Shown here: positions 1 to 64,000 of the stretch, in pieces
Layout of the letters: every line of letters begins with the position of its first letter
Position numbering within the stretch: position 1 is the stretch's first letter
Assembly: GCF_016919445.1 (NCBI RefSeq)
Contig: NZ_CP070356.1
Location: 1,495,501-1,559,500 of the forward strand
Origin: Pseudomonas sp. PDNC002
GTDB taxonomy: Bacteria > Pseudomonadota > Gammaproteobacteria > Pseudomonadales > Pseudomonadaceae
Length of the DNA stretch: 64,000 bases
Direction of reading: 5' to 3'
Position numbers and translations under genes: made by a program
The notes under the pieces: model-generated
Database searches by the model: none
Told to the model about the DNA's origin: nothing
Seen by the model: only the letters and a program-made list of their open reading frames with translations

Positions 1-500
1 ACCTGATCCTGTTCTTCGGCGGCCTGTTCCTGCTGTTCAAGAGCACCATGGAGATCTACCACAGCCTGGAGGGCGCGGAAGAGGGCGGCCAGCAGGGCGG
101 CAAGTCGCGCGGCTTCATGGGCATCATCATCCAGATCGCGATCATCGACATCGTCTTCTCCCTGGACTCGGTGATCACCGCCGTCGGCCTGGTGCAGCAC
201 GTGCCGGTGATGGTCGCGGCCATCGTCATCTCGGTCGGCGTGATGATGCTCTCGGCGGCCACCATCAGTGACTTCATCGAGAAGCACCCGTCGCTGAAGA
301 TGCTGGCGCTGTCCTTCCTCATCGTGGTCGGCACCGTGCTGATCGCCGAGGCCTTCGAGATCCATGTGCCCAAGGGCTACGTGTACTTCGCCATGGCCTT
401 CTCGCTGGCAGTGGAGGCGATCAACATCCGCCTGCGCGGCGCCCTGGCGCGCAAGCGCGGCGAAGAGCCGGTGAAGCTGCGCAAGGACATTCCGAGCTGA
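1..500 (+). CDS. TerC family integral membrane protein (5' partial)
   Basis: The frame is open from base 3 to the stop at 498-500, so the N-terminus lies outside the window; about 165 residues are visible. Several hydrophobic helices alternate with short loops, and the segment IDIVFSLDSVITAVGL carries a buried acidic residue, as in TerC/YjbE-type transporters linked to tellurite resistance and metal (Mn) export. The internal ATG at 48 is unlikely to be the true start because coding sequence of the same family (LILFFGGLFLLFKS) precedes it. The protein ends in a short basic tail. Family assignment is firm; the substrate is unknown. Confidence 0.85.
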   Translation, partial: LILFFGGLFLLFKSTMEIYHSLEGAEEGGQQGGKSRGFMGIIIQIAIIDIVFSLDSVITAVGLVQHVPVMVAAIVISVGVMMLSAATISDFIEKHPSLKMLALSFLIVVGTVLIAEAFEIHVPKGYVYFAMAFSLAVEAINIRLRGALARKRGEEPVKLRKDIPS

Positions 501-516
501 TCGGTCTGCGTTGACG

Positions 517-547
517 AAAAAAGCCCGGCCTAGCGCCGGGCTTTTTT
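517..547 (+). terminator. Rho-independent terminator after the TerC gene
   Basis: A stem AAGCCCGGC / GCCGGGCTT with a 5-base loop is flanked by an A-run and followed by a T-run, 17 bases after the TerC stop codon. Confidence 0.9.
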
Positions 548-555
548 GTTTTTTG

Positions 556-633
556 CAGGAGCGAGCTTGCTCGCGAGCAGAGCTTCCCGGCGACTCCAGC
601 GTTGTGGCGGTTCGCGAGCAAGCTCGCTCCTAT
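556..633. repeat. REP doublet (REPIN) with inverted arms
   Basis: The left unit GGAGCGAGCTTGCTCGCGA (559-577) is repeated in inverse orientation at 611-630 (TTCGCGAGCAAGCTCGCTCC), 33 bases apart. Each unit is itself a hairpin. This is the classic Pseudomonas REP sequence, mobilised in trans by RAYT transposases (known biology); no RAYT gene lies in this window. Confidence 0.88.
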
Positions 634-741
634 AGGGCTCCTGCGACCTTCGTCGGCAATGCTGGGCGATGCGGCGCGGCTGAGGCACACTGGGCGTCCG
701 TAACAAATTATTGCGCCTGCCTGGGCGCCGTGAGGTCTGAA

Positions 742-1371
742 ATGCTCGCCAGTACCTGGTTCGCCTTCTTCATCGCCTGCTGGGTGATCAGCCTGTCACC
801 CGGCGCCGGGGCCATCGCCTCCATGTCCTGCGGGCTGCAATACGGCTTCTGGCGTGGCTACTGGAATGCCCTGGGCCTGCAGATCGGACTCGCCCTGCAG
901 ATCGCCATCGTCGCCGCCGGGGTCGGCGCGCTGCTGTCGGCGTCGGCGGTAGCCTTCAGTGCGATCAAGTGGTTCGGCGTGGTCTACCTGGTCTATCTCG
1001 CCTATCGTCAGTGGACCGCTGCGCCGCAGGTGATGGCGGCGAGCGGTGAGCGCCCCATCGGGCGACCGTTGACCCTGGTCCTGCGTGGGTTCCTGGTCAA
1101 CGCCAGCAACCCCAAGGCGGTGATCTTCATGCTCGCGGTGCTGCCGCAGTTCGTCGACCCGCATCGTCCGATGGCGATCCAGTACGTGATCATGGGCGCG
1201 ACCATGATCACCGTGGATCTGATCGTCATGGCCGGCTACACCGGATTGGCCGCCCGTGTACTGCGTGCATTGCGTTCGCAGCGCCAGCAGCGGGTGATGA
1301 ATCGTACTTTCGCCACGCTGTTCGTGGGCGCCGCCGCGCTGCTCGCCACCGTCCGCCGCGCCCCGGTCTGA
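742..1371 (+). CDS. LysE/RhtB family amino-acid exporter
   Basis: A 209-residue multi-spanning membrane protein. The N-terminal helix with the motif SLSPGAGAIASMSCGLQYG is the LysE/RhtB signature, followed by the conserved RGFLVNASNPKAVIFMLAVLPQF segment typical of this family. The frame extends upstream to 511 but that part covers the REP doublet; the ATG at 742 has a GAGGT sequence six bases upstream and gives the normal family length of about 205-210 residues. LysE-family proteins export amino acids such as homoserine, threonine or lysine; the substrate cannot be read from sequence. It appears to be a single-gene unit. Confidence 0.85.
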   Translation: MLASTWFAFFIACWVISLSPGAGAIASMSCGLQYGFWRGYWNALGLQIGLALQIAIVAAGVGALLSASAVAFSAIKWFGVVYLVYLAYRQWTAAPQVMAASGERPIGRPLTLVLRGFLVNASNPKAVIFMLAVLPQFVDPHRPMAIQYVIMGATMITVDLIVMAGYTGLAARVLRALRSQRQQRVMNRTFATLFVGAAALLATVRRAPV

Positions 1372-1399
1372 GGGCGTTTGCGGGTATTCCGCGGGCGAG

Positions 1400-1425
1400 C
1401 CGGAGCGCCGTTGGGGGCGCTCCGG
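1400..1425 (+). terminator. Possible terminator hairpin without a T-run
   Basis: CCGGAGCGCC and GGCGCTCCGG form a perfect 10-bp stem with a 6-base loop, 29 bases after the LysE-family stop. There is no T tract, so it may be a transcript-stabilising hairpin rather than a true terminator. Confidence 0.4.
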
Positions 1426-1477
1426 GCGCAACTGTGCGGGACATTGTCCTTGCATAGACGGAAACCTGAGGTGACAA

Positions 1478-1502
1478 TTTAATCTCTTTCATTCTCATTT
1501 AA
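1478..1502 (+). promoter_or_regulatory. Candidate Fur box upstream of the FTR1 gene
   Basis: On the minus strand the AT-rich stretch reads AAATGAGAATGAAAGAG, partly matching tandem Fur hexamers of the NATWAT type. It ends 8 bases before the FTR1 start, in otherwise GC-rich DNA. The match is partial, so this is an inference supported mainly by the iron-uptake function of the gene. Confidence 0.4.
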
Positions 1503-1510
1503 CTTTCCGT

Positions 1511-3412
1511 ATGCGCCCCTCCAAACTGTTTGTCTGGCTGATGCCGCTGTTCGGTCTCTTCAGCCTTGGAGCTCACGCCGACACGGCTGTCGACCCCGCT
1601 CAAGCTCTTCACCTGCTCAGCTACCTCGCCGCTGACTACCCCGCCACCGTCACCGATGGCAAGGTCGTCAATGACAGCGAATACAAGGAGCAGCTGGAGT
1701 TCGTCGGCAACCTCCACTCGCTGATCCTGACCCTGCCGGAGCGCGCCGAGCGTGCCGATCTGGAAAGGGATGCCGCCAGCCTCAAGCACGCCATCGAGCA
1801 GCGTCAGCCAGGCCGGCAGGTCGCCCAGCAGGCGCGGCACCTGGAGGCGCGCGTCGCCGATATCTACCAGGTGGTGCAGACCCCAGCGATCACGCCGGAC
1901 CCGGCTCGTGGCGCCGAGGTGTACGCCCAGCAGTGCTCGATCTGCCACGGCGACGCCGGCAAGGGCGACGGCCCGGCAGGCATCGGCCTGGAGCCGCCGC
2001 CGGCGAACCTGACCGACCGCGCGCGCCTGGACCAACTGAGCCTGTACGACCTGCGCAACGTCATCGGCCTGGGTGTTTCCGGCACCGACATGCCGGCCTT
2101 CGCCGACCAGCTCGACGAGCGTCAGCGCTGGGACCTGGCGTCCTATGTGGCTAGCCTCAGCGCCGGCCAGGCGAAAGCCGACCCGGCCCATGCCTACCCG
2201 CTGGCGACGCTGTCGACCCAGACGCCCGCAGACGTCGCCGAGCATGACGGCGAAGCCGCGGCCGAGAGCTTCCGTGCCCTGCGTGCGCACCCGCCGCTGG
2301 AGCACCGCGGCCCGGCGCAGCTGATCGACTACACCGCCGCGACCCTGGACAAGAGCTTCGCCGTGTACCGCTCCGGCGATCACGACCAGGCCTACGACCT
2401 CTCCGTTGCTGCCTATCTCGAAGGCTTCGAATTGGTGGAGTCCTCGCTGGACAACGTCGACGCCGACCTGCGCAAGGCCACCGAGAAGCAACTGATGGCC
2501 TACCGTCAGGCGCTGCGTGATGGCCTGCCGGAGGCCGAGGCGGCCCAGCAGCTGGAACTGGCCAAGGCCAAGCTGGCGGACGCCGCCAAGGCCCTGAGCG
2601 GCGACTCCCTGAGCTTCTCCATCAGCTTCATCTCCGCCCTGTTGATCCTCCTGCGCGAAGGCGTGGAAGCGATCCTGGTGCTGGCGGCGATCCTCGCCTT
2701 CCTGCGCAACACCGGACAGGAGCAGGCCGTGCGTGGCGTTCACGTCGGCTGGGGTCTGGCCTTCGTCGCCGGTTTCGCCACCTGGGCGGTCGCGGCCTAC
2801 GTGATCGATATCGGTGGCGCCCAGCGCGAGCTGATGGAAGGCTTCACCTCGCTGTTCGCCTGCGTGATGGTGCTCTGGCTCGGCGTGTGGATGCACGACC
2901 GCCGCCACGCCGCCGCCTGGCAGGACTACATCCGCAGCAGCCTGGTCGGTGGCGGGGGCCGCTTCGGCTTCGCGGTGCTGGCGTTCTTCTCGGTCTACCG
3001 CGAGCTGTTCGAGGTCATCCTGTTCTACGAAACCCTCTGGCTGCAGGCTGGTCCGTCGGGCCACAACGCGGTGATCGCCGGTGCGGGTACGGCCGTGGTG
3101 ATTCTGATCGGCATCGCCTTCGTGATCCTGCGTGGCTCGGCGAAGTTGCCGCTGAAGCTGTTCTTCACCATCAACGCCGCGCTGCTCTGCGCCTTGTCGG
3201 TGGTGTTCGCCGGTCACGGCGTGGTCGCGCTGCAGGAAGCCGGCGTGATCGGAACCCGTCCGGTGCCGTTCTTCGACTTCGACTGGCTCGGCATCAAGGC
3301 CGACGCCTACTCGCTGTCGGCCCAGGCCCTGGCGCTGCTGGCGGTGGTCGTGCTCTACGGGCGCAGCTACTTCGCCGAGCGCCGCAAGGCCGCTCAAGTG
3401 GCCTCGTCCTGA
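1511..3412 (+). CDS. FTR1 family iron permease with N-terminal cytochrome c domain
   Basis: A 633-residue protein. Residues 1-23 form a signal peptide ending AHA. A cytochrome c domain carries one haem-binding motif, C142-S-I-C145-H146. After a helical periplasmic region, the C-terminal part is the seven-helix FTR1 permease, with the iron-binding signature REGVE at residues 382-386 and a second copy, RELFE, at 497-501. FTR1 permeases import iron after or during Fe(II) oxidation; the fused cytochrome probably takes the electron (inference), in place of the multicopper oxidase used in yeast or the EfeO/EfeB partners of E. coli. It stands alone behind a candidate Fur site. The ATG at 1511 is preferred because it supplies the signal peptide, although its ribosome-binding site is weak. 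Confidence 0.9.
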   Translation: MRPSKLFVWLMPLFGLFSLGAHADTAVDPAQALHLLSYLAADYPATVTDGKVVNDSEYKEQLEFVGNLHSLILTLPERAERADLERDAASLKHAIEQRQPGRQVAQQARHLEARVADIYQVVQTPAITPDPARGAEVYAQQCSICHGDAGKGDGPAGIGLEPPPANLTDRARLDQLSLYDLRNVIGLGVSGTDMPAFADQLDERQRWDLASYVASLSAGQAKADPAHAYPLATLSTQTPADVAEHDGEAAAESFRALRAHPPLEHRGPAQLIDYTAATLDKSFAVYRSGDHDQAYDLSVAAYLEGFELVESSLDNVDADLRKATEKQLMAYRQALRDGLPEAEAAQQLELAKAKLADAAKALSGDSLSFSISFISALLILLREGVEAILVLAAILAFLRNTGQEQAVRGVHVGWGLAFVAGFATWAVAAYVIDIGGAQRELMEGFTSLFACVMVLWLGVWMHDRRHAAAWQDYIRSSLVGGGGRFGFAVLAFFSVYRELFEVILFYETLWLQAGPSGHNAVIAGAGTAVVILIGIAFVILRGSAKLPLKLFFTINAALLCALSVVFAGHGVVALQEAGVIGTRPVPFFDFDWLGIKADAYSLSAQALALLAVVVLYGRSYFAERRKAAQVASS

Positions 3413-3483
3413 GGCAGTAATCGAGCGACACGCGACGGCCAGTGCGATACTGGCCGTCGTGCTTTCTGGAGATTGGTTTTCCG

Positions 3484-3954
3484 ATGCGTATCTGGATCGA
3501 TGCTGACGCCTGCCCGCGCGCGGCCAAGGACCTGGTGGCGAAATTCGCCCTCAAGCGCAAGCTGGAGGTGGTGATGGTCGCCGGCCAGCCCGTGGCCAAG
3601 CCGCCGTTCGCCTGCGTCAGCCTGGTGGTGGTGCCCAGCGGGATGGACGCTGCCGATGACTACCTGGTGGAGCAGGCCGAGCCCGGCGACCTGGTGATCT
3701 GCAGCGACGTACCGCTGGCCGACCGGCTGGTGAAGAAGGGCGTCGATGCGCTGGACCCGCGTGGCCGTGAATTCGACGAGAAGAACATGGGCGAACGCCT
3801 GGCCGTGCGAAACCTGTTCACCGACCTGCGTGAGCAGGGTCAGGTGGGAGGAGGGCAGGCGCCCTACGGCGACAAGGATCGCCAGGCCTTCGCCAACAGC
3901 CTGGATCGGCTGCTGACGCGCCTGATGCGTGAGGCGGAGAGTCGCAAGAGCTGA
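3484..3954 (+). CDS. YaiI/YqxD family protein (UPF0178, DUF188)
   Basis: A 156-residue protein starting MRIWIDADACPRAAKDL, the invariant N-terminus of the UPF0178/YaiI family, which has a PIN-like nuclease fold with clustered acidic residues (IDADACP, ICSDVPLADRLV, DPRGREF). No biochemical function is established. The frame runs 42 bases further upstream, but the ATG at 3484 begins exactly at the conserved motif and has a GGAG about 12 bases upstream. It is followed directly by a strong terminator, so it is monocistronic or ends a short unit. Confidence 0.9.
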   Translation: MRIWIDADACPRAAKDLVAKFALKRKLEVVMVAGQPVAKPPFACVSLVVVPSGMDAADDYLVEQAEPGDLVICSDVPLADRLVKKGVDALDPRGREFDEKNMGERLAVRNLFTDLREQGQVGGGQAPYGDKDRQAFANSLDRLLTRLMREAESRKS

Positions 3955-3957
3955 AAC

Positions 3958-3985
3958 GAAAACGCCCGACCGTGCCGGGCGTTTT
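3958..3985 (+). terminator. Rho-independent terminator after the YaiI gene
   Basis: GAAAACGCCCG / CGGGCGTTTTC inverted repeat with a 6-base loop, starting four bases after the stop codon. The A and T runs on either side make it potentially bidirectional. Confidence 0.85.
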
Positions 3986-4010
3986 CACGTTCGCGATAGG
4001 AGGGCTGTGC

Positions 4011-4208
4011 GTAGGAGCGGTCCGTGCTCCGGTCAGCCCTCACCCTAACCCTCTCCCAGGGGGAGAGGGGACCGTTCGGTGCAGGATGAATCTTTGGTGT
4101 CAGCCGGCACGGACTGCTCCCTCGCCCTCAGGAGCGGGGCGCGTAGCCAGGGCTGGGGTGAGGGGAAAGCATCGGCACGGGCTTCCCGAGAAAGACAGTC
4201 GCTCCTAC
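4011..4208. repeat. Composite dispersed repeat, copy A (CTCTCCC family)
   Basis: The element is bracketed by GTAGGAGC (4011-4018) and its inverse GCTCCTAC (4201-4208). Inside are CCCTCACCCTAACCCTCTCC followed by an inverted GGGAGAGGGG, and a second block ending GGCTGGGGTGAGGGG. Nearly the same sequence, reverse-complemented, lies at 26516-26674; related copies are at 33844-33976 and 43253-43391. It ends five bases before the elbB stop. Confidence 0.8.
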
Positions 4209-4212
4209 GATT

Positions 4213-4863
4213 TCAGGCCAGCTCCAGCACCCGGTCGACCGCCTTGTTGATGCCGCTGGCGGCTTCGGCGATGGACTGCGCGAGCATGTAGGCCGGCGTG
4301 GTGACCAGCTTGTGGTCCTTGTCCTCGACGATGTCTTCCACGGCGCAATCGATGTGCTTGGCGCCCATCGCGGTCAGCGCCTGGGCGGTGCCTTCGTCGG
4401 TGCCAATGGTGCACTCCACGCCTTCACCGAAGATGCGTGCAGCCATGGCCGGAGCGATGCAGAACAGGCCGATCGGTTTTTTCGCCGCGGCGAAAGCCTT
4501 GGCCAGCGCCAGCACGTCCGGCTGCACCTGGCACTGGTCGCCCTTGAAGGCAAAGTCACTGAGGTTTTTCGCAGCGCCGAAGCCGCCGGGCACGACCAGC
4601 GCGTCGAAGTCCTCGACCCTGGCTTCGCGGATGTCCTTGATCTCGCCGCGGGCGATACGTGCGGATTCCACCAGCACGTTGCGCTTCTCGGCCACTTCCT
4701 CGCCGGTCAGGTGATTGATCACGTGGTGCTGCTCGATGTTCGGCGCGAAGCATTGCACCTGGGCGCCGCGCTGGGACAGACGCAGCAGGGTGATAACGCT
4801 TTCGTGGATCTCGGCGCCGTCGTAGACGCCACAGCCGGAGAGGATAACGGCAACTTTCTTCAT
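4213..4863 (-). CDS. elbB: Isoprenoid biosynthesis glyoxalase ElbB (DJ-1/PfpI family)
   Basis: A 216-residue protein beginning MKKVAVILSGCGVYDGAEIH, diagnostic for ElbB/YhbL. The DJ-1/PfpI fold shows the nucleophile elbow GLFCIAPAM with the conserved cysteine, and VVPGGFGAAKNLSDFA. ElbB has in vitro glyoxalase activity and has been linked to isoprenoid (lycopene) yield in E. coli; its physiological substrate is unclear. The frame extends upstream to 4998, but the ATG at 4861-4863 has AGGAG eight bases upstream and matches family length. It is transcribed divergently from the hydroxylase at 5016. Confidence 0.92.
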   Translation of the reverse strand: MKKVAVILSGCGVYDGAEIHESVITLLRLSQRGAQVQCFAPNIEQHHVINHLTGEEVAEKRNVLVESARIARGEIKDIREARVEDFDALVVPGGFGAAKNLSDFAFKGDQCQVQPDVLALAKAFAAAKKPIGLFCIAPAMAARIFGEGVECTIGTDEGTAQALTAMGAKHIDCAVEDIVEDKDHKLVTTPAYMLAQSIAEAASGINKAVDRVLELA

Positions 4864-5015
4864 GGACTGCTCCTGTTCTGGGGGCCGGGGCTGTCGCGAT
4901 ATGCCGCCCGGGCTGTCGCCGGCGGTCGTGGCCGGCGGCGGGCAAGGGACTAGGATCGAATTTAGGGTCTGCGGATCCTGAGGCCTTCCCATAAGCATAA
5001 CGACTCGGTCGCGCC

Positions 5016-6254
5016 ATGAACTACATCCTCTTCGCCGTACCCTTCTTTTTCCTCTTGATCGCGATCGAGTTGCTCGCCGACCGCTGGCGAGGACTGCGTA
5101 CCTACCGCCTGAGCGATGCGCTGAACAGCCTCAGTGCGGGTGTCCTGTCCACCACCAGCGGGCTGCTGACCAAAGGCCTCGCGCTGGTGACCTACACCAT
5201 TGCCTGGCAGCATCTCGCGCTGTTCGAGCTGTCGGCCAAAAGCCTGTGGGTCTGGGCGTTCGCCTTCGTCTTCTACGACTTCTGCTACTACTGGAACCAC
5301 CGCCTGGGCCACGAGCGCAACGTGCTCTGGGCGGCGCATTCGGTGCACCACCAGAGCGAGGACTACAACCTCTCCACCGCGCTGCGGCAGACCAGTACCG
5401 GCTTCATCTTCGGCTGGATCTTCTACCTGCCGATGGCGCTGGCCGGCGTGCCGCCACTGGTGTTCCTCACGGTTGGCGCGCTGAACCTGCTGTACCAGTT
5501 CTGGGTACACACCCGGCACATCCCCAAGCTGGGCTGGTTCGAGTGGATCTTCATCACCCCGTCCAACCACCGCGTGCACCACGCGCAGAACCCGGTCTAC
5601 ATGGATCGCAACTACGGCGGCGTGTTCATCCTCTGGGACCGTCTGTTCGGCACCTTCCAGGAAGAGCTGGACGAGGAGCCGGTGGTATTCGGCGTGACCG
5701 TGCCGCTGGCCAGCTGGAACCCGCTGTGGGCGAACCTGCAGGTCTACGCACACCTGTGGAGCGATGCGCGCCGCGCCGGCAGCCTCTGGGACAAGCTGCG
5801 CATCTGGTTCATGCGCACTGGCTGGCGCCCGGAGGACGTCGCCCAGCGCTACCCCATGGCCAAGCCCGACCTGGCGGCCTTCCGCAAGTTCGACGTGCCG
5901 CTGACGCGCGGCCGGCAGTGGTATGCCGGGGTGCAGTTCGCCGCCTACGTGGTCGTCGGCACCTGGCTGCTGGGCGTGGGGGAGTCCTGGCAGGTATTGC
6001 CGCTGCTGATCGGCTGGGCGTGGGTGGCGTTCGGGCTCTACGCGATCGGCTGCTGGCTGGAGAATCGCGCCTGGGCGCTACGCCTGGAGTTCCTGCGGCT
6101 GTTGCTGAACGTGCCGGCCGTGATGGCGCTGGCGACCTGGGGAGGGATCGAGCTGCCGCAAGGGGCGCCCTGGGCGTTGGCTGTCTACACCCTGCTCAGC
6201 CTGATCGGGCTGCTGGGCCTGCGGCGCGCCGAGCGCCTGCCGCAGACCGCGTGA
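5016..6254 (+). CDS. Sterol desaturase/fatty acid hydroxylase family di-iron membrane protein
   Basis: A 412-residue polytopic membrane protein. The histidine clusters that bind the di-iron centre are present: HRLGH (about residues 94-98), HSVHHQ (about 108-113), a lone HTRH, and HRVHHA (about 187-192). This is the fatty acid hydroxylase superfamily pattern. Substrates in the superfamily are sterols, lipids or carotenoids; bacterial members of this shape are mostly uncharacterised. The C-terminal third adds several helices beyond the catalytic domain. It is convergent with the DedA gene, ending four bases from it. Confidence 0.85.
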   Translation: MNYILFAVPFFFLLIAIELLADRWRGLRTYRLSDALNSLSAGVLSTTSGLLTKGLALVTYTIAWQHLALFELSAKSLWVWAFAFVFYDFCYYWNHRLGHERNVLWAAHSVHHQSEDYNLSTALRQTSTGFIFGWIFYLPMALAGVPPLVFLTVGALNLLYQFWVHTRHIPKLGWFEWIFITPSNHRVHHAQNPVYMDRNYGGVFILWDRLFGTFQEELDEEPVVFGVTVPLASWNPLWANLQVYAHLWSDARRAGSLWDKLRIWFMRTGWRPEDVAQRYPMAKPDLAAFRKFDVPLTRGRQWYAGVQFAAYVVVGTWLLGVGESWQVLPLLIGWAWVAFGLYAIGCWLENRAWALRLEFLRLLLNVPAVMALATWGGIELPQGAPWALAVYTLLSLIGLLGLRRAERLPQTA

Positions 6255-6257
6255 GGG

Positions 6258-6812
6258 TCAGTTCTTCGGCGCCTTGAAACGACGGTGCAGCCAGAACAGC
6301 AGGCCGATCACGACAAGACCGCCGAGCACCATCAGTTCGTACTTCTTGATGTTCCCCAGCACACCCTCGAGCACGCTGCCGAAGTAATAGGCGGCGCTGC
6401 CGAGGACGGTGGCCCAGACGATCGCACCGATGCCATTTAGCAGCAGGTAGCGCGCCGGCGGGTAGCCGGACAGCCCGATGGCCACCGGCATCACGGTGCG
6501 CAGGCCATAGACGAAGCGGAAGCTCAGCACCCAGAGGTCCGGGTGTTTGCGCACGTGCTCCAGCGCCTTGTCGCCCATCTGCTGCCAGCGCGGCTTGCGC
6601 GCGAGCAGCTTGCGGCCGTGGCGACGGCCGAGGAAATACCAGAGCTGGTCGCCGGCATAGCTGCCGAGGAAGGCCACGGCAACGACGTATTCCAGCTGCA
6701 TGTAGCCGCGGAACGCCAGGAAGCCGGCCAGCACCAGAATGGTCTCACCCTCGAAGAACGTACCGAGAAAGAGCGCGAGGTAGCCGAAATCCTGCAGGAA
6801 TTGTTGGAGCAT
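6258..6812 (-). CDS. DedA family membrane protein
   Basis: A 184-residue inner-membrane protein with the DedA/SNARE-associated (VTT) domain: FFEGETILVLAGFLAFRGY near the N-terminus, GSYAGDQLWYFLGRRHGR, and the conserved arginine motif RFVYGLRTVMPVAIGLS. DedA proteins support polyprenyl-phosphate or phospholipid flipping and membrane-potential homeostasis (known for UptA/DedA members). The essential E of FEGE and the R of FRFVYGLR are both intact. It is transcribed away from hemB. Confidence 0.88.
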   Translation of the reverse strand: MLQQFLQDFGYLALFLGTFFEGETILVLAGFLAFRGYMQLEYVVAVAFLGSYAGDQLWYFLGRRHGRKLLARKPRWQQMGDKALEHVRKHPDLWVLSFRFVYGLRTVMPVAIGLSGYPPARYLLLNGIGAIVWATVLGSAAYYFGSVLEGVLGNIKKYELMVLGGLVVIGLLFWLHRRFKAPKN

Positions 6813-6994
6813 TATCGAGGCAACGCAGCGAAATGAACGCGAAGCCTAACCCGGTTGTCGCCTGGGGGGAAGGCATCGCAGTCGGCACAACTGACCTGGG
6901 ACAAGCCAGGGCGCCCGTGGAGCGGCGACATGCCCCTGCGGCAGGATGCCGCGACCATGGGTCACTGTTACCTGTTGTTACCAATCGGTCATAA

Positions 6995-8068
<1,074 letters not shown>

Positions 8069-8091
8069 TTCCCCCGCCGAAGAGAGTAGCG

Positions 8092-10296
8092 ATGAATACC
8101 GAAGGCATTAGCGAAACCGAAGTTATCGAAGCTGACACCACTGCTGAAGTTACCGAAGTCGTCGTGACGGAGCCCGTCGAGGCGCCGCCGGTACCCGTTG
8201 AGCCCGCGGCGCCCGCGGTCAACGTGGACGACAGTGCCCTCTACATTCATCGCGAGCTCTCGCAGCTGCAATTCAACATCCGCGTGCTGGAACAGGCGCT
8301 GGATGAGTCCTACCCGCTGCTGGAACGCCTGAAGTTCCTGCTGATCTTCTCCAGCAACCTGGACGAATTCTTCGAGATCCGCGTCGCCGGCCTGAAGAAG
8401 CAGATCACCTTCGCCCGCGAGCAGGCCGGCGCCGATGGCCTGCTGCCGCACCAGGCGCTGGCGCGCATCAGCGAGCAGGTGCACGAGCAGGTCGGTCGCC
8501 AGTACAGCATCCTCAACGACATCCTGTTGCCGGAGCTGGCCAAGCACGACATCCGCTTCATCCGCCGCCGCTACTGGACGCCGAAGATCAAGGCCTGGGT
8601 CCGTCGCTTCTTCCGCGACGAGATCGCGCCGATCATCACCCCTATCGGCCTCGACCCGACCCACCCGTTCCCGCTGCTGGTGAACAAGAGCCTGAACTTC
8701 ATGGTCGAGCTCGAGGGTCTGGACGCTTTCGGCCGCGACTCCGGCCTGGCGATCATCCCGGCGCCGCGCTCGCTGCCGCGGATCATCCGCCTGCCGGAGG
8801 ACGTCGCCGGCACTGGCGACAACTACGTGTTCCTCTCCTCGATGATCCACGCCCATGCCGACGACCTGTTCAATGGCATGAAGGTGAAGGGCTGCTACCA
8901 GTTCCGCCTGACCCGCAACGCCGACCTCTCGGTGGACGCCGAGGACGTTGAGGACCTGGCCCGCGCGCTGCGCGGCGAGTTGTTCTCGCGCCGCTACGGC
9001 GACGCCGTGCGCCTGGAAGTGGTGGATACCTGCCCGACGCACCTGTCGAATTACCTGCTCAAGCAGTTCGGCCTGTCCGAGAACGAGCTGTACCGCGTCA
9101 GCGGCCCGGTCAACTTGACCCGCCTGTTCAGCGTCACCGGCCTCGCCAGCCATCCGGAGCTGCAATACCCGCCGTTCACGCCGACCATTCCCAAGCTGCT
9201 GCAGAAGAAGGAAAACCTCTTCAACGTGCTGGGCAAGCTCGACGTGCTGCTGATGCACCCGTTCGAGTCCTTCACCCCGGTCGTCGACCTGCTGCGCCAG
9301 GCCGCCAAGGACCCCAGCGTGCTGGCGATCAAGCAGACGCTGTACCGTTCCGGCGCCAACTCCGAGATCGTCGACGCGCTGGTGGAAGCCGCGCGCAACG
9401 GCAAGGAAGTCACCGTGGTGATCGAGCTGCGGGCGCGCTTCGATGAAGAATCCAACCTGCAGCTGGCCAGCCGCCTGCAGCAGGCCGGCGCCGTGGTGAT
9501 CTACGGCGTGGTGGGCTTCAAGACCCACGCCAAGATGATGCTGATCCTCCGTCGAGAGGACGGCGAGCTGCGCCGCTACGCGCACCTGGGCACCGGCAAC
9601 TACCACGCCGGCAACGCCCGCCTGTACACCGACTACAGCCTGCTGACCGCCGACGTGGCGCTCTGCGAGGACCTACACAAGCTGTTCAACCAGCTGATCG
9701 GCATGGGCAAGACCCTGCGCATGAAGAAGCTCCTGCACGCGCCCTTCACCCTGAAGAAGAACCTGCTGGAGATGATCAACCGCGAGGCCGCCCAGGCTGC
9801 CGAGGGCAAGCCGGCGCACATCATGGCCAAGGTCAACTCGCTGACCGACCCGAAGGTCATCCGCGCGCTCTACAAGGCCAGCCAGGCCGGGGTGAAGATC
9901 GATCTCGTGGTGCGTGGCATGTGCTGCCTGCGCCCGGGTGTGCCGGGTGTCTCGCACAACATCCATGTGCGCTCGATCATCGGCCGCTTCCTCGAGCACA
10001 GCCGGATCTACTACTTCCTCAATGGCGGCGACGAGAAGCTGTTCCTTTCCAGCGCGGACTGGATGGAGCGCAACTTGGACATGCGCGTGGAGACCTGCTT
10101 CCCGGTGGAAGGCAAGAAGCTGGTGCAGCGGGTGAAGAAGGAGCTGGAGTCGTACCTGACCGACAACACCCAGGCCTGGGTGCTGCAGTCCGATGGCAGC
10201 TATGTGCGCCAGAGCCCCAGCGGCAACCAGAACGCCCGCAACGCCCAGGCGACGCTGCTGGAGCGTCTGTGCACGCCGGTGATCAGCGTGCGCTGA
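8092..10296 (+). CDS. ppk: Polyphosphate kinase 1
   Basis: A 734-residue enzyme that reversibly polymerises the gamma-phosphate of ATP into polyphosphate. The N-terminus has an acidic, V/E/T/P-rich extension of about 45 residues before the conserved [20 protein letters not shown]. The catalytic domains carry the autophosphorylated histidine at H479 ([10 protein letters not shown]) and the second conserved histidine in [19 protein letters not shown]-terminal PPK1 signatures such as [16 protein letters not shown] are intact. It follows hemB closely and ends convergently with ppx, the degradative exopolyphosphatase. Pho-type regulation is known in the genus, but no Pho box was identified here. 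Confidence 0.96.
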
Positions 10297-10315
10297 TCCG
10301 ACGCCAGTACCCTGA

Positions 10316-10342
10316 GAGCCCTGCCTCGGCGGGGCTTTTTTG
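10316..10342 (+). terminator. Rho-independent terminator after ppk
   Basis: AGCCCTGCC / GGCGGGGCT stem (one G-T pair) with a short loop and a six-base T-run, about 20 bases after the ppk stop. Confidence 0.85.
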
Positions 10343-10362
10343 TGTCTGCGTGACTGCTTTTC

Positions 10363-10389
10363 GTAGGAGCGCGCGCCCCTCGGTCCTAC
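10363..10389. repeat. Short REP-like hairpin
   Basis: GTAGGA (10363-10368) and TCCTAC (10384-10389) enclose GC-rich sequence. It is a reduced member of the GTAGGAGC repeats found elsewhere in the window and lies between the ppk and ppx terminators. Confidence 0.6.
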
Positions 10390-10417
10390 AGGTGCATCCC
10401 GGACTGCGGGCGATATG

Positions 10418-10450
10418 AAAAGGCCCCGGCGCATACGCGCCGGGGCCTTT
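10418..10450 (-). terminator. Bidirectional terminator for ppx
   Basis: A perfect stem AAAGGCCCCGGCGC / GCGCCGGGGCCTTT with a 4-base loop, 19 bases beyond the ppx stop. T-runs occur on both strands, so it can also back up ppk termination. Confidence 0.88.
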
Positions 10451-10468
10451 GTCTTTCGCGGGAGACGA

Positions 10469-11971
10469 TCAGTTCACGCTGAGCGAGTAGCCCACACGGT
10501 TCAGCCAGGACGCTTCCTGCTCGAAGTCCGCCTGGGTCAGCGGGTTGGCCGCTAGCCAGCCGTCCGGGAAGCGGATCTCCAGGCCTTTCGCCTTGGCCTT
10601 CAGGCTCACAGCCGGCATCTGCTGGGTGCCGCGGATGTGGTGGAAGAGGATGGCGAAGCGCAGCACGATGCACAGGCGGATCAGCTTGTCGCCCTCGTCG
10701 CCCAGCTCGTTGAACTTGTCCACCGGGATATTGCGGCGGTGGCCGCGTACCAGCAGTGCCAGGGTTAGCTGGTCCAGGCGCGAGAAGCCGGCGAGATCGG
10801 AATGCTCCAGCAGGTAGGCGCCGTGCTTGTGGTAGTGATAGTGGGCAATGTCCAGGCCCAGCTCATGCACGCGAGCGGCCCACATCAGCAGCTCGCGGTG
10901 GCCGTCGTCGGTCAGTTCCCAGGCCTTGGCTACCTGCTCCAGTGATTCCAGGGCCTTGGCCTCGACGCGCGCGGCCTGCTCCGGGTCGACGTGGTAGCGC
11001 TCCATCAGCGCGCCGATGGTGCGCTCGCGCACATCCTCGTGGTGATGGCGACCGAGCAGGTCGTAGAGCACGCCTTCGCGCAGGGCGCCTTCGGAGTGGG
11101 TCATGCGGGTCAGTTCGAGGGCGTCGAACAGCGCCTCGAGGATCGCCATGCCGGCCGGGAAGATCGGTCGGCGGTCGGGCTTGATGCCCTCGATGTCGAG
11201 TTTCTCGACCTCGCCCAGCTTGAACATCTTGCGCTTGAGCCAGGCCAGGCCTTCGGGGTTGATCTCGCCGTTGCCATGGCCGCCTGCCTGGATCGCCAGG
11301 CAGATGGCGCGGATGGTGCCGGAGGCGCCGACCGCCTCGTCCCAGCCCAGGCGGCGCAGGCTATTCTCGATGCTCATCAGCTCCAGGCGGGCCGAAGTGT
11401 AGGCCTGGGCGTAGCGCGCCGGAGTGATCTTGCCGTCCTTGAAGTAGCGCTGGGTGAAGCTCACGCAGCCCATCTGCAGGCTTTCGCGCAGCTGCGACTC
11501 GAACTGCTGGCCGATGATGAACTCGGTGCTGCCGCCGCCGATGTCGACCACCAGGCGCTTGCCGGGGTTGTCCGGGAGAGTGTGCGACACGCCCAGATAA
11601 ATGAGGCGCGCCTCTTCACGGCCGGAGATGACCTCCACCGGGTGGCCGAGAATCTGGTCCGCCTCGCGGATGAATTCGGCGCGGTTGCGCGCTTCGCGCA
11701 GGGCGTTGGTGCCCACGACACGCACCGAGCCCGGCGGCATGCCATTGATGAACTGGGCGAATTGCTTCAGGCAGTCGTAGCCGCGCTGCATCGCCTCGGG
11801 CGTCAGCAGGCGGTCCTCACCGATGCCGGCGGCGAGCTGAACCTTCTCGCCCAGCCGCTCAAGAATGCGGATCTCGCCGTGATCGGCCTTCGCCAAAACC
11901 ATGTGAAAACTGTTCGAGCCAAGGTCTATGGCCGCGATCATCGGAAAGGTCTTGGCAGGGGTATGGGGCAT
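10469..11971 (-). CDS. ppx: Exopolyphosphatase
   Basis: A 500-residue Ppx/GppA phosphatase that removes terminal phosphates from polyphosphate. The ASKHA-fold phosphate loops are visible: [17 protein letters not shown] at the N-terminus and [14 protein letters not shown] at about residue 140. The second half holds the HD-like helical domain ([21 protein letters not shown]). The start at 11971 ([10 protein letters not shown]) is chosen by length and by resemblance to Pseudomonas Ppx; the frame runs 13 codons further upstream and the Shine-Dalgarno sequence is weak. It faces ppk tail to tail and lies divergent from trxA. Confidence 0.94.
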
Positions 11972-12161
11972 AGGGAGAGGTCCGGGTAAATACGGAAGAC
12001 ATCCTGCCATTTTAGGCAGATGGTGCCAATGAAGGGGTTGTCACCGATCAGAAGTCACCGCGGCAGCGATAGATACACTCAATCGGCTGCGCCTTTCGGT
12101 GTGGGCCGAGGCGGGATATGATGGCGGACACTTTTTCGCATCCGATTGACGGAGAGAATAC

Positions 12162-12488
12162 ATGAGCGAACATATCGTCAATGTTACCGATGCCAGCTTC
12201 GAGCAGGACGTACTGAAGTCCGACGGTCCCGTGCTGGTCGACTACTGGGCCGAATGGTGCGGCCCGTGCAAGATGATCGCCCCGGTACTCGACGAGATCG
12301 CCAAGGACTATCAGGGCAAGCTGAAAGTCTGCAAGCTGAACATCGACGAGAACCAGGACACCCCGCCGAAATACGGCGTGCGTGGCATCCCGACCCTGAT
12401 GCTGTTCAAGGGCGGCAACGTCGAAGCGACCAAGGTCGGCGCACTGTCCAAGTCGCAGCTGGCAGCCTTCCTCGACAGCAACATCTGA
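12162..12488 (+). CDS. trxA: Thioredoxin 1
   Basis: A 108-residue thioredoxin, the usual family length, with the redox-active motif W32-C33-G-P-C36-K and the cis-proline segment [12 protein letters not shown]. It reduces cytoplasmic protein disulfides and supplies electrons to ribonucleotide reductase and other enzymes. A clear GGAGAGAA ribosome-binding site precedes the ATG. It is followed by a terminator and then rho, the order common in gammaproteobacteria. Confidence 0.97.
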
Positions 12489-12503
12489 GTCGAAGGCACC
12501 CGA

Positions 12504-12533
12504 AAGGCCCCGCAAACCAGCGGGGCTTTTTTC
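12504..12533 (+). terminator. Rho-independent terminator after trxA
   Basis: GCCCCGC / GCGGGGC stem with a 6-base loop, preceded by AAAG and followed by a T6 run, 15 bases after the trxA stop. Confidence 0.9.
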
Positions 12534-12726
12534 ATTCTTCCCCCTAGACGCTCCGGAAGTCGGGTGTTAAATTCGGGCCACAACGAGTTTTTCGTTGTTC
12601 CCTGCAAGCCGTCGCCGACGCACTTCCTATTCGAATTCCAAGCGATCCTGTCCGTCATCTGCGGCACGGCTCTTCAAGCATCACGCTTGTTCCCTTTTCC
12701 CCTTTCAGCGTACTTACGTCCCTTCT

Positions 12727-13988
<1,262 letters not shown>

Positions 13989-13989
<1 letters not shown>

Positions 13990-14103
13990 GAGTCGCCGGC
14001 AAATCTGTTCTGGCGTTGTTGCCTGGCCCCTGCCGTACGCGAAGTACTGTCCGAGGCCAGGCGTCTAGCCAGAACCGCTTCGCTCAGATTTGTCAGCGAC
14101 TCT
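13989..14103. repeat. 115-bp interrupted palindrome between rho and ubiD
   Basis: Outer arms AGAGTCGCCGGCAAATCTG (13989-14007) and CAGATTTGTCAGCGACTCT (14085-14103) are inverse complements with two mismatches. Inner arms TTCTGGC/GCCAGAA and CCTGGCC/GGCCAGG continue the stem, and the apex is GTAC-GCGAA-GTAC. The structure starts at the last base of the rho stop codon. It resembles a non-coding palindromic repeat or small MITE; no coding capacity. Confidence 0.75.
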
Positions 14104-14123
14104 ACGCGCTTCAGTAGTGCCAC

Positions 14124-14150
14124 AAGGCCGGGGAAACCCGGCCTTCGTGT
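14124..14150 (+). terminator. Rho-independent terminator after rho
   Basis: AAGGCCGGG / CCCGGCCTT perfect 9-bp stem with a GAAA-type tetraloop, followed by a weak T-rich stretch. Confidence 0.75.
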
Positions 14151-14210
14151 TTCTGCCAGGCGCTGATAGGCGGTAGACTGTCGCATCATCCTGCCGCCAT
14201 CGAGACCCTC

Positions 14211-15677
14211 ATGCAGTATCGCGACCTGCGCGAGTTCATCGCTGCCCTGGAGCAGCGTGGACAGCTCAAGCGCATCCAGGCGCCGGTATCCCCGGTGCTG
14301 GAAATGACCGAGGTGTGCGACCGCACCCTGCGCGCCAAGGGCCCGGCCCTGCTGTTCGAAAAGCCCACCGGCTTCGACATGCCTGTGCTCGGCAACCTGT
14401 TCGGCACGCCCGAGCGCGTGGCCCTGGGCATGGGCGCCGAGGATGTCTCCGAGCTGCGCGAGATCGGCAAGCTGCTGGCCTTCCTCAAGGAGCCGGAGCC
14501 ACCCAAGGGGCTGAAGGACGCCTGGTCCAAGCTGCCGATCTTCAAGAAGGTCATCAACATGGCGCCCAAGGTCCTGCGGGACGCGCCGTGCCAGGAAGTG
14601 ATCGAGGAGGGCGACGATGTCGACCTGTCGAGGCTGCCGGTGCAGACCTGCTGGCCCGGTGACGTCGCGCCGCTGATCACCTGGGGCCTGACCGTCACCC
14701 GTGGACCGAACAAGGAACGGCAGAACCTGGGCATCTACCGCCAGCAGGTGATCGGCCGCAACAAGGTCATCATGCGCTGGCTCAGCCACCGTGGCGGCGC
14801 GCTGGACTTCCGCGAGTGGTGCCAGAAGCATCCCGGCCAGCCCTATCCGGTGGCTGTGGCCCTCGGCGCGGACCCGGCGACCATCCTAGGCGCCGTGACC
14901 CCGGTGCCGGACAATCTCTCCGAGTATGCCTTTGCCGGCCTGCTGCGCGGCCACAAGACCGAGCTGGTCAAGTGCATCGGCAATGACCTGCAGGTACCGG
15001 CCAGCGCCGAAATCGTCCTCGAAGGGGTGATCCACCCCGGCGAGATGGCCGACGAAGGCCCGTATGGCGACCACACCGGCTACTACAACGAGGTGGACCG
15101 CTTCCCGGTGTTCACCGTCGAGCGCATCACCCGGCGGCAGAAACCGATCTACCACAGCACCTACACCGGCCGCCCGCCGGATGAGCCGGCTATCCTCGGC
15201 GTGGCGCTGAACGAAGTCTTCGTACCGATCCTGCAGAAGCAGTTCCCCGAGATCACCGACTTCTACCTGCCGCCCGAAGGCTGCTCCTACCGCATGGCGG
15301 TGGTGACCATGAAGAAGCAGTACCCCGGCCACGCCAAGCGCGTGATGCTCGGTGTCTGGTCGTTCCTGCGACAGTTCATGTACACCAAGTTCGTTATCGT
15401 CACCGACGACGACATCAACGCCCGCGACTGGAACGACGTGATCTGGGCCATTACCACGCGCATGGACCCCAAGCGCGACACGGTGATGATCGACAACACG
15501 CCGATCGACTACCTGGACTTTGCCTCGCCGATCTCCGGCCTGGGCTCGAAGATGGGCCTGGACGCCACCCACAAGTGGCCGGGCGAGACCAGCCGCGAGT
15601 GGGGCCGGGTGATCGAGAAGGACCCGGCGGTGACCCGTCGGGTCGATGAAATCTGGGCGAGCCTGGGCATCGATTGA
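14211..15677 (+). CDS. ubiD: 3-octaprenyl-4-hydroxybenzoate carboxy-lyase UbiD
   Basis: A 488-residue prenylated-FMN-dependent decarboxylase of ubiquinone biosynthesis; the usual UbiD length is about 490. It begins [22 protein letters not shown]. The conserved ExxR/E catalytic region ([24 protein letters not shown]), the Mn/prFMN-binding stretch [18 protein letters not shown] and the C-terminal [12 protein letters not shown] are all present. It needs the flavin prenyltransferase UbiX, which is not in the window. It follows rho, and an iron-sulfur flavoreductase gene lies downstream, as in many pseudomonads. Confidence 0.96.
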
Positions 15678-15693
15678 TGCCGGGCGCGGCCTT

Positions 15694-15715
15694 GCAGGAG
15701 CGTGCTTGCTCGCGA
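15694..15715. repeat. Single REP unit
   Basis: GCAGGAGCGTGCTTGCTCGCGA is one REP hairpin of the same family as 556-633, placed 17 bases after the ubiD stop. Confidence 0.7.
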
Positions 15716-15734
15716 ACAGGCGAGATCAAGAGCT

Positions 15735-15828
15735 CCTCACCCTGACCCTCTCCCGCAAGCGGGAGAGGGTCAGGGTGAGGGGGAAGTGCTGGCGCGGAGT
15801 GTCGAGAAGGAATCGGTTGCTCCGACGA
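15735..15828. repeat. Perfect 22-bp hairpin, reduced copy E of the CTCTCCC repeat
   Basis: Bases 15735-15756 and 15759-15780 are exact inverse complements separated by AA, giving a 22-bp perfect stem made of CCTCACCCTGACCCTCTCCC-type sequence. The following 48 bases (ending TGCTCCGACGA) resemble the tail of copy A at 4160-4210. It sits in the short gap between ubiD and the reductase gene and ends 24 bases before the TTG start there. Confidence 0.8.
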
Positions 15829-15851
15829 AATCAGAAGAACGAGAACATCGC

Positions 15852-16820
15852 TTGAAAGTGACCTTGCAACCCTCCGGCGCCCAGCTCGAGCTGACGCCTG
15901 GGGAACGTATCCTCGACGGTGCGCGGCGCCTGGGCTACGAGTGCCCGCAGAGCTGCCGCAACGGCAACTGCCACATCTGTGCGGCGCTGCTGGTGGAAGG
16001 CCGCGTGCGCCAGGATGGCGAGGTGCGTGACCATGGCGAACTCTTTACCTGCCTGGCCGAGCCGCTGGAAGACTGCGTGCTGCACTGGGACGGCGTGCTG
16101 GCCCCCGGCGAGTTGCCGGTGCGGGTGCTGTCCTGCCAACTGACCCTTTGCGAGCCCGTGGGCGGCGATGTCTGGCGCGTGCGCCTGCGCGCCCCGGCCG
16201 GCAAGCCGCCGCGCTACCACGCTGGGCAGTACCTGCTGATCGAGCGCGAGGACAGCGACCCGGCGGCCTTCTCCCTGGCTTCCGCGCCGCAGGAAGGGCG
16301 TGACCTGGAACTGCACATCCTGGCCCGCGAGAACAGCGCCATCGACCTGCTGGCGCAACTCCAGCGCGACCGTTTCGCCCGCGTGCAGATGCCTTTCGGC
16401 GACGCGCACCTCGCCGACCTGCCGGACGGCCCGCTGGTGCTGATCGCCGCCGGCACCGGCATGGCGCAGATGCACAGCCTGATCGAATTCTGCCGCGCCG
16501 CCGGCTTCGCCCACCCGGTCCACCTGTACTGGGGCGTGCGCCGCCCGGAAGACTTCTACGAGCTGCCGCACTGGGACCAGTGGGAAAGCGTGCCCAACCT
16601 GCACCTGCACAAGATCGTCAGCGACCTGTGTGGCTGGCAGGGGCGCTGCGGCCTACTGCATGAGGCGGTGTGCGAGGACTTCGCCGAGCTGTCCGGCCTG
16701 CGCGTATACGCCAGCGGCTCGCCAGCGATGGTCTATGGCACGCTGGATGCCCTGGTGGCGGCGGGCATGGACCCGCACCAGATGCGTGCCGACGTCTTCG
16801 CCTACGCCCCACGAGGCTGA
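15852..16820 (+). CDS. [2Fe-2S] ferredoxin-flavoreductase (CDP-6-deoxy-glucoseen reductase-like)
   Basis: A 322-residue protein with an N-terminal plant-type ferredoxin domain (cluster ligands in CPQSCRNGNCHIC, then a cysteine in LFTCLAEP), a FAD-binding domain (PPRYHAGQYLLIE) and an NAD(P)-binding domain (LVLIAAGTGMAQMHSL). The layout is that of CDP-6-deoxy-delta-3,4-glucoseen reductase and phenol hydroxylase reductases: NAD(P)H to FAD to [2Fe-2S] to a partner. In pseudomonads the ubiD-linked member is often annotated this way, but its partner is unknown. No ATG is available; TTG at 15852 begins the conserved sequence (start uncertain), because upstream bases belong to a repeat. Confidence 0.85.
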   Translation: MKVTLQPSGAQLELTPGERILDGARRLGYECPQSCRNGNCHICAALLVEGRVRQDGEVRDHGELFTCLAEPLEDCVLHWDGVLAPGELPVRVLSCQLTLCEPVGGDVWRVRLRAPAGKPPRYHAGQYLLIEREDSDPAAFSLASAPQEGRDLELHILARENSAIDLLAQLQRDRFARVQMPFGDAHLADLPDGPLVLIAAGTGMAQMHSLIEFCRAAGFAHPVHLYWGVRRPEDFYELPHWDQWESVPNLHLHKIVSDLCGWQGRCGLLHEAVCEDFAELSGLRVYASGSPAMVYGTLDALVAAGMDPHQMRADVFAYAPRG

Positions 16821-16887
16821 TTCAACTGCCTAGCGTCGTTGGAGCGCCTCGCCGTGCTAGTCGCACTGTCTTCGGCACTCCGCCTAG

Positions 16888-17808
16888 CTATTCAGTCGAC
16901 TCAGTCTCGTGGTTGGCATGTGGCGAGAATTCTTCCTGCAGCGCCGCACGAATCCAGTCCCCGAACCAGGCCACGTCGGCGCTCACCGCGCCGGTCGGTA
17001 GCAGCAGCTGATAGCTTTCCAGCGGCACTTCCTCGGGCAGCGGCCGCACCAGCGTGCCGGCGGCCAGCTGGTGCTTCACCAGCACCAGGTTGGCCAGGGC
17101 GATACCGTGGCCGGCCTCGGCCATGGACAGGGCGTGGTCGTTGCTGACGTAGAGCACGTCGGAGTTCACCCGCAGGTCGAGGCCGATGGTGGACAGCCAG
17201 AGGTTCCACCACTCGCCGTCGTCGACGTGGATCAGCTTGTGCCGGGCGAGATCGTGCACGCTGCTCAGCGGCCCGTTTTCCTTGAGGTAGGAGGGCGAGC
17301 ACACCGGGAACACCGCCGGCCGCACCAGGGTGCTGTGACACTGCGGATAGACGCCGGGAAGCCCGTAGACAATCCCCAGATCGGCGCTTTTACCGTCCAC
17401 TTCGGTGAAAGTCGGGTTGGGTTCCACCGCCACCTTCAGGCCGGGGCGCTGCTGGCGTAGGGTCTCCAGGCGCGGCATCAGCCAGCGCTTGGCGAAGGCC
17501 GGCACCACCATGATCTTCAGCCAGCGCGCGGTGCCGCCGGGGGCCAGTTCATGGCCGGCATCGGCGATCTGCTGCAGGGCTGTGGATATCTTCGCGTAGT
17601 AGCGTTGCCCGGCGGGCGTCAGGCTGACCCCGCGCGGGGTGCGCTCGAATAGCTGCACGCCCAGCCAATCTTCCAGCAGCTTCACGTGACGGCCGATGGC
17701 CGGCTGCGTCACATGCAGGTCTTTCGAGGCGGCGACGTAGCTGCCCAGGCGTGCGGCGGCCTCGAAGGCGCGGACGGCATTGAGCGGCGGAAGACGCTGG
17801 ATGGACAT
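16888..17808 (-). CDS. LysR-type regulator (GcvA-like), divergent from the ABC/amidase/mat operon
   Basis: A 306-residue LysR-type regulator. The N-terminal winged helix-turn-helix reads LPPLNAVRAFEAAARLGSYV, then DLHVTQPAIGRHVKLLEDWLG, the GcvA/AmpR subgroup pattern. Residues from about 90 form the effector-binding domain (IMVVPAFAKRWLMPRLETL). It is transcribed away from the transporter-amidase-matAB operon, the usual arrangement for a LysR protein controlling the adjacent operon. The 233-bp gap holds two perfect inverted repeats suited to LysR binding. The effector is unknown; a malonyl compound or malonate would fit the operon (inference). Confidence 0.88.
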   Translation of the reverse strand: MSIQRLPPLNAVRAFEAAARLGSYVAASKDLHVTQPAIGRHVKLLEDWLGVQLFERTPRGVSLTPAGQRYYAKISTALQQIADAGHELAPGGTARWLKIMVVPAFAKRWLMPRLETLRQQRPGLKVAVEPNPTFTEVDGKSADLGIVYGLPGVYPQCHSTLVRPAVFPVCSPSYLKENGPLSSVHDLARHKLIHVDDGEWWNLWLSTIGLDLRVNSDVLYVSNDHALSMAEAGHGIALANLVLVKHQLAAGTLVRPLPEEVPLESYQLLLPTGAVSADVAWFGDWIRAALQEEFSPHANHETESTE

Positions 17809-17871
17809 GGCATGGCCTCGGGGGTATCAGCTTTTTAGCTGTTAAATTATTTAATATCGAATGTAAGAAAA

Positions 17872-17888
17872 TTGAGCTTTTCGCTCAA
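17872..17888. promoter_or_regulatory. Candidate LysR operator, perfect 6-5-6 palindrome
   Basis: TTGAGC-TTTTC-GCTCAA is a perfect inverted repeat containing the T-N11-A core expected for LysR-type regulators. It lies in the AT-rich middle of the divergent intergenic region, 64 bases from the regulator start. Confidence 0.6.
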
Positions 17889-17926
17889 CCACCTTTCTTC
17901 GAATATCCGCCTCAACAACACCACAA

Positions 17927-17943
17927 CTTGGGTCTGACCCAAG
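17927..17943. promoter_or_regulatory. Second palindrome upstream of the ABC operon
   Basis: CTTGGGTC-T-GACCCAAG is a perfect 8-1-8 inverted repeat about 100 bases before the ATPase start. It could be an operator or a transcript hairpin in the leader; its unlike sequence suggests a different binder from the 17872 site. Confidence 0.45.
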
Positions 17944-18041
17944 GCCAGCGCTGCAATCCAGCGTCTCTAGTCCTGCCAGAACAAATACAAGATCCCCCGA
18001 CCGCCTTCTGGTGGCGGAAGGGAAGGTATGGAGGTTTCACC

Positions 18042-19160
18042 ATGAGTGCCCTGCACAGCCTGCAGACGGCGGCGGTTTCCATCCGCTCCGTGCGCAAGGT
18101 CTACGGCGACCCGGCCAGCGGCCCCGTCGCGCTGAAATGCGTCGACCTGGATATCCGCGACAACGAATTCTTCACCCTGCTCGGTCCCTCGGGCTGCGGC
18201 AAGACCACCTTGCTGCGGATGATCGCCGGCTTCGAGTTCCCCACCGCCGGGGAAATCCAGCTCTACGGCGAGAACATCGCCGACCGGCCGCCGTTCGAAC
18301 GCCCGGTCAACACGGTGTTCCAGCACTACGCGCTGTTCCCGCACATGACCATCGCCGAGAACCTCGCCTTCGGCCTGGAATCCCACCCGATGGGCCAGCG
18401 CATGAGCAAGGCGCAGGTCGCCGAGCGCGTCCGCGAGATGCTCGCCCTGGTGCAGATGGAACGCTTCGCCCAGCGCAAGCCGACCCAGCTCTCCGGCGGC
18501 CAGCAGCAGCGCGTCGCCCTGGCCCGTGCGCTGGCGCCGCATCCGAAAGTGCTGCTGCTCGACGAGCCGCTTTCCGCCCTCGATCTCAAGCTGCGCCAGG
18601 CCATGCGTGAAGAACTCAAGGCGATCCAGGCCAAGACCGGCATCACCTTCATCTTCGTCACCCACGACCAGGAAGAAGCCCTGACCATGTCCGACCGCAT
18701 CGCCGTGCTCTCCGAGGGCGAAGTGCAGCAGGTCGGCCGCCCGGATGACATCTACGAGCATCCGCGCAACCGCTTCGTCGCCGACTTCATCGGCGAGACC
18801 AACTTCCTGCCGGCCCGCGTCGAGAACTTCGACGGCGACCGCGCGTACTACCGCATCGGCGGTGAGCAGTTGATCGAGGCTGGCTCCCGCGAGGGCCTGA
18901 AGGTCGGTGCCGAGGTCACCCTGTCGATCCGCCCCGAGCGCCTGCAACTGGTAGCCGAGGACACGTCGTCCGCCGCGCCCTGCACCGTCGTCCAGCAGAT
19001 CTACCTGGGCACCGACCTGCAGTACCAGGTGGCGCTCGCCGACGGCAGCAAGCTGACCGTCCGTGCGCCCAACAGCGCCGGCCAGCGCGGCCGCCTGGTA
19101 GCCGGGCAACGCGCCGGGCTGCTGTTCGAAAAAGGCAGCGCCAGCGTCCTGGTGGACTGA
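18042..19160 (+). CDS. PotA-like ABC transporter ATP-binding protein
   Basis: A 372-residue ATPase. Walker A is GPSGCGKTT, the signature is LSGGQQQR, Walker B is LLLDEPLSALD, and the switch histidine is in FVTHDQEEALTM. A C-terminal TOBE domain (VTLSIRPERLQL) completes the polyamine/opine/iron-type ATPase layout. The ATG at 18042 begins the conserved protein and has GGAGG 10 bases upstream; the longer frame from 17928 covers the leader palindrome. It is the first gene of a seven-gene operon with two permeases, a binding protein, an amidase, matA and matB. Confidence 0.93.
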   Translation: MSALHSLQTAAVSIRSVRKVYGDPASGPVALKCVDLDIRDNEFFTLLGPSGCGKTTLLRMIAGFEFPTAGEIQLYGENIADRPPFERPVNTVFQHYALFPHMTIAENLAFGLESHPMGQRMSKAQVAERVREMLALVQMERFAQRKPTQLSGGQQQRVALARALAPHPKVLLLDEPLSALDLKLRQAMREELKAIQAKTGITFIFVTHDQEEALTMSDRIAVLSEGEVQQVGRPDDIYEHPRNRFVADFIGETNFLPARVENFDGDRAYYRIGGEQLIEAGSREGLKVGAEVTLSIRPERLQLVAEDTSSAAPCTVVQQIYLGTDLQYQVALADGSKLTVRAPNSAGQRGRLVAGQRAGLLFEKGSASVLVD

Positions 19161-19172
19161 GCGGAGGTGAGC

Positions 19173-20099
19173 ATGAACCGGTTATCCACAACCTCCGGCA
19201 ATGCGCTGGAGCGGCGCCAGGCGCTGCGCAGCTTCCTTGGCGTGTCGCCCGCGCTGGTTTCCATCGGCCTGTTCCTGATCGTGCCGATCTTCATCGTCGT
19301 CGGTTACTCGCTGATGCAGGCCAACCCCTATGGTGGCGTGAACCCGCACTTCAGCGTCGACGCCTACGTCTCGCTGCTGTTCGAGCGTCAGCTCGACGAC
19401 AGCCTGGCCTTCGCCGACTCCTACGTGATGATCGCGCTGCGTTCCATCGGCATCGCTGCGGCGACCACCGCGATCACCCTGCTGGTGGGCTTCCCGGTGG
19501 CGGTGTGGCTGGCCATGCAGCCGGCGCACCGTCGCGGCCTGCTGATCTTCCTGATCACCGTGCCGTTCTGGGCCAACCTGCTGATCCGCACCTACGCCTG
19601 GATCCTGCTGCTGCGCGGCACTGGCGTGGTCAACGGCACGCTGATGAGCTTAGGGCTAATCCACCAGCCGCTGAACCTGCTCTACACCGATGGCGCCGTG
19701 CTGCTGGGCCTGGTCTACACCTACGCGCCCTTCGTCGTACTGCCGATCTACGCGACCCTCGAGAAGATGGACATGCGCCTGCTCGAAGCGGCCCAGGACC
19801 TTTACGCCGGGCGTATCCGCACCCTGCGCAAGGTGGTCCTGCCGATCGCCCGGCCGGGGATTCTCGCCGGCGCCATCCTCACTTTCGTCCCCTGCCTGGG
19901 CGCGATGATCGCCCCCGAGCTGCTCGGCGGCGGCACCAAGATGATGCTCGGCAACCTGATCTTCCGGCAGTTCAGCGACTCGCGGAACTGGCCCTTCGGC
20001 GCGGCGCTGTCGCTGGTGCTGATGGGAGCCGTGATGCTGGTGCTGATGTTCTACGCGATGCGCGCCGAGCGCCTGCGCATCGCCCGGGGAGGTGAATGA
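19173..20099 (+). CDS. PotB-like ABC permease
   Basis: A 308-residue inner-membrane permease with six predicted helices and the EAA loop that docks the ATPase (EAAQDLYAGRIRTLRKVVLPIARPGILAG). It belongs to the PotB/spermidine-putrescine group. The ATG at 19173 is preferred over GTG 19167 because GGAGG at 19163-19167 would otherwise overlap the start codon. It is translationally coupled to the next permease, with a start/stop overlap of one to four bases. Confidence 0.92.
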   Translation: MNRLSTTSGNALERRQALRSFLGVSPALVSIGLFLIVPIFIVVGYSLMQANPYGGVNPHFSVDAYVSLLFERQLDDSLAFADSYVMIALRSIGIAAATTAITLLVGFPVAVWLAMQPAHRRGLLIFLITVPFWANLLIRTYAWILLLRGTGVVNGTLMSLGLIHQPLNLLYTDGAVLLGLVYTYAPFVVLPIYATLEKMDMRLLEAAQDLYAGRIRTLRKVVLPIARPGILAGAILTFVPCLGAMIAPELLGGGTKMMLGNLIFRQFSDSRNWPFGAALSLVLMGAVMLVLMFYAMRAERLRIARGGE

Positions 20100-20905
20100 T
20101 GCTCTCGCTGCTGAGCAAACGCCGTCTGGGCGTGCAGGATTTCCGTGGCTTCGGCGTCCTGAGCTTCCTGTTCTACCTGTACCTCTACGCGCCCATCGTG
20201 GTGCTGGTGGTGCTCTCGTTCAACGCCAACCAGTCCGCCACCGTGTGGACCGGCTTCAGCCTCGACTGGTACCGCAGCGCTTTCGCCAACCAGGCGCTGC
20301 GCCAGGCCGCCGGCAACAGCCTGCTGATTGCCGTGTGCGCCAGCGTGATCGCCACGGCGATCGCCACCCTGGCCGCGCTGGGCACCTCGCGCGGGGCCAA
20401 GTTCAAGGGCCTGCGCCTGTCCATGGGGGCGATCATGCTGCCGCTGGTGCTACCCGAGATCGTGGTCGGCGTCGCCACCCTGGCGCTGTTCTCCACCCTC
20501 GGCCTGTCGCTGGGCTACGGCAACCTGATCATCGCCCACACGGTGTTCTGCATCCCGTTCGCCTACCTGCCGATCCGTGCTCGCCTGAACGACATGGACC
20601 TGTCCCTGGAGCAGGCCGCCGCCGACCTCTACGCCGGGCCCTGGCGGACCTTCCGCAAGGTCACCCTGCCGCTGCTGATGCCGGGGATCTTCTCCGGGGT
20701 GATGCTCGCCTTCATCGTCTCGCTGGATAACTTCGTGATCTCGATGATGGTCTCCCAGGCCGGCACCACCACCTTGCCGATCTTCATCTTCGGCCTGCTG
20801 CGCATGGGCGTGACGCCCGATGTGAACGCGGTGTCGACCCTGATCCTCGGCGTTTCCGTGCTGTTCGTAACGTTGTCTTTTTTGCTCGGCAAGAAGAAGG
20901 CCTGA
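20099..20905 (+). CDS. PotC-like ABC permease
   Basis: A 268-residue membrane permease, partner of the PotB-like protein. The EAA loop is EQAAADLYAGPWRTFRKVTLPLLMPGIFSG. Two adjacent ATG codons (20096 and 20099) are possible; the second is placed six bases after GGAGG and is preferred. The final hydrophobic helix ends with LGKKKA. Together with the ATPase and binding protein it forms a complete PotABCD-type importer. Confidence 0.92.
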   Translation: MLSLLSKRRLGVQDFRGFGVLSFLFYLYLYAPIVVLVVLSFNANQSATVWTGFSLDWYRSAFANQALRQAAGNSLLIAVCASVIATAIATLAALGTSRGAKFKGLRLSMGAIMLPLVLPEIVVGVATLALFSTLGLSLGYGNLIIAHTVFCIPFAYLPIRARLNDMDLSLEQAAADLYAGPWRTFRKVTLPLLMPGIFSGVMLAFIVSLDNFVISMMVSQAGTTTLPIFIFGLLRMGVTPDVNAVSTLILGVSVLFVTLSFLLGKKKA

Positions 20906-20925
20906 GCCCACAACCGGAGTAGAAG

Positions 20926-21960
20926 ATGAGCAAACTGATCGCTGCTGTAGGGGCCTCGCTGACGCTGGCCATGGCTGTCCACGCGCAAGCCGCCGAGCAA
21001 CTCAACGTGGTGAGCTGGAGTGGCTATTTCACCCCGCAGATCCTGGAGAAGTTCGAGAAGGAAACCGGCATCAAGGTCACCGTGGATTCCTACGACTCCA
21101 ACGAGACCCTGCTGGCCAAGCTCAAGCAGGGCGGCACCGGTTACGACGTGGCGATTCCCTCGCACCAGTTCGTGCCGATCCTGATCCAGGAGAAGCTGCT
21201 GGAGCGCTTCGACCCGGCCGGCCAGCCGTACTACGCCAACGTCGAGGACAACCTGAAGAAGCCCGCCTGGGACCCGGAAGGCGCCTACGCCGTGCCCTTC
21301 ATCTGGGGCACCACCAGCGTGGTGCTGGACAGCGCGAAATACAGCGGCCCGGCCGACAGCTACTCGGTGCTGTTCACCCCGCCGAAGGAGCTGCAGGGCA
21401 AGATCAACATGTTCGACTCGGCCAGCGAAGTGATCGATACCGCCAGCCTCTACCTGGGCATCCCGCTGTGCAGCGAGGACCCCAAACAGATGCAACAGGT
21501 GCTGACCCTGCTGAAGACCCAGAAGCCCTTCGTGAAGACCTACAGCTCCAAGGCCGGCTCGATCCGCGAGAACCTGGCCTCGGGCGAGGTCGACATGTCG
21601 ATGTTCTGGGGTGGCTCGTCGATGCGTGCGCGTGAGATGAAATCCAGCCTGAAGTACCTCTACCCGAAAGAGGGCGTGATGGCCTGGGTGGACAACCTGG
21701 TGATCCCGGCCGGCGCCAAGCACCCGGAGAACGCGAAGAAGTTCATCGCCTTCCTCAGCCAGCCGGAAAACTCGGCGATGACCCAGAACTTCCTCAAGCA
21801 CCAGAGCCCGATCAAGGGCGTGGAACCCTTCCTCGATGCCAGCCTCAAGGATGCGCCGGAACTGCACATCCCCGAAGGCACCAAGGTGGTGTTCAGCAAG
21901 ACCTGCGGCGAAGGCGCGATCCGCCTGGCCGACCGCATCTGGACCAACCTGATGCGCTGA
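20926..21960 (+). CDS. PotD-like periplasmic substrate-binding protein
   Basis: A 344-residue protein with a signal peptide cleaved after about AQAAE. It aligns well with PotD: WSGYFTPQILEKFEKETGIK, YDSNETLLAKLK and IPFIWGTTSVV-like segments. From memory of the PotD ligand site, the equivalents of W34, W229, W255, D257 (AWVDNL) and E171 are kept, whereas D168 and Y85 appear changed. This suggests an amine-bearing ligand that is not ordinary spermidine (inference). It lies directly upstream of the amidase, after a 167-base gap holding a short TCCCG/CGGGA hairpin. Confidence 0.9.
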   Translation: MSKLIAAVGASLTLAMAVHAQAAEQLNVVSWSGYFTPQILEKFEKETGIKVTVDSYDSNETLLAKLKQGGTGYDVAIPSHQFVPILIQEKLLERFDPAGQPYYANVEDNLKKPAWDPEGAYAVPFIWGTTSVVLDSAKYSGPADSYSVLFTPPKELQGKINMFDSASEVIDTASLYLGIPLCSEDPKQMQQVLTLLKTQKPFVKTYSSKAGSIRENLASGEVDMSMFWGGSSMRAREMKSSLKYLYPKEGVMAWVDNLVIPAGAKHPENAKKFIAFLSQPENSAMTQNFLKHQSPIKGVEPFLDASLKDAPELHIPEGTKVVFSKTCGEGAIRLADRIWTNLMR

Positions 21961-22127
21961 TCCCGCCAGACGGGAATACGGCACGGCGATGCACGCGTGC
22001 GCCAGCTCGGCGCAGCGGCATCGCTCGGCCTGAAGAACGCAACAAGCCTCGCCTGCCAGCGGGGTTGCTGAACCCGACATAGGCTTCCCATCTGCCGGAA
22101 GCTCCCGATGAAAGAAGGCCGCGCTCC

Positions 22128-23588
22128 ATGAGCCAGTACAAGCACAACAACGAACTCGTCCAGCTCCAGGCCCATGAACTGGCCCAGCGCATCCGCCTGC
22201 GCCAGGTGTCCTGCCGCGAAGTCATGCAGTCGCACCTGGCGCAGATCGAACGCTACAACCCGGCGGTCAACGCCATCATCAGCCTGCAGCCCGAAGAGCA
22301 GCTGCTCGCCGAGGCCGACCAGCGCGACGCCGAGCTGGCGCGCGGCGAATACCGTGGCTGGATGCATGGCCTGCCGCACGCGGTGAAGGACCTGTCGCTG
22401 ACCCAGGGCATCCGTACCACCCTCGGCTCGCCGCTGTTCCGCGATTACGTGCCCGAGCGCGACGGCATCATGGTCGAGCGCATCCGCGCGGCCGGCGCCG
22501 TGCTGATCGGCAAGACCAACACCCCGGAATTCGGCCTCGGCTCGCACAGCTATAACCCGATCTTCGGCGCTACCGGCTGCGCCTACGCCCCCGAACGCAC
22601 TGCCGGTGGCAGCAGCGGTGGCGCGGCGGCCGCGCTGGCGCTGCAGATGGTCCCGGTGGCCGACGGCAGCGACATGATGGGTTCGCTGCGCAACCCGGCG
22701 GCGTTCAACAACATCGTCGGCTTCCGTCCGTCCCAGGGCCGCGTGCCATTCGACGACAGCGCCGACCTGTTCATCGACCAGCTCGGCTACGAAGGCCCGA
22801 TGGGCCGCAGCGTGCGCGACGTGGCGTTGCTGCTGTCGGTGCAGGCTGGCGGCGATGCTCGTGCGCCGCTGTCCATTGCCGAGAGTGGCGAGCAGTTCGC
22901 CGGCAGGCTGGAACGCGATTTCAAGGGCGCGCGCCTGGGCTGGCTGGGCGACCTGGGCGGCCACCTGCCGATGGAAAAGGGCGTGCTGGAGCTGTGCCGC
23001 AAATCCTTCGCCGACTTCGAAGCCATTGGCTGCCACATCGAAGACACCGCCATGGGCTTCTCGGCCGAGCGTCTCTGGGACACCTGGCGCACCCTGCGGC
23101 ACTGGATGGTCGCCGGCTCTCTCGGCGCGGCCTACACCGACCCGGTCAAGCGCGAACTGCTCAAGCCCGAGGCGATCTGGGAAGTGGAGAACGGCCTGAA
23201 GCTCTCGGCCATGGACGTGTTCCGCGCCTCCGCCGCGCGCAGCGACTGGTACCGCGCCATCAGCCAGCTGTTCGAGCGCTACGACTACCTGCTGCTGCCC
23301 AGCGCGCAGGTGTTCCCGTTCGACAAGACCTGGGACTGGCCGAAGGAAATCGCTGGCACGGCCATGGACACCTACCACCGCTGGATGGAAGTGGTGATTC
23401 CGGCCACCCTGTCCGGTTGCCCGGCAGCCAACGTGCCGGTGGGCTTCAATGAGCAGGGCTTGCCCATGGGCCTGCAGATCATCGGCAAGCACCAGGCCGA
23501 CATGGCCGTGCTGCAACTGGCCCACGCCTACGAGCAGGCTTCGCGCTGGTACCAGCGCTGCCCGCCGCCGATGCTGAAGGGCGACTGA
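22128..23588 (+). CDS. Amidase-signature family hydrolase (possible malonamidase or ureidomalonase)
   Basis: A 486-residue amidase-signature enzyme. The catalytic triad is intact: K87 in HAVKDLSLTQG, cis-serine S162 in GGSSGG, and nucleophile S186 in DMMGSLRNPAAF, with the same spacing as in FAAH (75 and 24 residues). No signal peptide, so it acts in the cytoplasm on an imported amide. Being between a solute importer and matA-matB, it probably releases malonate from an amide such as malonamate, ureidomalonate or a malonyl-amine (inference); amidase-signature enzymes linked to malonate are known (malonamidase E2 of rhizobia). It is not a GatA subunit: no gatB or gatC is nearby. Confidence 0.88.
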   Translation: MSQYKHNNELVQLQAHELAQRIRLRQVSCREVMQSHLAQIERYNPAVNAIISLQPEEQLLAEADQRDAELARGEYRGWMHGLPHAVKDLSLTQGIRTTLGSPLFRDYVPERDGIMVERIRAAGAVLIGKTNTPEFGLGSHSYNPIFGATGCAYAPERTAGGSSGGAAAALALQMVPVADGSDMMGSLRNPAAFNNIVGFRPSQGRVPFDDSADLFIDQLGYEGPMGRSVRDVALLLSVQAGGDARAPLSIAESGEQFAGRLERDFKGARLGWLGDLGGHLPMEKGVLELCRKSFADFEAIGCHIEDTAMGFSAERLWDTWRTLRHWMVAGSLGAAYTDPVKRELLKPEAIWEVENGLKLSAMDVFRASAARSDWYRAISQLFERYDYLLLPSAQVFPFDKTWDWPKEIAGTAMDTYHRWMEVVIPATLSGCPAANVPVGFNEQGLPMGLQIIGKHQADMAVLQLAHAYEQASRWYQRCPPPMLKGD

Positions 23589-23616
23589 TTCACTTATCCA
23601 CAAGCGAGGGGGATGC

Positions 23617-24936
23617 ATGAACATCAGCTTCTTCCAGGAACTGCTGCAGAGCATCAGCGAGCGCGGCCGGCAATTGCTGGAGTCGCGCGAGCCGGCGCCG
23701 GGCAATGCCCAGGCGCTGGCGCAGGCCTGCCGCAAACTGATCTCCGGCCATGGCGAGGCTTCCGGCGTGGCGCTGGCGCGGCAGGTGCTGTGCGCCTACC
23801 GCGACTGTCCGGAGGAGCAGCAGAAGGCTTTCTTCGACACGCTGCTCATGGACTTCGCGCCGCCTCATGACGCGCTGGCCGAAGCCTGCCAGCGCTATCT
23901 CGACGATCCTTCGTCGGCCAACACCACCCAGCTGTTCGAGGCCAGCGAACCACCGCGCCAGGAACTGTTCCGCCGCCTCAACCAGGCGCCGGGCGGCACC
24001 GCCGAGCTGATCGCCATGCGCCGCCGGTTGCTGGGGGAACTCAAGGGTAAACCCGAGTTGGCGGCCGTGGACCACGACCTGCAACACCTGCTGGCGTCCT
24101 GGTTCAACCGCGGCTTCCTGGTGCTGCGGCGCATCGACTGGTCGACCCCGGCGTCGATCCTGGAAAAGATCATCAAGTACGAGGCCGTCCACGCCATCAA
24201 GGACTGGGACGACCTGCGCAGCCGCCTGCAGCCGGCCGACCGCCGCTGCTTCGCCTTCTTCCACCCGGCGCTGGCGGAAGAACCGCTGATCTTCGTCGAG
24301 GTGGCGCTGACCCGTGCGATGCCCGGTGCGATCGCTGACATTCTGGAGCCTGGTTCGCCCGCGCAGCCGCTGGAAGAGCCCGACACCGCCGTCTTCTACT
24401 CCATCAGCAACTGCCAGGACGGCCTGCGCGGCATTTCCTTCGGCAACTTCCTGATCAAGCAGGTGGTAGAAGAGCTGGCGCGGGAGATTCCCGGCCTGCG
24501 CCAGTACGTCACCCTGTCGCCGGTGCCCGGCTTCCGTCGCTGGCTCGATGGGCTGGGCGACGTCCCGCAACTGGGCGCGGCCGCCGCCGAGCTGCTCAAG
24601 GCGCTCAAGCCCGACGCGCCGCCACCGCCGCGCACCGAGCAGCCACTGCTGGCGCTGGCCGCCGAATATTTCCTGCACGCCAAGAATGGCGCCGGCCTGC
24701 CGCTCGACCCGGTGGCGCGCTTCCACCTCGGCAACGGTGCCCGCCTGGAACGCCTGAACTGGCGTGGCGACCTTTCCGCCAGCGGTCTGCGCCAGGCCGC
24801 GGGACTGATGGTCAATTACCGCTACGAACTGCGCCAGATCGAAAAGAACCACGAAGCCTACGCCAACCAGGGCGCGGTCGCGGCCTCACCCGAGGTGCGC
24901 AAGCTCGCGACGCTGTCGGCGAAAACAAAACGCTAG
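23617..24936 (+). CDS. matA: Malonyl-CoA decarboxylase
   Basis: A 439-residue enzyme converting malonyl-CoA to acetyl-CoA and CO2. An N-terminal helical domain (about residues 1-135) precedes the GNAT-fold catalytic domain. Conserved catalytic motifs are LSPVPGFRRWL with S301 and DPVARFHLGNGARLERLNW with H370. The ribosome-binding site is GAGGGGG, eight bases before the ATG. It is placed between the amidase and the malonyl-CoA synthetase; the pair forms the MatAB route first described in rhizobia. This is unrelated to the biotin-independent Mdc malonate decarboxylase common in Pseudomonas. Confidence 0.93.
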   Translation: MNISFFQELLQSISERGRQLLESREPAPGNAQALAQACRKLISGHGEASGVALARQVLCAYRDCPEEQQKAFFDTLLMDFAPPHDALAEACQRYLDDPSSANTTQLFEASEPPRQELFRRLNQAPGGTAELIAMRRRLLGELKGKPELAAVDHDLQHLLASWFNRGFLVLRRIDWSTPASILEKIIKYEAVHAIKDWDDLRSRLQPADRRCFAFFHPALAEEPLIFVEVALTRAMPGAIADILEPGSPAQPLEEPDTAVFYSISNCQDGLRGISFGNFLIKQVVEELAREIPGLRQYVTLSPVPGFRRWLDGLGDVPQLGAAAAELLKALKPDAPPPPRTEQPLLALAAEYFLHAKNGAGLPLDPVARFHLGNGARLERLNWRGDLSASGLRQAAGLMVNYRYELRQIEKNHEAYANQGAVAASPEVRKLATLSAKTKR

Positions 24937-24945
24937 GACCTCACC

Positions 24946-26469
24946 ATGAACCAGAGTCTTTTCGCCGAAGTCGGCAAACACCTGCCCAGCGACCTGTCCA
25001 AGCCCTTCATCCGCACGCCATTGGGTGGCGGCTACAGCTATGCCGACATGCTGCGCAGCACTTCGCAGTTCGCCCATGCGCTGGTGGAACTCGGCGTGCA
25101 GCCGGGCGACCGCGTTGCCGTGCAGGTCGACAAGAGCCCCGAGACGGTGATGCTCTACCTCGCCGTGCTGCGCGTTGGCGCGGTCTACCTGCCGCTCAAC
25201 AGCGGCTACACCGGCGACGAACTGCGCTACTTCCTCGACGACGCCGAGCCTTCGCTGTTCGTCTGCGCGCCGGCCTTCGAGGCCCAGGCCCGCGAGCTGG
25301 CTGAAGCCAGTGGCGTGGCCCGTGTGGCGACCCTGGGCGACCAGGTCGACGGCTCGCTGATGGACGCCGTGCATGGCAAGCCGGGGCGCTTCGTCGACGT
25401 GCCACGCGCCTCCGGCGACCTCGCCGCGATCCTCTATACCTCCGGCACCACCGGGCGCTCCAAGGGAGCGATGATCAGCCACGGCAACCTCGTCTCCAAC
25501 GCCCGCGCACTGGTGGATGCCTGGCAGATCACCCCCTCCGACTGGCTGCTCCATGCGCTGCCGATCTTCCATATCCACGGCCTGTTCGTGGCCTGCAACA
25601 GCCTGCTGATGGCAGGCGGCTCGATGCTCTTCCTCAGCAAGTTCGACGCCGCGCAGATGCTCCGCCTGCTGCCCCAGGTGAACCTGCTGATGGGCGTGCC
25701 GACCTTCTACACCCGCCTGCTCGACCAACCCGGCCTGACCCGCGAGGCGGTGGCGCACATGCGCCTGTTCATCTCCGGCTCCGCGCCGCTCACCGCGGAG
25801 ACCCACAAGGCGTTTTCCGAGCGCACCGGCATGGCGATCCTCGAACGCTACGGCATGACCGAGACCGGCATGAACACCTCCAACCCGCTGGATGGCGAGC
25901 GCATCGCCGGCACCGTCGGCTTCCCGCTGCCGGGCGTCGAGCTGCGCATCACCGATCCTTCGCAGTCCGAGCCGACCCCGCTGCCCCAGGGCGAGCCGGG
26001 GATGATCGAGGTGCGTGGGCCGAATGTGTTCCAGGGCTACTGGCGCATGCCGGAGAAGACCGCCGAGGAGCTGCGCGCGGACGGCTACTTCATGACCGGC
26101 GATATCGGCTTCATCGACGACAAGGGCTACGTGCAGATCGTCGGCCGTAACAAGGACATGATCATCAGCGGCGGCTTCAACGTGTACCCCAAGGAGCTGG
26201 AGGAAATCCTCGACACCCTGCCGGGCGTGGTCGAGTCGGCGGTGATCGGCGTGCCGCACCCGGACTTCGGCGAGGGCGTTACCGCCGTACTGGTGGCCAC
26301 TCAGGGCCAGGCGCCGAGCGAGGCCCAGGTGCTCGCCGCGCTGGATGGCAAGCTGGCGCGCTTCAAGCAGCCCAAGCGGGTGATGGTGGTCGATGCGCTG
26401 CCGCGCAACGTGATGGGCAAGGTGCAGAAGAATGTGCTGCGCGAGCAGTTCAAGGCGCTGTATTCCTGA
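24946..26469 (+). CDS. matB: Malonyl-CoA synthetase
   Basis: A 507-residue ANL-superfamily ligase that activates malonate with ATP and CoA. The AMP-binding P-loop is YTSGTTGRSKGAM; the A5 motif is ERYGMTETGM; the hinge and C-domain show GRNKDMIISGGFNVYPKELE, and the catalytic lysine is in VMGKVQKN. The stretches LMGVPTFYTRLLDQ and FISGSAPLTAETH are characteristic of MatB rather than general acyl-CoA synthetases. It starts nine bases after matA and ends at a clear terminator, making it the last gene of the operon. Confidence 0.92.
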   Translation: MNQSLFAEVGKHLPSDLSKPFIRTPLGGGYSYADMLRSTSQFAHALVELGVQPGDRVAVQVDKSPETVMLYLAVLRVGAVYLPLNSGYTGDELRYFLDDAEPSLFVCAPAFEAQARELAEASGVARVATLGDQVDGSLMDAVHGKPGRFVDVPRASGDLAAILYTSGTTGRSKGAMISHGNLVSNARALVDAWQITPSDWLLHALPIFHIHGLFVACNSLLMAGGSMLFLSKFDAAQMLRLLPQVNLLMGVPTFYTRLLDQPGLTREAVAHMRLFISGSAPLTAETHKAFSERTGMAILERYGMTETGMNTSNPLDGERIAGTVGFPLPGVELRITDPSQSEPTPLPQGEPGMIEVRGPNVFQGYWRMPEKTAEELRADGYFMTGDIGFIDDKGYVQIVGRNKDMIISGGFNVYPKELEEILDTLPGVVESAVIGVPHPDFGEGVTAVLVATQGQAPSEAQVLAALDGKLARFKQPKRVMVVDALPRNVMGKVQKNVLREQFKALYS

Positions 26470-26485
26470 ACCTTGCGTACCTGAA

Positions 26486-26510
26486 AGAGCCCCGTTCGCG
26501 GGGCTTTTTG
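26486..26510 (+). terminator. Rho-independent terminator after matB
   Basis: AGCCCCG / CGGGGCT stem with a TTCG-type loop and a T5 run, 17 bases after the matB stop; it closes the operon. Confidence 0.88.
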
Positions 26511-26515
26511 CTTTC

Positions 26516-26674
26516 GTAGGAGCAACCGTCTTTCTCGGGAAGCCCGTGCCGACGCTTTCCCCTCACCCCAGCCCTCTCCCGGTGGGAGAGGGAGCTGTCC
26601 GTGCCGGCTGACGCTGAAGTTTCATCCTGCACCGAGCGATCCCCTCTCCCCCTGGGAGAGGGTTAGGCTGAGGG
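26516..26674. repeat. Composite dispersed repeat, copy B (inverse of copy A)
   Basis: It starts GTAGGAGC and runs through TCTTTCTCGGGAAGCCCGTG and the CCCTCTCCC/GGGAGAGGG hairpins, ending GGTTAGGCTGAGGG. Read in reverse complement it matches copy A at 4037-4208 almost base for base at the outer end. It sits five bases after the matB terminator. Confidence 0.82.
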
Positions 26675-26965
26675 CCGACCCAGGCGCAGAGGCATCTCGT
26701 AGCAACGGACTGTGTCCGCGATGTGCCTGCTTCGCGCTGGGCTTTCCCGCGTCGCTTCTGCGCGCACTGCAAGCTCTTGTTTCGCTCCCTCGGGCGACCT
26801 CCTTTGGAAAGACCCAAAGGAGGCAAAGGTCTTGCCCCAATCATCCGGTTTTTCGCCTAGGCGAAAAATGCCCTCGTCGAACCGAGTTTCAACAAGGCCT
26901 CCTGAACGGGGCGGCCCGGAGCGTGCGGATGTTGCGCTGGAACCTGCAAGGCGTCATCGGATACG
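26675..26965. repeat. Intergenic repeat island with two strong palindromes
   Basis: No gene is supported here. It holds CCTCCTTTGG-AAAGAC-CCAAAGGAGG (26798-26823, perfect 10-bp stem) and TTTTTCGCCTAGGCGAAAAA (26849-26868, perfect 20-bp palindrome). All six frames give only low-complexity or broken peptides, and the sequence looks like dispersed non-coding repeat material. Confidence 0.6.
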
Positions 26966-26994
26966 AAAAAGCCCCGCTGATACGGGGCTCTTTG
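26966..26994 (-). terminator. Terminator for the quinone oxidoreductase gene
   Basis: AGCCCCG / CGGGGCT stem with a T5 run on the minus strand, 60 bases past the oxidoreductase stop. Confidence 0.8.
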
Positions 26995-26998
26995 CTTT

Positions 26999-27050
26999 CG
27001 TAGGAGCGGAGCTTCTCCGCGAAACGCGGATGAAATCCGCGCCTCTACGA
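26999..27050. repeat. REP-like hairpin pair
   Basis: TCGTAGGAGC at the left and GCCTCTACGA at the right are imperfect inverse copies. Inside are GCGGAGCTTCTCCGC and CGCGGAT-GAA-ATCCGCG hairpins. It lies just beyond the stop of the minus-strand oxidoreductase. Confidence 0.7.
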
Positions 27051-27053
27051 TCC

Positions 27054-28031
27054 TCAGCGAACCGTCACCACCACCTTGCCCACCGCCTTGCGCTGGCCCA
27101 GGTGATTGATCGCGTCGGCGGCTTTCTCCAGCGGGAAAGTCTGCGACACCAGCGGCTTGATCTTGCCCTCGGCGAACCACTTGAACAGCTGCTGGAAGTT
27201 CGCCGCGTTGTCCTGCGGCTGGCGCTGGGCGAAGGAGCCCCAGAACACGCCGACCAGGGACGCGCCCTTGAGCAGGGTGAGGTTGGCCGGCAGCGACGGG
27301 ATGGTGCCGCTGGCGAAGCCGACCACCAGCATGCGGCCGTTCCAGGCGATGGAGCGGAAGGCTTCTTCGAACAGGTCGCCGCCGACCGGATCGTAGATCA
27401 CGTCCACGCCCTGGCCGCCGGTGATTTCCTTGAGCTTGTCCTTCAGGCTGCCTTCGCTGTAGTTGATCAGCACGTCGGCGCCGGCGGCCTTGGCCACTTC
27501 CAGCTTGGCTTCGCTGCTGGCGGCGGCGATCACTTTGGCGCCCATGGCCTTGCCGATTTCCACCGCCGCCAGGCCCACGCCACCAGAGGCGCCGAGCACC
27601 AGCAGGGTTTCGCCCGGCTGCAGGTTGGCGCGCTGCTTGAGTGCGTGCATGGAAGTGCCGTAGGTCATGCCGAAGGCGGCGGCGCTGGCGAAGTCCATGC
27701 CGTCGGGGATCGGCATCACGCTGTAGCCGGGCACCGCCACTTCCTCGGCGAAGCTGCCCCAGCCGGTCAGCGCCATCACGCGGTCGCCGGGTTTCACGTG
27801 GGTGACTTTCTCACCGACCGCGCCGACCACACCAGCGGCCTCTCCACCCGGGGAGAACGGGAAGGGCGGCTTGAACTGGTATTTGCCCTCGATGATCAGC
27901 GTGTCGGGGAAGTTGACCCCGGCGGCGTGAACCTGCAGCAGGACTTCGTTCTTCTTCGGCTCGGGGCTGGCGATGTCTTCCAGCACCAGGGTTTCGGCGG
28001 GGCCGAAGGCTTTGCACAGCACGGCTTTCAT
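27054..28031 (-). CDS. NADPH:quinone oxidoreductase family protein (MDR superfamily)
   Basis: A 325-residue zinc-independent medium-chain reductase. The GroES-like N-terminus (MKAVLCKAFGPAETLVLEDI) lacks the zinc ligands of alcohol dehydrogenases, and the Rossmann motif is LVLGASGGVGLAAVEIGKAMG. The family reduces quinones or alpha,beta-unsaturated carbonyls with NADPH. GGAAGG lies seven bases upstream of the ATG. It is transcribed towards the repeat island and away from the FliL-like gene. The exact substrate cannot be deduced. Confidence 0.88.
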   Translation of the reverse strand: MKAVLCKAFGPAETLVLEDIASPEPKKNEVLLQVHAAGVNFPDTLIIEGKYQFKPPFPFSPGGEAAGVVGAVGEKVTHVKPGDRVMALTGWGSFAEEVAVPGYSVMPIPDGMDFASAAAFGMTYGTSMHALKQRANLQPGETLLVLGASGGVGLAAVEIGKAMGAKVIAAASSEAKLEVAKAAGADVLINYSEGSLKDKLKEITGGQGVDVIYDPVGGDLFEEAFRSIAWNGRMLVVGFASGTIPSLPANLTLLKGASLVGVFWGSFAQRQPQDNAANFQQLFKWFAEGKIKPLVSQTFPLEKAADAINHLGQRKAVGKVVVTVR

Positions 28032-28190
28032 GGGGTCTTCCTTCCAAAGGAGGCGATCTGGGTGTCGGGCCAGTGTAGGAGCGCAGGCACAGGGGGCAAA
28101 TCACCATGGCCTCGGCTTATGCCCCGATATAGCTTGGGCGGCGGCGCGAGTGTGGCTATCCTTTGGCCCATCGAATCCGGAGACATCGCC

Positions 28191-28604
28191 TTGAGAGCAT
28201 TCCTCGCCCTGTTGCTGGTCCTTTCCTTCAGCCCCTTCGTCATGGCTTCCGAGTCCGAAGAGGCCAAGCCCGAAGATGCCAACAAACCGCTCTTCGTCGA
28301 CCTCACGCCCGCCCTCGTCGGCAACTACGGCAGCGGCCCGCGCTTGAAGTACTTCAAGGCCGACATCGCCCTCAAGGTTATCGGCAAGGAAGCGTCGGAG
28401 AAGGTCGAGCACCACGAGCCGCTGATCCGCAACCAATTGGTGATGCTGTTTGCCCAGCAAACGGATGAATCCCTCGGCAGCGTCGACGGCAAGGAAAAAC
28501 TGCGCCAGGAAGCGCTGAAGCAGGTACAGACCGTGTTGCAGCAGGAAGAAGGAAAACCCCTCGTCGACGACCTGCTGTTCAACAACCTGATCGTCCAGCC
28601 CTGA
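28191..28604 (+). CDS. Secreted FliL-like (flagellar basal-body-associated domain) protein
   Basis: A 137-residue protein with a hydrophobic signal sequence (RAFLALLLVLSFSPFVMAS) and a FliL-type domain. The segment RLKYFKADIALKVIGKEASEKVEHHEPLIRNQLVMLF (described by its ends only) has the FliL pattern, with repeats of charged residues leading to VQTVLQQEEGKPLVDDLLFNNLIVQ. No ATG is available; TTG at 28191 has GGAG eight bases upstream. No flagellar genes are nearby, so a role in motility is uncertain. Confidence 0.75.
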   Translation: MRAFLALLLVLSFSPFVMASESEEAKPEDANKPLFVDLTPALVGNYGSGPRLKYFKADIALKVIGKEASEKVEHHEPLIRNQLVMLFAQQTDESLGSVDGKEKLRQEALKQVQTVLQQEEGKPLVDDLLFNNLIVQP

Positions 28605-28742
28605 GCGCTTCCAGGGGCGTCTGCATGAGCGCAACTCATTTGCGCACCGCAGGCGCTTCCGTTTTCCGGCTGCGGCCACTCGCCGCAATGCCGGTCTGAA
28701 AGTCCCGCCTCGCAAGGTGCGCAGGAAATTTCCCATGCGCGC

Positions 28743-28756
28743 CTGACCTGAATCAA
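28743..28756 (+). promoter_or_regulatory. Candidate ANR/FNR box
   Basis: CTGAC-CTGA-ATCAA differs from the TTGAT-N4-ATCAA consensus at two positions of one half-site. It lies 78 bases upstream of the HlyD-family start. ANR activates genes under low oxygen in Pseudomonas. Confidence 0.45.
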
Positions 28757-28796
28757 ACCTCATTTGCCGCTGGTCGCCGAACATCCCCTCATGATT

Positions 28797-28812
28797 CGCT
28801 CGAATTCGAGCG
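28797..28812. promoter_or_regulatory. Perfect 16-bp palindrome before the HlyD operon
   Basis: CGCTCGAATTCGAGCG is fully self-complementary and lies 21 bases upstream of the start codon, where it could be a repressor operator near the transcription start. No regulator gene is adjacent. Confidence 0.4.
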
Positions 28813-28833
28813 TTTGAGCAAGGGGATACTCGG

Positions 28834-29907
28834 ATGACAGGAAACGCAAAAAGCTGGCGCACCCGCGGTCTCGCGGTGCTGGTGGTGGCCGTGCTGGCCG
28901 CGCTGGCCTGGCAGACGTTCAAGCCGACCGGCCTTGGCGAAGGTTTCGCCAGCGGCAATGGGCGTATCGAGGCCACCGAAGTCGATGTGGCCACCAAGCT
29001 GCCCGGCCGCGTGGCGGAAATCCTCGTGGACGAAGGCGACTTCGTGAAGACCGGCCAGGTTGTCGCGCGCATGGACACACAGGTGCTCAAGGCCCAGCTG
29101 GCGCAGGCCGAGGCCGAGGTGCGGCGGGCGCAGAATGCCAAGCTCACCGCCGAATCGCTGGTAGCCCAACGGCACAGCGAGAAGGCCACCGCCGAAGCCA
29201 TGGTCGCCCAGCGCCAGGCCGAGCTGACCGCTGCGCAGAAGCGCTTTACCCGCACCGAGCAACTGGTCAAGCGCAACGCCCTGCCGCAACAGCAACTCGA
29301 CGATGACCGCGCGGCTCTACAGAGCTCCCAGGCGGCACTGGCTGCGTCGCGCTCCCAGGTCATTTCGGCGCAGGCCAGCATCGCTGCGGCGAGCTCCCAG
29401 GTGATCGAAGCGCAGTCGGCCATCGAGGCCGCCACTGCGAGCACCGTGCGCCTGCAGGCCGACATCGACGACAGCAACCTCAAGGCCCCGCGCAACGGCC
29501 GCGTGCAGTACCGCGTGGCGCAGCCGGGCGAAGTCCTGCCGGCCGGCGGCAAGCTGCTCAACATGGTCGACCTGGCCGATGTCTACATGACCTTCTTCCT
29601 GCCATCGGGCCAGGCCGGCAAGGTCGAGCTGGGCCAGGAAGTGCACCTGGTGATCGATGCCGTGCCCGAATACGTGATTCCGGCGAAGGTGTCCTACGTC
29701 GCCAGCGTCGCGCAGTTCACGCCCAAGACCGTGGAGACCGCCAACGAGCGCGAGAAGCTGATGTTCCGCGTCAAGGCGCGCCTCGATCCAGGCCTGCTGG
29801 AGAAGTACATCACCTACGTGAAGACCGGCGTGCCGGGCATGGCCTATATGCGCCTAGACCCGCAGGTAGAATGGCCGGCTGACCTGCAGATCAAGGTCCC
29901 GCAATGA
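28834..29907 (+). CDS. HlyD family periplasmic adaptor (YhiI-like) of an RbbA-type ABC system
   Basis: A 357-residue membrane-fusion protein. One N-terminal helix (about residues 12-30) anchors it, followed by a lipoyl half-domain ([19 protein letters not shown]), a long coiled-coil hairpin rich in A/Q/E/R (about 75-195), the second lipoyl half ([20 protein letters not shown]) and a beta-barrel domain. It bridges an inner-membrane exporter to the outer membrane. It overlaps the ABC gene by four bases (ATGA) and is co-transcribed with it. Confidence 0.9.
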
Positions 29908-32639
29908 GCGCCGCCGACTGCGTGGCCCGTCTGGCTGGCGTCTCGCTGCGCTATGGCGAGACCCGCGCAGTGGACGACGTGACCCTGGAGATCCCGGCCA
30001 ACCGCATGGTCGGCCTGATCGGCCCTGACGGCGTCGGCAAGTCCAGCCTGCTGGCGCTGCTGGCTGGCGCGCGGAAGATGCAGGACGGCGAGATCCAGGT
30101 GCTCGGCGGCAACATGCGCGATGTGCGCCACCGCCGCGCCGTGTGCCCGCGCATCGCCTATATGCCGCAAGGCTTGGGCAAGAACCTCTACCCGACGCTC
30201 TCGGTGTTCGAGAACGTCGATTTCTTCGGTCGCCTGTTCGGCCACGACAAGGCCGAGCGCGAGCGGCGCATCGCCGACCTGCTGCAGAGCACCGGGCTGG
30301 CGCCATTTGCCGAGCGTCCTGCGGGCAAGCTGTCCGGCGGTATGAAGCAGAAGCTCGGGCTGTGCTGCGCGCTGATCCACGACCCCGACCTACTGATCCT
30401 CGACGAACCCACCACCGGCGTCGACCCACTGTCGCGCAACCAGTTCTGGGAATTGATCGGCCGTATCCGCGCCGGTCGCGAAGGCATGAGCGTGCTGGTG
30501 GCCACGGCCTACATGGAGGAAGCCGAGCGTTTCGACTGGCTGGTGGCGATGGACGAGGGCAAGGTGCTCGCCACCGGGACTCCCGCCGAGTTGCGCGAGC
30601 ACACTGGCACGCAGAACCTTGAAGAGGCCTTCATCGCGCTGCTGCCCGAGAGCAAGCGCGCCGGCCATCACAAGCTGGTGATTCCCCCGCGCCCGCAGAA
30701 TGACGGCGCACCGCAGATCGCCATCGAAGCCGAAGGGTTGACCTGCCGCTTCGGCGATTTCGTCGCGGTGGACCATGTGAGCTTCCGTATCGAACGCGGG
30801 GAGATCTTTGGCTTCCTCGGCTCCAACGGCTGCGGCAAGTCCACCACCATGAAGATGCTCACCGGCCTGCTGCCGGCCAGCGAAGGCACCTGCGCGCTGT
30901 TCGGCCAGCCAGTCAACGCCAACGATATGGAGACTCGCCGGCGCGTGGGCTACATGTCCCAGGCGTTCTCGCTGTACGCCGAGCTGACGGTGCTGCAGAA
31001 CCTCGAACTGCACGCGAAACTCTTCCACCTGCCGCCTGAACAGATCGGCCCGCGCGTGGAGGAAATGCTCCAGCGCTTCGACCTCGGCAAGGTCCGCAAC
31101 GAACTGCCTGATAGCCTGCCGCTGGGCATTCGCCAGCGCCTGTCGCTGGCCGTGGCGGTGATCCACAAGCCGGAAATCCTGATCCTCGACGAGCCCACCT
31201 CGGGCGTCGACCCGGTGGCCCGCGACGGCTTCTGGGGGCTGATGGTGGAGCTGTCGCGCAACGATGGCGTGACCATCTTCATCTCCACCCACTTCATGAA
31301 CGAGGCCGAGCGCTGCGACCGCATCTCGCTGATGCACGCCGGCAAGGTGCTCGACAGCGACACCCCGCAGGGGCTGATCGACAAGCGCGGCTTGCCCACG
31401 CTGGAAGCCACCTTCATCGCGTATCTGGAAGAAGCCGCTGGCAGCGCGCCAGTGCCGGAAACGGCACCTGCGCCGGAACCGACCACTGAATCCACGCGCT
31501 ACAAGGGCAGCGATCGCTTCAGCTGGCTGCGTCTGTTCAGCTATGCGCGGCGCGAGGCCATGGAGCTACGCCGCGACCCGATCCGCCTGACCCTGGCGCT
31601 GGTCGGCACTGCGCTGCTGATGTTCATCATCGGCTACGGCATCAACATGGATGTCGAGGACCTCACCTACGCCGTGCTCGACCGCGACCAGACCACCACC
31701 AGCCAGGCCTACGCGCTGAACATCGCCGGCTCGCGCTACTTCATCGAGAAGCAGGCGATCCAGGACCCGGACGACCTGGAGCGGCGCCTGCGCAGCGGCG
31801 ACATCAGCCTGGCGGTGGAGATCCCGCCGAACTTCGGCCGCGACCTCAAGCGTGGCGCCGACCCGGCCATCGGCGTGTGGATCGACGGCGCCATGCCAAC
31901 CCGCGCCAACACCGTGCTCGGCTACGTGCAGGGGCTGCACGCCAGCTACCTCGCCGATCTCGCCCGGCAGAACGGCAGCGCCGCGGCCAGCGCGGCAGCG
32001 AGTACCGAAGTGCGCTACCGCTACAACCCTGATGTCGAAAGCCTCAAGGCCATGGTGCCGGCAGTGATCCCGCTGCTGCTGATCATGATCCCGGCGATGC
32101 TCACCGCCCTGGGCGTGGTGCGCGAGAAGGAGCTGGGCTCGATCACCAACCTCTACGTCACGCCGGTCACGCGCCTGGAGTTCCTGCTGGGCAAGCAGTT
32201 GCCCTACATCGGCATGGGCATGATCAACTTCGTGCTGATGCTGGCGATGGCCGTGCTGCTGTTCCAGGTGCCGCTCAAGGGCAGCTTCCTCGCGCTGCTG
32301 GTCGGTGCGTTCCTCTACGTGGTGACCAGCACGGGGCTGGGCCTGCTGCTCTCGACCTTCATGAAGAGCCAGATCGCCGCGGTGTTCGGTACGGCCATCG
32401 CCACCATGATCCCGGCCATCCAGTTCTCCGGGCTGATCCATCCGGTGTCGTCGCTGGAAGGCGCGGCGGCCTTCATCGGCCAGCTCTACCCGACCTCGCA
32501 CTTCCTCATCATCAGCCGTGGCGCCTTTTCCAAGGCGCTGGGCTTCCCCGACCTGTGGGTCTACTACCTGCCGCTGGCGGCGATGATCGTGGTGCTGACG
32601 CTGCTCAGCGTGGCCTGCCTGAAGAAGCAGGAGGACTGA
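29904..32639 (+). CDS. rbbA: RbbA-type ABC transporter, two ATPase domains fused to a permease
   Basis: A 911-residue protein with two ABC domains followed by an ABC-2 permease. First ATPase: [31 protein letters not shown]. Second: [10 protein letters not shown], a degenerate signature [24 protein letters not shown]. The permease spans about residues 560-905 with a large periplasmic loop. The layout matches RbbA/YhiH of E. coli, described as a ribosome-associated ATPase, although genetics here (HlyD and a second permease) favour export. The missing canonical LSGGQ in the second domain suggests asymmetric ATP hydrolysis (inference). Confidence 0.88.
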
Positions 32640-32642
32640 GCC

Positions 32643-33767
32643 ATGAAGAAGCTGGCGAACATCTTCAACCTCGGCATCAAGGAGTTCCGCAGCCTGGGCC
32701 GCGACTACGCGATGCTGATCCTGATCGCCTGGGCCTTCACCCTGGGCGTCTACAGCTCCGCCACCGGCGTGCCGGAAACCCTGCACCACGCCCCCATCGC
32801 CATCGTCGACGAGGACCAGTCGCAGCTCTCCTCGCGCATCATCAACGCCTTCCAGCCGCCGTATTTCCGTACACCGGAGATGATCGGCCACGCGGAGATG
32901 GACCGTGGCATGGACGTCGGCCTGTACACCTTCACCCTCGACATCCCGCCGGACTTCCAGCGCGACGTGCTGGCGGGGCGGCAGCCGGCGATCCAGGTCA
33001 ACGTCGATGCGACACAGACCGGGCAGGCGTTCTCCGGTGCGGGCTACATCCAGAACATCGTCGGTACCGAGGTGCGCGAGTTCGTCAGCCGTTACCGTGC
33101 CGAGTCGGCGATGCCGGCGGAGCTGGCGGTGCGCATGGAATTCAACCCGAACCTCACGCAGGCCTGGTTCGGCGCGGTGATGGAGGTGATCAACCAGATC
33201 ACCATGTTGTCGATCATCCTCACCGGCGCCGCGCTGATCCGCGAGCGCGAGCACGGCACCGTCGAGCACCTGCTGGTGATGCCGCTGACCGCCTTCGAGA
33301 TCATGATGGCCAAGGTCTGGTCGATGGGCACCGTGGTGCTGGTGGCGGCAGCGATCTCGTTGCAACTGGTGGTACGCGGCTGGCTCGACGTACCGATCAG
33401 CGGCTCGGTGGGGTTGTTCCTGCTGGGCGCGGCGTTGCACCTGTTCGCCACCACATCGATGGGCATCTTCCTCGGCACCGTGGCGCGCTCGATGCCGCAG
33501 CTGGGGCTGCTGGTGATTCTCACGTTGATGCCGCTGCAGATTCTTTCCGGCGGCACCACGCCGCGCGAGAGCATGCCGGAGCTGGTGCAATACATCATGT
33601 TGGCGGCGCCGACTACGCACTTCGTCAGCCTGGCCCAGGCGATTCTTTATCGGGGGGCCGACCTGTCCATCGTCTGGCCGCAGCTGCTGGCTATCGTCGG
33701 GATCGGCGCGGCGTTCTTCAGCGGCGCGCTGTGGCGCTTCCGTCGGACCATCGGGCAGATGGCGTAA
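32643..33767 (+). CDS. ABC-2 type permease (YhhJ-like)
   Basis: A 374-residue permease with one N-terminal helix, a long periplasmic domain (about residues 45-175) and a cluster of five helices in the last 200 residues. The ABC-2 signature is seen in REREHGTVEHLLVMPLTAFEIMMAKV. The start lies four bases after the rbbA stop. It forms a heterodimeric channel with the permease part of RbbA (inference from family). The exported substrate is not known. Confidence 0.9.
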   Translation: MKKLANIFNLGIKEFRSLGRDYAMLILIAWAFTLGVYSSATGVPETLHHAPIAIVDEDQSQLSSRIINAFQPPYFRTPEMIGHAEMDRGMDVGLYTFTLDIPPDFQRDVLAGRQPAIQVNVDATQTGQAFSGAGYIQNIVGTEVREFVSRYRAESAMPAELAVRMEFNPNLTQAWFGAVMEVINQITMLSIILTGAALIREREHGTVEHLLVMPLTAFEIMMAKVWSMGTVVLVAAAISLQLVVRGWLDVPISGSVGLFLLGAALHLFATTSMGIFLGTVARSMPQLGLLVILTLMPLQILSGGTTPRESMPELVQYIMLAAPTTHFVSLAQAILYRGADLSIVWPQLLAIVGIGAAFFSGALWRFRRTIGQMA

Positions 33768-33796
33768 ATCCTCTGACGCTGCGCAACGCCTTTGCA

Positions 33797-33976
33797 GGAT
33801 GGCGTGGAGCTTGCGATACCCATCACGGGCAGCGATGCGGCCTCCCTCTTCCCAGCCCTGGCTGCACGCCCCGCTCCGAAGGGAGAGGGAGTCGTTCGGC
33901 GTTGCCGATCAGCTCGGAGTGTCGCTTGGCGCCGATCAGTCCCCTCTCCCTTCAGGGAGAGGGTTAGGGAGAGGGT
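33797..33976. repeat. Composite dispersed repeat, copy C, with adjoining REP-like block
   Basis: Bases 33844-33976 are the inverse of the CTCTCCC repeat: GGGAGAGGGAGTC, GCCGATCAG and CCCTCTCCCTTCAGGGAGAG hairpins correspond to copy D at 43253-43391. A flanking block CAGGATGGCGTGGAGCTTGC (33797-33816) is a different REP-like unit. No gene is present between 33768 and 34003. Confidence 0.75.
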
Positions 33977-34003
33977 GTGCAACCCGCGTCCCGATCCAGC
34001 CAG

Positions 34004-35842
34004 TCACTCCACCGGCCACACGCACGTCTGGTTGCGCCCCTTGTGCTTCGCCGCATACAGCGCACGGTCGGCCTGGGCGATCAGCTGGTCTGGCTCGGCA
34101 TCCTGCCCCGGCGTGGCAATGGCCAGGCCGATACTCACCGTCAGCCGTCCCAGCTCCGCACCCGGATGCCCGATGGCCAGTTCGGCGACCCGCTGGTGCA
34201 CGCGCGCGGCCACGTGGGTGGCACCCTCAAGGCCGGTGTCGGTGAGGATGATGACGAACTCCTCGCCGCCGTAGCGGCAGGCGACGTCGCCTTCGCGTTG
34301 CAGGCACTCCTGCAGGCAGCTGGCCACCCGGCGCAATGCGTCGTCGCCGGCCAGGTGGCCAAGGCAGTCGTTGAAGCGCTTGAAATGGTCGACATCGAGC
34401 ATCAGCACCGCCAGCGGTGCGTCGGCCCGGCGCAGGCGGCGCCATTCGCTCTGCAGCTGGCGGTCGAAGTAGCGGCGGTTGTACAACCCGGTCAGCCCGT
34501 CCTGTTGCGAGAGCTTCTGCAGTTGCGCCTCCAGTTGCAGGCGCTCGCTGTTGTCGCGGGCCACGGCGATCAGGTAGTCGCGATCACCCTGGTGGATCAG
34601 CTGGGTATTGATCTCCGCCGGTTGCAGGCTGCCGTCGCGGCGCTGCATCTCGCGCTGGAAGATCATCGACAGGTTCAGCCGGTGCGCCTGCTGGACGAGC
34701 TGGATCCAGGCGAAATAGCCGGGGATCAGCCGTTCCGGATCGTCGCGCAGCAGGTGGCGGAAGTCCTCCGCGCTGTACCCGAGTCCGTTGTAGGTGGCGC
34801 GGTTCATGTGCAGCAGCTCGCGCTGTTGCAGATCGAAGATGAACAGGGCATCGCGGCTGGAGTCGGTAAGGTCCAGCGCCAGTTGCAGGCGCTCGCGGCT
34901 CTCGCGCAGGTGCAGTTCGGCGGCCTGACGCTGCTCGGCTTCCTGGCTGAGCAAGCGGTTGCCGGCACTGAGCGCGCTATTGCGGCGGGCATTCTCGCGG
35001 GCGAGGAACAGCGCAGCGACGAGCAGCAGGCTGATCGCCACGCCGGAGCCGAACACGACCATCGGCAGCGGTGTGGACAGCGAATGCACAAGCTTGGCGC
35101 TGGGACTCAGCTCCAGCTCGAAGCTGCGGTTATTGAGCAGCCGCAAGGGCACGCGCAGGGTCTGGTCGGTGTCGCTATCAGCCTGTTCGCGCACATACAG
35201 CGGCCGGCCATGCTCCAGCAGACGGACGCTGAACAGGTGGTTGTCGGCCTGTTGCAGCAGGTTGTCCATCAGGTTGCCGACGCGGAAAACGCCCTGCATG
35301 AACCCGTCGAACTGCAGTTCATTGTCGGCGCCGCGAATGAATACCGGTGTGTAGAGGATGAATCCGCGCCCGCCCTGGAGTAGGTCGACACTGTCGCTCA
35401 GGCGCGGCTTGCCGCTGTCGCGGGCAGCCATGGCGGTGGCGTAGTTGGGATGGCGGTCGGTGAGGCGGAAGTTCAGTGCCGCCTCGTTGCCTTGCAATGG
35501 CTCCAGCCAGCGGATGCGCAGGTCCGGGCCGGACCACTGGATCGACTGATAGCCGGCGAAGCTGCGGACATAGAAGCGCGCGTCCAGCTCCCATTCGGCC
35601 CGCGGCATGCGGGCGTGATGGGTCCACAACTGGGCGAGCAGGCTCAACCCCTGCACCTGTTCGTGGAGGTTGGCTTCCAGCTGGTGGGCCAGGCTGCGGC
35701 CCTGATAGGCCAGGCGCTCCTGTACGCGCTGGCGCTCGCTGCCGGCCAATTCCTCGCCTATCCAGGCGCTGGCAAGCAGGAGCACGCAGAGCAGACCGCC
35801 AAGCCCGATATATGTCGCTAAAGAGGACTGGAGGCGGCGCAT
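34004..35842 (-). CDS. Membrane CHASE-PAS-GGDEF diguanylate cyclase
   Basis: A 612-residue sensor. A first transmembrane helix (about residues 10-30), a periplasmic CHASE-like domain (about 45-265), a second helix (about 270-295), a PAS domain (about 325-445) and a GGDEF domain (about 450-610). The active site is GGEEF, preceded five residues earlier by the RxxD inhibitory site (REGD), so both synthesis of c-di-GMP and product inhibition are expected. The DGLTGLYNRRYFD and LDVDHFKRFND metal-binding stretches are intact. It stands alone; the ligand is unknown. Confidence 0.9.
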   Translation of the reverse strand: MRRLQSSLATYIGLGGLLCVLLLASAWIGEELAGSERQRVQERLAYQGRSLAHQLEANLHEQVQGLSLLAQLWTHHARMPRAEWELDARFYVRSFAGYQSIQWSGPDLRIRWLEPLQGNEAALNFRLTDRHPNYATAMAARDSGKPRLSDSVDLLQGGRGFILYTPVFIRGADNELQFDGFMQGVFRVGNLMDNLLQQADNHLFSVRLLEHGRPLYVREQADSDTDQTLRVPLRLLNNRSFELELSPSAKLVHSLSTPLPMVVFGSGVAISLLLVAALFLARENARRNSALSAGNRLLSQEAEQRQAAELHLRESRERLQLALDLTDSSRDALFIFDLQQRELLHMNRATYNGLGYSAEDFRHLLRDDPERLIPGYFAWIQLVQQAHRLNLSMIFQREMQRRDGSLQPAEINTQLIHQGDRDYLIAVARDNSERLQLEAQLQKLSQQDGLTGLYNRRYFDRQLQSEWRRLRRADAPLAVLMLDVDHFKRFNDCLGHLAGDDALRRVASCLQECLQREGDVACRYGGEEFVIILTDTGLEGATHVAARVHQRVAELAIGHPGAELGRLTVSIGLAIATPGQDAEPDQLIAQADRALYAAKHKGRNQTCVWPVE

Positions 35843-35886
35843 GCGGTGAATTCCGAAGGCTTCACAAACCTAATAGCATATTGCCT

Positions 35887-36348
<462 letters not shown>

Positions 36349-36671
36349 CCGCGAGGGTCTCCTTGTGCGTGGCGTTTCGGGTGGTGGGCAACGGGGCCCT
36401 CGATGACTAAGGGTAGGCGCTCCGCCTGCGACAAGCTGCCGGCTCGATGGAAAGTTGTCGTGGGAAGATGATGTGCGAATAACGGCACGAACATTGCCTG
36501 AAAGTGCGCGGTGTTTTGAAAGCGGAATCTCCCCGACGACTGGTTGGCGTCAGAATTGCGGGATGCTTTTCATTGTCGGAGAATGCCGCCGTTTTAAGCT
36601 TTGCTCGCCGGACGGACAAAAAAACCACCGCCGGCTTATCTACACAATTGCCTGGAAGGGGGAGGCAATCG
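36349..36671. other. Intergenic region with no recognised gene
   Basis: About 320 bases between the divergent EVE gene and the small membrane protein gene. Composition is less GC-rich than the neighbours, with AAAAAAACC and TTTTAAGC stretches, as expected of promoters for both sides. No RNA gene or repeat was recognised. Confidence 0.5.
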
Positions 36672-36806
36672 ATGAAACGCAAGCCTGATCTTTTGTGGGT
36701 GTTAGTAATCCTTTTCGGACTGGGTGTCGTCACCACCGGTTACACCCAGAGCCTCTGGGAGCAGCGCCAGGGCAGTGCCCCAGTGCAGGTTACCCAGCAG
36801 CCCTGA
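36672..36806 (+). CDS. Small single-helix membrane protein, 44 residues
   Basis: MKRKPDLLWVLVILFGLGVV is followed by a short polar tail ending in VTQQP. One basic N-terminal patch and one hydrophobic helix suggest an inner-membrane protein with its C-terminus outside. A strong GGGGGAGG ribosome-binding site lies seven bases before the ATG, which supports real translation. Similar small proteins recur at this position in Pseudomonas (from memory); no function is known. Confidence 0.72.
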   Translation: MKRKPDLLWVLVILFGLGVVTTGYTQSLWEQRQGSAPVQVTQQP

Positions 36807-36842
36807 TCGACCCGACGGGTTGATTCCGGGCGACCGCGACGG

Positions 36843-37472
36843 CTATCGCAAGGAACGCGATGCCGCAGCGAGGCGGCCGTACCAGCCGCCATCCGTCACT
36901 ATGCCCATCAGCGGCACATCCCAGCTGGCCAGCTCCAGCTTATCGACCTTCTGGCATTCGTGCGCCAGGCCCAATAGCGTCGGTTTCTGCCAATTTTTGC
37001 GCATACCCAGATAGGCCAGGGTCCGGTCGTAGAACCCCTTGCCCATGCCCAGGCGGCCGCCTTGCGGATCGAATCCCACCAGCGGCAACAGCAATAGGTC
37101 CAGCGCCCAGGCTGGCCGCTGGCGGCCGCGGTCGGCTAGCGGTTCGGCGATGTTGAAGCGATTGCGTACCCAGCGCTCGCCGATGCCGACCTGCTGGAAG
37201 GTCATGTGCGTGCGTGGCCAATCCGAGAGCACCGGCAGGTAGGTTGCCTTGCCGCGCTTCTGCGCCGCCTTCATCAATGGACGCGGGTCGATTTCGCCGT
37301 CGGCCGGCAGGTACAGCGCAATGTGCTTCGCCCGGCGAAACAGCGGATGCTGCGCGAGCTGGCGGTACAGGGCCTGGGCGGCGAGACGTTGCTGAAGGGG
37401 AGTGAGCGCACGTCTGGCCTGGCGCAACTGGCGGCGCAGGGCAGGGCGGGAGAGACCATCGGAGTGGATCAT
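36843..37472 (-). CDS. ygfA: 5-formyltetrahydrofolate cyclo-ligase
   Basis: A 209-residue enzyme that converts 5-formyl-THF to 5,10-methenyl-THF with ATP. N-terminal LRRQLRQARRALTPLQQRLAA, the substrate loop LPADGEIDPRPLM, and the phosphate-binding segment LLPLVGFDPQGGRLGMGKGFYDRTL are diagnostic. The start at 37472 comes nine bases after the 3' end of the 6S RNA and uses its GGGGAG as the nearest purine-rich sequence. The ssrS-ygfA pair is conserved across gammaproteobacteria, where ygfA can be made from the longer 6S transcript. Confidence 0.93.
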   Translation of the reverse strand: MIHSDGLSRPALRRQLRQARRALTPLQQRLAAQALYRQLAQHPLFRRAKHIALYLPADGEIDPRPLMKAAQKRGKATYLPVLSDWPRTHMTFQQVGIGERWVRNRFNIAEPLADRGRQRPAWALDLLLLPLVGFDPQGGRLGMGKGFYDRTLAYLGMRKNWQKPTLLGLAHECQKVDKLELASWDVPLMGIVTDGGWYGRLAAASRSLR

Positions 37473-37480
37473 GGAAGGGT

Positions 37481-37661
37481 AAAGCTCCCCGGACATGCCG
37501 CTGTCGGGTTAGCCCTTGAACCCGAGAGTTCAAGGTGGTGGTTGCAGTAGGCTTTAAGGCTTTCCGTCGTGCGGACATGCACACCAGCCCAACTGGCAAC
37601 CCCCGTTGTTGCAATTATCGGCTCAGGGACATCACCGACTGGCAAACACACCAGGGAGCGA
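37481..37661 (-). ncRNA. ssrS: 6S RNA
   Basis: An approximately 181-base RNA read on the minus strand between zapA and ygfA. The 5' and 3' ends pair through GCTCCCTGG and CCGGGGAGC. The conserved CCCTGAGCCGATAATTGCAA, the large central bubble region, AAAGCCTTAAAG and the closing CTTGAACTCTCGGGTTCAAG hairpin match known 6S RNA. It mimics an open promoter and sequesters sigma-70 RNA polymerase in stationary phase. Ends are placed from pairing and the promoter, so each may be off by a few bases. Confidence 0.9.
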
Positions 37662-37666
37662 GGCGA

Positions 37667-37695
37667 ATTATACCCCAAGGAAATTTACAGGGTCA
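37667..37695 (-). promoter_or_regulatory. Promoter of 6S RNA
   Basis: On the minus strand a perfect -10 TATAAT (37667-37672) lies six bases before the inferred 5' end, with CTGACC-like -35 sequence overlapping the zapA stop codon. Confidence 0.7.
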
Positions 37696-38007
37696 GACTT
37701 CACCCTGTTCCTGATCGGTGGTAAGGGCGCGGTCGACGCGATCGAGCAGTTCACGTACGCGTTCGCGGGTCGAACCGCTGTCCTGCTCCACGCGCTCCTG
37801 CTTGTGCAGCAGGTCGTGGGTGATGTTCAGGGCGGCCATTACCGCGACGCGGTCGGCACCGATCACTTTGCCGCTGGAGCGGATCTCGCGCATCTTGCTG
37901 TCCAGATAGCGCGCGGCGCTTTCCAGGTTGACGCGCTCGTCCGGAGGGCAGGCGATGCAGTATTCCTTGTCGAGGATTTGGACGTTCAGGGTGTTCGACT
38001 GGCTCAT
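37693..38007 (-). CDS. zapA: Cell division protein ZapA
   Basis: A 104-residue ZapA: NTLNVQILDKEYCIACPPDE, then YLDSKMREIRSSGKVIG and AVMAALNITHDLLHKQE, followed by a C-terminal coiled coil. ZapA crosslinks FtsZ filaments at the division ring. Its start overlaps the stop of the upstream TIGR02449 gene by four bases, so the two are translationally coupled. It lies directly upstream of the 6S RNA gene, the conserved arrangement. Confidence 0.94.
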   Translation of the reverse strand: MSQSNTLNVQILDKEYCIACPPDERVNLESAARYLDSKMREIRSSGKVIGADRVAVMAALNITHDLLHKQERVEQDSGSTRERVRELLDRVDRALTTDQEQGEV

Positions 38008-38213
38008 GAGTCCTGCTCCAGGGCTTTAAGACGCAAAATCATCGCTTCGACCTTCTGCCGAGCCAATTCGTTCTTCTCGATCAGATGGGCGCGTTCTTCC
38101 CGCCAGCTTTTCTCGTTCGCCCGCAGCAGCCGGTTCTCGGCCTTGAGCTGTTCCAGGCGCTGGAGCAGCAGGTCGAACTTGGCGATCAGCGCGTGCAGGT
38201 CGGCGTCTTCCAT
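38004..38213 (-). CDS. TIGR02449 family coiled-coil protein (ZapB-like)
   Basis: A 69-residue protein predicted to be one continuous coiled coil (ALIAKFDLLLQRLEQLKAEN, RANEKSWREERAHLIEKNEL). This matches the TIGR02449 family found upstream of zapA in pseudomonads. Size, composition and coupling to zapA resemble ZapB, so a role in the division ring is plausible but is inference. The four-base overlap with zapA shows a shared transcript. Confidence 0.82.
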   Translation of the reverse strand: MEDADLHALIAKFDLLLQRLEQLKAENRLLRANEKSWREERAHLIEKNELARQKVEAMILRLKALEQDS

Positions 38214-38395
38214 GGGCTCTCGCTTGGGAGTTGCTTAAGTAATCGAGAACTATATAGGACTGCCGTGGGGGTGGGTCAACGCACGGCGGCCCGGCGCGTC
38301 GTCACATGGTCTTGCGGTGTGCGCCGGTGCTAGGATAACGGACCATATTCTATGCGCGGCGCCTGATGGCGCCTAGCCGTCACCCGGGTTCGATC

Positions 38396-38950
38396 ATGTC
38401 CACTTCCAGCTCCGCCTACACCGCCTTCGCCACCCTGCTCGCCGAGGCTGCCCTGCCCATTTCCCCCGCCGAACTGCACGGCCACCTGCTCGGCCGCGTC
38501 TGCGCCGGCAGTGGCTTTGACCAGGCGGAATGGCTGCAGGCCGCCGGCGACCTGCTCGGCGGCGAGCCGGGCGAGCGCCTGGGCGCGGCCCTCGGCGGCC
38601 TGCTGGGCATGGTCCAGCAGGACTTCAGCCAGGGCGAGATGGCCGTGGTGCTGATGCTGCCCAACGACGACGCGCCGCTGGTCGAGCGCGCCGTGGCCCT
38701 GGGCCAGTGGTGCCAGGGCTTCCTCGCCGGCTTCGGCCTGGCGCTGCGTGCCCCCAGCCTGTCGGACGAAGCCGACGAAGTGCTGCAGGACATCGCCGCC
38801 ATCGCCCAGGTCGGCGGCCAACTGGAAGAATCCGAAGACGGCGAGGCCGACTACATGGAAGTGCAGGAATACCTGCGCGTCGCCCCGCTGCTGCTGTTCT
38901 CCGAATTCGGCAAGGTGCCGGCACCGGCCGAGAAACCCTCCCTGCATTGA
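38396..38950 (+). CDS. YgfB/YecA family protein (UPF0149)
   Basis: A 184-residue acidic protein: [20 protein letters not shown], then [16 protein letters not shown] and [14 protein letters not shown], the UPF0149 signature. In P. aeruginosa YgfB has been linked to ampDh3 repression and beta-lactam resistance; that role here is inferred. The ATG at 38396 is at the conserved start; the frame extends 10 codons upstream. It is divergent from TIGR02449 and begins the pepP-ubiH-ubiI operon, with eight bases to pepP. Confidence 0.9.
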
Positions 38951-38958
38951 GGTCGCGC

Positions 38959-40293
38959 ATGATCCGTATCGCCAAGTCGGAATACGCCCGTCGTCGCAAG
39001 GCGCTGATGGCGCAGATGGAACCCAACAGCATCGCCATTCTCCCGGCGGCGCCGATGTACATCCGCAACCGCGACGTCGAGCACGTCTACCGCCAGGACA
39101 GCGACTTCCAGTACCTCACCGGCTTCCCCGAGCCGGAGGCGGTGATGGCGCTGATCCCCGGCCGCGAGCACGGCGAGTACGTTCTGTTCTGCCGCGAGCG
39201 CGATCCGGAGCGTGAGCTCTGGGACGGCCTGCGCGCCGGCCAGGACGGCGCGATCGGCACGTTCGGCGCCGACGATGCCTTCCCCATCGGCGATATCGAC
39301 GACATCCTGCCGGGCCTCATCGAAGGCCGCGACCGCGTGTACTACGCGCTGGGCGCCAACCAGGAATTCGACCGCCGGCTGATGGAGTGGATCAACGTGA
39401 TCCGCTCCAAGGCGCGCCAGGGTGCGCAGCCGCCGAACGAGTTCGTCGCCCTTGACCACCTGCTGCACGACCAGCGCCTGTACAAGAGCGCGGGCGAAGT
39501 GAAGGTGATGCGCTATGCCGCGGAAGTTTCCGCCGGCGCGCACATCCGTGCCATGCAGGCCTGCCGTCCGGGCCTCTACGAATATCACCTGGAAGCCGAG
39601 CTGGAATACGCCTTCCGCCTGGGTGGCGCGAAGATGCCGGCCTACGGCTCCATCGTCGCCACCGGCCGCAACGCCTGCATCCTGCACTACCGGGAGAATG
39701 ACGCGCAGATCAAGGACGGCGACCTGATCCTGATCGACGCCGGCTGCGAGATCGATTGCTACGCCAGCGACATCACCCGCACCTTCCCTGCCAGCGGCGT
39801 GTTCAGTCCCGAGCAGAAGGCCATCTACCAGCTTGTTCTGGATGCGAACATGGCGGCCTTCGACTACATCGCCCCGGGCCGTCACTGGAACGAAGCCCAC
39901 GAGGCCACCGTGCGGGTCATCACTGCCGGCCTGGTGGAGCTGGGCCTGCTCAAGGGCGACGTCGACGAGCTGATCGAGCGCGAAGCCTACAAGGCCTTCT
40001 ACATGCACCGCGCCGGCCACTGGCTGGGCATGGACGTGCACGACGTCGGCGAATACCGCGTCGGCGGCGAATGGCGCGTGCTCGAACCGGGCATGTCGAT
40101 GACCGTCGAGCCGGGCATCTACATCTCGCCGGACAACACCGACGTGCCGAAGAAGTGGCGTGGCATCGGCGTGCGCATCGAGGACGACGTGGTCGTGACC
40201 AAGACCGGCTGCGAAGTGCTGACCAACGGTGTGCCGAAGACTGTCGCCGAAATCGAAGCGCTGATGGCCGACGCCAAGGCCCAGGCCGCCTGA
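38959..40293 (+). CDS. pepP: Xaa-Pro aminopeptidase (aminopeptidase P II)
   Basis: A 444-residue metallopeptidase that removes N-terminal residues ahead of proline. The N-terminal domain begins MIRIAKSEYARRRKALMAQM. The pita-bread catalytic domain has the two-metal ligands: DLILIDAGCEIDCYASDITR (two Asp), HRAGHWLGMDVHDVGEY (His), MTVEPGIYI (Glu) and VRIEDDVVV (Glu). The start ATG is eight bases after the UPF0149 stop. It is followed by ubiH after one base, a conserved operon order. Confidence 0.95.
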   Translation: MIRIAKSEYARRRKALMAQMEPNSIAILPAAPMYIRNRDVEHVYRQDSDFQYLTGFPEPEAVMALIPGREHGEYVLFCRERDPERELWDGLRAGQDGAIGTFGADDAFPIGDIDDILPGLIEGRDRVYYALGANQEFDRRLMEWINVIRSKARQGAQPPNEFVALDHLLHDQRLYKSAGEVKVMRYAAEVSAGAHIRAMQACRPGLYEYHLEAELEYAFRLGGAKMPAYGSIVATGRNACILHYRENDAQIKDGDLILIDAGCEIDCYASDITRTFPASGVFSPEQKAIYQLVLDANMAAFDYIAPGRHWNEAHEATVRVITAGLVELGLLKGDVDELIEREAYKAFYMHRAGHWLGMDVHDVGEYRVGGEWRVLEPGMSMTVEPGIYISPDNTDVPKKWRGIGVRIEDDVVVTKTGCEVLTNGVPKTVAEIEALMADAKAQAA

Positions 40294-40294
40294 C

Positions 40295-41479
40295 ATGCAA
40301 CGTACGCAACTGGCCATCATCGGTGGCGGACTCGTCGGCGCAAGCCTGGCGCTGATTCTCCAGGCAGGCGCCCGTGTGCGTGGCTGGCAGATCGTGCTGA
40401 TCGAGCCCTTCGCCCCCGGCGATGCCTACCAGCCCAGCTATGACGCGCGCTCCTCGGCGCTGTCCTTCGGCAGCCGGCAGATCTACGAGCGCCTGGGGCT
40501 CTGGCAGCAGATATCCCAGCGCGCCGAACCGATCACCCAGATCCACGTCTCCGACCGCGGCCGGTTCGGCTCGGCGCGGCTGACGGCGGTGGAAGAGGGC
40601 GTCCCGGCGCTGGGCTACGTGGTGGAGAACGCCTGGCTCGGCCAATGCCTGTGGCGCGCGCTCGATCCTGAAGTAGTGAGCTGGCGCTGCCCGGCCGAAG
40701 TGCGCCGGATGGACGCCCTGGGCGATGGCTACCGCCTGACCCTGGACGACGACTCGCAGCTGGATTGCGACCTCGCCGTGCTGGCCGATGGCGGCCGCTC
40801 GGGCCTGCGCGAGCAACTGGGCATCAACGTGCGTTCCTCGTCGTATGGGCAGACCGCGCTGATCGCCAACATCAGCCCGTCCGAGGCCCATCGCGGACAG
40901 GCCTTCGAGCGTTTCACCGAGAACGGCCCATTGGCCCTGCTGCCGCTGCCGGAAAACCGCTGCGCGCTGGTCTGGACCCGCAATGGCCGTGACGCCGAGC
41001 GCCTGCGCGAACTATCCAATGCCGCCTTCCTCGCCGAGCTGCAGGATGCCTTCGGCTATCGCCTGGGCACCTTGCGCCAGGTCGGCGCACGCCATGGCTA
41101 CCCGCTGAGCCTCACCGAGGCCGACGAGCAGATTCGCCCGCACCTCGTCGTGCTGGGCAACGCCGCCCACAGCCTGCACCCGATTGCCGGGCAGGGTTTC
41201 AACCTGTCGCTGCGCGATGCCAAGGCCCTTGGCGACCGCCTGCTGCAGGAAGAGGCCGCTCCGGGCGATTTCGCCGTGCTTCAGCGCTACCTGGACGGCC
41301 AGCGTCTCGACCAGCAGATGACTGTCGGCTTCTCCGACCGAGTCACCCGCCTGTTCTCCAACGATCAGCCGCTGCTGGCCACCGGCCGCAATATCGGCCT
41401 GCTCGGCCTTGACCTGCTGCCGCCGGCCAAGCGCTGGTTCGCCCGCCAGGCCATGGGCCTGGGGGCGCGACCGGTCTGA
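40295..41479 (+). CDS. ubiH: 2-octaprenyl-6-methoxyphenol hydroxylase UbiH
   Basis: A 394-residue FAD monooxygenase of ubiquinone synthesis. The FAD-binding GxGxxG motif is [15 protein letters not shown]; the second conserved motif is [20 protein letters not shown], where N replaces the D usually found, as is common in UbiH. It hydroxylates the ring at C4 in E. coli nomenclature. It follows pepP by one base and precedes a small thioesterase-like gene and ubiI, so all are probably in one transcript. Confidence 0.93.
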
Positions 41480-41483
41480 GCCG

Positions 41484-41966
41484 ATGGAATCTCGCAAAAG
41501 CTCCCGCCGCGCCCGCCTGCTGCGTTTCGGCCTGAACCTCTACCCGCCGTACCTCGGCGCCGGGGTGCGGGTGCGCCACATCAGCGCCGATTTCCGCGAA
41601 GTCCGCGTGAAGATGGGCCTGAACCTGTTCAATCGCAATTACGTCGGCACCCAGTTCGGCGGCAGCCTGTACAGCATGACCGACCCCTTCTTCATGCTGA
41701 TGCTGATGGAGAACCTGGGGCGCGAGTACATCGTCTGGGACAAGGCCGCCAACATCGAATTCGTCAGCCCCGGCAAGGGGCCGGTGTACGCCGAGTTCCG
41801 TATCGACCAGCACCTGCTCGATGAAATCCGCGAGCATACCGCCGGCGGCGCGAAGTACCTGCCGCGCCTGCACGCCGAAGTGCGTGACGGCGAAGGCACC
41901 CTGGTGGCGCGGGTGCAGAAGACCCTGTACGTCCGGCTCAAGCCGCGCGCGCGGCAGGCCGCTTGA
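41484..41966 (+). CDS. DUF4442 hotdog-fold thioesterase-like protein
   Basis: A 160-residue protein of the DUF4442/YiiD-C family, a hotdog fold: [40 protein letters not shown] and a C-terminal strand [12 protein letters not shown]. The N-terminus is basic. The family resembles PaaI-type thioesterases but the substrate is unknown. The start lies four bases after the ubiH stop, and the frame ends just before ubiI, in between two ubiquinone hydroxylases. Confidence 0.85.
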
Positions 41967-42016
41967 ATTTCGATGCCCGCGCCGACGCTGCGCGGGCCGC
42001 TGAAGAAGGAACGCAC

Positions 42017-43234
42017 ATGCACGCGGATCTGGTTATCGTCGGGGCGGGAATGGTCGGCAGCGCGCTGGCCCTGGCCCTGGAAGGCAGCGGGCTGGATATC
42101 CTGCTGCTGGACGGCTCGCCGCTGAGCGTCAAGCCGTTCGACCGCGAGGCACCCTTCGAGCCGCGCGTCAGCGCGCTGTCCGAAGCCAGCCGACGCATCC
42201 TCCAGCGCCTGCACGCCTGGGACGGCATCGCCGCGCGCCGTGCCGAGCCCTACTGCGAAATGCAGGTGTGGGATGGCTCCGGCACCGGACAGATCCATTT
42301 CAGCGCCGCCAGCGTCCACGCCGAGATGCTCGGCCACATCGTCGAGAATCGCGTGGTGCAGGACGCCCTGCTGGAGCGCCTGCACGACTCCGCCCTCGGC
42401 CTGCTGCCCAATGCGCGGCTGGAGCAATTGCGCCACTCTGGCGACGACTGGCTTTTGACCCTCTCCGACGGCCGCGAAGTCCGCACGCCGCTGGTCGTCG
42501 CCGCCGACGGTGCCAACTCCGCCGTGCGCCGCCTGGCTGGCTGCGCCACCCGCGAATGGGATTACCTGCACCATGCCATCGTCACCAGCGTGCGTGTGGA
42601 GAAACCCCACCAGGCCACCGCCTGGCAGCGCTTCACCGACGACGGCCCGCTGGCCTTCCTGCCGCTGGCGAAGGAGGGCGACGCGCACTGGTGCTCGATC
42701 GTCTGGTCGACCACTCCCGAGCAGGCCGAGAAACTCATGGCGCTGGACGATGAGGGCTTCTGCAAGGCGCTCGGCCTGGCTTTCGAGCACCGCCTGGGCG
42801 CCATCGAGCATGCCGACCGTCGCCTGTGCATCCCGCTGCGCCAGCGCCATGCCAAGCGCTACGTGGAGCCGGGGCTGGCGCTGATCGGCGATGCCGCCCA
42901 TACCATCCATCCCCTGGCTGGGCAGGGCGTGAACCTGGGCTTCCTGGATGCCGCGGTGCTCGCCGAGGTGATCGAGCATGCCCATGCCCGTGGCGAGAAT
43001 ATCGCCGAGGAACGCGTGCTGAGCCGCTTCGAACGTCGGCGCATGCCGCACAACCTGGCGATGATGGCGGCGATGGAAGGCTTTCAGCGTCTGTTCCAGG
43101 CCGATCCGCTGGCGGTACGCTGGTTGCGTAATGCCGGGTTGCGGCTGGTGGATAAGCATCACGAAGCGAAGGGCGTGTTCGTGCGGCAGGCGCTGGGGCT
43201 TTCCGGGGATCTGCCGGGGTTGGCGCGGGTCTAG
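42017..43234 (+). CDS. ubiI: FAD-dependent 2-octaprenylphenol hydroxylase UbiI/VisC
   Basis: A 405-residue FAD monooxygenase paralogous to UbiH. The motifs are VIVGAGMVGSALALAL for FAD binding and IGDAAHTIHPLAGQGVNLGF for the second nucleotide site. UbiI adds the C5 hydroxyl in ubiquinone synthesis (known in E. coli). The start at 42017 is supported by AGGA seven bases upstream; the longer frame from 41963 would overlap the previous gene. The assignment as UbiI rather than UbiF is by neighbourhood and is less certain than the family. Confidence 0.87.
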   Translation: MHADLVIVGAGMVGSALALALEGSGLDILLLDGSPLSVKPFDREAPFEPRVSALSEASRRILQRLHAWDGIAARRAEPYCEMQVWDGSGTGQIHFSAASVHAEMLGHIVENRVVQDALLERLHDSALGLLPNARLEQLRHSGDDWLLTLSDGREVRTPLVVAADGANSAVRRLAGCATREWDYLHHAIVTSVRVEKPHQATAWQRFTDDGPLAFLPLAKEGDAHWCSIVWSTTPEQAEKLMALDDEGFCKALGLAFEHRLGAIEHADRRLCIPLRQRHAKRYVEPGLALIGDAAHTIHPLAGQGVNLGFLDAAVLAEVIEHAHARGENIAEERVLSRFERRRMPHNLAMMAAMEGFQRLFQADPLAVRWLRNAGLRLVDKHHEAKGVFVRQALGLSGDLPGLARV

Positions 43235-43252
43235 CCAAGGCGGCCTGCGGCC

Positions 43253-43391
43253 CCCTCACCCTAACCCTCTCCCAGAGGGAGAGGGGACTGATCGGCGCGA
43301 GCTGGTCGTTTAGAGATTGCCGGTTGACTCCGTGATATCTACAGTGCCGAACAGCTCCCTCTCCCTTCAGGGAGAGGGCGGGGGAGAGGGG
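43253..43391. repeat. Composite dispersed repeat, copy D
   Basis: CCCTCACCCTAACCCTCTCC with an inverted GGGAGAGGGG, then a spacer, then CTCCCTCTCCCTTCAGGGAG and GGGGGAGAGGGGC. It is the same orientation as copy A and inverse to copies B and C. It fills most of the gap between ubiI and the iron-binding protein gene. Confidence 0.8.
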
Positions 43392-43471
43392 CTCTTGCTC
43401 CTTACCCACGCCCCCCGCGACCCCAAACCACAACCTCCCGAAACACCCCGACACAAACACGCGGCTCGATA

Positions 43472-43496
43472 GCAAATGCGGTTCCTTATCATTTGC
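43472..43496 (+). promoter_or_regulatory. Candidate Fur box before the iron ABC operon
   Basis: GCAAAT and ATTTGC bracket a 25-base inverted region. The right half reads on the minus strand GCAAATGATAAGGAA, which contains the Fur-like AAATGATAA. It lies 31 bases upstream of the iron-binding protein start. The match to the 19-bp consensus is partial. Confidence 0.5.
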
Positions 43497-43527
43497 GGGA
43501 TATCTTCCCCGCAAAGGACACCGCCCC

Positions 43528-44529
43528 ATGCTCGCGCGCAAAGGTCTTCTCGCCACCCTCCTGCTGGCCGCTCTCGGTAGCACCGCCCAGGCCGCCGACG
43601 AAGTGGTGGTCTATTCCTCGCGCATCGACGAGCTGATCAAACCAGTGTTCGACGCCTACACCCAGGCCACCGGGGTGAAGATCAAGTTCATCACCGACAA
43701 GGAAGCGCCGCTGATGGCGCGGATCAAGGCCGAAGGTGCCAACACCCCCGCCGACCTGCTGCTCACCGTGGACGCCGGCAACCTGTGGCAGGCCGAGAAG
43801 ATGGGCATCCTGCAGCCCTTCGATTCGCCGACCCTGGATGCCAACATCCCGCCGCAATACCGCTCCGGCACCGATAGCTGGACCGGCCTGTCGCTGCGCG
43901 CGCGGACCATCGCCTATTCGACCCAACGGGTGAAGCCCGAGGAACTGTCGACCTACGAAGAGCTGGCCGATCCGAAATGGGAAGGTCGCCTGTGCCTGCG
44001 CACCGCGAAGAAGGTCTACAACCAGTCGCTGACCGCCACCTTGATCGAGACCCACGGCGCCGAGAAGACCGAGGAAATCCTCAAGGGCTGGGTGAACAAC
44101 CTGGCCACCGACGTGTTCTCCGACGACAACGCACTGCTGCAGGCCATTGCCGCCGGGCAGTGCGACGTCGGCATCGTCAACACCTACTACTACGGTCGTA
44201 TGCACCGGGACAATCCGCAGCTGCCGGTGAAGCTGTTCTGGCCGAACCAGGGCGACCGTGGCGTGCACGTCAACCTGTCGGGCATCGGCCTGACCAAGCA
44301 TGCGCCGCATCCGGAAGCCGCGAAGAAGCTGGTGGAGTGGATGACCGGCGCGGATGCCCAGGCGCTGTTCGCCGGCATCAACCAGGAGTTCCCGGCCAAC
44401 CCGAAGGTGGCGCCGTCGCAGGAAGTAGCGGCCTGGGGTGGGTTCAAGGCCGACAGTATTCCGGTGGAAGTCGCCGGCAAGCGCCAGGCCGAGGCGATCA
44501 AGCTGATGGATCGCGCCGGCTGGAACTGA
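43528..44529 (+). CDS. Ferric iron ABC transporter substrate-binding protein (FbpA/HitA-like)
   Basis: A 333-residue periplasmic protein. A signal peptide ends STAQAAD. The mature N-terminus [20 protein letters not shown] and the paired tyrosines in [11 protein letters not shown] are typical of ferric-binding FbpA/IdiA proteins, where tyrosines ligate Fe(III). [19 protein letters not shown] matches the transferrin-like fold start. The candidate Fur box upstream and the permease at 45059 complete a two-gene iron importer, interrupted by a small minus-strand gene. No ATPase gene is adjacent. Confidence 0.9.
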
Positions 44530-44545
44530 TCAAGGCACCGGCGCC

Positions 44546-44884
44546 TCAGCGGGTGCCGGTGTCGTCCTTGTGATCCACCGAGAGCGCCTTGCCGTTCTCC
44601 GCCAGCAGGCAGATGAACTGGCCGTCGGACTTGTCGCCCTGGCGCAGCTGGGCACGCAGCAACTTGCTGGCATGCTGGCCGTCCACCTCGCCGTCGAAGG
44701 CTTCTTCCTGGATCGAGCCCGGTTCGATCCAGGTACGCTGCCAGCGCTCCTGCAACTGCGGGTTCTCGGCCAGGATGCGCGTGGCGAGGTCCAGGCAGGC
44801 CTCCATTGGAGTCGGTTCGTCGGCCAGGACGTGGCCGCACAGTGGCAGAAGTAGCAGCCCGCAGAGTGCGCGAGGGGAAAACAT
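44546..44884 (-). CDS. Small secreted protein of unknown function
   Basis: A 112-residue protein with an N-terminal signal peptide (LCGLLLLPLCGHVLADE), two later cysteines (EACLDL, FICLLAENG) and an acidic, charged mature part. I do not recognise the family. It lies on the opposite strand between the iron-binding protein and the permease, 16 bases from the first stop, so it may be a separate stress or envelope gene. The frame has normal GC-rich codon use, which supports it as real. Confidence 0.6.
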   Translation of the reverse strand: MFSPRALCGLLLLPLCGHVLADEPTPMEACLDLATRILAENPQLQERWQRTWIEPGSIQEEAFDGEVDGQHASKLLRAQLRQGDKSDGQFICLLAENGKALSVDHKDDTGTR

Positions 44885-45058
44885 GGCTTTTTCCTTGGCA
44901 GGTTGGAATGGCAGAGTGGGCGATTCGACCGCCCTAGCTTGCGGTTTATCCCCGTCGCCTGAGGATCAGTTGATTTCGAGTTCAATGAGGGAAGTTTTCC
45001 CTTGATGATTCGGAAGAGTCCTCAGAAACACCTTACCGATGTTTGGAAACACCGACGC

Positions 45059-46678
45059 ATGCGCGCCAACCGCTGGACTCCCATCACTTTCGCCGTCGCC
45101 GCCCTGGTGCTGCTGCCCATCAGCGTGCTGTTGCTGAGCTGGGCGGAAATCGATCGCGAGATCTGGTTGCACCTGTGGGAGACCCAGATGCCGCGCCTGC
45201 TGGGCAACACGCTGATCCTGGTGGGTGGCGTGGGCATCGGTGTGACCGTGCTGGGCGTGAGCCTCGCCTGGCTCACCAGCCTGTGCGAATTCCCCGGTCG
45301 GCGCTGGCTGGACTGGGCGCTGATGCTGCCCTTCGCGGTGCCGGCTTACGTGTTGGCGTTCGTCTTCGTCGGCCTGCTGGATTTCTCCGGCCCTGTACAG
45401 ACGCTGCTGCGCGAGTGGTTCGGCAGCGGCCTGCGCCTGCCCCGCGTGCGCTCCACCGGCGGTGTGATCACCGTGCTGGTGCTGGTCTTCTATCCCTACG
45501 TCTACCTGCTGGCGCGCACCGCCTTCCTTGCCCAGGGTCGCGGCCTGACCGAGGCGGCGCGGGTGCTGGGCCTGTCGCCACTGGCGGCGTTCTGGCGGGT
45601 CGCCCTGCCCATGGCGCGGCCGGCCATCGGTGCCGGACTGGCGCTGGCGATCATGGAGACCCTGGCGGATTTCGGCACCGTCTCGGTGTTCAACTTCGAT
45701 ACCTTCACCACCGCCGTCTACAAGACCTGGTATGGCTTCTACAGCCTCTCCAGCGCCACCCAGCTGGCCAGCCTATTGCTGCTGTTCGTCATGCTGGTGC
45801 TACTGGGCGAGCGCTACAGCCGTGGCCGCAGTGGCGTACCGAGCGAGCGCCCGCGCGGCGCGGCGCTGTACCGGCTGCACGGCTGGAAAGCCTTCGCCGC
45901 CAGCGCCTGGTGTCTGCTGGTGTTCGCCTGTGCCTTCATCATCCCGGTGCTGCAACTGCTGGTGTGGGTCTGGCAGAAGGGCCGTTTCGACCTGGACGAG
46001 CGCTACTGGGGGCTGATCCTGCACAGCCTCTACCTGGGCGGTTTCGCTGCGTTGATCACGGTGGCCGTGGCGCTGCTGCTGGCTTTTGCCCGGCGCCTGT
46101 CGCCGACGCCGGCGGTGCGTTCGGCGGTCGGTATCTCCAACCTCGGTTATGCGCTACCCGGCTCGGTGCTGGCGGTGGCGATCATGCTGGCCTTCAGCTG
46201 GCTGGATAATCACGCGGTGATCCCGCTCTCCAGCGCCCTGGGCGGGGCGGGCAAGCCGCTGCTGCTGGGAAGCCTCGGTGCGCTGCTGGTTGCCTATCTG
46301 ATCCGCTTCATGGCGGTGGCCTACAACCCGCTGGAAGGGGCGTTGGCGAGGATTCGCCCATCGTTGCCAGAAGCTTCTCGTAGCCTGGGCGTCGGCGGAG
46401 TCGGGTTGTTCTTTCGTGTCTACCTTCCGCTGTTGGTGCCGGGAGCCATGAGCGCCGCGTTGCTGGTGTTCGTCGACGTCCTGAAGGAAATGCCGGCCAC
46501 CCTGCTGATGCGTCCATTTGGCTGGGACACCCTGGCGGTCCGAGTCTTCGAAATGACCAGCGAAGGCGAGTGGGCGCGGGCGGCATTACCGGCGTTGACG
46601 CTGGTGCTAGTAGGACTGTTCCCGGTTATCGGCCTGATTCGCCGCTCGGCGCGACCGACCGGTTCTTCGCGGCCCTGA
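45059..46678 (+). CDS. Ferric iron ABC transporter permease (FbpB/HitB-like, fused double permease)
   Basis: A 539-residue membrane protein with two homologous halves of about six helices each. Each half has an EAA docking loop: [20 protein letters not shown] in the first and [20 protein letters not shown] in the second. This fused layout is typical of FbpB/HitB/SfuB iron permeases. Start is uncertain: ATG 45059 ([11 protein letters not shown]) gives a standard N-terminus, while ATG 45005 would add 18 residues. It pairs with the binding protein at 43528; its ATPase must be encoded elsewhere. Confidence 0.88.
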
Positions 46679-46790
46679 GATTCGGCCGTCGGACAAGCTG
46701 TCCAGAGGGCGGTCATGCGACTACAATGCGCGCGTTTCGTGCGGGCCGTACTCGCGCTCCGCACCCGCCTCGCCCGGAAGGAGAACACCC

Positions 46791-47873
46791 ATGGGACAGC
46801 GCACGCCGCTCTATGATTTGCACGTCGCCCTCGGCGCCAAGATCGTCGATTTCGGCGGTTGGGACATGCCGTTGCACTACGGTTCGCAAGTCGAAGAGCA
46901 CCACCAGGTACGTCGCGATTGCGGCGTGTTCGACGTTTCCCACATGACCGTGGTGGACGTCACCGGTCCGCAGGCGAAGGAATACCTGCAGCGACTCCTG
47001 GCCAACGACGTCGAACGACTCAAGACCCCGGGCAAGGCGCTGTACAGCGGCATGCTCAACGAGCGTGGCGGGGTGGTCGACGACCTCATCGTCTACCTCG
47101 GCGTGTATGGCTACCGCGTGGTGGTCAACGCCTCCACCCGCGACAAGGACATTGCCTGGATGCAGGCCCATACCGAAGGCTTCGACGTCACCCTGACCGA
47201 ACGCCCCGATCTGGCGATGCTGGCCGTCCAGGGTCCGAACGCCCGCGAGAAGACCGCCGAGCTGGTCACGCCCTCGCGCGCTGCGCTGATCCGCGAACTC
47301 AAGCCCTTCCAGGGCAAGGCCGACGGTGACTGGTTCATCGCCCGCACCGGCTATACCGGCGAGGACGGCCTGGAAATCATGCTGCCGGCCGTCGAGGCGC
47401 AAGGCTTCCTCAACGACCTGGTTGGCGCCGGCATTTCCCCGGCTGGCCTGGGCGCGCGCGACACGCTGCGCCTGGAAGCCGGGATGAACCTCTACGGCCA
47501 GGACATGGACGAAGACGTCACCCCGCTGGCCGCCAACATGGCCTGGACCATCGCCTGGGAGCCCGAAAGCCGCGACTTCATCGGCCGCCAGGCGCTGCAA
47601 GCCCAGCAGGCGGCCGGCGATGCGCCCAAGCTGGTCGGTCTGGTGCTGGAGGAGCGCGGCGTCCTGCGCGCCCACCAGGTGGTTCGCGTCGCCGGTGTCG
47701 GCGAAGGCGAGATCACCAGCGGCAGTTTCTCCCCGACGCTTGGCAAGTCCATCGCCCTGGCCCGTGTGCCGGCGGCCACCGGTGACCGCGCCGAAGTGGA
47801 AATCCGTGGCAAGTGGTATCCCGTTCGCGTCGTTCAGCCGAATTTCGTGCGTCATGGCAAAGCCCTGATCTAA
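46791..47873 (+). CDS. gcvT: Glycine cleavage system T protein (aminomethyltransferase)
   Basis: A 360-residue folate-dependent enzyme that transfers the aminomethyl carbon from lipoyl-GcvH to tetrahydrofolate. The start [20 protein letters not shown], the folate-binding [20 protein letters not shown]-type sequence and the C-terminal beta-barrel ([16 protein letters not shown]) are conserved. GGAAGGAG lies eight bases before the ATG. It heads the gcvT-gcvH-gcvP operon. No glycine riboswitch could be seen in the 112-base gap upstream. Confidence 0.95.
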
Positions 47874-47939
47874 ATTGCATGATCTAACTTGCAGTGGGCG
47901 GTATCGCCGCCCGTCGCCCAGTCCTCGAGGAAAAACAAG

Positions 47940-48329
47940 ATGAGCAATATTCCCGCCGATCTGCGTTACGCCGCCAGCCACGAGTGGGCGCGCCTGGAAG
48001 CCGACGGTAGCGTGACCGTGGGCATCTCCGACCATGCCCAGGAAGCCCTGGGCGACGTGGTCTTTGTCGAACTGCCGGAAGTGGGCAAGACCCTCGCCGC
48101 CGGCCAGGAAGCCGGTGTCGTCGAGTCGGTGAAGGCCGCCTCGGACATCTATGCCCCGGTGAGCGGCGAAGTCATCGCCATCAACGAGGTGCTGGCCGAC
48201 ACCCCCGAAGAAGTGAACAACGATCCGTACGGTTCCTGGTTCTTCAAGCTCAAGCCGAGCAACCCGGCCGAGCTGGACAAGCTGCTCGATGCCGCCGGCT
48301 ATCGCGCCGCCAGCGACGCTGACGCCTAA
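47940..48329 (+). CDS. gcvH: Glycine cleavage system H protein
   Basis: A 129-residue lipoyl carrier, exactly the E. coli length. The lipoylated lysine is K65 in [16 protein letters not shown]. It shuttles the methylamine group between GcvP, GcvT and the L protein. The start ATG at 47940 matches [20 protein letters not shown]; the longer frame is noncoding. A hairpin with a T-run lies between this gene and gcvP. Confidence 0.96.
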
Positions 48330-48345
48330 GACACTGCTGTACACA

Positions 48346-48376
48346 CAGGCCTCGACTCGTCGGGGCCTGTTCTTTT
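48346..48376 (+). terminator. Intra-operon hairpin with T-run between gcvH and gcvP
   Basis: CAGGCCTCGA / TCGGGGCCTG is a 10-bp stem (one G-T pair) with a CTCG loop, followed by TTCTTTT. It has the form of an intrinsic terminator 17 bases after the gcvH stop, but gcvP follows 29 bases later. It could partly end transcription and set gcvP output. Confidence 0.6.
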
Positions 48377-48404
48377 CAGGGAACGCCCTTTCGAGACCGT
48401 GGCC

Positions 48405-51281
<2,877 letters not shown>

Positions 51282-51296
51282 GCGCTGCGCTGAACT

Positions 51297-51324
51297 GAAA
51301 AAGCCGCCTTCGGGCGGCTTTTTC
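51297..51324 (+). terminator. Rho-independent terminator after gcvP
   Basis: GAAAAAGCCGCC / GGCGGCTTTTTC perfect stem with TTCG loop, 15 bases beyond the gcvP stop; symmetric, so it may also act on the minus strand. Confidence 0.92.
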
Positions 51325-51366
51325 ATGGGCGGGCTACAGGGGCTTTTTGTAGGACCGAACGAAGCT

Positions 51367-51391
51367 GTAGGAGCGGACTCCGTCCGCGATC
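51367..51391. repeat. REP-like unit
   Basis: GTAGGAGCGGACTCCGTCCGCGATC contains the hairpin GCGGACTCCGTCCGC; it is the same GTAGGAGCGGA family as at 26999-27050. Confidence 0.65.
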
Positions 51392-51412
51392 GGCCGGACT
51401 CGGCAGAGGACC

Positions 51413-51634
51413 TCAGGGCTTGAGCTGCAACCGGCCGATCAGGCGGATCAGGAACACGAACAGCAGAATCATCAGCACGTTGCTGAGCATGCCGATCAGG
51501 TTGTAGATAGCCGAGGGCAGCAGCGAGTAGATCTCCAGGCCGATCACGCTGAGCAGGCGGCTGAGCAGCCAGAAACCTTCACTGACGATCAGCAGGATCA
51601 GGGTGATCTTCAGCGGCTGGATGGGATCGTTCAT
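51413..51634 (-). CDS. Small two- or three-helix membrane protein
   Basis: A 73-residue hydrophobic protein (LKITLILLIVSEGFWLLSRL, MLSNVLMILLFVFLIRLIG) with short polar ends. A GGAG lies nine bases before the ATG. No known family was recognised. It is followed on the same strand by nothing but the gcvP terminator and REP, and preceded at a distance of 95 bases by the DUF2388 gene pair. Confidence 0.65.
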   Translation of the reverse strand: MNDPIQPLKITLILLIVSEGFWLLSRLLSVIGLEIYSLLPSAIYNLIGMLSNVLMILLFVFLIRLIGRLQLKP

Positions 51635-51729
51635 AAGACACTCCTTGTCGTAGGCGGAGTGTCAGTAGAACACAGCTGCGGCTGCCCGGTGCGGCCCGCG
51701 GCGAGCGCCATGGGCCGCGTCGGTGGGTA

Positions 51730-52056
51730 TCACTGGGCGGGTGCGTCATCGCGACGGGTCAGGATGGCGTTGGCCAATTCCATGTCGCTGCGGTCCTGCA
51801 GTGCGGCGTCGTCGCTGCGCAGGCGAGTGAGGGCGGCTTCCAGGTACGGGCCGCGTATCGCCCCGTCACTGGCGACGAAGGCGCTGGCGTCGTCCTGGGC
51901 GGCGACGATCAGTTTGTCGTGCTTGAAGGTCAGGTAGGTCGACGCGGTGGTAGCGCCGGACGAAATCACGTCGCGCCAGAAGTCACCGTCGGCCATGGCC
52001 GAGGCGACGGGCAGGGCGATCAGGGCGAGGGCAGTGGCCAGTTTCGCGGTACGCAT
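51730..52056 (-). CDS. DUF2388 family secreted protein, copy 1
   Basis: A 108-residue protein with signal peptide (LATALALIALPVASAMADG) and the DUF2388 pattern: FWRDVISSGATTASTYLTFK, DDASAFVASDGAIRGPYLEA. The start at 52056 has GGAGG nine bases upstream; the longer frame is not needed. It is a tandem paralogue of the next gene. DUF2388 proteins are small periplasmic proteins of unknown function found mainly in Pseudomonas. Confidence 0.85.
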   Translation of the reverse strand: MRTAKLATALALIALPVASAMADGDFWRDVISSGATTASTYLTFKHDKLIVAAQDDASAFVASDGAIRGPYLEAALTRLRSDDAALQDRSDMELANAILTRRDDAPAQ

Positions 52057-52178
52057 CGGGTACACCTCCGGAAGGTCCGTGTACAGGTGAGAGGCGTCGT
52101 GACGGCGGAGAGTTCCAACTTTCTCTGCGAAGCGCGGGGGAGGGCGCGCGCGAACCATGGCCCGCGCGCACTGGCGGA

Positions 52179-52496
52179 TCAGCGCTGGGCGGCGAGGATG
52201 GCGCCGGCCAGTTCCGCGTCGCTGGCCTGGGCCAGGGTCGGATCGGCGCTGCGCATCTTCAGCAGGGCGGCTTCCAGGTAGGGGCCACGGATGGCGCCGT
52301 CGGACGCGATGAAGCTGGCGGCATCGTCCTGGGCCGGGCCGACCAGCTTGTGGTCGTCACGGCTGGTCAGGTAGGTCGAGGCGGTGGTGGCGCCGGAGGT
52401 CAGGACTCCGCGCCAGAAACTGCGGTCTTCGGCCATGGCCGAGGCGAGCGGGAGCAGGGTGAGGGCAATGACAGCGGGGGCGAAACGACGACGCAT
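52179..52496 (-). CDS. DUF2388 family secreted protein, copy 2
   Basis: A 105-residue protein with signal peptide (IALTLLPLASAMAED). It matches copy 1 in FWRGVLTSGATTASTYLTSR and ASDGAIRGPYLEAALLKMRS. AAGGAG lies six bases upstream of the ATG. The 122-base gap between the two and their clear similarity show a tandem duplication. Confidence 0.85.
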   Translation of the reverse strand: MRRRFAPAVIALTLLPLASAMAEDRSFWRGVLTSGATTASTYLTSRDDHKLVGPAQDDAASFIASDGAIRGPYLEAALLKMRSADPTLAQASDAELAGAILAAQR

Positions 52497-52570
52497 GATG
52501 TCTCCTTGAATGACTGCGCGCCGATCAGAGCCTCGGAAGATTCCTCAGTTCCTGCCTGTCGTCGGAAATG

Positions 52571-54952
52571 TCACTCACGCTTGAGCGTCGGATCGTCCGG
52601 GTTCTGCTGCTCCAACTCCGCGGTGAACTGCTGCACCTTCTGCATCTGCCCGGTCTCGCGCAGGTAGTCGATCAGGGCCAGGCGCGCGGCGCGGTTCGCC
52701 GGGTGCTTTTGCAGCAGTTGCTCGAGCTCGCGGCAGGCGCCGTCGATGTCACCGGTGTCGTGCAAGGCGATGGCCAGCACGTAGCGGAACTGATCGTCGT
52801 CGGGAGCCAGGCGTGTCGCCTCGCGCAGTTCCTTGAGCGCCTGCGGACGGTCGCCCTGGCGCACCAGGGCGAGACCGCGGATGTGGTGCAGCAGGCCGGA
52901 GCCGGGGTGCAGGCGCAGGCTCTCGTCGAGGAGTTGCCGGGCTTCGGCCTCGCGGCCGGTGGCGTCGAGCCACTGGATCAGGGTGACTTTCGCCGGCAGG
53001 AAGTCCGGGTTGCGCTGGATCGCCGCGCGCAGGGCGGGCTCGACCTGTTCGGCGCGGTTGGTGAGCTGGTAGAGCATGGCGAGGTTGAGATTGGCCTCGG
53101 CACGTTCGGCGAGATCGTGCTGGACCTGTTCGTACTCGGCGAGCCCTTTGCGCAGGTCGGCATCGATACCGGCGCGCACCGGCGGCGGCAGCTGGAGCAA
53201 CTGCCAGGCGGCGGCGATCCGCACGGCGCGGATCGGGTCGTTCAGCAGTGGCGCCAGCAGCATCAGTTGGCGCGGCGGCGCGGTCAGTGTCGGCAAGGCT
53301 TCGATAGCGCTGTGGCGCACCAGTGGGTCGGCATCCTTCAGACCCATGGCGACCAGTTCCACCGAGCGCGGGCTGGGGTAGCTGGGCAGCTCGGCGAGCA
53401 GCGTGGCGCGGCGGATCGCCGGCAGGTCCGGCGTGGCCAGCAGCAGGTGCAGTCCGCGTGAGGCGCCGGGCTGTCCATTGCGCGCTTTCCACAGGGTTTC
53501 GTCATAGCGCGGCGGCGGATTGCTGGAGGCATTCGGCTTGGCCGGCAACTCACTGGCGAACCACTGGCGGAACTGCGCCCCCAGCTCCTTGGCCGGCATG
53601 TCGCGGTGGCAGGCCTGGCAGGCGTCGGGCGCGCCGATGCGGCGGGCGTGGGCCGGGTTTGGCAGGCTGAAACCGTGGTCGTGGCGGTAATCGTTGACCA
53701 TGTAGTAGCGCCCCGGCATGTGGCACGAGGTGCACTGCGCGCCGGCGCTGCCGGGCTGGTGGTGATGGTGTTCGGGGGAATCGTAGTTCTTGGCCTGCAG
53801 TCCCTTGCCGTCGATTTCCGGGCGTACTGGTTTGCCGGCGGTGTTGTGGCATTGCAGGCAGACCCCGTTACCTGGCGCCTTGAGCTCGCCGCTGTGCGGG
53901 TTGTGGCAGTCGGTGCATTGCACGCCCTTGGCGAACATCTTGCTCTGGGTGAAGGAGCCCCACTCGAAGACTTCGTCCTTGATCTTGCCGTCGATCTCGT
54001 ACAGCTCGCGGGTCAGTGTGCTGGGCAGGTAGTCATCCATGAACCGGTGCTTGTTCTGGAAGCCGTCGGCCAGCGGCGCGCGGCGCGCGTGGCAGCGTGC
54101 GCAGGTCTCGACGATGGTGGTCTGGCTGGCCTTCTGCAGCGGCACCTCGAAGCCCTTGTCGGCGCTGCTATCGGGTTTCTGCGCCCATTCCAGGTGCTTC
54201 GACGCCGGCCCGTGGCAGGCTTGGCAGCCGACGCCGAGGCTGTTCCAGTGGCTGGCGAAACTGTCGGTCTTCGCGTTGTAGTTGCGCTTGAAACCGGTGG
54301 TGTGGCACTCGACGCACATGAAGTTGGCGTTCTGCGCCGGACCTGTCCAGTGCAGTTCGTCCTTGTGGTCGATGCGCTGGCCGGGCATGAGCTGGAACCA
54401 GCGGTGTTTGCGGCTATCCCAGGCCACGCCGAGTGCCTGCAGGCGCCCGCCCGGATACTCCAGCAGATACTGTTGCAATGGCTCGAAGCCGAAGGTGTAG
54501 GCGACCTTGAAGTCCGCTGGCTTGCCATCGGCGCCGGGTGTGTTGACCCAGTATTCGCCATCCTTGCGGAAGAAACGGGTGGTCTCGATCTCGCCCTTGA
54601 AGGTGACGTCGGCGAAATCGCCCAGCACGTTGCCTTCGGTGGCGGGCTTCATCGCCTGCTGGTGGTGCGAGCCCTGCCAGTCCTTGAACGGCGCCTGGTG
54701 GCAGCCCTGGCATGCCTGTTCGTCGACCATCGTCGCGGCGGGTGGTGGTGGCGGTGTTTTGGGAACGGCTGGGGTCTTCGGCGACGTCGTGGTGATCGTG
54801 CTGGGCAGCGTCGGGCCGCTGGATTGCACCCACCACCAGAGGCCGATGGTGGTGAGCAGGAGAATGCCGGCAAAGGCTGCCAGCCACCAGCCGCGATAGG
54901 GTTTTGCGGGTACGGGCGCAGGTTGCGGAGCAGGCTTTTTCAGCTTGGTCAT
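52571..54952 (-). CDS. Octahaem c-type cytochrome with HEAT-like and TPR repeats
   Basis: A 793-residue protein. One N-terminal helix (WWLAAFAGILLLTTIGLWWW) anchors it in the inner membrane with the bulk in the periplasm. Eight haem motifs appear in order: CQGCH, CVECH, CQACH, CARCH, CTDCH, CLQCH, CTSCH, CQACH. HEAT-like helices (LVAMGLKDADPLVRHSAIEA) follow, then three or four TPR units in the last 240 residues. A HxxCxxCH/cytochrome c554-like core joined to TPRs is known in diverse bacteria. It lies 119 bases downstream of the dehydrogenase operon on the same strand and may receive or pass on its electrons (inference). Confidence 0.87.
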   Translation of the reverse strand: MTKLKKPAPQPAPVPAKPYRGWWLAAFAGILLLTTIGLWWWVQSSGPTLPSTITTTSPKTPAVPKTPPPPPAATMVDEQACQGCHQAPFKDWQGSHHQQAMKPATEGNVLGDFADVTFKGEIETTRFFRKDGEYWVNTPGADGKPADFKVAYTFGFEPLQQYLLEYPGGRLQALGVAWDSRKHRWFQLMPGQRIDHKDELHWTGPAQNANFMCVECHTTGFKRNYNAKTDSFASHWNSLGVGCQACHGPASKHLEWAQKPDSSADKGFEVPLQKASQTTIVETCARCHARRAPLADGFQNKHRFMDDYLPSTLTRELYEIDGKIKDEVFEWGSFTQSKMFAKGVQCTDCHNPHSGELKAPGNGVCLQCHNTAGKPVRPEIDGKGLQAKNYDSPEHHHHQPGSAGAQCTSCHMPGRYYMVNDYRHDHGFSLPNPAHARRIGAPDACQACHRDMPAKELGAQFRQWFASELPAKPNASSNPPPRYDETLWKARNGQPGASRGLHLLLATPDLPAIRRATLLAELPSYPSPRSVELVAMGLKDADPLVRHSAIEALPTLTAPPRQLMLLAPLLNDPIRAVRIAAAWQLLQLPPPVRAGIDADLRKGLAEYEQVQHDLAERAEANLNLAMLYQLTNRAEQVEPALRAAIQRNPDFLPAKVTLIQWLDATGREAEARQLLDESLRLHPGSGLLHHIRGLALVRQGDRPQALKELREATRLAPDDDQFRYVLAIALHDTGDIDGACRELEQLLQKHPANRAARLALIDYLRETGQMQKVQQFTAELEQQNPDDPTLKRE

Positions 54953-55071
54953 GCGACTTCCATTGTTCTTCTGACAGCTCCACGAGTCGGCGCAGCTTCG
55001 ACCAGGGACGCCGACCTGTCAACGCGGACCAGGCCGGTTTTCAGCGTTTTCCCTTCGGCAGGCAGGCCGAC

Positions 55072-56352
55072 CTAAGGCTGGCGAATCTCGGCCACCCGTG
55101 CGCTGTCGACCTTCACGTCGGGGTTGCCGAACTGCCCGGTGAGGTAGTTCACCAGGGTGGCGATCTGCTCGTCGTTCAGCGTCCCGGCGAAGCCCGGCAT
55201 GAATACCTCCTCGTCGCCGACCTTGCGGTGTACGCCACCGAGCACCACCTGCACCAGGTTGTCGGGCTGCAGGGCGCCCACCGCACTGTTCTTCAGCAGC
55301 ATCGGGTAGTAGCCGTCCTTCACGCCCTCGCCGGTCCAGGAATGGCAACTGGCGCAGTTGCCCAGGTACAGCCGCGCGCCGTCATCGTGCTTTTGTGCGG
55401 CGAAGTCCTGGCCGCGCAGGGCGATGACGTCGTCCGCCGGCTCGCCCCAGGCGAAGCGCGCCTTGCGCTCCCCGTCGCTGACCGCCGGCACGCTGCGCAG
55501 GTAGCTGGCGATGGCCTGTAGGTCGGCATCGCTCATGTACTGGAAGCTGTGCTCCACCGCCTCGGCCATGGGCCCGGCGGCCTGCGCCCTGCCCGGCACG
55601 CGGCCGGTCTTGAGGTACTGGACGATCTCGGCGTCGCTCCAGCCGCCGATGCCGCTGTGGGTATCAGGGGTGATGTTGAAGGCGTACCAGCCGCCCAGCG
55701 CGGCGCCTGCGAGGAAGCCGGTACTGCGTTCGTCCATGGCCTTCTCCTGGAAGGCCATGCCGCGCGGCGTGTGGCAGGTGCCGCAGTGGGCCAGGCCCTG
55801 GACCAGGTAGGCGCCACGGTTCCAGGCCGGACTCTGCTTGGGATTGCTCTGGTAAACCTTGTCGTCGTGGAACAGCAGGTTCCAGACTGCCAGCGGCCAG
55901 CGCATGTCCAGCGGCCAGGCGATGTCCGTGTCCTGATTGGGCTGCGCCACGGCTTGCACACCGCCGTTGAGGAACCACGCGTAGAGCGCCTTCATGTCCT
56001 CGTCGTCGATCTTCGCGTAGGCGGTGTAGGGCATCGCCGGGTAGAGCCGGGTGCCGCCCTTGGCCACGCCGTCGCGCAGGGCGCGGGCGAAGTCGTCGTA
56101 GCTGTAGCTGCCGATGCCGGTTTTCGGGTCGGGGGTGATGTTGGTGGAGTACACCGCGCCCAGCGGCGTGGCCAGTGGTAGCCCGCCAGCGAAGGGCTTG
56201 CCGCCCGGTTCGGTGTGGCAGGCGGCGCAGTCGCCGGCGCGGGCGAGGTATTCACCGCGTTGCAGGAGGTCCGCCGGGGCCGGGTCGAGCGCCTTGGCGG
56301 CATTCGCCAGTAGCGGCGTGGCGATCAGGGCGAGCAGCAGGAGACGTTTCAT
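55072..56352 (-). CDS. Trihaem c-type cytochrome subunit of a membrane dehydrogenase
   Basis: A 426-residue periplasmic cytochrome with signal peptide (LLLALIATPLLANAA). Three haem motifs are present: CAACH (about residue 44), CGTCH (about 190) and CASCH (about 330), the layout of alcohol, gluconate and sorbitol dehydrogenase cytochrome subunits. These pass electrons from the FAD subunit to ubiquinone. The ATG at 56350-56352 overlaps the stop of the GMC gene by four bases, so the two are co-translated. Confidence 0.92.
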   Translation of the reverse strand: MKRLLLLALIATPLLANAAKALDPAPADLLQRGEYLARAGDCAACHTEPGGKPFAGGLPLATPLGAVYSTNITPDPKTGIGSYSYDDFARALRDGVAKGGTRLYPAMPYTAYAKIDDEDMKALYAWFLNGGVQAVAQPNQDTDIAWPLDMRWPLAVWNLLFHDDKVYQSNPKQSPAWNRGAYLVQGLAHCGTCHTPRGMAFQEKAMDERSTGFLAGAALGGWYAFNITPDTHSGIGGWSDAEIVQYLKTGRVPGRAQAAGPMAEAVEHSFQYMSDADLQAIASYLRSVPAVSDGERKARFAWGEPADDVIALRGQDFAAQKHDDGARLYLGNCASCHSWTGEGVKDGYYPMLLKNSAVGALQPDNLVQVVLGGVHRKVGDEEVFMPGFAGTLNDEQIATLVNYLTGQFGNPDVKVDSARVAEIRQP

Positions 56353-57938
56353 GCCGTGGCCTCCCGCTTCAGATGCTCGGCCAGACGCAGGGCCAGCGCG
56401 GCGATGGTCAGGGTGCAGTTCACCGAGCCAACGGTGGGCATCACGCCGCTGCTGGCGATGAACAGGTTGGGGTGATCGTGGGTCCGGCACTGGCTGTCCA
56501 CCACCGAATCCTTCGGGTCGGCGCCCATCAGTACGGTGCCGGTGATGTGGTTGTTGTTGGCGAAACTGTCGTCGTACTTCACCTCCTCGCCGCCCAATAG
56601 CTTGGCCGCGTGGGTGTAGACCTCGCGGGTGTGCACCGCGCTCTTGCGCACGTAGTCGTCCATCGCATAGGTGAATTCGGGCTTGGGAATGCCCGCCGCG
56701 TCGCGCTCGGTGGCACTGGGCACGATGCGGTTCTCCGGGTGCGGGAGGATCTCGTGGAAACTGTCGAAGCGCACGAAACGCGCGGCGCGGTCGCGGATCT
56801 TCGCTTCCAGGTCGCGGCCCAGCAGCAGCGGTCCGTGGCGGATCAGTTCGGCGGCGACCTGGTCGGTGCGCGAGAGATTGGACAGATGGATCTTCTTCGA
56901 GGCGTACTCGCTGCGGAACGCGCCGTCGCGGAAGCCCACCATGGAGGTCATCTCCTGCGGCCCGCGGCCCGGCCAGAGCTTCTCATCGGCATAGAACTGC
57001 ACGGCGGTGCCGGGGTGGTCCATGAGGTTGCGGCCGACCATGTCGGAGCTGTTGCCCACCTCGGACATCAGCATCAGCTTGGGCGTCTCGATGCCATTGG
57101 CGGCGAGGATGAAGGTGTCGCCCTCGACGCGCACCTCGTTGCCCTGCGGGTCCTTGTACAGCGCCGCGGCTATCTTGCCGCCGTCGCCCTTTTCCAGCTT
57201 GAACACCACGGCGTTCTCGATCAGCCGCGCGCCGGCGGCCTCGGCCTTCTCGACGTGGACGATGCCGTTGTACATCGCGCCGATGGGGCAGATGGGCATG
57301 CAGTTGTTGTTGCCGCAGCAGGTCGGTCGGCCATCGTAAGAGCGACTGTTGCGCGCCACCGGTTCGGTGACCACGCGGTAGCCGTTGGCGTTGAGCAGGG
57401 TCTTGATGCGTTGCTCGTTCCACGACAGGGGTAGCGGCGGCATCGGGTAGGGCTGGCTGCGCGGCGAATCGAGCTCTTCGTCACCTGGTCCCCAGACACC
57501 CAGCTCCTCTTCGGCGCGCTGGTACCAGGGCTCCAGCTCCGAGTACTCGATGGGCCAGTCGCGGCCCACGCCATAGAGGCTGAGCAGCTTGAAATCATTG
57601 GGCAGGAAGCGCCAGGCCGACGCCGCCCAGTGCCAGGTGGTGCCGCCCACGGCGCGAATGTACTGCACGTCGTACGGATGCTCGCCCTTCTGGATCAGAT
57701 AGTGATTGTCCGGCTTGAACTGCGGGTGTGGCGCGTACGGGCTGGATGGGTAGGGCGCCTGGTTGTCGGACTTGTCCGCCTGGTTGCGGAAGCGCTCGAC
57801 GATTTCCCAGCGGCCCATGCGCGGGCCGGCCTCGAGGATCAGCACGTCCTTGCCGGCCAGGGCCAACTGGTGCGCGACCAGCGCGCCGGCCACCCCGGAG
57901 CCGACCACCACGAAATCCGCGCGTTGCGTATCGGCCAT
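56349..57938 (-). CDS. FAD-dependent GMC oxidoreductase, large subunit of a sorbitol/gluconate-type dehydrogenase
   Basis: A 529-residue flavoprotein. The FAD-binding motif VVVGSGVAGALVAHQLALAG is at the N-terminus and the GMC C-terminal signature HITGTVLMGADP plus SSGVMPTVGSVNCTLTIAAL carries the catalytic His/Asn region. A cysteine cluster CCGNNNCMPICP at about residue 205 fits the iron-sulfur site found in FAD-glucose dehydrogenase alpha subunits. It would oxidise a sugar, polyol or sugar acid in the periplasm. The start at 57938 is preferred over the longer frame. It lies two bases after the TAT small-subunit stop. Confidence 0.92.
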   Translation of the reverse strand: MADTQRADFVVVGSGVAGALVAHQLALAGKDVLILEAGPRMGRWEIVERFRNQADKSDNQAPYPSSPYAPHPQFKPDNHYLIQKGEHPYDVQYIRAVGGTTWHWAASAWRFLPNDFKLLSLYGVGRDWPIEYSELEPWYQRAEEELGVWGPGDEELDSPRSQPYPMPPLPLSWNEQRIKTLLNANGYRVVTEPVARNSRSYDGRPTCCGNNNCMPICPIGAMYNGIVHVEKAEAAGARLIENAVVFKLEKGDGGKIAAALYKDPQGNEVRVEGDTFILAANGIETPKLMLMSEVGNSSDMVGRNLMDHPGTAVQFYADEKLWPGRGPQEMTSMVGFRDGAFRSEYASKKIHLSNLSRTDQVAAELIRHGPLLLGRDLEAKIRDRAARFVRFDSFHEILPHPENRIVPSATERDAAGIPKPEFTYAMDDYVRKSAVHTREVYTHAAKLLGGEEVKYDDSFANNNHITGTVLMGADPKDSVVDSQCRTHDHPNLFIASSGVMPTVGSVNCTLTIAALALRLAEHLKREATA

Positions 57939-57940
57939 GC

Positions 57941-58447
57941 TCAAGCCCCCCGCTCGGTCGGTTGCGCCGCCCAGAAGCCGGGCTTGTTCGGGCAATAGCT
58001 GCGGATCACCAGCACGTCGTCCACCGCGCGGAACATCAGCGCCTGCTCATAGGTGACCACCGTGGCGCTGCTGTCATCGCCGATCTGCCCCAGGTACCAG
58101 CCGCCGAGAATCTGCCGGGCCAGCCACTGCTGGCGCTCGTTCCAGGTTTCCGGGGCGTCGCCCAGGCGATCGAGCAGTTCGCCGAGGCTCTGCCGGATCG
58201 CCGTGTCGCGCTGGGCGAGTGCGCCGAACAGGCGCTCGCCGATGCGCGGGTCGAGATTGCTGCGTCCGGTCAGGCGCTGGGACAGGGTCATGAATCCGTC
58301 CAGCTCCGTCGCCGCCTGCGGCGTCAGGGCGGCCCAGGTGCGCGCGACGGGGCCGAGGAGCAAGCCGCCAGCCGCTGCACTGGCGCAGGCCACCGCCAGC
58401 AGGCGACGGCGGGAAAGGGGAAACGCGGGCAGGGGAGCCTCGGACAT
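57941..58447 (-). CDS. TAT-exported small subunit of the FAD dehydrogenase (FAD-SLDH family)
   Basis: A 168-residue protein starting with a twin-arginine signal (PLSRRRLLAVACASAAAGG), then a small helical domain (TLSQRLTGRSNLDPRIGERL, WLARQILGGWYLG). This matches the small subunit of membrane FAD sorbitol/gluconate/glucose dehydrogenases, which carries the large subunit through the TAT pathway since that lacks its own signal. It is the first gene of the operon and diverges from thyA. GAGAGG lies eight bases before the ATG. Confidence 0.9.
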   Translation of the reverse strand: MSEAPLPAFPLSRRRLLAVACASAAAGGLLLGPVARTWAALTPQAATELDGFMTLSQRLTGRSNLDPRIGERLFGALAQRDTAIRQSLGELLDRLGDAPETWNERQQWLARQILGGWYLGQIGDDSSATVVTYEQALMFRAVDDVLVIRSYCPNKPGFWAAQPTERGA

Positions 58448-58665
58448 GACAACCTCTCTTTCACAGGCAAACGGTTGCGGAGTACGGTCTGACGCCGTTT
58501 GTTCCGGGTGATGCATCTCGCTTGGTCGGCGGCGCTGGCGATAGCGGGCCGAGCCCCTTAGTATTGCCGCTTGTTCAGATTCTGCCGGGTTGATCGCTCT
58601 GCCGGCGGCCATACGAGAGCCGCGACGCAGAGCCTCAGGACCGGCTTTTGGGTGAAACCGCAGCG

Positions 58666-59460
58666 ATGAAACAGTACCTCGACCTCATGCGCCACGTGCG
58701 CGAACACGGCACCTTCAAGAGCGATCGCACCGGCACCGGCACCTACAGCGTGTTCGGCCACCAGATGCGTTTCGACCTCGCCGAAGGCTTCCCGCTGGTG
58801 ACCACCAAGAAGTGCCACCTCAAATCGATCGTCCATGAGCTGCTGTGGTTCCTCAAAGGTTCGACCAATATCGCCTACCTGAAGGAAAACGGCGTCTCGA
58901 TCTGGGACGAATGGGCCGACGAGAACGGCGACCTGGGCCCGGTCTACGGCTACCAGTGGCGCTCCTGGCCGGCGCCGGATGGCCGCCACATCGACCAGAT
59001 CGCCAACCTGATGGACATGCTGAAGAAGAACCCGGACTCGCGCCGGCTGATTGTCTCCGCGTGGAATCCCGCGCTGATCGACGAGATGGCCCTGCCGCCG
59101 TGCCACGCGCTGTTCCAGTTCTATGTGGCCGACGGCAAGCTCAGCTGCCAGCTGTACCAGCGTTCGGCGGACATCTTCCTCGGCGTGCCCTTCAACATCG
59201 CCAGCTACGCGCTGCTGACCCTGATGGTCGCGCAGATCGCGGGCTTCGAGCCGGGTGAATTCATCTGGACCGGTGGCGATTGCCACCTGTATGCCAACCA
59301 CCTGGAGCAGACCGACCTGCAGCTGACCCGCCAGCCGCTGCCGCTGCCGACCATGAAGATCAACCCCGAGGTGAAGGACCTGTTCGACTTCCGCTTCGAG
59401 GACTTCGAGCTGGTCGGCTACGAAGCGCACCCGCACATCAAGGCGCCGGTCGCTGTTTGA
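58666..59460 (+). CDS. thyA: Thymidylate synthase
   Basis: A 264-residue enzyme, the E. coli length, that methylates dUMP to dTMP with methylene-THF. The catalytic cysteine is C146 in [12 protein letters not shown]. The phosphate-binding arginines ([31 protein letters not shown]) and the C-terminal HIKAPVAV are intact. The ATG at 58666 is chosen by exact family length; the frame opens six codons earlier. In P. aeruginosa thyA lies next to lgt, so this location is different (from memory of PAO1). Confidence 0.95.
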
Positions 59461-59511
59461 CCGCTCTCCAAAGTGCCGGTGCCCGGATTCGAGTGCGCTG
59501 GCCGATGCGCT

Positions 59512-60336
59512 CTATTTCGTGGTGCGTAACCAGAATGCCACGCCGGTGGGTTCGACCCCATTGAGGCGCTCATCGCACCAGAGTTCGTTCAGGACATCCA
59601 TGCTGTCTGTGCAGTAGTACAGGTGAACCAGCGGCAATTCGATGTGCAGCTTGCGCATGCCTCCCAGCAAGTAGCAGCACAGCAGGTATTGCTCGTTATA
59701 GAAGCGGTCCGCCCATTCGTTGGGATAGTCGAACGGCAGAAAGATGTCGTGGATACCGACCAGTACACCGGGCTTCAGCCGGGGCAGGATCTCGGTGAAG
59801 AACACCGTGACGTCCGAGTTCTGGAACGAACGATGGCTGTTGTCGATGAACAGCATGTCGTTTTCGCCGAGCGCATCGAAGAGTTGCAGATCCAGGTCTT
59901 CCAGAGGCGTGCGCATGACTTGGTCGCAAAGCGCGTCGATCTCGGCTCGGGGGTAGGGGTCGATCGAGGTGATACGGGTTTGCAGACCGTGATCCCTGAT
60001 GGCGCGTCGCACGAATTTGGTCGAGTTGCCTGAGCCAACCTCCATGAAATGGCGAGGGTTGTTCCGGGCGGCAAAGCCGTACAGTGCCAGGGAGTCCGCG
60101 CCAGGCAGCCAGCCATTGATCCAGGCGGGCTCTTCAGGCTGCTCTGCCTGAGGGCGGCAGGGAATCTTCAGCAGATACGGCTTCAGTTCAAGAAAGTCGC
60201 GGAACGTCGTTCTTATCCGGGCTGCTTCGGCGTCGAAGTGACTATCCAGCACGCGGCGAATTTCCGAGGTTGCCAGAGATTCGCGACGTTTGGGGGTATA
60301 GGCGGAGTAGTCCTCGATCACGACTCGATTTTGCAT
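59512..60336 (-). CDS. Class I SAM-dependent methyltransferase-like protein
   Basis: A 274-residue protein. The SAM-binding motif I is HFMEVGSGNSTKFVRRAI, with ITSIDPYPRAEIDAL as the second strand and NDMLFIDNSHRSFQNSDVTV as the acidic loop with metal-binding character. This resembles the methyltransferase_24 group that includes cephalosporin and sugar methyltransferases. It lies alone between convergent thyA and the alcohol dehydrogenase. Its lower GC content in several stretches suggests recent acquisition (impression only, not measured). No substrate can be assigned. Confidence 0.72.
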   Translation of the reverse strand: MQNRVVIEDYSAYTPKRRESLATSEIRRVLDSHFDAEAARIRTTFRDFLELKPYLLKIPCRPQAEQPEEPAWINGWLPGADSLALYGFAARNNPRHFMEVGSGNSTKFVRRAIRDHGLQTRITSIDPYPRAEIDALCDQVMRTPLEDLDLQLFDALGENDMLFIDNSHRSFQNSDVTVFFTEILPRLKPGVLVGIHDIFLPFDYPNEWADRFYNEQYLLCCYLLGGMRKLHIELPLVHLYYCTDSMDVLNELWCDERLNGVEPTGVAFWLRTTK

Positions 60337-60695
60337 GGGTTCTTTACCTGATCCTTAAACGGAATGAACGGTGGCCGTTGCATTGATGGGGGTTGAAGCG
60401 GACCGATACTGACCCTGCAGGCGTGGTATTGGTGAGACGAACTGATCGACTAGGACGGTTCCGGTAGGCCTTTGGGAACCAGGTGAACGCCAGAGGACGA
60501 ATGTTTCGGAGCAGTCGCGCGCGTATTTCAGGCTCTGGCGAGAAATGCAGTGGTTATTCCGCCTGGTGATACTGCGTTCTATTTTGATCGGGAGGCTTTG
60601 GGCTTTGTTATTCTGCTGATGACACGTTCGACGTCATCCGATGGCGCGCGTGAGCACGGATTTTCCGCCCTACAACGACAAGACCGGGGACCGTC
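60337..60695. other. Intergenic region between divergent genes, no gene seen
   Basis: About 360 bases of less GC-rich sequence between the methyltransferase and the alcohol dehydrogenase, presumably holding promoters for both. No RNA gene, hairpin terminator or known regulatory site was recognised; an overlapping frame from 60550 is not supported. Confidence 0.5.
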
Positions 60696-61853
60696 ATGCA
60701 GCCTTTCAGCTTCGCCACCACCGCGCAGATTCTCTGCGAGAGTGGCTCCGCCGCCCGCCTGGGTGAACTCTGCCGCGAGCGTGGCGCCCGGCGCGTGCTC
60801 ATCGTTACCGACCCTGGCATCACCCGCCTGAACATGCTCGACGGCGTGCTGCCCGGCTTCGCCACGGCTGGTGTGGCGGTGGAGGTCTTCGATCAGGTGC
60901 TGGCCGATCCGCCTGAGAGCGTGGTGCTCCCTGCCATCGAGCTGGCGCGGATGATGGACGCGCAGTTGGTGATCGGCTTCGGTGGTGGCAGCTCGATGGA
61001 TGTCGCCAAGCTGGTGGCGCTGCTGGCGCACCCGCAGACGACCCAGGGCCTGGGCGATGTCTTCGGCGTCGGCAACGCCCGCGGTCCGCGCCTGCCGCTG
61101 ATTCAGGTGCCGACCACCGCGGGCACCGGCTCGGAAGTGACTCCGATCGCCATCGTCACCACCGGCGAGACCACCAAGATGGGTGTGGTCAGCCCCTACC
61201 TGCTGCCGGACCTCGCCGTGCTCGACGCCGACCTGACCCTCGGCCTGCCGCCGGCGGTCACCGCTGCCACCGGCATCGACGCCATGGTCCACGCCATCGA
61301 GGCGTACACCAGCAAGCTGAAGAAGAATCCGCTGTCCGACCTGCTGGCCCGCGAGGCCCTGCGTCTGTTGGCGCTCAATCTCGACGAGTCGGTCCACAAC
61401 GGCCGCAACCGCGAGGCGCGCCAGGCCATGCTGCTGGGCGCCTGCCTCGCCGGCCAGGCCTTCGCCAACGCCCCGGTGGCCGCCGTGCATGCGCTGGCCT
61501 ACCCGCTTGGGGGGCACTTCCATATTCCCCACGGCTTGAGCAATGCGCTGGTACTGCCGGAGGTGATCCGCTTCAATGCGCCCAGCGCCGGCGCGCTCTA
61601 CGCCGAGCTCGCGCCGCTGCTGCTGGGCGAGCGCCTGCGTGCAGGCGCGGACCGCACCGAGCAGTTCATCACCGAGCTGGCCGACCTCAGCCCACGCAGT
61701 GGCCTGCCTTCGCGCCTGCGGGATGCCGGCGTGCCGGAGCAGAGCCTGCCGCGCCTGGCGGCCGACGCCATGTTGCAGCAGCGCCTGCTGGTGAATAATC
61801 CCCGCGACGTCAGCGAAGCCGATGCGCTGGCGATCTACCGAGCCGCCTACTGA
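60696..61853 (+). CDS. Iron-containing (group III) alcohol dehydrogenase
   Basis: A 385-residue enzyme. The NAD(P)-binding loop is FGGGSSMDVAKLVALL, followed by PTTAGTGSEVTPIAI. The metal ligands are in the conserved D-H-H-H set: DAMVHAIEAY, and AVHALAYPLGGHFHIPHGLSNAL. Family members oxidise primary alcohols, diols or hydroxy-acids such as lactaldehyde. A thioesterase gene follows after seven bases, so the two form an operon. Substrate unknown. Confidence 0.92.
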   Translation: MQPFSFATTAQILCESGSAARLGELCRERGARRVLIVTDPGITRLNMLDGVLPGFATAGVAVEVFDQVLADPPESVVLPAIELARMMDAQLVIGFGGGSSMDVAKLVALLAHPQTTQGLGDVFGVGNARGPRLPLIQVPTTAGTGSEVTPIAIVTTGETTKMGVVSPYLLPDLAVLDADLTLGLPPAVTAATGIDAMVHAIEAYTSKLKKNPLSDLLAREALRLLALNLDESVHNGRNREARQAMLLGACLAGQAFANAPVAAVHALAYPLGGHFHIPHGLSNALVLPEVIRFNAPSAGALYAELAPLLLGERLRAGADRTEQFITELADLSPRSGLPSRLRDAGVPEQSLPRLAADAMLQQRLLVNNPRDVSEADALAIYRAAY

Positions 61854-61860
61854 GAGCCCA

Positions 61861-62295
61861 ATGAGCGAACAACACCCCAGCCGCGCCGACTACGTGCATT
61901 TCCAGCCGATCACCACCCGCTGGCACGACAACGACATCTACGGCCACGTGAACAACGTGACCTACTACGGCTTCTTCGACACGGCGGTGAACACCTATCT
62001 GATCGAACGGGGTGGCCTGGATATCCATGACGGCGAGGTGGTGGGCTTCGTGGTCAGCTCCAGCTGCGACTACTTCGCGCCGGTCGCCTTCCCCGAGCGC
62101 ATCGAGGTTGGCCTGCGCGTCGGCAAGCTGGGCAACAGTTCGGTGCAGTACGAGCTGGCGATCTTCCGCGAGGGCGAGGACCTGGCCTGCGCGGCGGGCA
62201 AGTTCGTGCACGTCTTCGTGGACCGCGCGAGCAACCGGCCGGTATCGATTCCTCCTGCGTTGCGGGAGGCAATGGAGACGCTGGTGCGTGTCTGA
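61861..62295 (+). CDS. Acyl-CoA thioesterase, 4-hydroxybenzoyl-CoA thioesterase type
   Basis: A 144-residue hotdog-fold protein. The active-site stretch is RWHDNDIYGHVNNVTYYGFF, with the aspartate in the DxxGHVNN pattern used by YbgC/4HBT-type thioesterases. The frame is uninterrupted and starts seven bases after the alcohol dehydrogenase stop. It hydrolyses an acyl-CoA; its pairing with the dehydrogenase suggests action on an alcohol- or aldehyde-derived acyl chain (inference). Confidence 0.88.
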   Translation: MSEQHPSRADYVHFQPITTRWHDNDIYGHVNNVTYYGFFDTAVNTYLIERGGLDIHDGEVVGFVVSSSCDYFAPVAFPERIEVGLRVGKLGNSSVQYELAIFREGEDLACAAGKFVHVFVDRASNRPVSIPPALREAMETLVRV

Positions 62296-62315
62296 CGGGA
62301 TCCTGCAGCGATTGC

Positions 62316-62681
62316 CTACCACCCCATCGGATAATGCTCGATCCGACACGGCCGGCTGTTGCCGTCGCCCTTGCAGATGCCGTCGAGGTACTGGTAACGC
62401 ATCCATACTCTCTGGCCCGGCGCCGGCCAGTGCTGGCGCGGGATGCGGCTCTGCCAGTCGGCGCTTTCCGGTTCGAAGGCGATCAACGCGCCTCGGTCCG
62501 GGCAGTCCGCGCCGGCGGCCCGCGGCTTGACCGATTCCACGCGGCCCTCCAGGCCCCGGACGGGGAGCTTGAGCGACCCGATGATCTCCACTTCCATCTG
62601 GCAGACCTGCCAGTCTCCGGCGTACGCGGTCTGCAGGGCCGCAAGCGACAACAGCAGACCGGTGGCAGCAAGCGCTTTCAC
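62316..62681 (-). CDS. Secreted protein of unknown function
   Basis: A 121-residue protein with a signal peptide (TGLLLSLAALQTAYAGDW) and four cysteines in the mature part (VCQMEVEIIG, ADCPDRG, GICKGDGNSRPCRIEHYPMG), which could form disulfides in the periplasm. I do not recognise the family. It is convergent with the thioesterase gene, ending 20 bases from it, and has AAGGAG seven bases upstream of the ATG. Confidence 0.7.
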   Translation of the reverse strand: MKALAATGLLLSLAALQTAYAGDWQVCQMEVEIIGSLKLPVRGLEGRVESVKPRAAGADCPDRGALIAFEPESADWQSRIPRQHWPAPGQRVWMRYQYLDGICKGDGNSRPCRIEHYPMGW

Positions 62682-62957
62682 GAATAACTCCTTGTGACCA
62701 GTGATCCCTTCCCGACAAGCCTATACGAGGCTGGCGGGATGACGCGGGGGCTTGCCCGAGTGGTACGTCCGGCCTATGCTGGCCGCCGGTCGGCAGTTCA
62801 CCCAGGCGTCGCCGCCTCCGTATGGAGAGCGCTAAACCTGCCGCGCGGTTCCCCGCACCTTCAGATGATCCGACACACACCTTGAGTGCCGCATTGGAAT
62901 ACGGCGACCCCCGATAACCTCCCGCGCGAGGTCTTGGCACGCAACGAGGATTGCACT

Positions 62958-63497
62958 GTGTCCAGGCAACGCTTGCCCTACCACGCCCCCGATATCTCCG
63001 CCCTGGCGAAGTCGCTGACCCGGCAACTGGACGAATCGTCCGACCGTCCCGGCCATGTCGAGATGCTCAACCTGCTGGCCCGCGCGGTCGGCTTCCGTAA
63101 TTACCAGGCGCTGCGCGCCAGTCATCAGGCCGAAACGCGCCTGACTCGTGAGGCTGAGCCCGAAGCGGTGGTGGATTTCCGCCGCGTCGAGCAGTGGCGA
63201 CGCTATTTCGATGAGGCCGGCTGCCTGCAGCGCTGGCCGAAGAAGCACAGCCACCGCGAGGCCTGTCTCTGGGTGTTGTGGTCGCGTCTACCGGCGCGGC
63301 AGCGCTGGAGCGAGAAGGAAATCAATGAGCGCCTGCGGGCTCAGGAATGCCTGGGGGATCACCTGTTGTTGCGCCGGGCCCTGGTGGACGGCGGCTGGTT
63401 GGCGCGTACCGACGATGGCGGTGAGTATCGGCGAGTAGAACGGCGCCCTCCGGCGGAGCTGGGCGCCTTATTGTCCTGCCTGCCGACTTGCGCCTGA
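62958..63497 (+). CDS. DUF2087 domain protein
   Basis: A 179-residue protein. The C-terminal half (about residues 80-155) has the DUF2087 pattern: WRRYFDEAGCLQRWPKKHSH, WSEKEINERL, LGDHLLLRRALVDGGWLAR. DUF2087 is often fused to ArsR-type or GntR regulators; here the N-terminus (LPYHAPDISALAKSLTRQL) has no clear HTH. GTG at 62958 is chosen from GAGG eight bases upstream and from family position; the frame opens at 62886 with ATG. It is followed by a strong terminator. Confidence 0.78.
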   Translation: MSRQRLPYHAPDISALAKSLTRQLDESSDRPGHVEMLNLLARAVGFRNYQALRASHQAETRLTREAEPEAVVDFRRVEQWRRYFDEAGCLQRWPKKHSHREACLWVLWSRLPARQRWSEKEINERLRAQECLGDHLLLRRALVDGGWLARTDDGGEYRRVERRPPAELGALLSCLPTCA

Positions 63498-63513
63498 TTC
63501 GTCAGCGTTGAAC

Positions 63514-63543
63514 GAAAAAGCCCGCCAATTGGCGGGCTTTTTC
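63514..63543. terminator. Bidirectional terminator
   Basis: GAAAAAGCCCGCCAATTGGC and its mirror form a perfect stem GAAAAAGCCCGCC / GGCGGGCTTTTTC with an AATT loop; it serves both the DUF2087 gene and the convergent glycine-zipper gene. Confidence 0.9.
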
Positions 63544-63556
63544 ACACGGGCATCTG

Positions 63557-63994
63557 TCAGTCGTCGTGATGCTTGTGTTTGTTCTTGTAGTGGCCCTTGC
63601 CCTTGTGATGACTCTTGTTGCTGCTGTGATGGTCATCGTCGTTGTCGTCGGCCAGGTGATTGCCCAGCGCACCGCCGGCCGCGCCACCCAGGCCCGCGCC
63701 GATGGCGCCGCCCGTGGAGCCGCCGACCTTGTTGCCGATCACCGAACCGCCGGCCGCGCCCAGGCCGCCACCAATGGCCGCCTCGGTCTTGTTGCCGTTC
63801 TTCGCGCCCATCGCGCCGCCTGCCGCCCCGCCTACGCCGGCACCGATGGCCGCGCCGGTGGAGCCGCCCAGGGCGCCACCCACGACGTTACCGAGAGCGC
63901 CGCCGATCCCGCCACCGATGGCGGTCTTGGTGTCGTCGGCGACGGCATGGCTGGCGAGCAGGGCAAGGGCCAGAACAGAAAGAGTCTTACGCAT
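63557..63994 (-). CDS. Secreted glycine-zipper protein with a His/Lys/Asp-rich tail
   Basis: A 145-residue protein with signal peptide (LSVLALALLASHAVADD). The core is a glycine zipper: GGGIGGALGNVVGGALGG and GAAGGSVIGNKVGGSTGG-type repeats over about residues 26-110. The tail is rich in aspartate, then histidine and lysine (DDNDDDHHSSNKSHHKGKGH), possibly a metal-binding or DNA/LPS-binding region. Glycine-zipper proteins associate with membranes. Function unknown. Confidence 0.8.
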   Translation of the reverse strand: MRKTLSVLALALLASHAVADDTKTAIGGGIGGALGNVVGGALGGSTGAAIGAGVGGAAGGAMGAKNGNKTEAAIGGGLGAAGGSVIGNKVGGSTGGAIGAGLGGAAGGALGNHLADDNDDDHHSSNKSHHKGKGHYKNKHKHHDD

Positions 63995-64000
63995 GTTGCG

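Follow-up and report, generated by a model that had tools for sequence, protein, structure and literature searches.

A probable operon for the uptake and breakdown of malonate half-amides in Pseudomonas

Eight genes of Pseudomonas sp. PDNC002 probably form, judging from their sequences and those of their relatives, a regulated unit for the uptake and catabolism of a malonate half-amide, HOOC-CH2-CO-NH-R. They lie in the window, the whole stretch of 64,000 nucleotides analysed (NZ_CP070356.1, positions 1,495,501 to 1,559,500). An earlier note had described there a LysR gene followed by PotABCD–amidase–matA–matB, and all eight genes are indeed present at the claimed places, 16888–26469, with their frames intact (table 1). 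Seven of them, PotA, B, C, D, amidase, MatA and MatB, are collinear, separated in that order by 12, −1, 20, 167, 28 and 9 bp. The eighth, a GcvA-like LysR regulator, is divergent.

How might such a unit work? The amide would be bound in the periplasm by the PotD-like protein and carried into the cell by PotABC. In the cytoplasm the amidase, whose Ser-cisSer-Lys catalytic residues are observed, would cleave the amide to malonate and ammonia or an amine. MatA and MatB, known to convert malonate to acetyl-CoA, are recognizable here as families, and by that chemistry MatB would turn the malonate into malonyl-CoA and MatA the malonyl-CoA into acetyl-CoA. The substrate may be malonamate or one of its N-substituted derivatives; since the operon contains no enzymes for a special amine, R would be H or the amine would be handled by general routes. 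The LysR protein presumably senses the amide or malonate via a conserved box. In relatives without MatAB the LysR–Pot–amidase module presumably passes malonate to the malonate decarboxylase Mdc.

Table 1. Features of the proposed malonate half-amide operon (window coordinates).
Feature	Coordinates	Strand	Evidence
LysR-type (GcvA-like) regulator, divergent	16888..17808	-	PF00126 + PF03466 over cut-off
AT-rich near-palindrome GTTAAATTATTTAAT, probable LysR box	17841..17855		conserved half-sites; inside inverted repeat I1 17835-17861
PotA-like ABC ATPase	18042..19160	+	ABC_tran, TOBE_2; TIGR01187 potA 366.9 bits, cut-off 355.6
PotB-like permease	19173..20099	+	BPD_transp_1; PotB model 218 bits, cut-off 348
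PotC-like permease	20099..20905	+	BPD_transp_1; PotC model 227 bits, cut-off 326
PotD-like periplasmic binding protein, altered pocket	20926..21960	+	PotD model 172 bits, cut-off 582
Amidase-signature hydrolase, PRK07486 subfamily; proposed malonate half-amide amidohydrolase	22128..23588	+	PF01425, NF005686
MatA, malonyl-CoA decarboxylase	23617..24936	+	PF05292 333.8 bits, PF17408 93.3 bits, both over cut-off
MatB, malonyl-CoA synthetase	24946..26469	+	NF005702 malonyl-CoA synthase 803.9 bits, cut-off 558
Probable intrinsic terminator of operon	26484..26509	+	inverted repeat I5: 11-bp stem, 4-nt loop, T tract

The rhizobial malonate pathway is encoded by matA-matB-matC. Like it, the window operon combines homologues of MatA and MatB and would lead from malonate to acetyl-CoA. 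Unlike it, the operon contains no MatC by the Pfam and NCBIfam profiles of its genes. In place of MatC stand a PotABCD-type importer and an amidase, and we therefore propose that the entry compound is an amide. The biotin-independent Mdc of Pseudomonas has the same end point, malonate to the acetyl level, but it is not homologous to MatAB, and the window's genome (G000) gave no match to mdcA (TIGR01110).

Could this gene order have arisen by chance? Across 25 genomes of the genus, PotC–PotD–amidase–MatA–MatB recurs in 20, G000 included (loci L082–L101). We conclude that the order is not a chance one, and the linkage put forward in the earlier note is borne out. The amidase itself is present in 21 of the 25, and in the 20 genomes that have MatA this gene always lies directly downstream of it. 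The twenty-first is P. aeruginosa PA7, which has no MatA and in which the module abuts the mdc malonate-decarboxylase operon, as it also does in G287. Four genomes carry mdcA; the four that lack the amidase have neither MatA nor mdcA. The full order UbiD–Fdx–LysR–PotABCD–amidase–MatA–MatB–QOR was read in L002–L005, L007, L124, L141 and L142.

Is the tie to MatAB as such, or to malonate? Among 348 genomes of the family, 48 carry an orthologue of the amidase. MatA or mdcA is found in 47 of these 48 and in 168 of the 300 without the orthologue (Fisher p 4e-10, in a co-occurrence test that ignores shared ancestry and has no control gene). Whereas mdcA occurs in just three of the 24 orthologue genomes with MatA, it occurs in 23 of the 24 without. 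Of the 26 MatA genes of the family, 24 adjoin the amidase. The earlier note had named as damaging to its proposal a finding that homologous operons usually lack matA and matB: half of the family loci (24/48) do lack MatA, but all save one of those 24 genomes carry Mdc. The tie is thus to malonate catabolism and not to MatAB as such. Two of these 23 genomes have the module next to mdc (L117, L119); in 20 the two are apart, mdcA being placed at a distance or on a different contig, and the placement in G228 was not listed. The separation in these 20 counts against the proposal, as does genome G049, which has PotABCD–amidase with other neighbours but lacks both MatA and mdcA. These counts come from ORF-blastp and tblastn placements, GC-based gene calling having missed or mis-stranded several genes, and the best four or three candidates per genome were scored in the family survey and in the phylum sample described below.

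At least three switches between presence and absence of MatAB fall on the tree of the amidase. In L140, from a genome with mdcA, UbiD–Fdx–LysR–PotABCD–amidase is followed after some 75 bp by QOR; this is the window locus minus MatAB only. This natural replacement of MatAB by Mdc, with the import-and-cleavage module left unchanged, resembles an experiment performed by evolution itself, and it makes the claim directly testable. Comparative genomics thus lends good support to the scheme of the earlier note, in which a malonyl amide would be imported and the malonate released from it fed to MatB and MatA.

PA0202–PA0207 of P. aeruginosa PAO1 are probably the exact orthologues of the window module, to judge from the PA7 locus, where L117 is their counterpart. 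The PA7 region differs from the window in having mdc and lacking MatA. In strain PAO1, mdc is PA0208–PA0214 (PMC6249292), and one table of genes with lowered expression groups the amidase PA0202 with the binding protein PA0203 and the permease PA0204 (PMC5605626). Among the matches listed, no open-licence text described this module; ‘malonate decarboxylase’ and ‘amidase’ occurred together only in PMC7555045, on a Liquorilactobacillus.

What kind of amidase is this? It scores 291.2 bits against Pfam Amidase (PF01425, cut-off 27) and 817.1 bits against PRK07486 (NF005686, curated cut-off 465), a subfamily that carries no name beyond ‘amidase’. The malonate-linked relatives L070, L077 and L052 score 794, 778 and 725 bits on the same NF005686 model. 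An AF2 model (pTM 0.89) has the AS fold, and the K87/S162/S186 triad, which the earlier note had called intact, is conserved without exception in an alignment of 22 sequences that includes the window's. Malonamidase E2 of Bradyrhizobium has the same amidase-signature fold and Ser-cisSer-Lys triad, and the expected reaction, malonamate to malonate, would be alike. The closer kinship to this enzyme that had been suggested is not supported. In phmmer searches it reaches 66–69 bits, against 203 for aryl acylamidase; it ranks far below both aryl acylamidase and GatA, close to the bottom of the 56 PDB sequence matches, and is 24% identical in structural alignment. The bit scores and this identity rule it out as close kin. 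Aryl acylamidase (PDB 4yj6/4yji) is itself just about 30% identical to the window amidase.

A second type of amidase, 61–65% identical, occurs in 41 genomes of the family, 39 of them with mdcA and the other two with MatA. The line between the types was drawn at 70% identity after the gap between 70 and 65% had been seen, and the context of the second type was read where loci were retrieved. A plasmid search (E ≤ 1e-60) returned 106 records, the best at 62.2% identity.

Do the Pot genes instead import malonate itself for MatAB, the amidase having a side job? MadM, of the MadLM malonate symporter, occurs in four of the 25 genus genomes, the four that also carry mdcA. All 17 genomes that have MatA without mdcA, G000 included, lack it; if malonate is taken up in these 17, some importer is needed. 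The pocket of the binding-protein family, with its invariant Arg and near-invariant His, also speaks for malonate as ligand. On the other hand, Pot–amidase is kept alongside mdc and MadLM in L117 and L119, and there would seem to be little need for another importer of malonate in these genomes. Malonate genes also accompany the amidase in loci that have MadLM or MatC for import: its neighbours are MadLM in L020, MadL–MadM–MatB in L052, MatAB–MadLM in L070 and MatC–MatAB in L077. We consider import of malonate itself unlikely.

Slightly less probable still is a putrescine- or spermidine-type importer that stands beside the amidase and MatAB by happenstance. The four-gene composition and the fold are those of the PotABCD and PotFGHI polyamine importers. 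However, only PotA passes its subfamily model, PotB, PotC and PotD falling far below the NCBIfam cut-offs, and the unit has malonate genes but no polyamine-catabolism gene. The polyamine-binding pocket of PotD contains four carboxylates, E36, D168, E171 and D257 (PMC11414716; for the roles of PotD and PotF pocket residues, PMC8666671 and PMC11414716). In the window protein these correspond to G33, S165, E168 and D256, so that two of the four carboxylates are gone; D39 and D247 of PotF are likewise replaced by Gly and Ser, and the Arg and His are present. On the sub-threshold scores and the altered pocket we reject a plain polyamine importer. A separate observation is that the retained acids 168 and 256 would suit a cationic group, which counts against the amide reading.

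Least probable, and without support, is that the substrate is ureidomalonate from barbiturate breakdown. Ureidomalonase does convert ureidomalonate to malonate and urea, as the amidase would have to, but the window operon contains no ring-opening enzyme. PF09663 (AtzD/TrzD, barbiturase) has no match in G000; as none of 14 control genomes gave a match either, barbiturase may nevertheless be present.

How far does the proposed breakdown of malonate half-amides extend beyond Pseudomonas? In L046 the amidase lies inside the mdc operon (mdcA–amidase–mdcC–D–E–G), in L060 it is beside MatAB, and in L125 MatAB is about 4 kb off. In a sample of 398 genomes of the phylum, 44 outside the genus contain the wider amidase family, one of them with MatA within 10 kb (G419); the next-nearest pair outside the genus is about 16 kb apart (G594). 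Of 36 non-Pseudomonas amidase loci, 29 show no malonate gene in the available flank and seven are malonate-linked, to be read against an assumed background of 1–2%, with L050 and L052 near-identical and some flanks short. Most M20–MFS–amidase–IclR loci are likewise free of malonate genes in the available flank. MatB-like genes below 38% and MatC-like genes below 35% identity close to an amidase were left uncounted (L019, L036, L041, L081, L131). Given these two counts, 1/44 and 29/36, the tie between amidase and malonate, strong within Pseudomonas, is sporadic outside it, and the sample excludes that every PRK07486-type amidase is MatAB-linked.

Inspection by eye gave Tat-type amidases in L020, L022, L024, L050, L051, L052, L053, L055, L056, L059, L065, L066, L073 and L075, and L077 was added from its N-terminus. 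Matches to the Tat pattern in upstream frames were taken as non-coding (L036, L064, L078, L098, L128–L131, L137, L138).

A broader reading, which we offer tentatively, is that PRK07486 amidases form, to a large extent at least, a widespread and as yet unnamed family of malonyl-amide hydrolases in the Pseudomonadota, and that many bacteria feed on N-malonylated compounds by means of dedicated importers. There would then be two logics, each ending in MatAB or Mdc: a cytoplasmic amidase with an amide importer, of Pot type as in the window, and an amidase exported by Tat, with MadLM or MatC importing the malonate (L020, L052, L077). Candidate foods would be malonamate or conjugates from plant or fungal amine detoxification; Fusarium, for one, forms N-(2-hydroxyphenyl)malonamic acid from maize benzoxazolinone. 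If the half-amide reading of the window operon is true, it would give a function to an amidase subfamily without one and to a transporter labelled ‘polyamine’, PA0202–PA0207 beside mdc in P. aeruginosa included. It would also draw attention to malonyl amides, a class of nutrient seldom considered in accounts of metabolism in soil and rhizosphere.

Some minor features of the window locus deserve mention. The ATG at 18042, preceded by GGAGG, looks to be the start of PotA, the listed TTG at 17928 seeming too early. MatA matched no NCBIfam model, and its gene is the sole match in the window's genome. The terminator is absent from the output of a simple terminator scan; an Rfam scan of 13500–30000 gave 0 matches and a sigma-70 scan of 17700–26600 gave 0 sites. 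The LysR protein scores 252 bits on the NCBIfam GcvA model, below the cut-off of 288. Its gene is divergent beside PotA in all orthologous loci read with upstream flank except L018, where it adjoins the amidase and PotABCD is missing, and L120, which has no LysR. The half-sites of its probable box, TTA and TAA, are identical in 20 of 20 aligned LysR–PotA intergenic regions, while the flanks diverge.

Does the window operon turn amides into malonate? On re-examination the earlier note's gene calls, catalytic triad and coordinates were all borne out in the window (G000:C1:1495501–1559500, part of a complete genome of 6.39 Mb). The flanks (see the table) enclose a divergently transcribed LysR gene followed by seven genes in one direction, PotA-PotB-PotC-PotD-amidase-MatA-MatB, spaced in order by 12, −1, 20, 167, 28 and 9 bp, the 167-bp gap parting the transporter genes from the enzyme genes. 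A probable terminator at 26484–26509 closes the run. A near-palindrome, GTTAAATTATTTAAT, at 17841–17855 keeps its half-sites TTA and TAA in 20 of 20 aligned LysR–PotA regions and may serve in regulation. The best explanation, and one that we consider likely, is that a malonate half-amide is imported and hydrolysed, feeding MatAB (or Mdc). Directly observed are the genes themselves, the intact catalytic residues, their conserved neighbourhood, and the co-occurrence with, and exchange between, MatAB and Mdc; the nature of the amide, its uptake and the regulation are inferred.

The earlier note had proposed conservation of the linkage as a check, and the linkage held. Among 25 genomes of the genus the amidase occurs in 21, the window genome included (match E ≤ 1e-150; best match at least 76% identical), and the MatA family PF05292 in 20, each time adjoining that amidase. 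The four genomes lacking the amidase (G027, G034, G038, G041) have neither the MatA nor the mdcA pathway. Both mdcA and MadM are confined to four genomes, G024, G025, G026 and G035, the first three of which carry MatA as well. At the locus of G035, P. aeruginosa PA7, the amidase-PotDCBA genes diverge from a LysR gene that is transcribed towards mdcA. In Pseudomonas sp. DTU12.3 the gene directly 3′ of the amidase (L008:10041–11351) encodes an S-type pyocin in which Pfam identifies a DNase domain.

For the family survey 348 genomes were each searched for the amidase (orthologues at ≥70% identity), MatA and mdcA, giving totals of 48, 26 and 193 genomes. MatA directly follows the amidase in 24 of 26 cases; the remaining two are in G230 and G294, genomes without an amidase orthologue. 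MatA or mdcA is present in 47 of 48 orthologue-bearing genomes vs 168 of 300 others (p 4e-10, phylogeny ignored), and outside the genus in 26 of 27 (p 1.6e-5, phylogeny ignored). The sole exception, the 2.6 Mb genome G049, keeps PotABCD-amidase without either gene; its neighbours there are another ABC set and what may be an amidohydrolase (L120:1778–13381).

Can MatAB be exchanged for Mdc? Orthologue-bearing genomes without MatA have mdcA in 23 of 24 cases, as against 3 of 24 with MatA. The LysR-PotABCD-amidase module adjoins mdc in two of these 23 (G035, G287); in 20 the two are apart or on different contigs, and in G228 mdcA was not placed. A tree of 41 amidases requires three changes of MatAB state, forced by well-supported branches, so the pair has been acquired or lost on at least three occasions; the MatA-less genomes involved have mdcA. 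One of the MatA-less loci, L140 (G095, mdcA present), lacks only MatAB of the window locus, a quinone oxidoreductase following the amidase by ~75 bp.

Flanking genes in the window, and loci beyond Pseudomonas where malonate genes adjoin the amidase
Feature	Position	Strand	Gene order or remark
UbiD-type decarboxylase gene	14211–15677		Flank on LysR side of operon
Ferredoxin-reductase-like gene	15702–16820		With UbiD-type gene, same flank
Quinone-oxidoreductase-like gene	27054–28031	−	Flank beyond operon end
L046, Herbaspirillum MAG	L046:6211–12157		mdcA-amidase-mdcC-mdcD-mdcE-mdcG; amidase between mdcA and mdcC
L052			amidase-MadL-MadM-MatB; MadL, MadM by Pfam
L050			Near-copy of L052, ended by contig edge
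L020, Collimonas			amidase-MadL-MadM; by similarity to L052/L077 genes
L070, Halomonas			MatA-MatB-MadL-MadM-amidase; by similarity
L060			MatA-MatB-amidase; by similarity
L077, Microvirga			MatC-MatA-MatB-amidase; MatC by Pfam

How far does the association extend? From a one-genome-per-species collection we took the best 80 of at least 583 candidates encoding a relative; among these 80, malonate genes adjoin the amidase in 7 of the 36 non-Pseudomonas loci, and the other 29 show no malonate gene in the flank examined. The malonate-linked amidases spread over several separate branches of a 73-row tree. A phylum sample of 398 genomes has the amidase family in 48, as judged from the three best candidates in each genome, and MatA in 84. 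Because only G419 outside the genus pairs the two within 10 kb (L125, an additional locus, amidase ~4 kb ahead of MatA-MatB), the wider family, at 47–60% identity, may include other activities. A distant Pot-type importer (PotA 55%, PotD 35%) with a 53% identical amidase occurs in another family of the phylum (L139:3648–9025); that genome, G638, has MatA on a different contig.

In L020, L050, L052 and L077, where a malonate importer gene adjoins the amidase, the enzyme has an N-terminal twin-arginine motif and hydrophobic stretch, as do several amidases without malonate neighbours. The L070 amidase has MadLM alongside and no twin-arginine signal; among Pot-linked amidases the one match to the pattern, at L098, lies in an upstream reading frame taken as non-coding. 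Two strategies would be consistent with this: the amide is cut outside the cell and the malonate taken up, or the intact amide is taken up and cut inside.

A paralogous amidase, 61–65% identical to that of the window, is found in M20 hydrolase-MFS symporter-amidase-IclR loci. An amidase in this identity range occurs in 41 of the 348 family genomes, 39 with mdcA and the other two, G104 and G150, with MatA. In G024 and G026 the cluster lies against the mdc operon, divergent from mdcA (L118:11484–16465, L123:10569–15576), and its symporter best matches metabolite/proton and tricarballylate symporter models, under cut-off (TIGR00883 382/443, TcuC 349/445 bits). Perhaps it is a second malonyl-amide pathway; the argument is limited, since most other such loci, common in Pseudomonas, show no malonate gene, mdc included, within the flanking DNA examined.

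Which amide would be imported? We found no description of the operon, or of this amidase–malonate link, in the open-licence literature searched. The amidase PA0202 and ABC parts PA0203 and PA0204 stand together in a table of down-expressed P. aeruginosa genes (PMC5605626), mdc is PA0208–PA0214 (PMC6249292), and the main text of an mdc expression study leaves PA0202 and PA0203 unnamed (PMC6506614). One natural N-aryl malonamic acid, N-(2-hydroxyphenyl)malonamic acid, is formed by Fusarium from benzoxazolinone (PMC4726666); that operon-bearing bacteria use such acids is speculation. Our guess slightly favours an N-substituted malonamic acid over malonamate; ureidomalonate, also raised by the earlier note, is unlikely.

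At 26560–26674, 3′ of the operon, lies a 33-nt imperfect inverted repeat of the type CCCTCACCCC...GGGAGAGGG, which we take to be akin to a dispersed REP-like element. From its listed start, the ferredoxin-reductase-like ORF runs through an apparently similar repeat (15702–15860, translation HPDPLPQAGEGQGEGE), and its real start probably lies further downstream.
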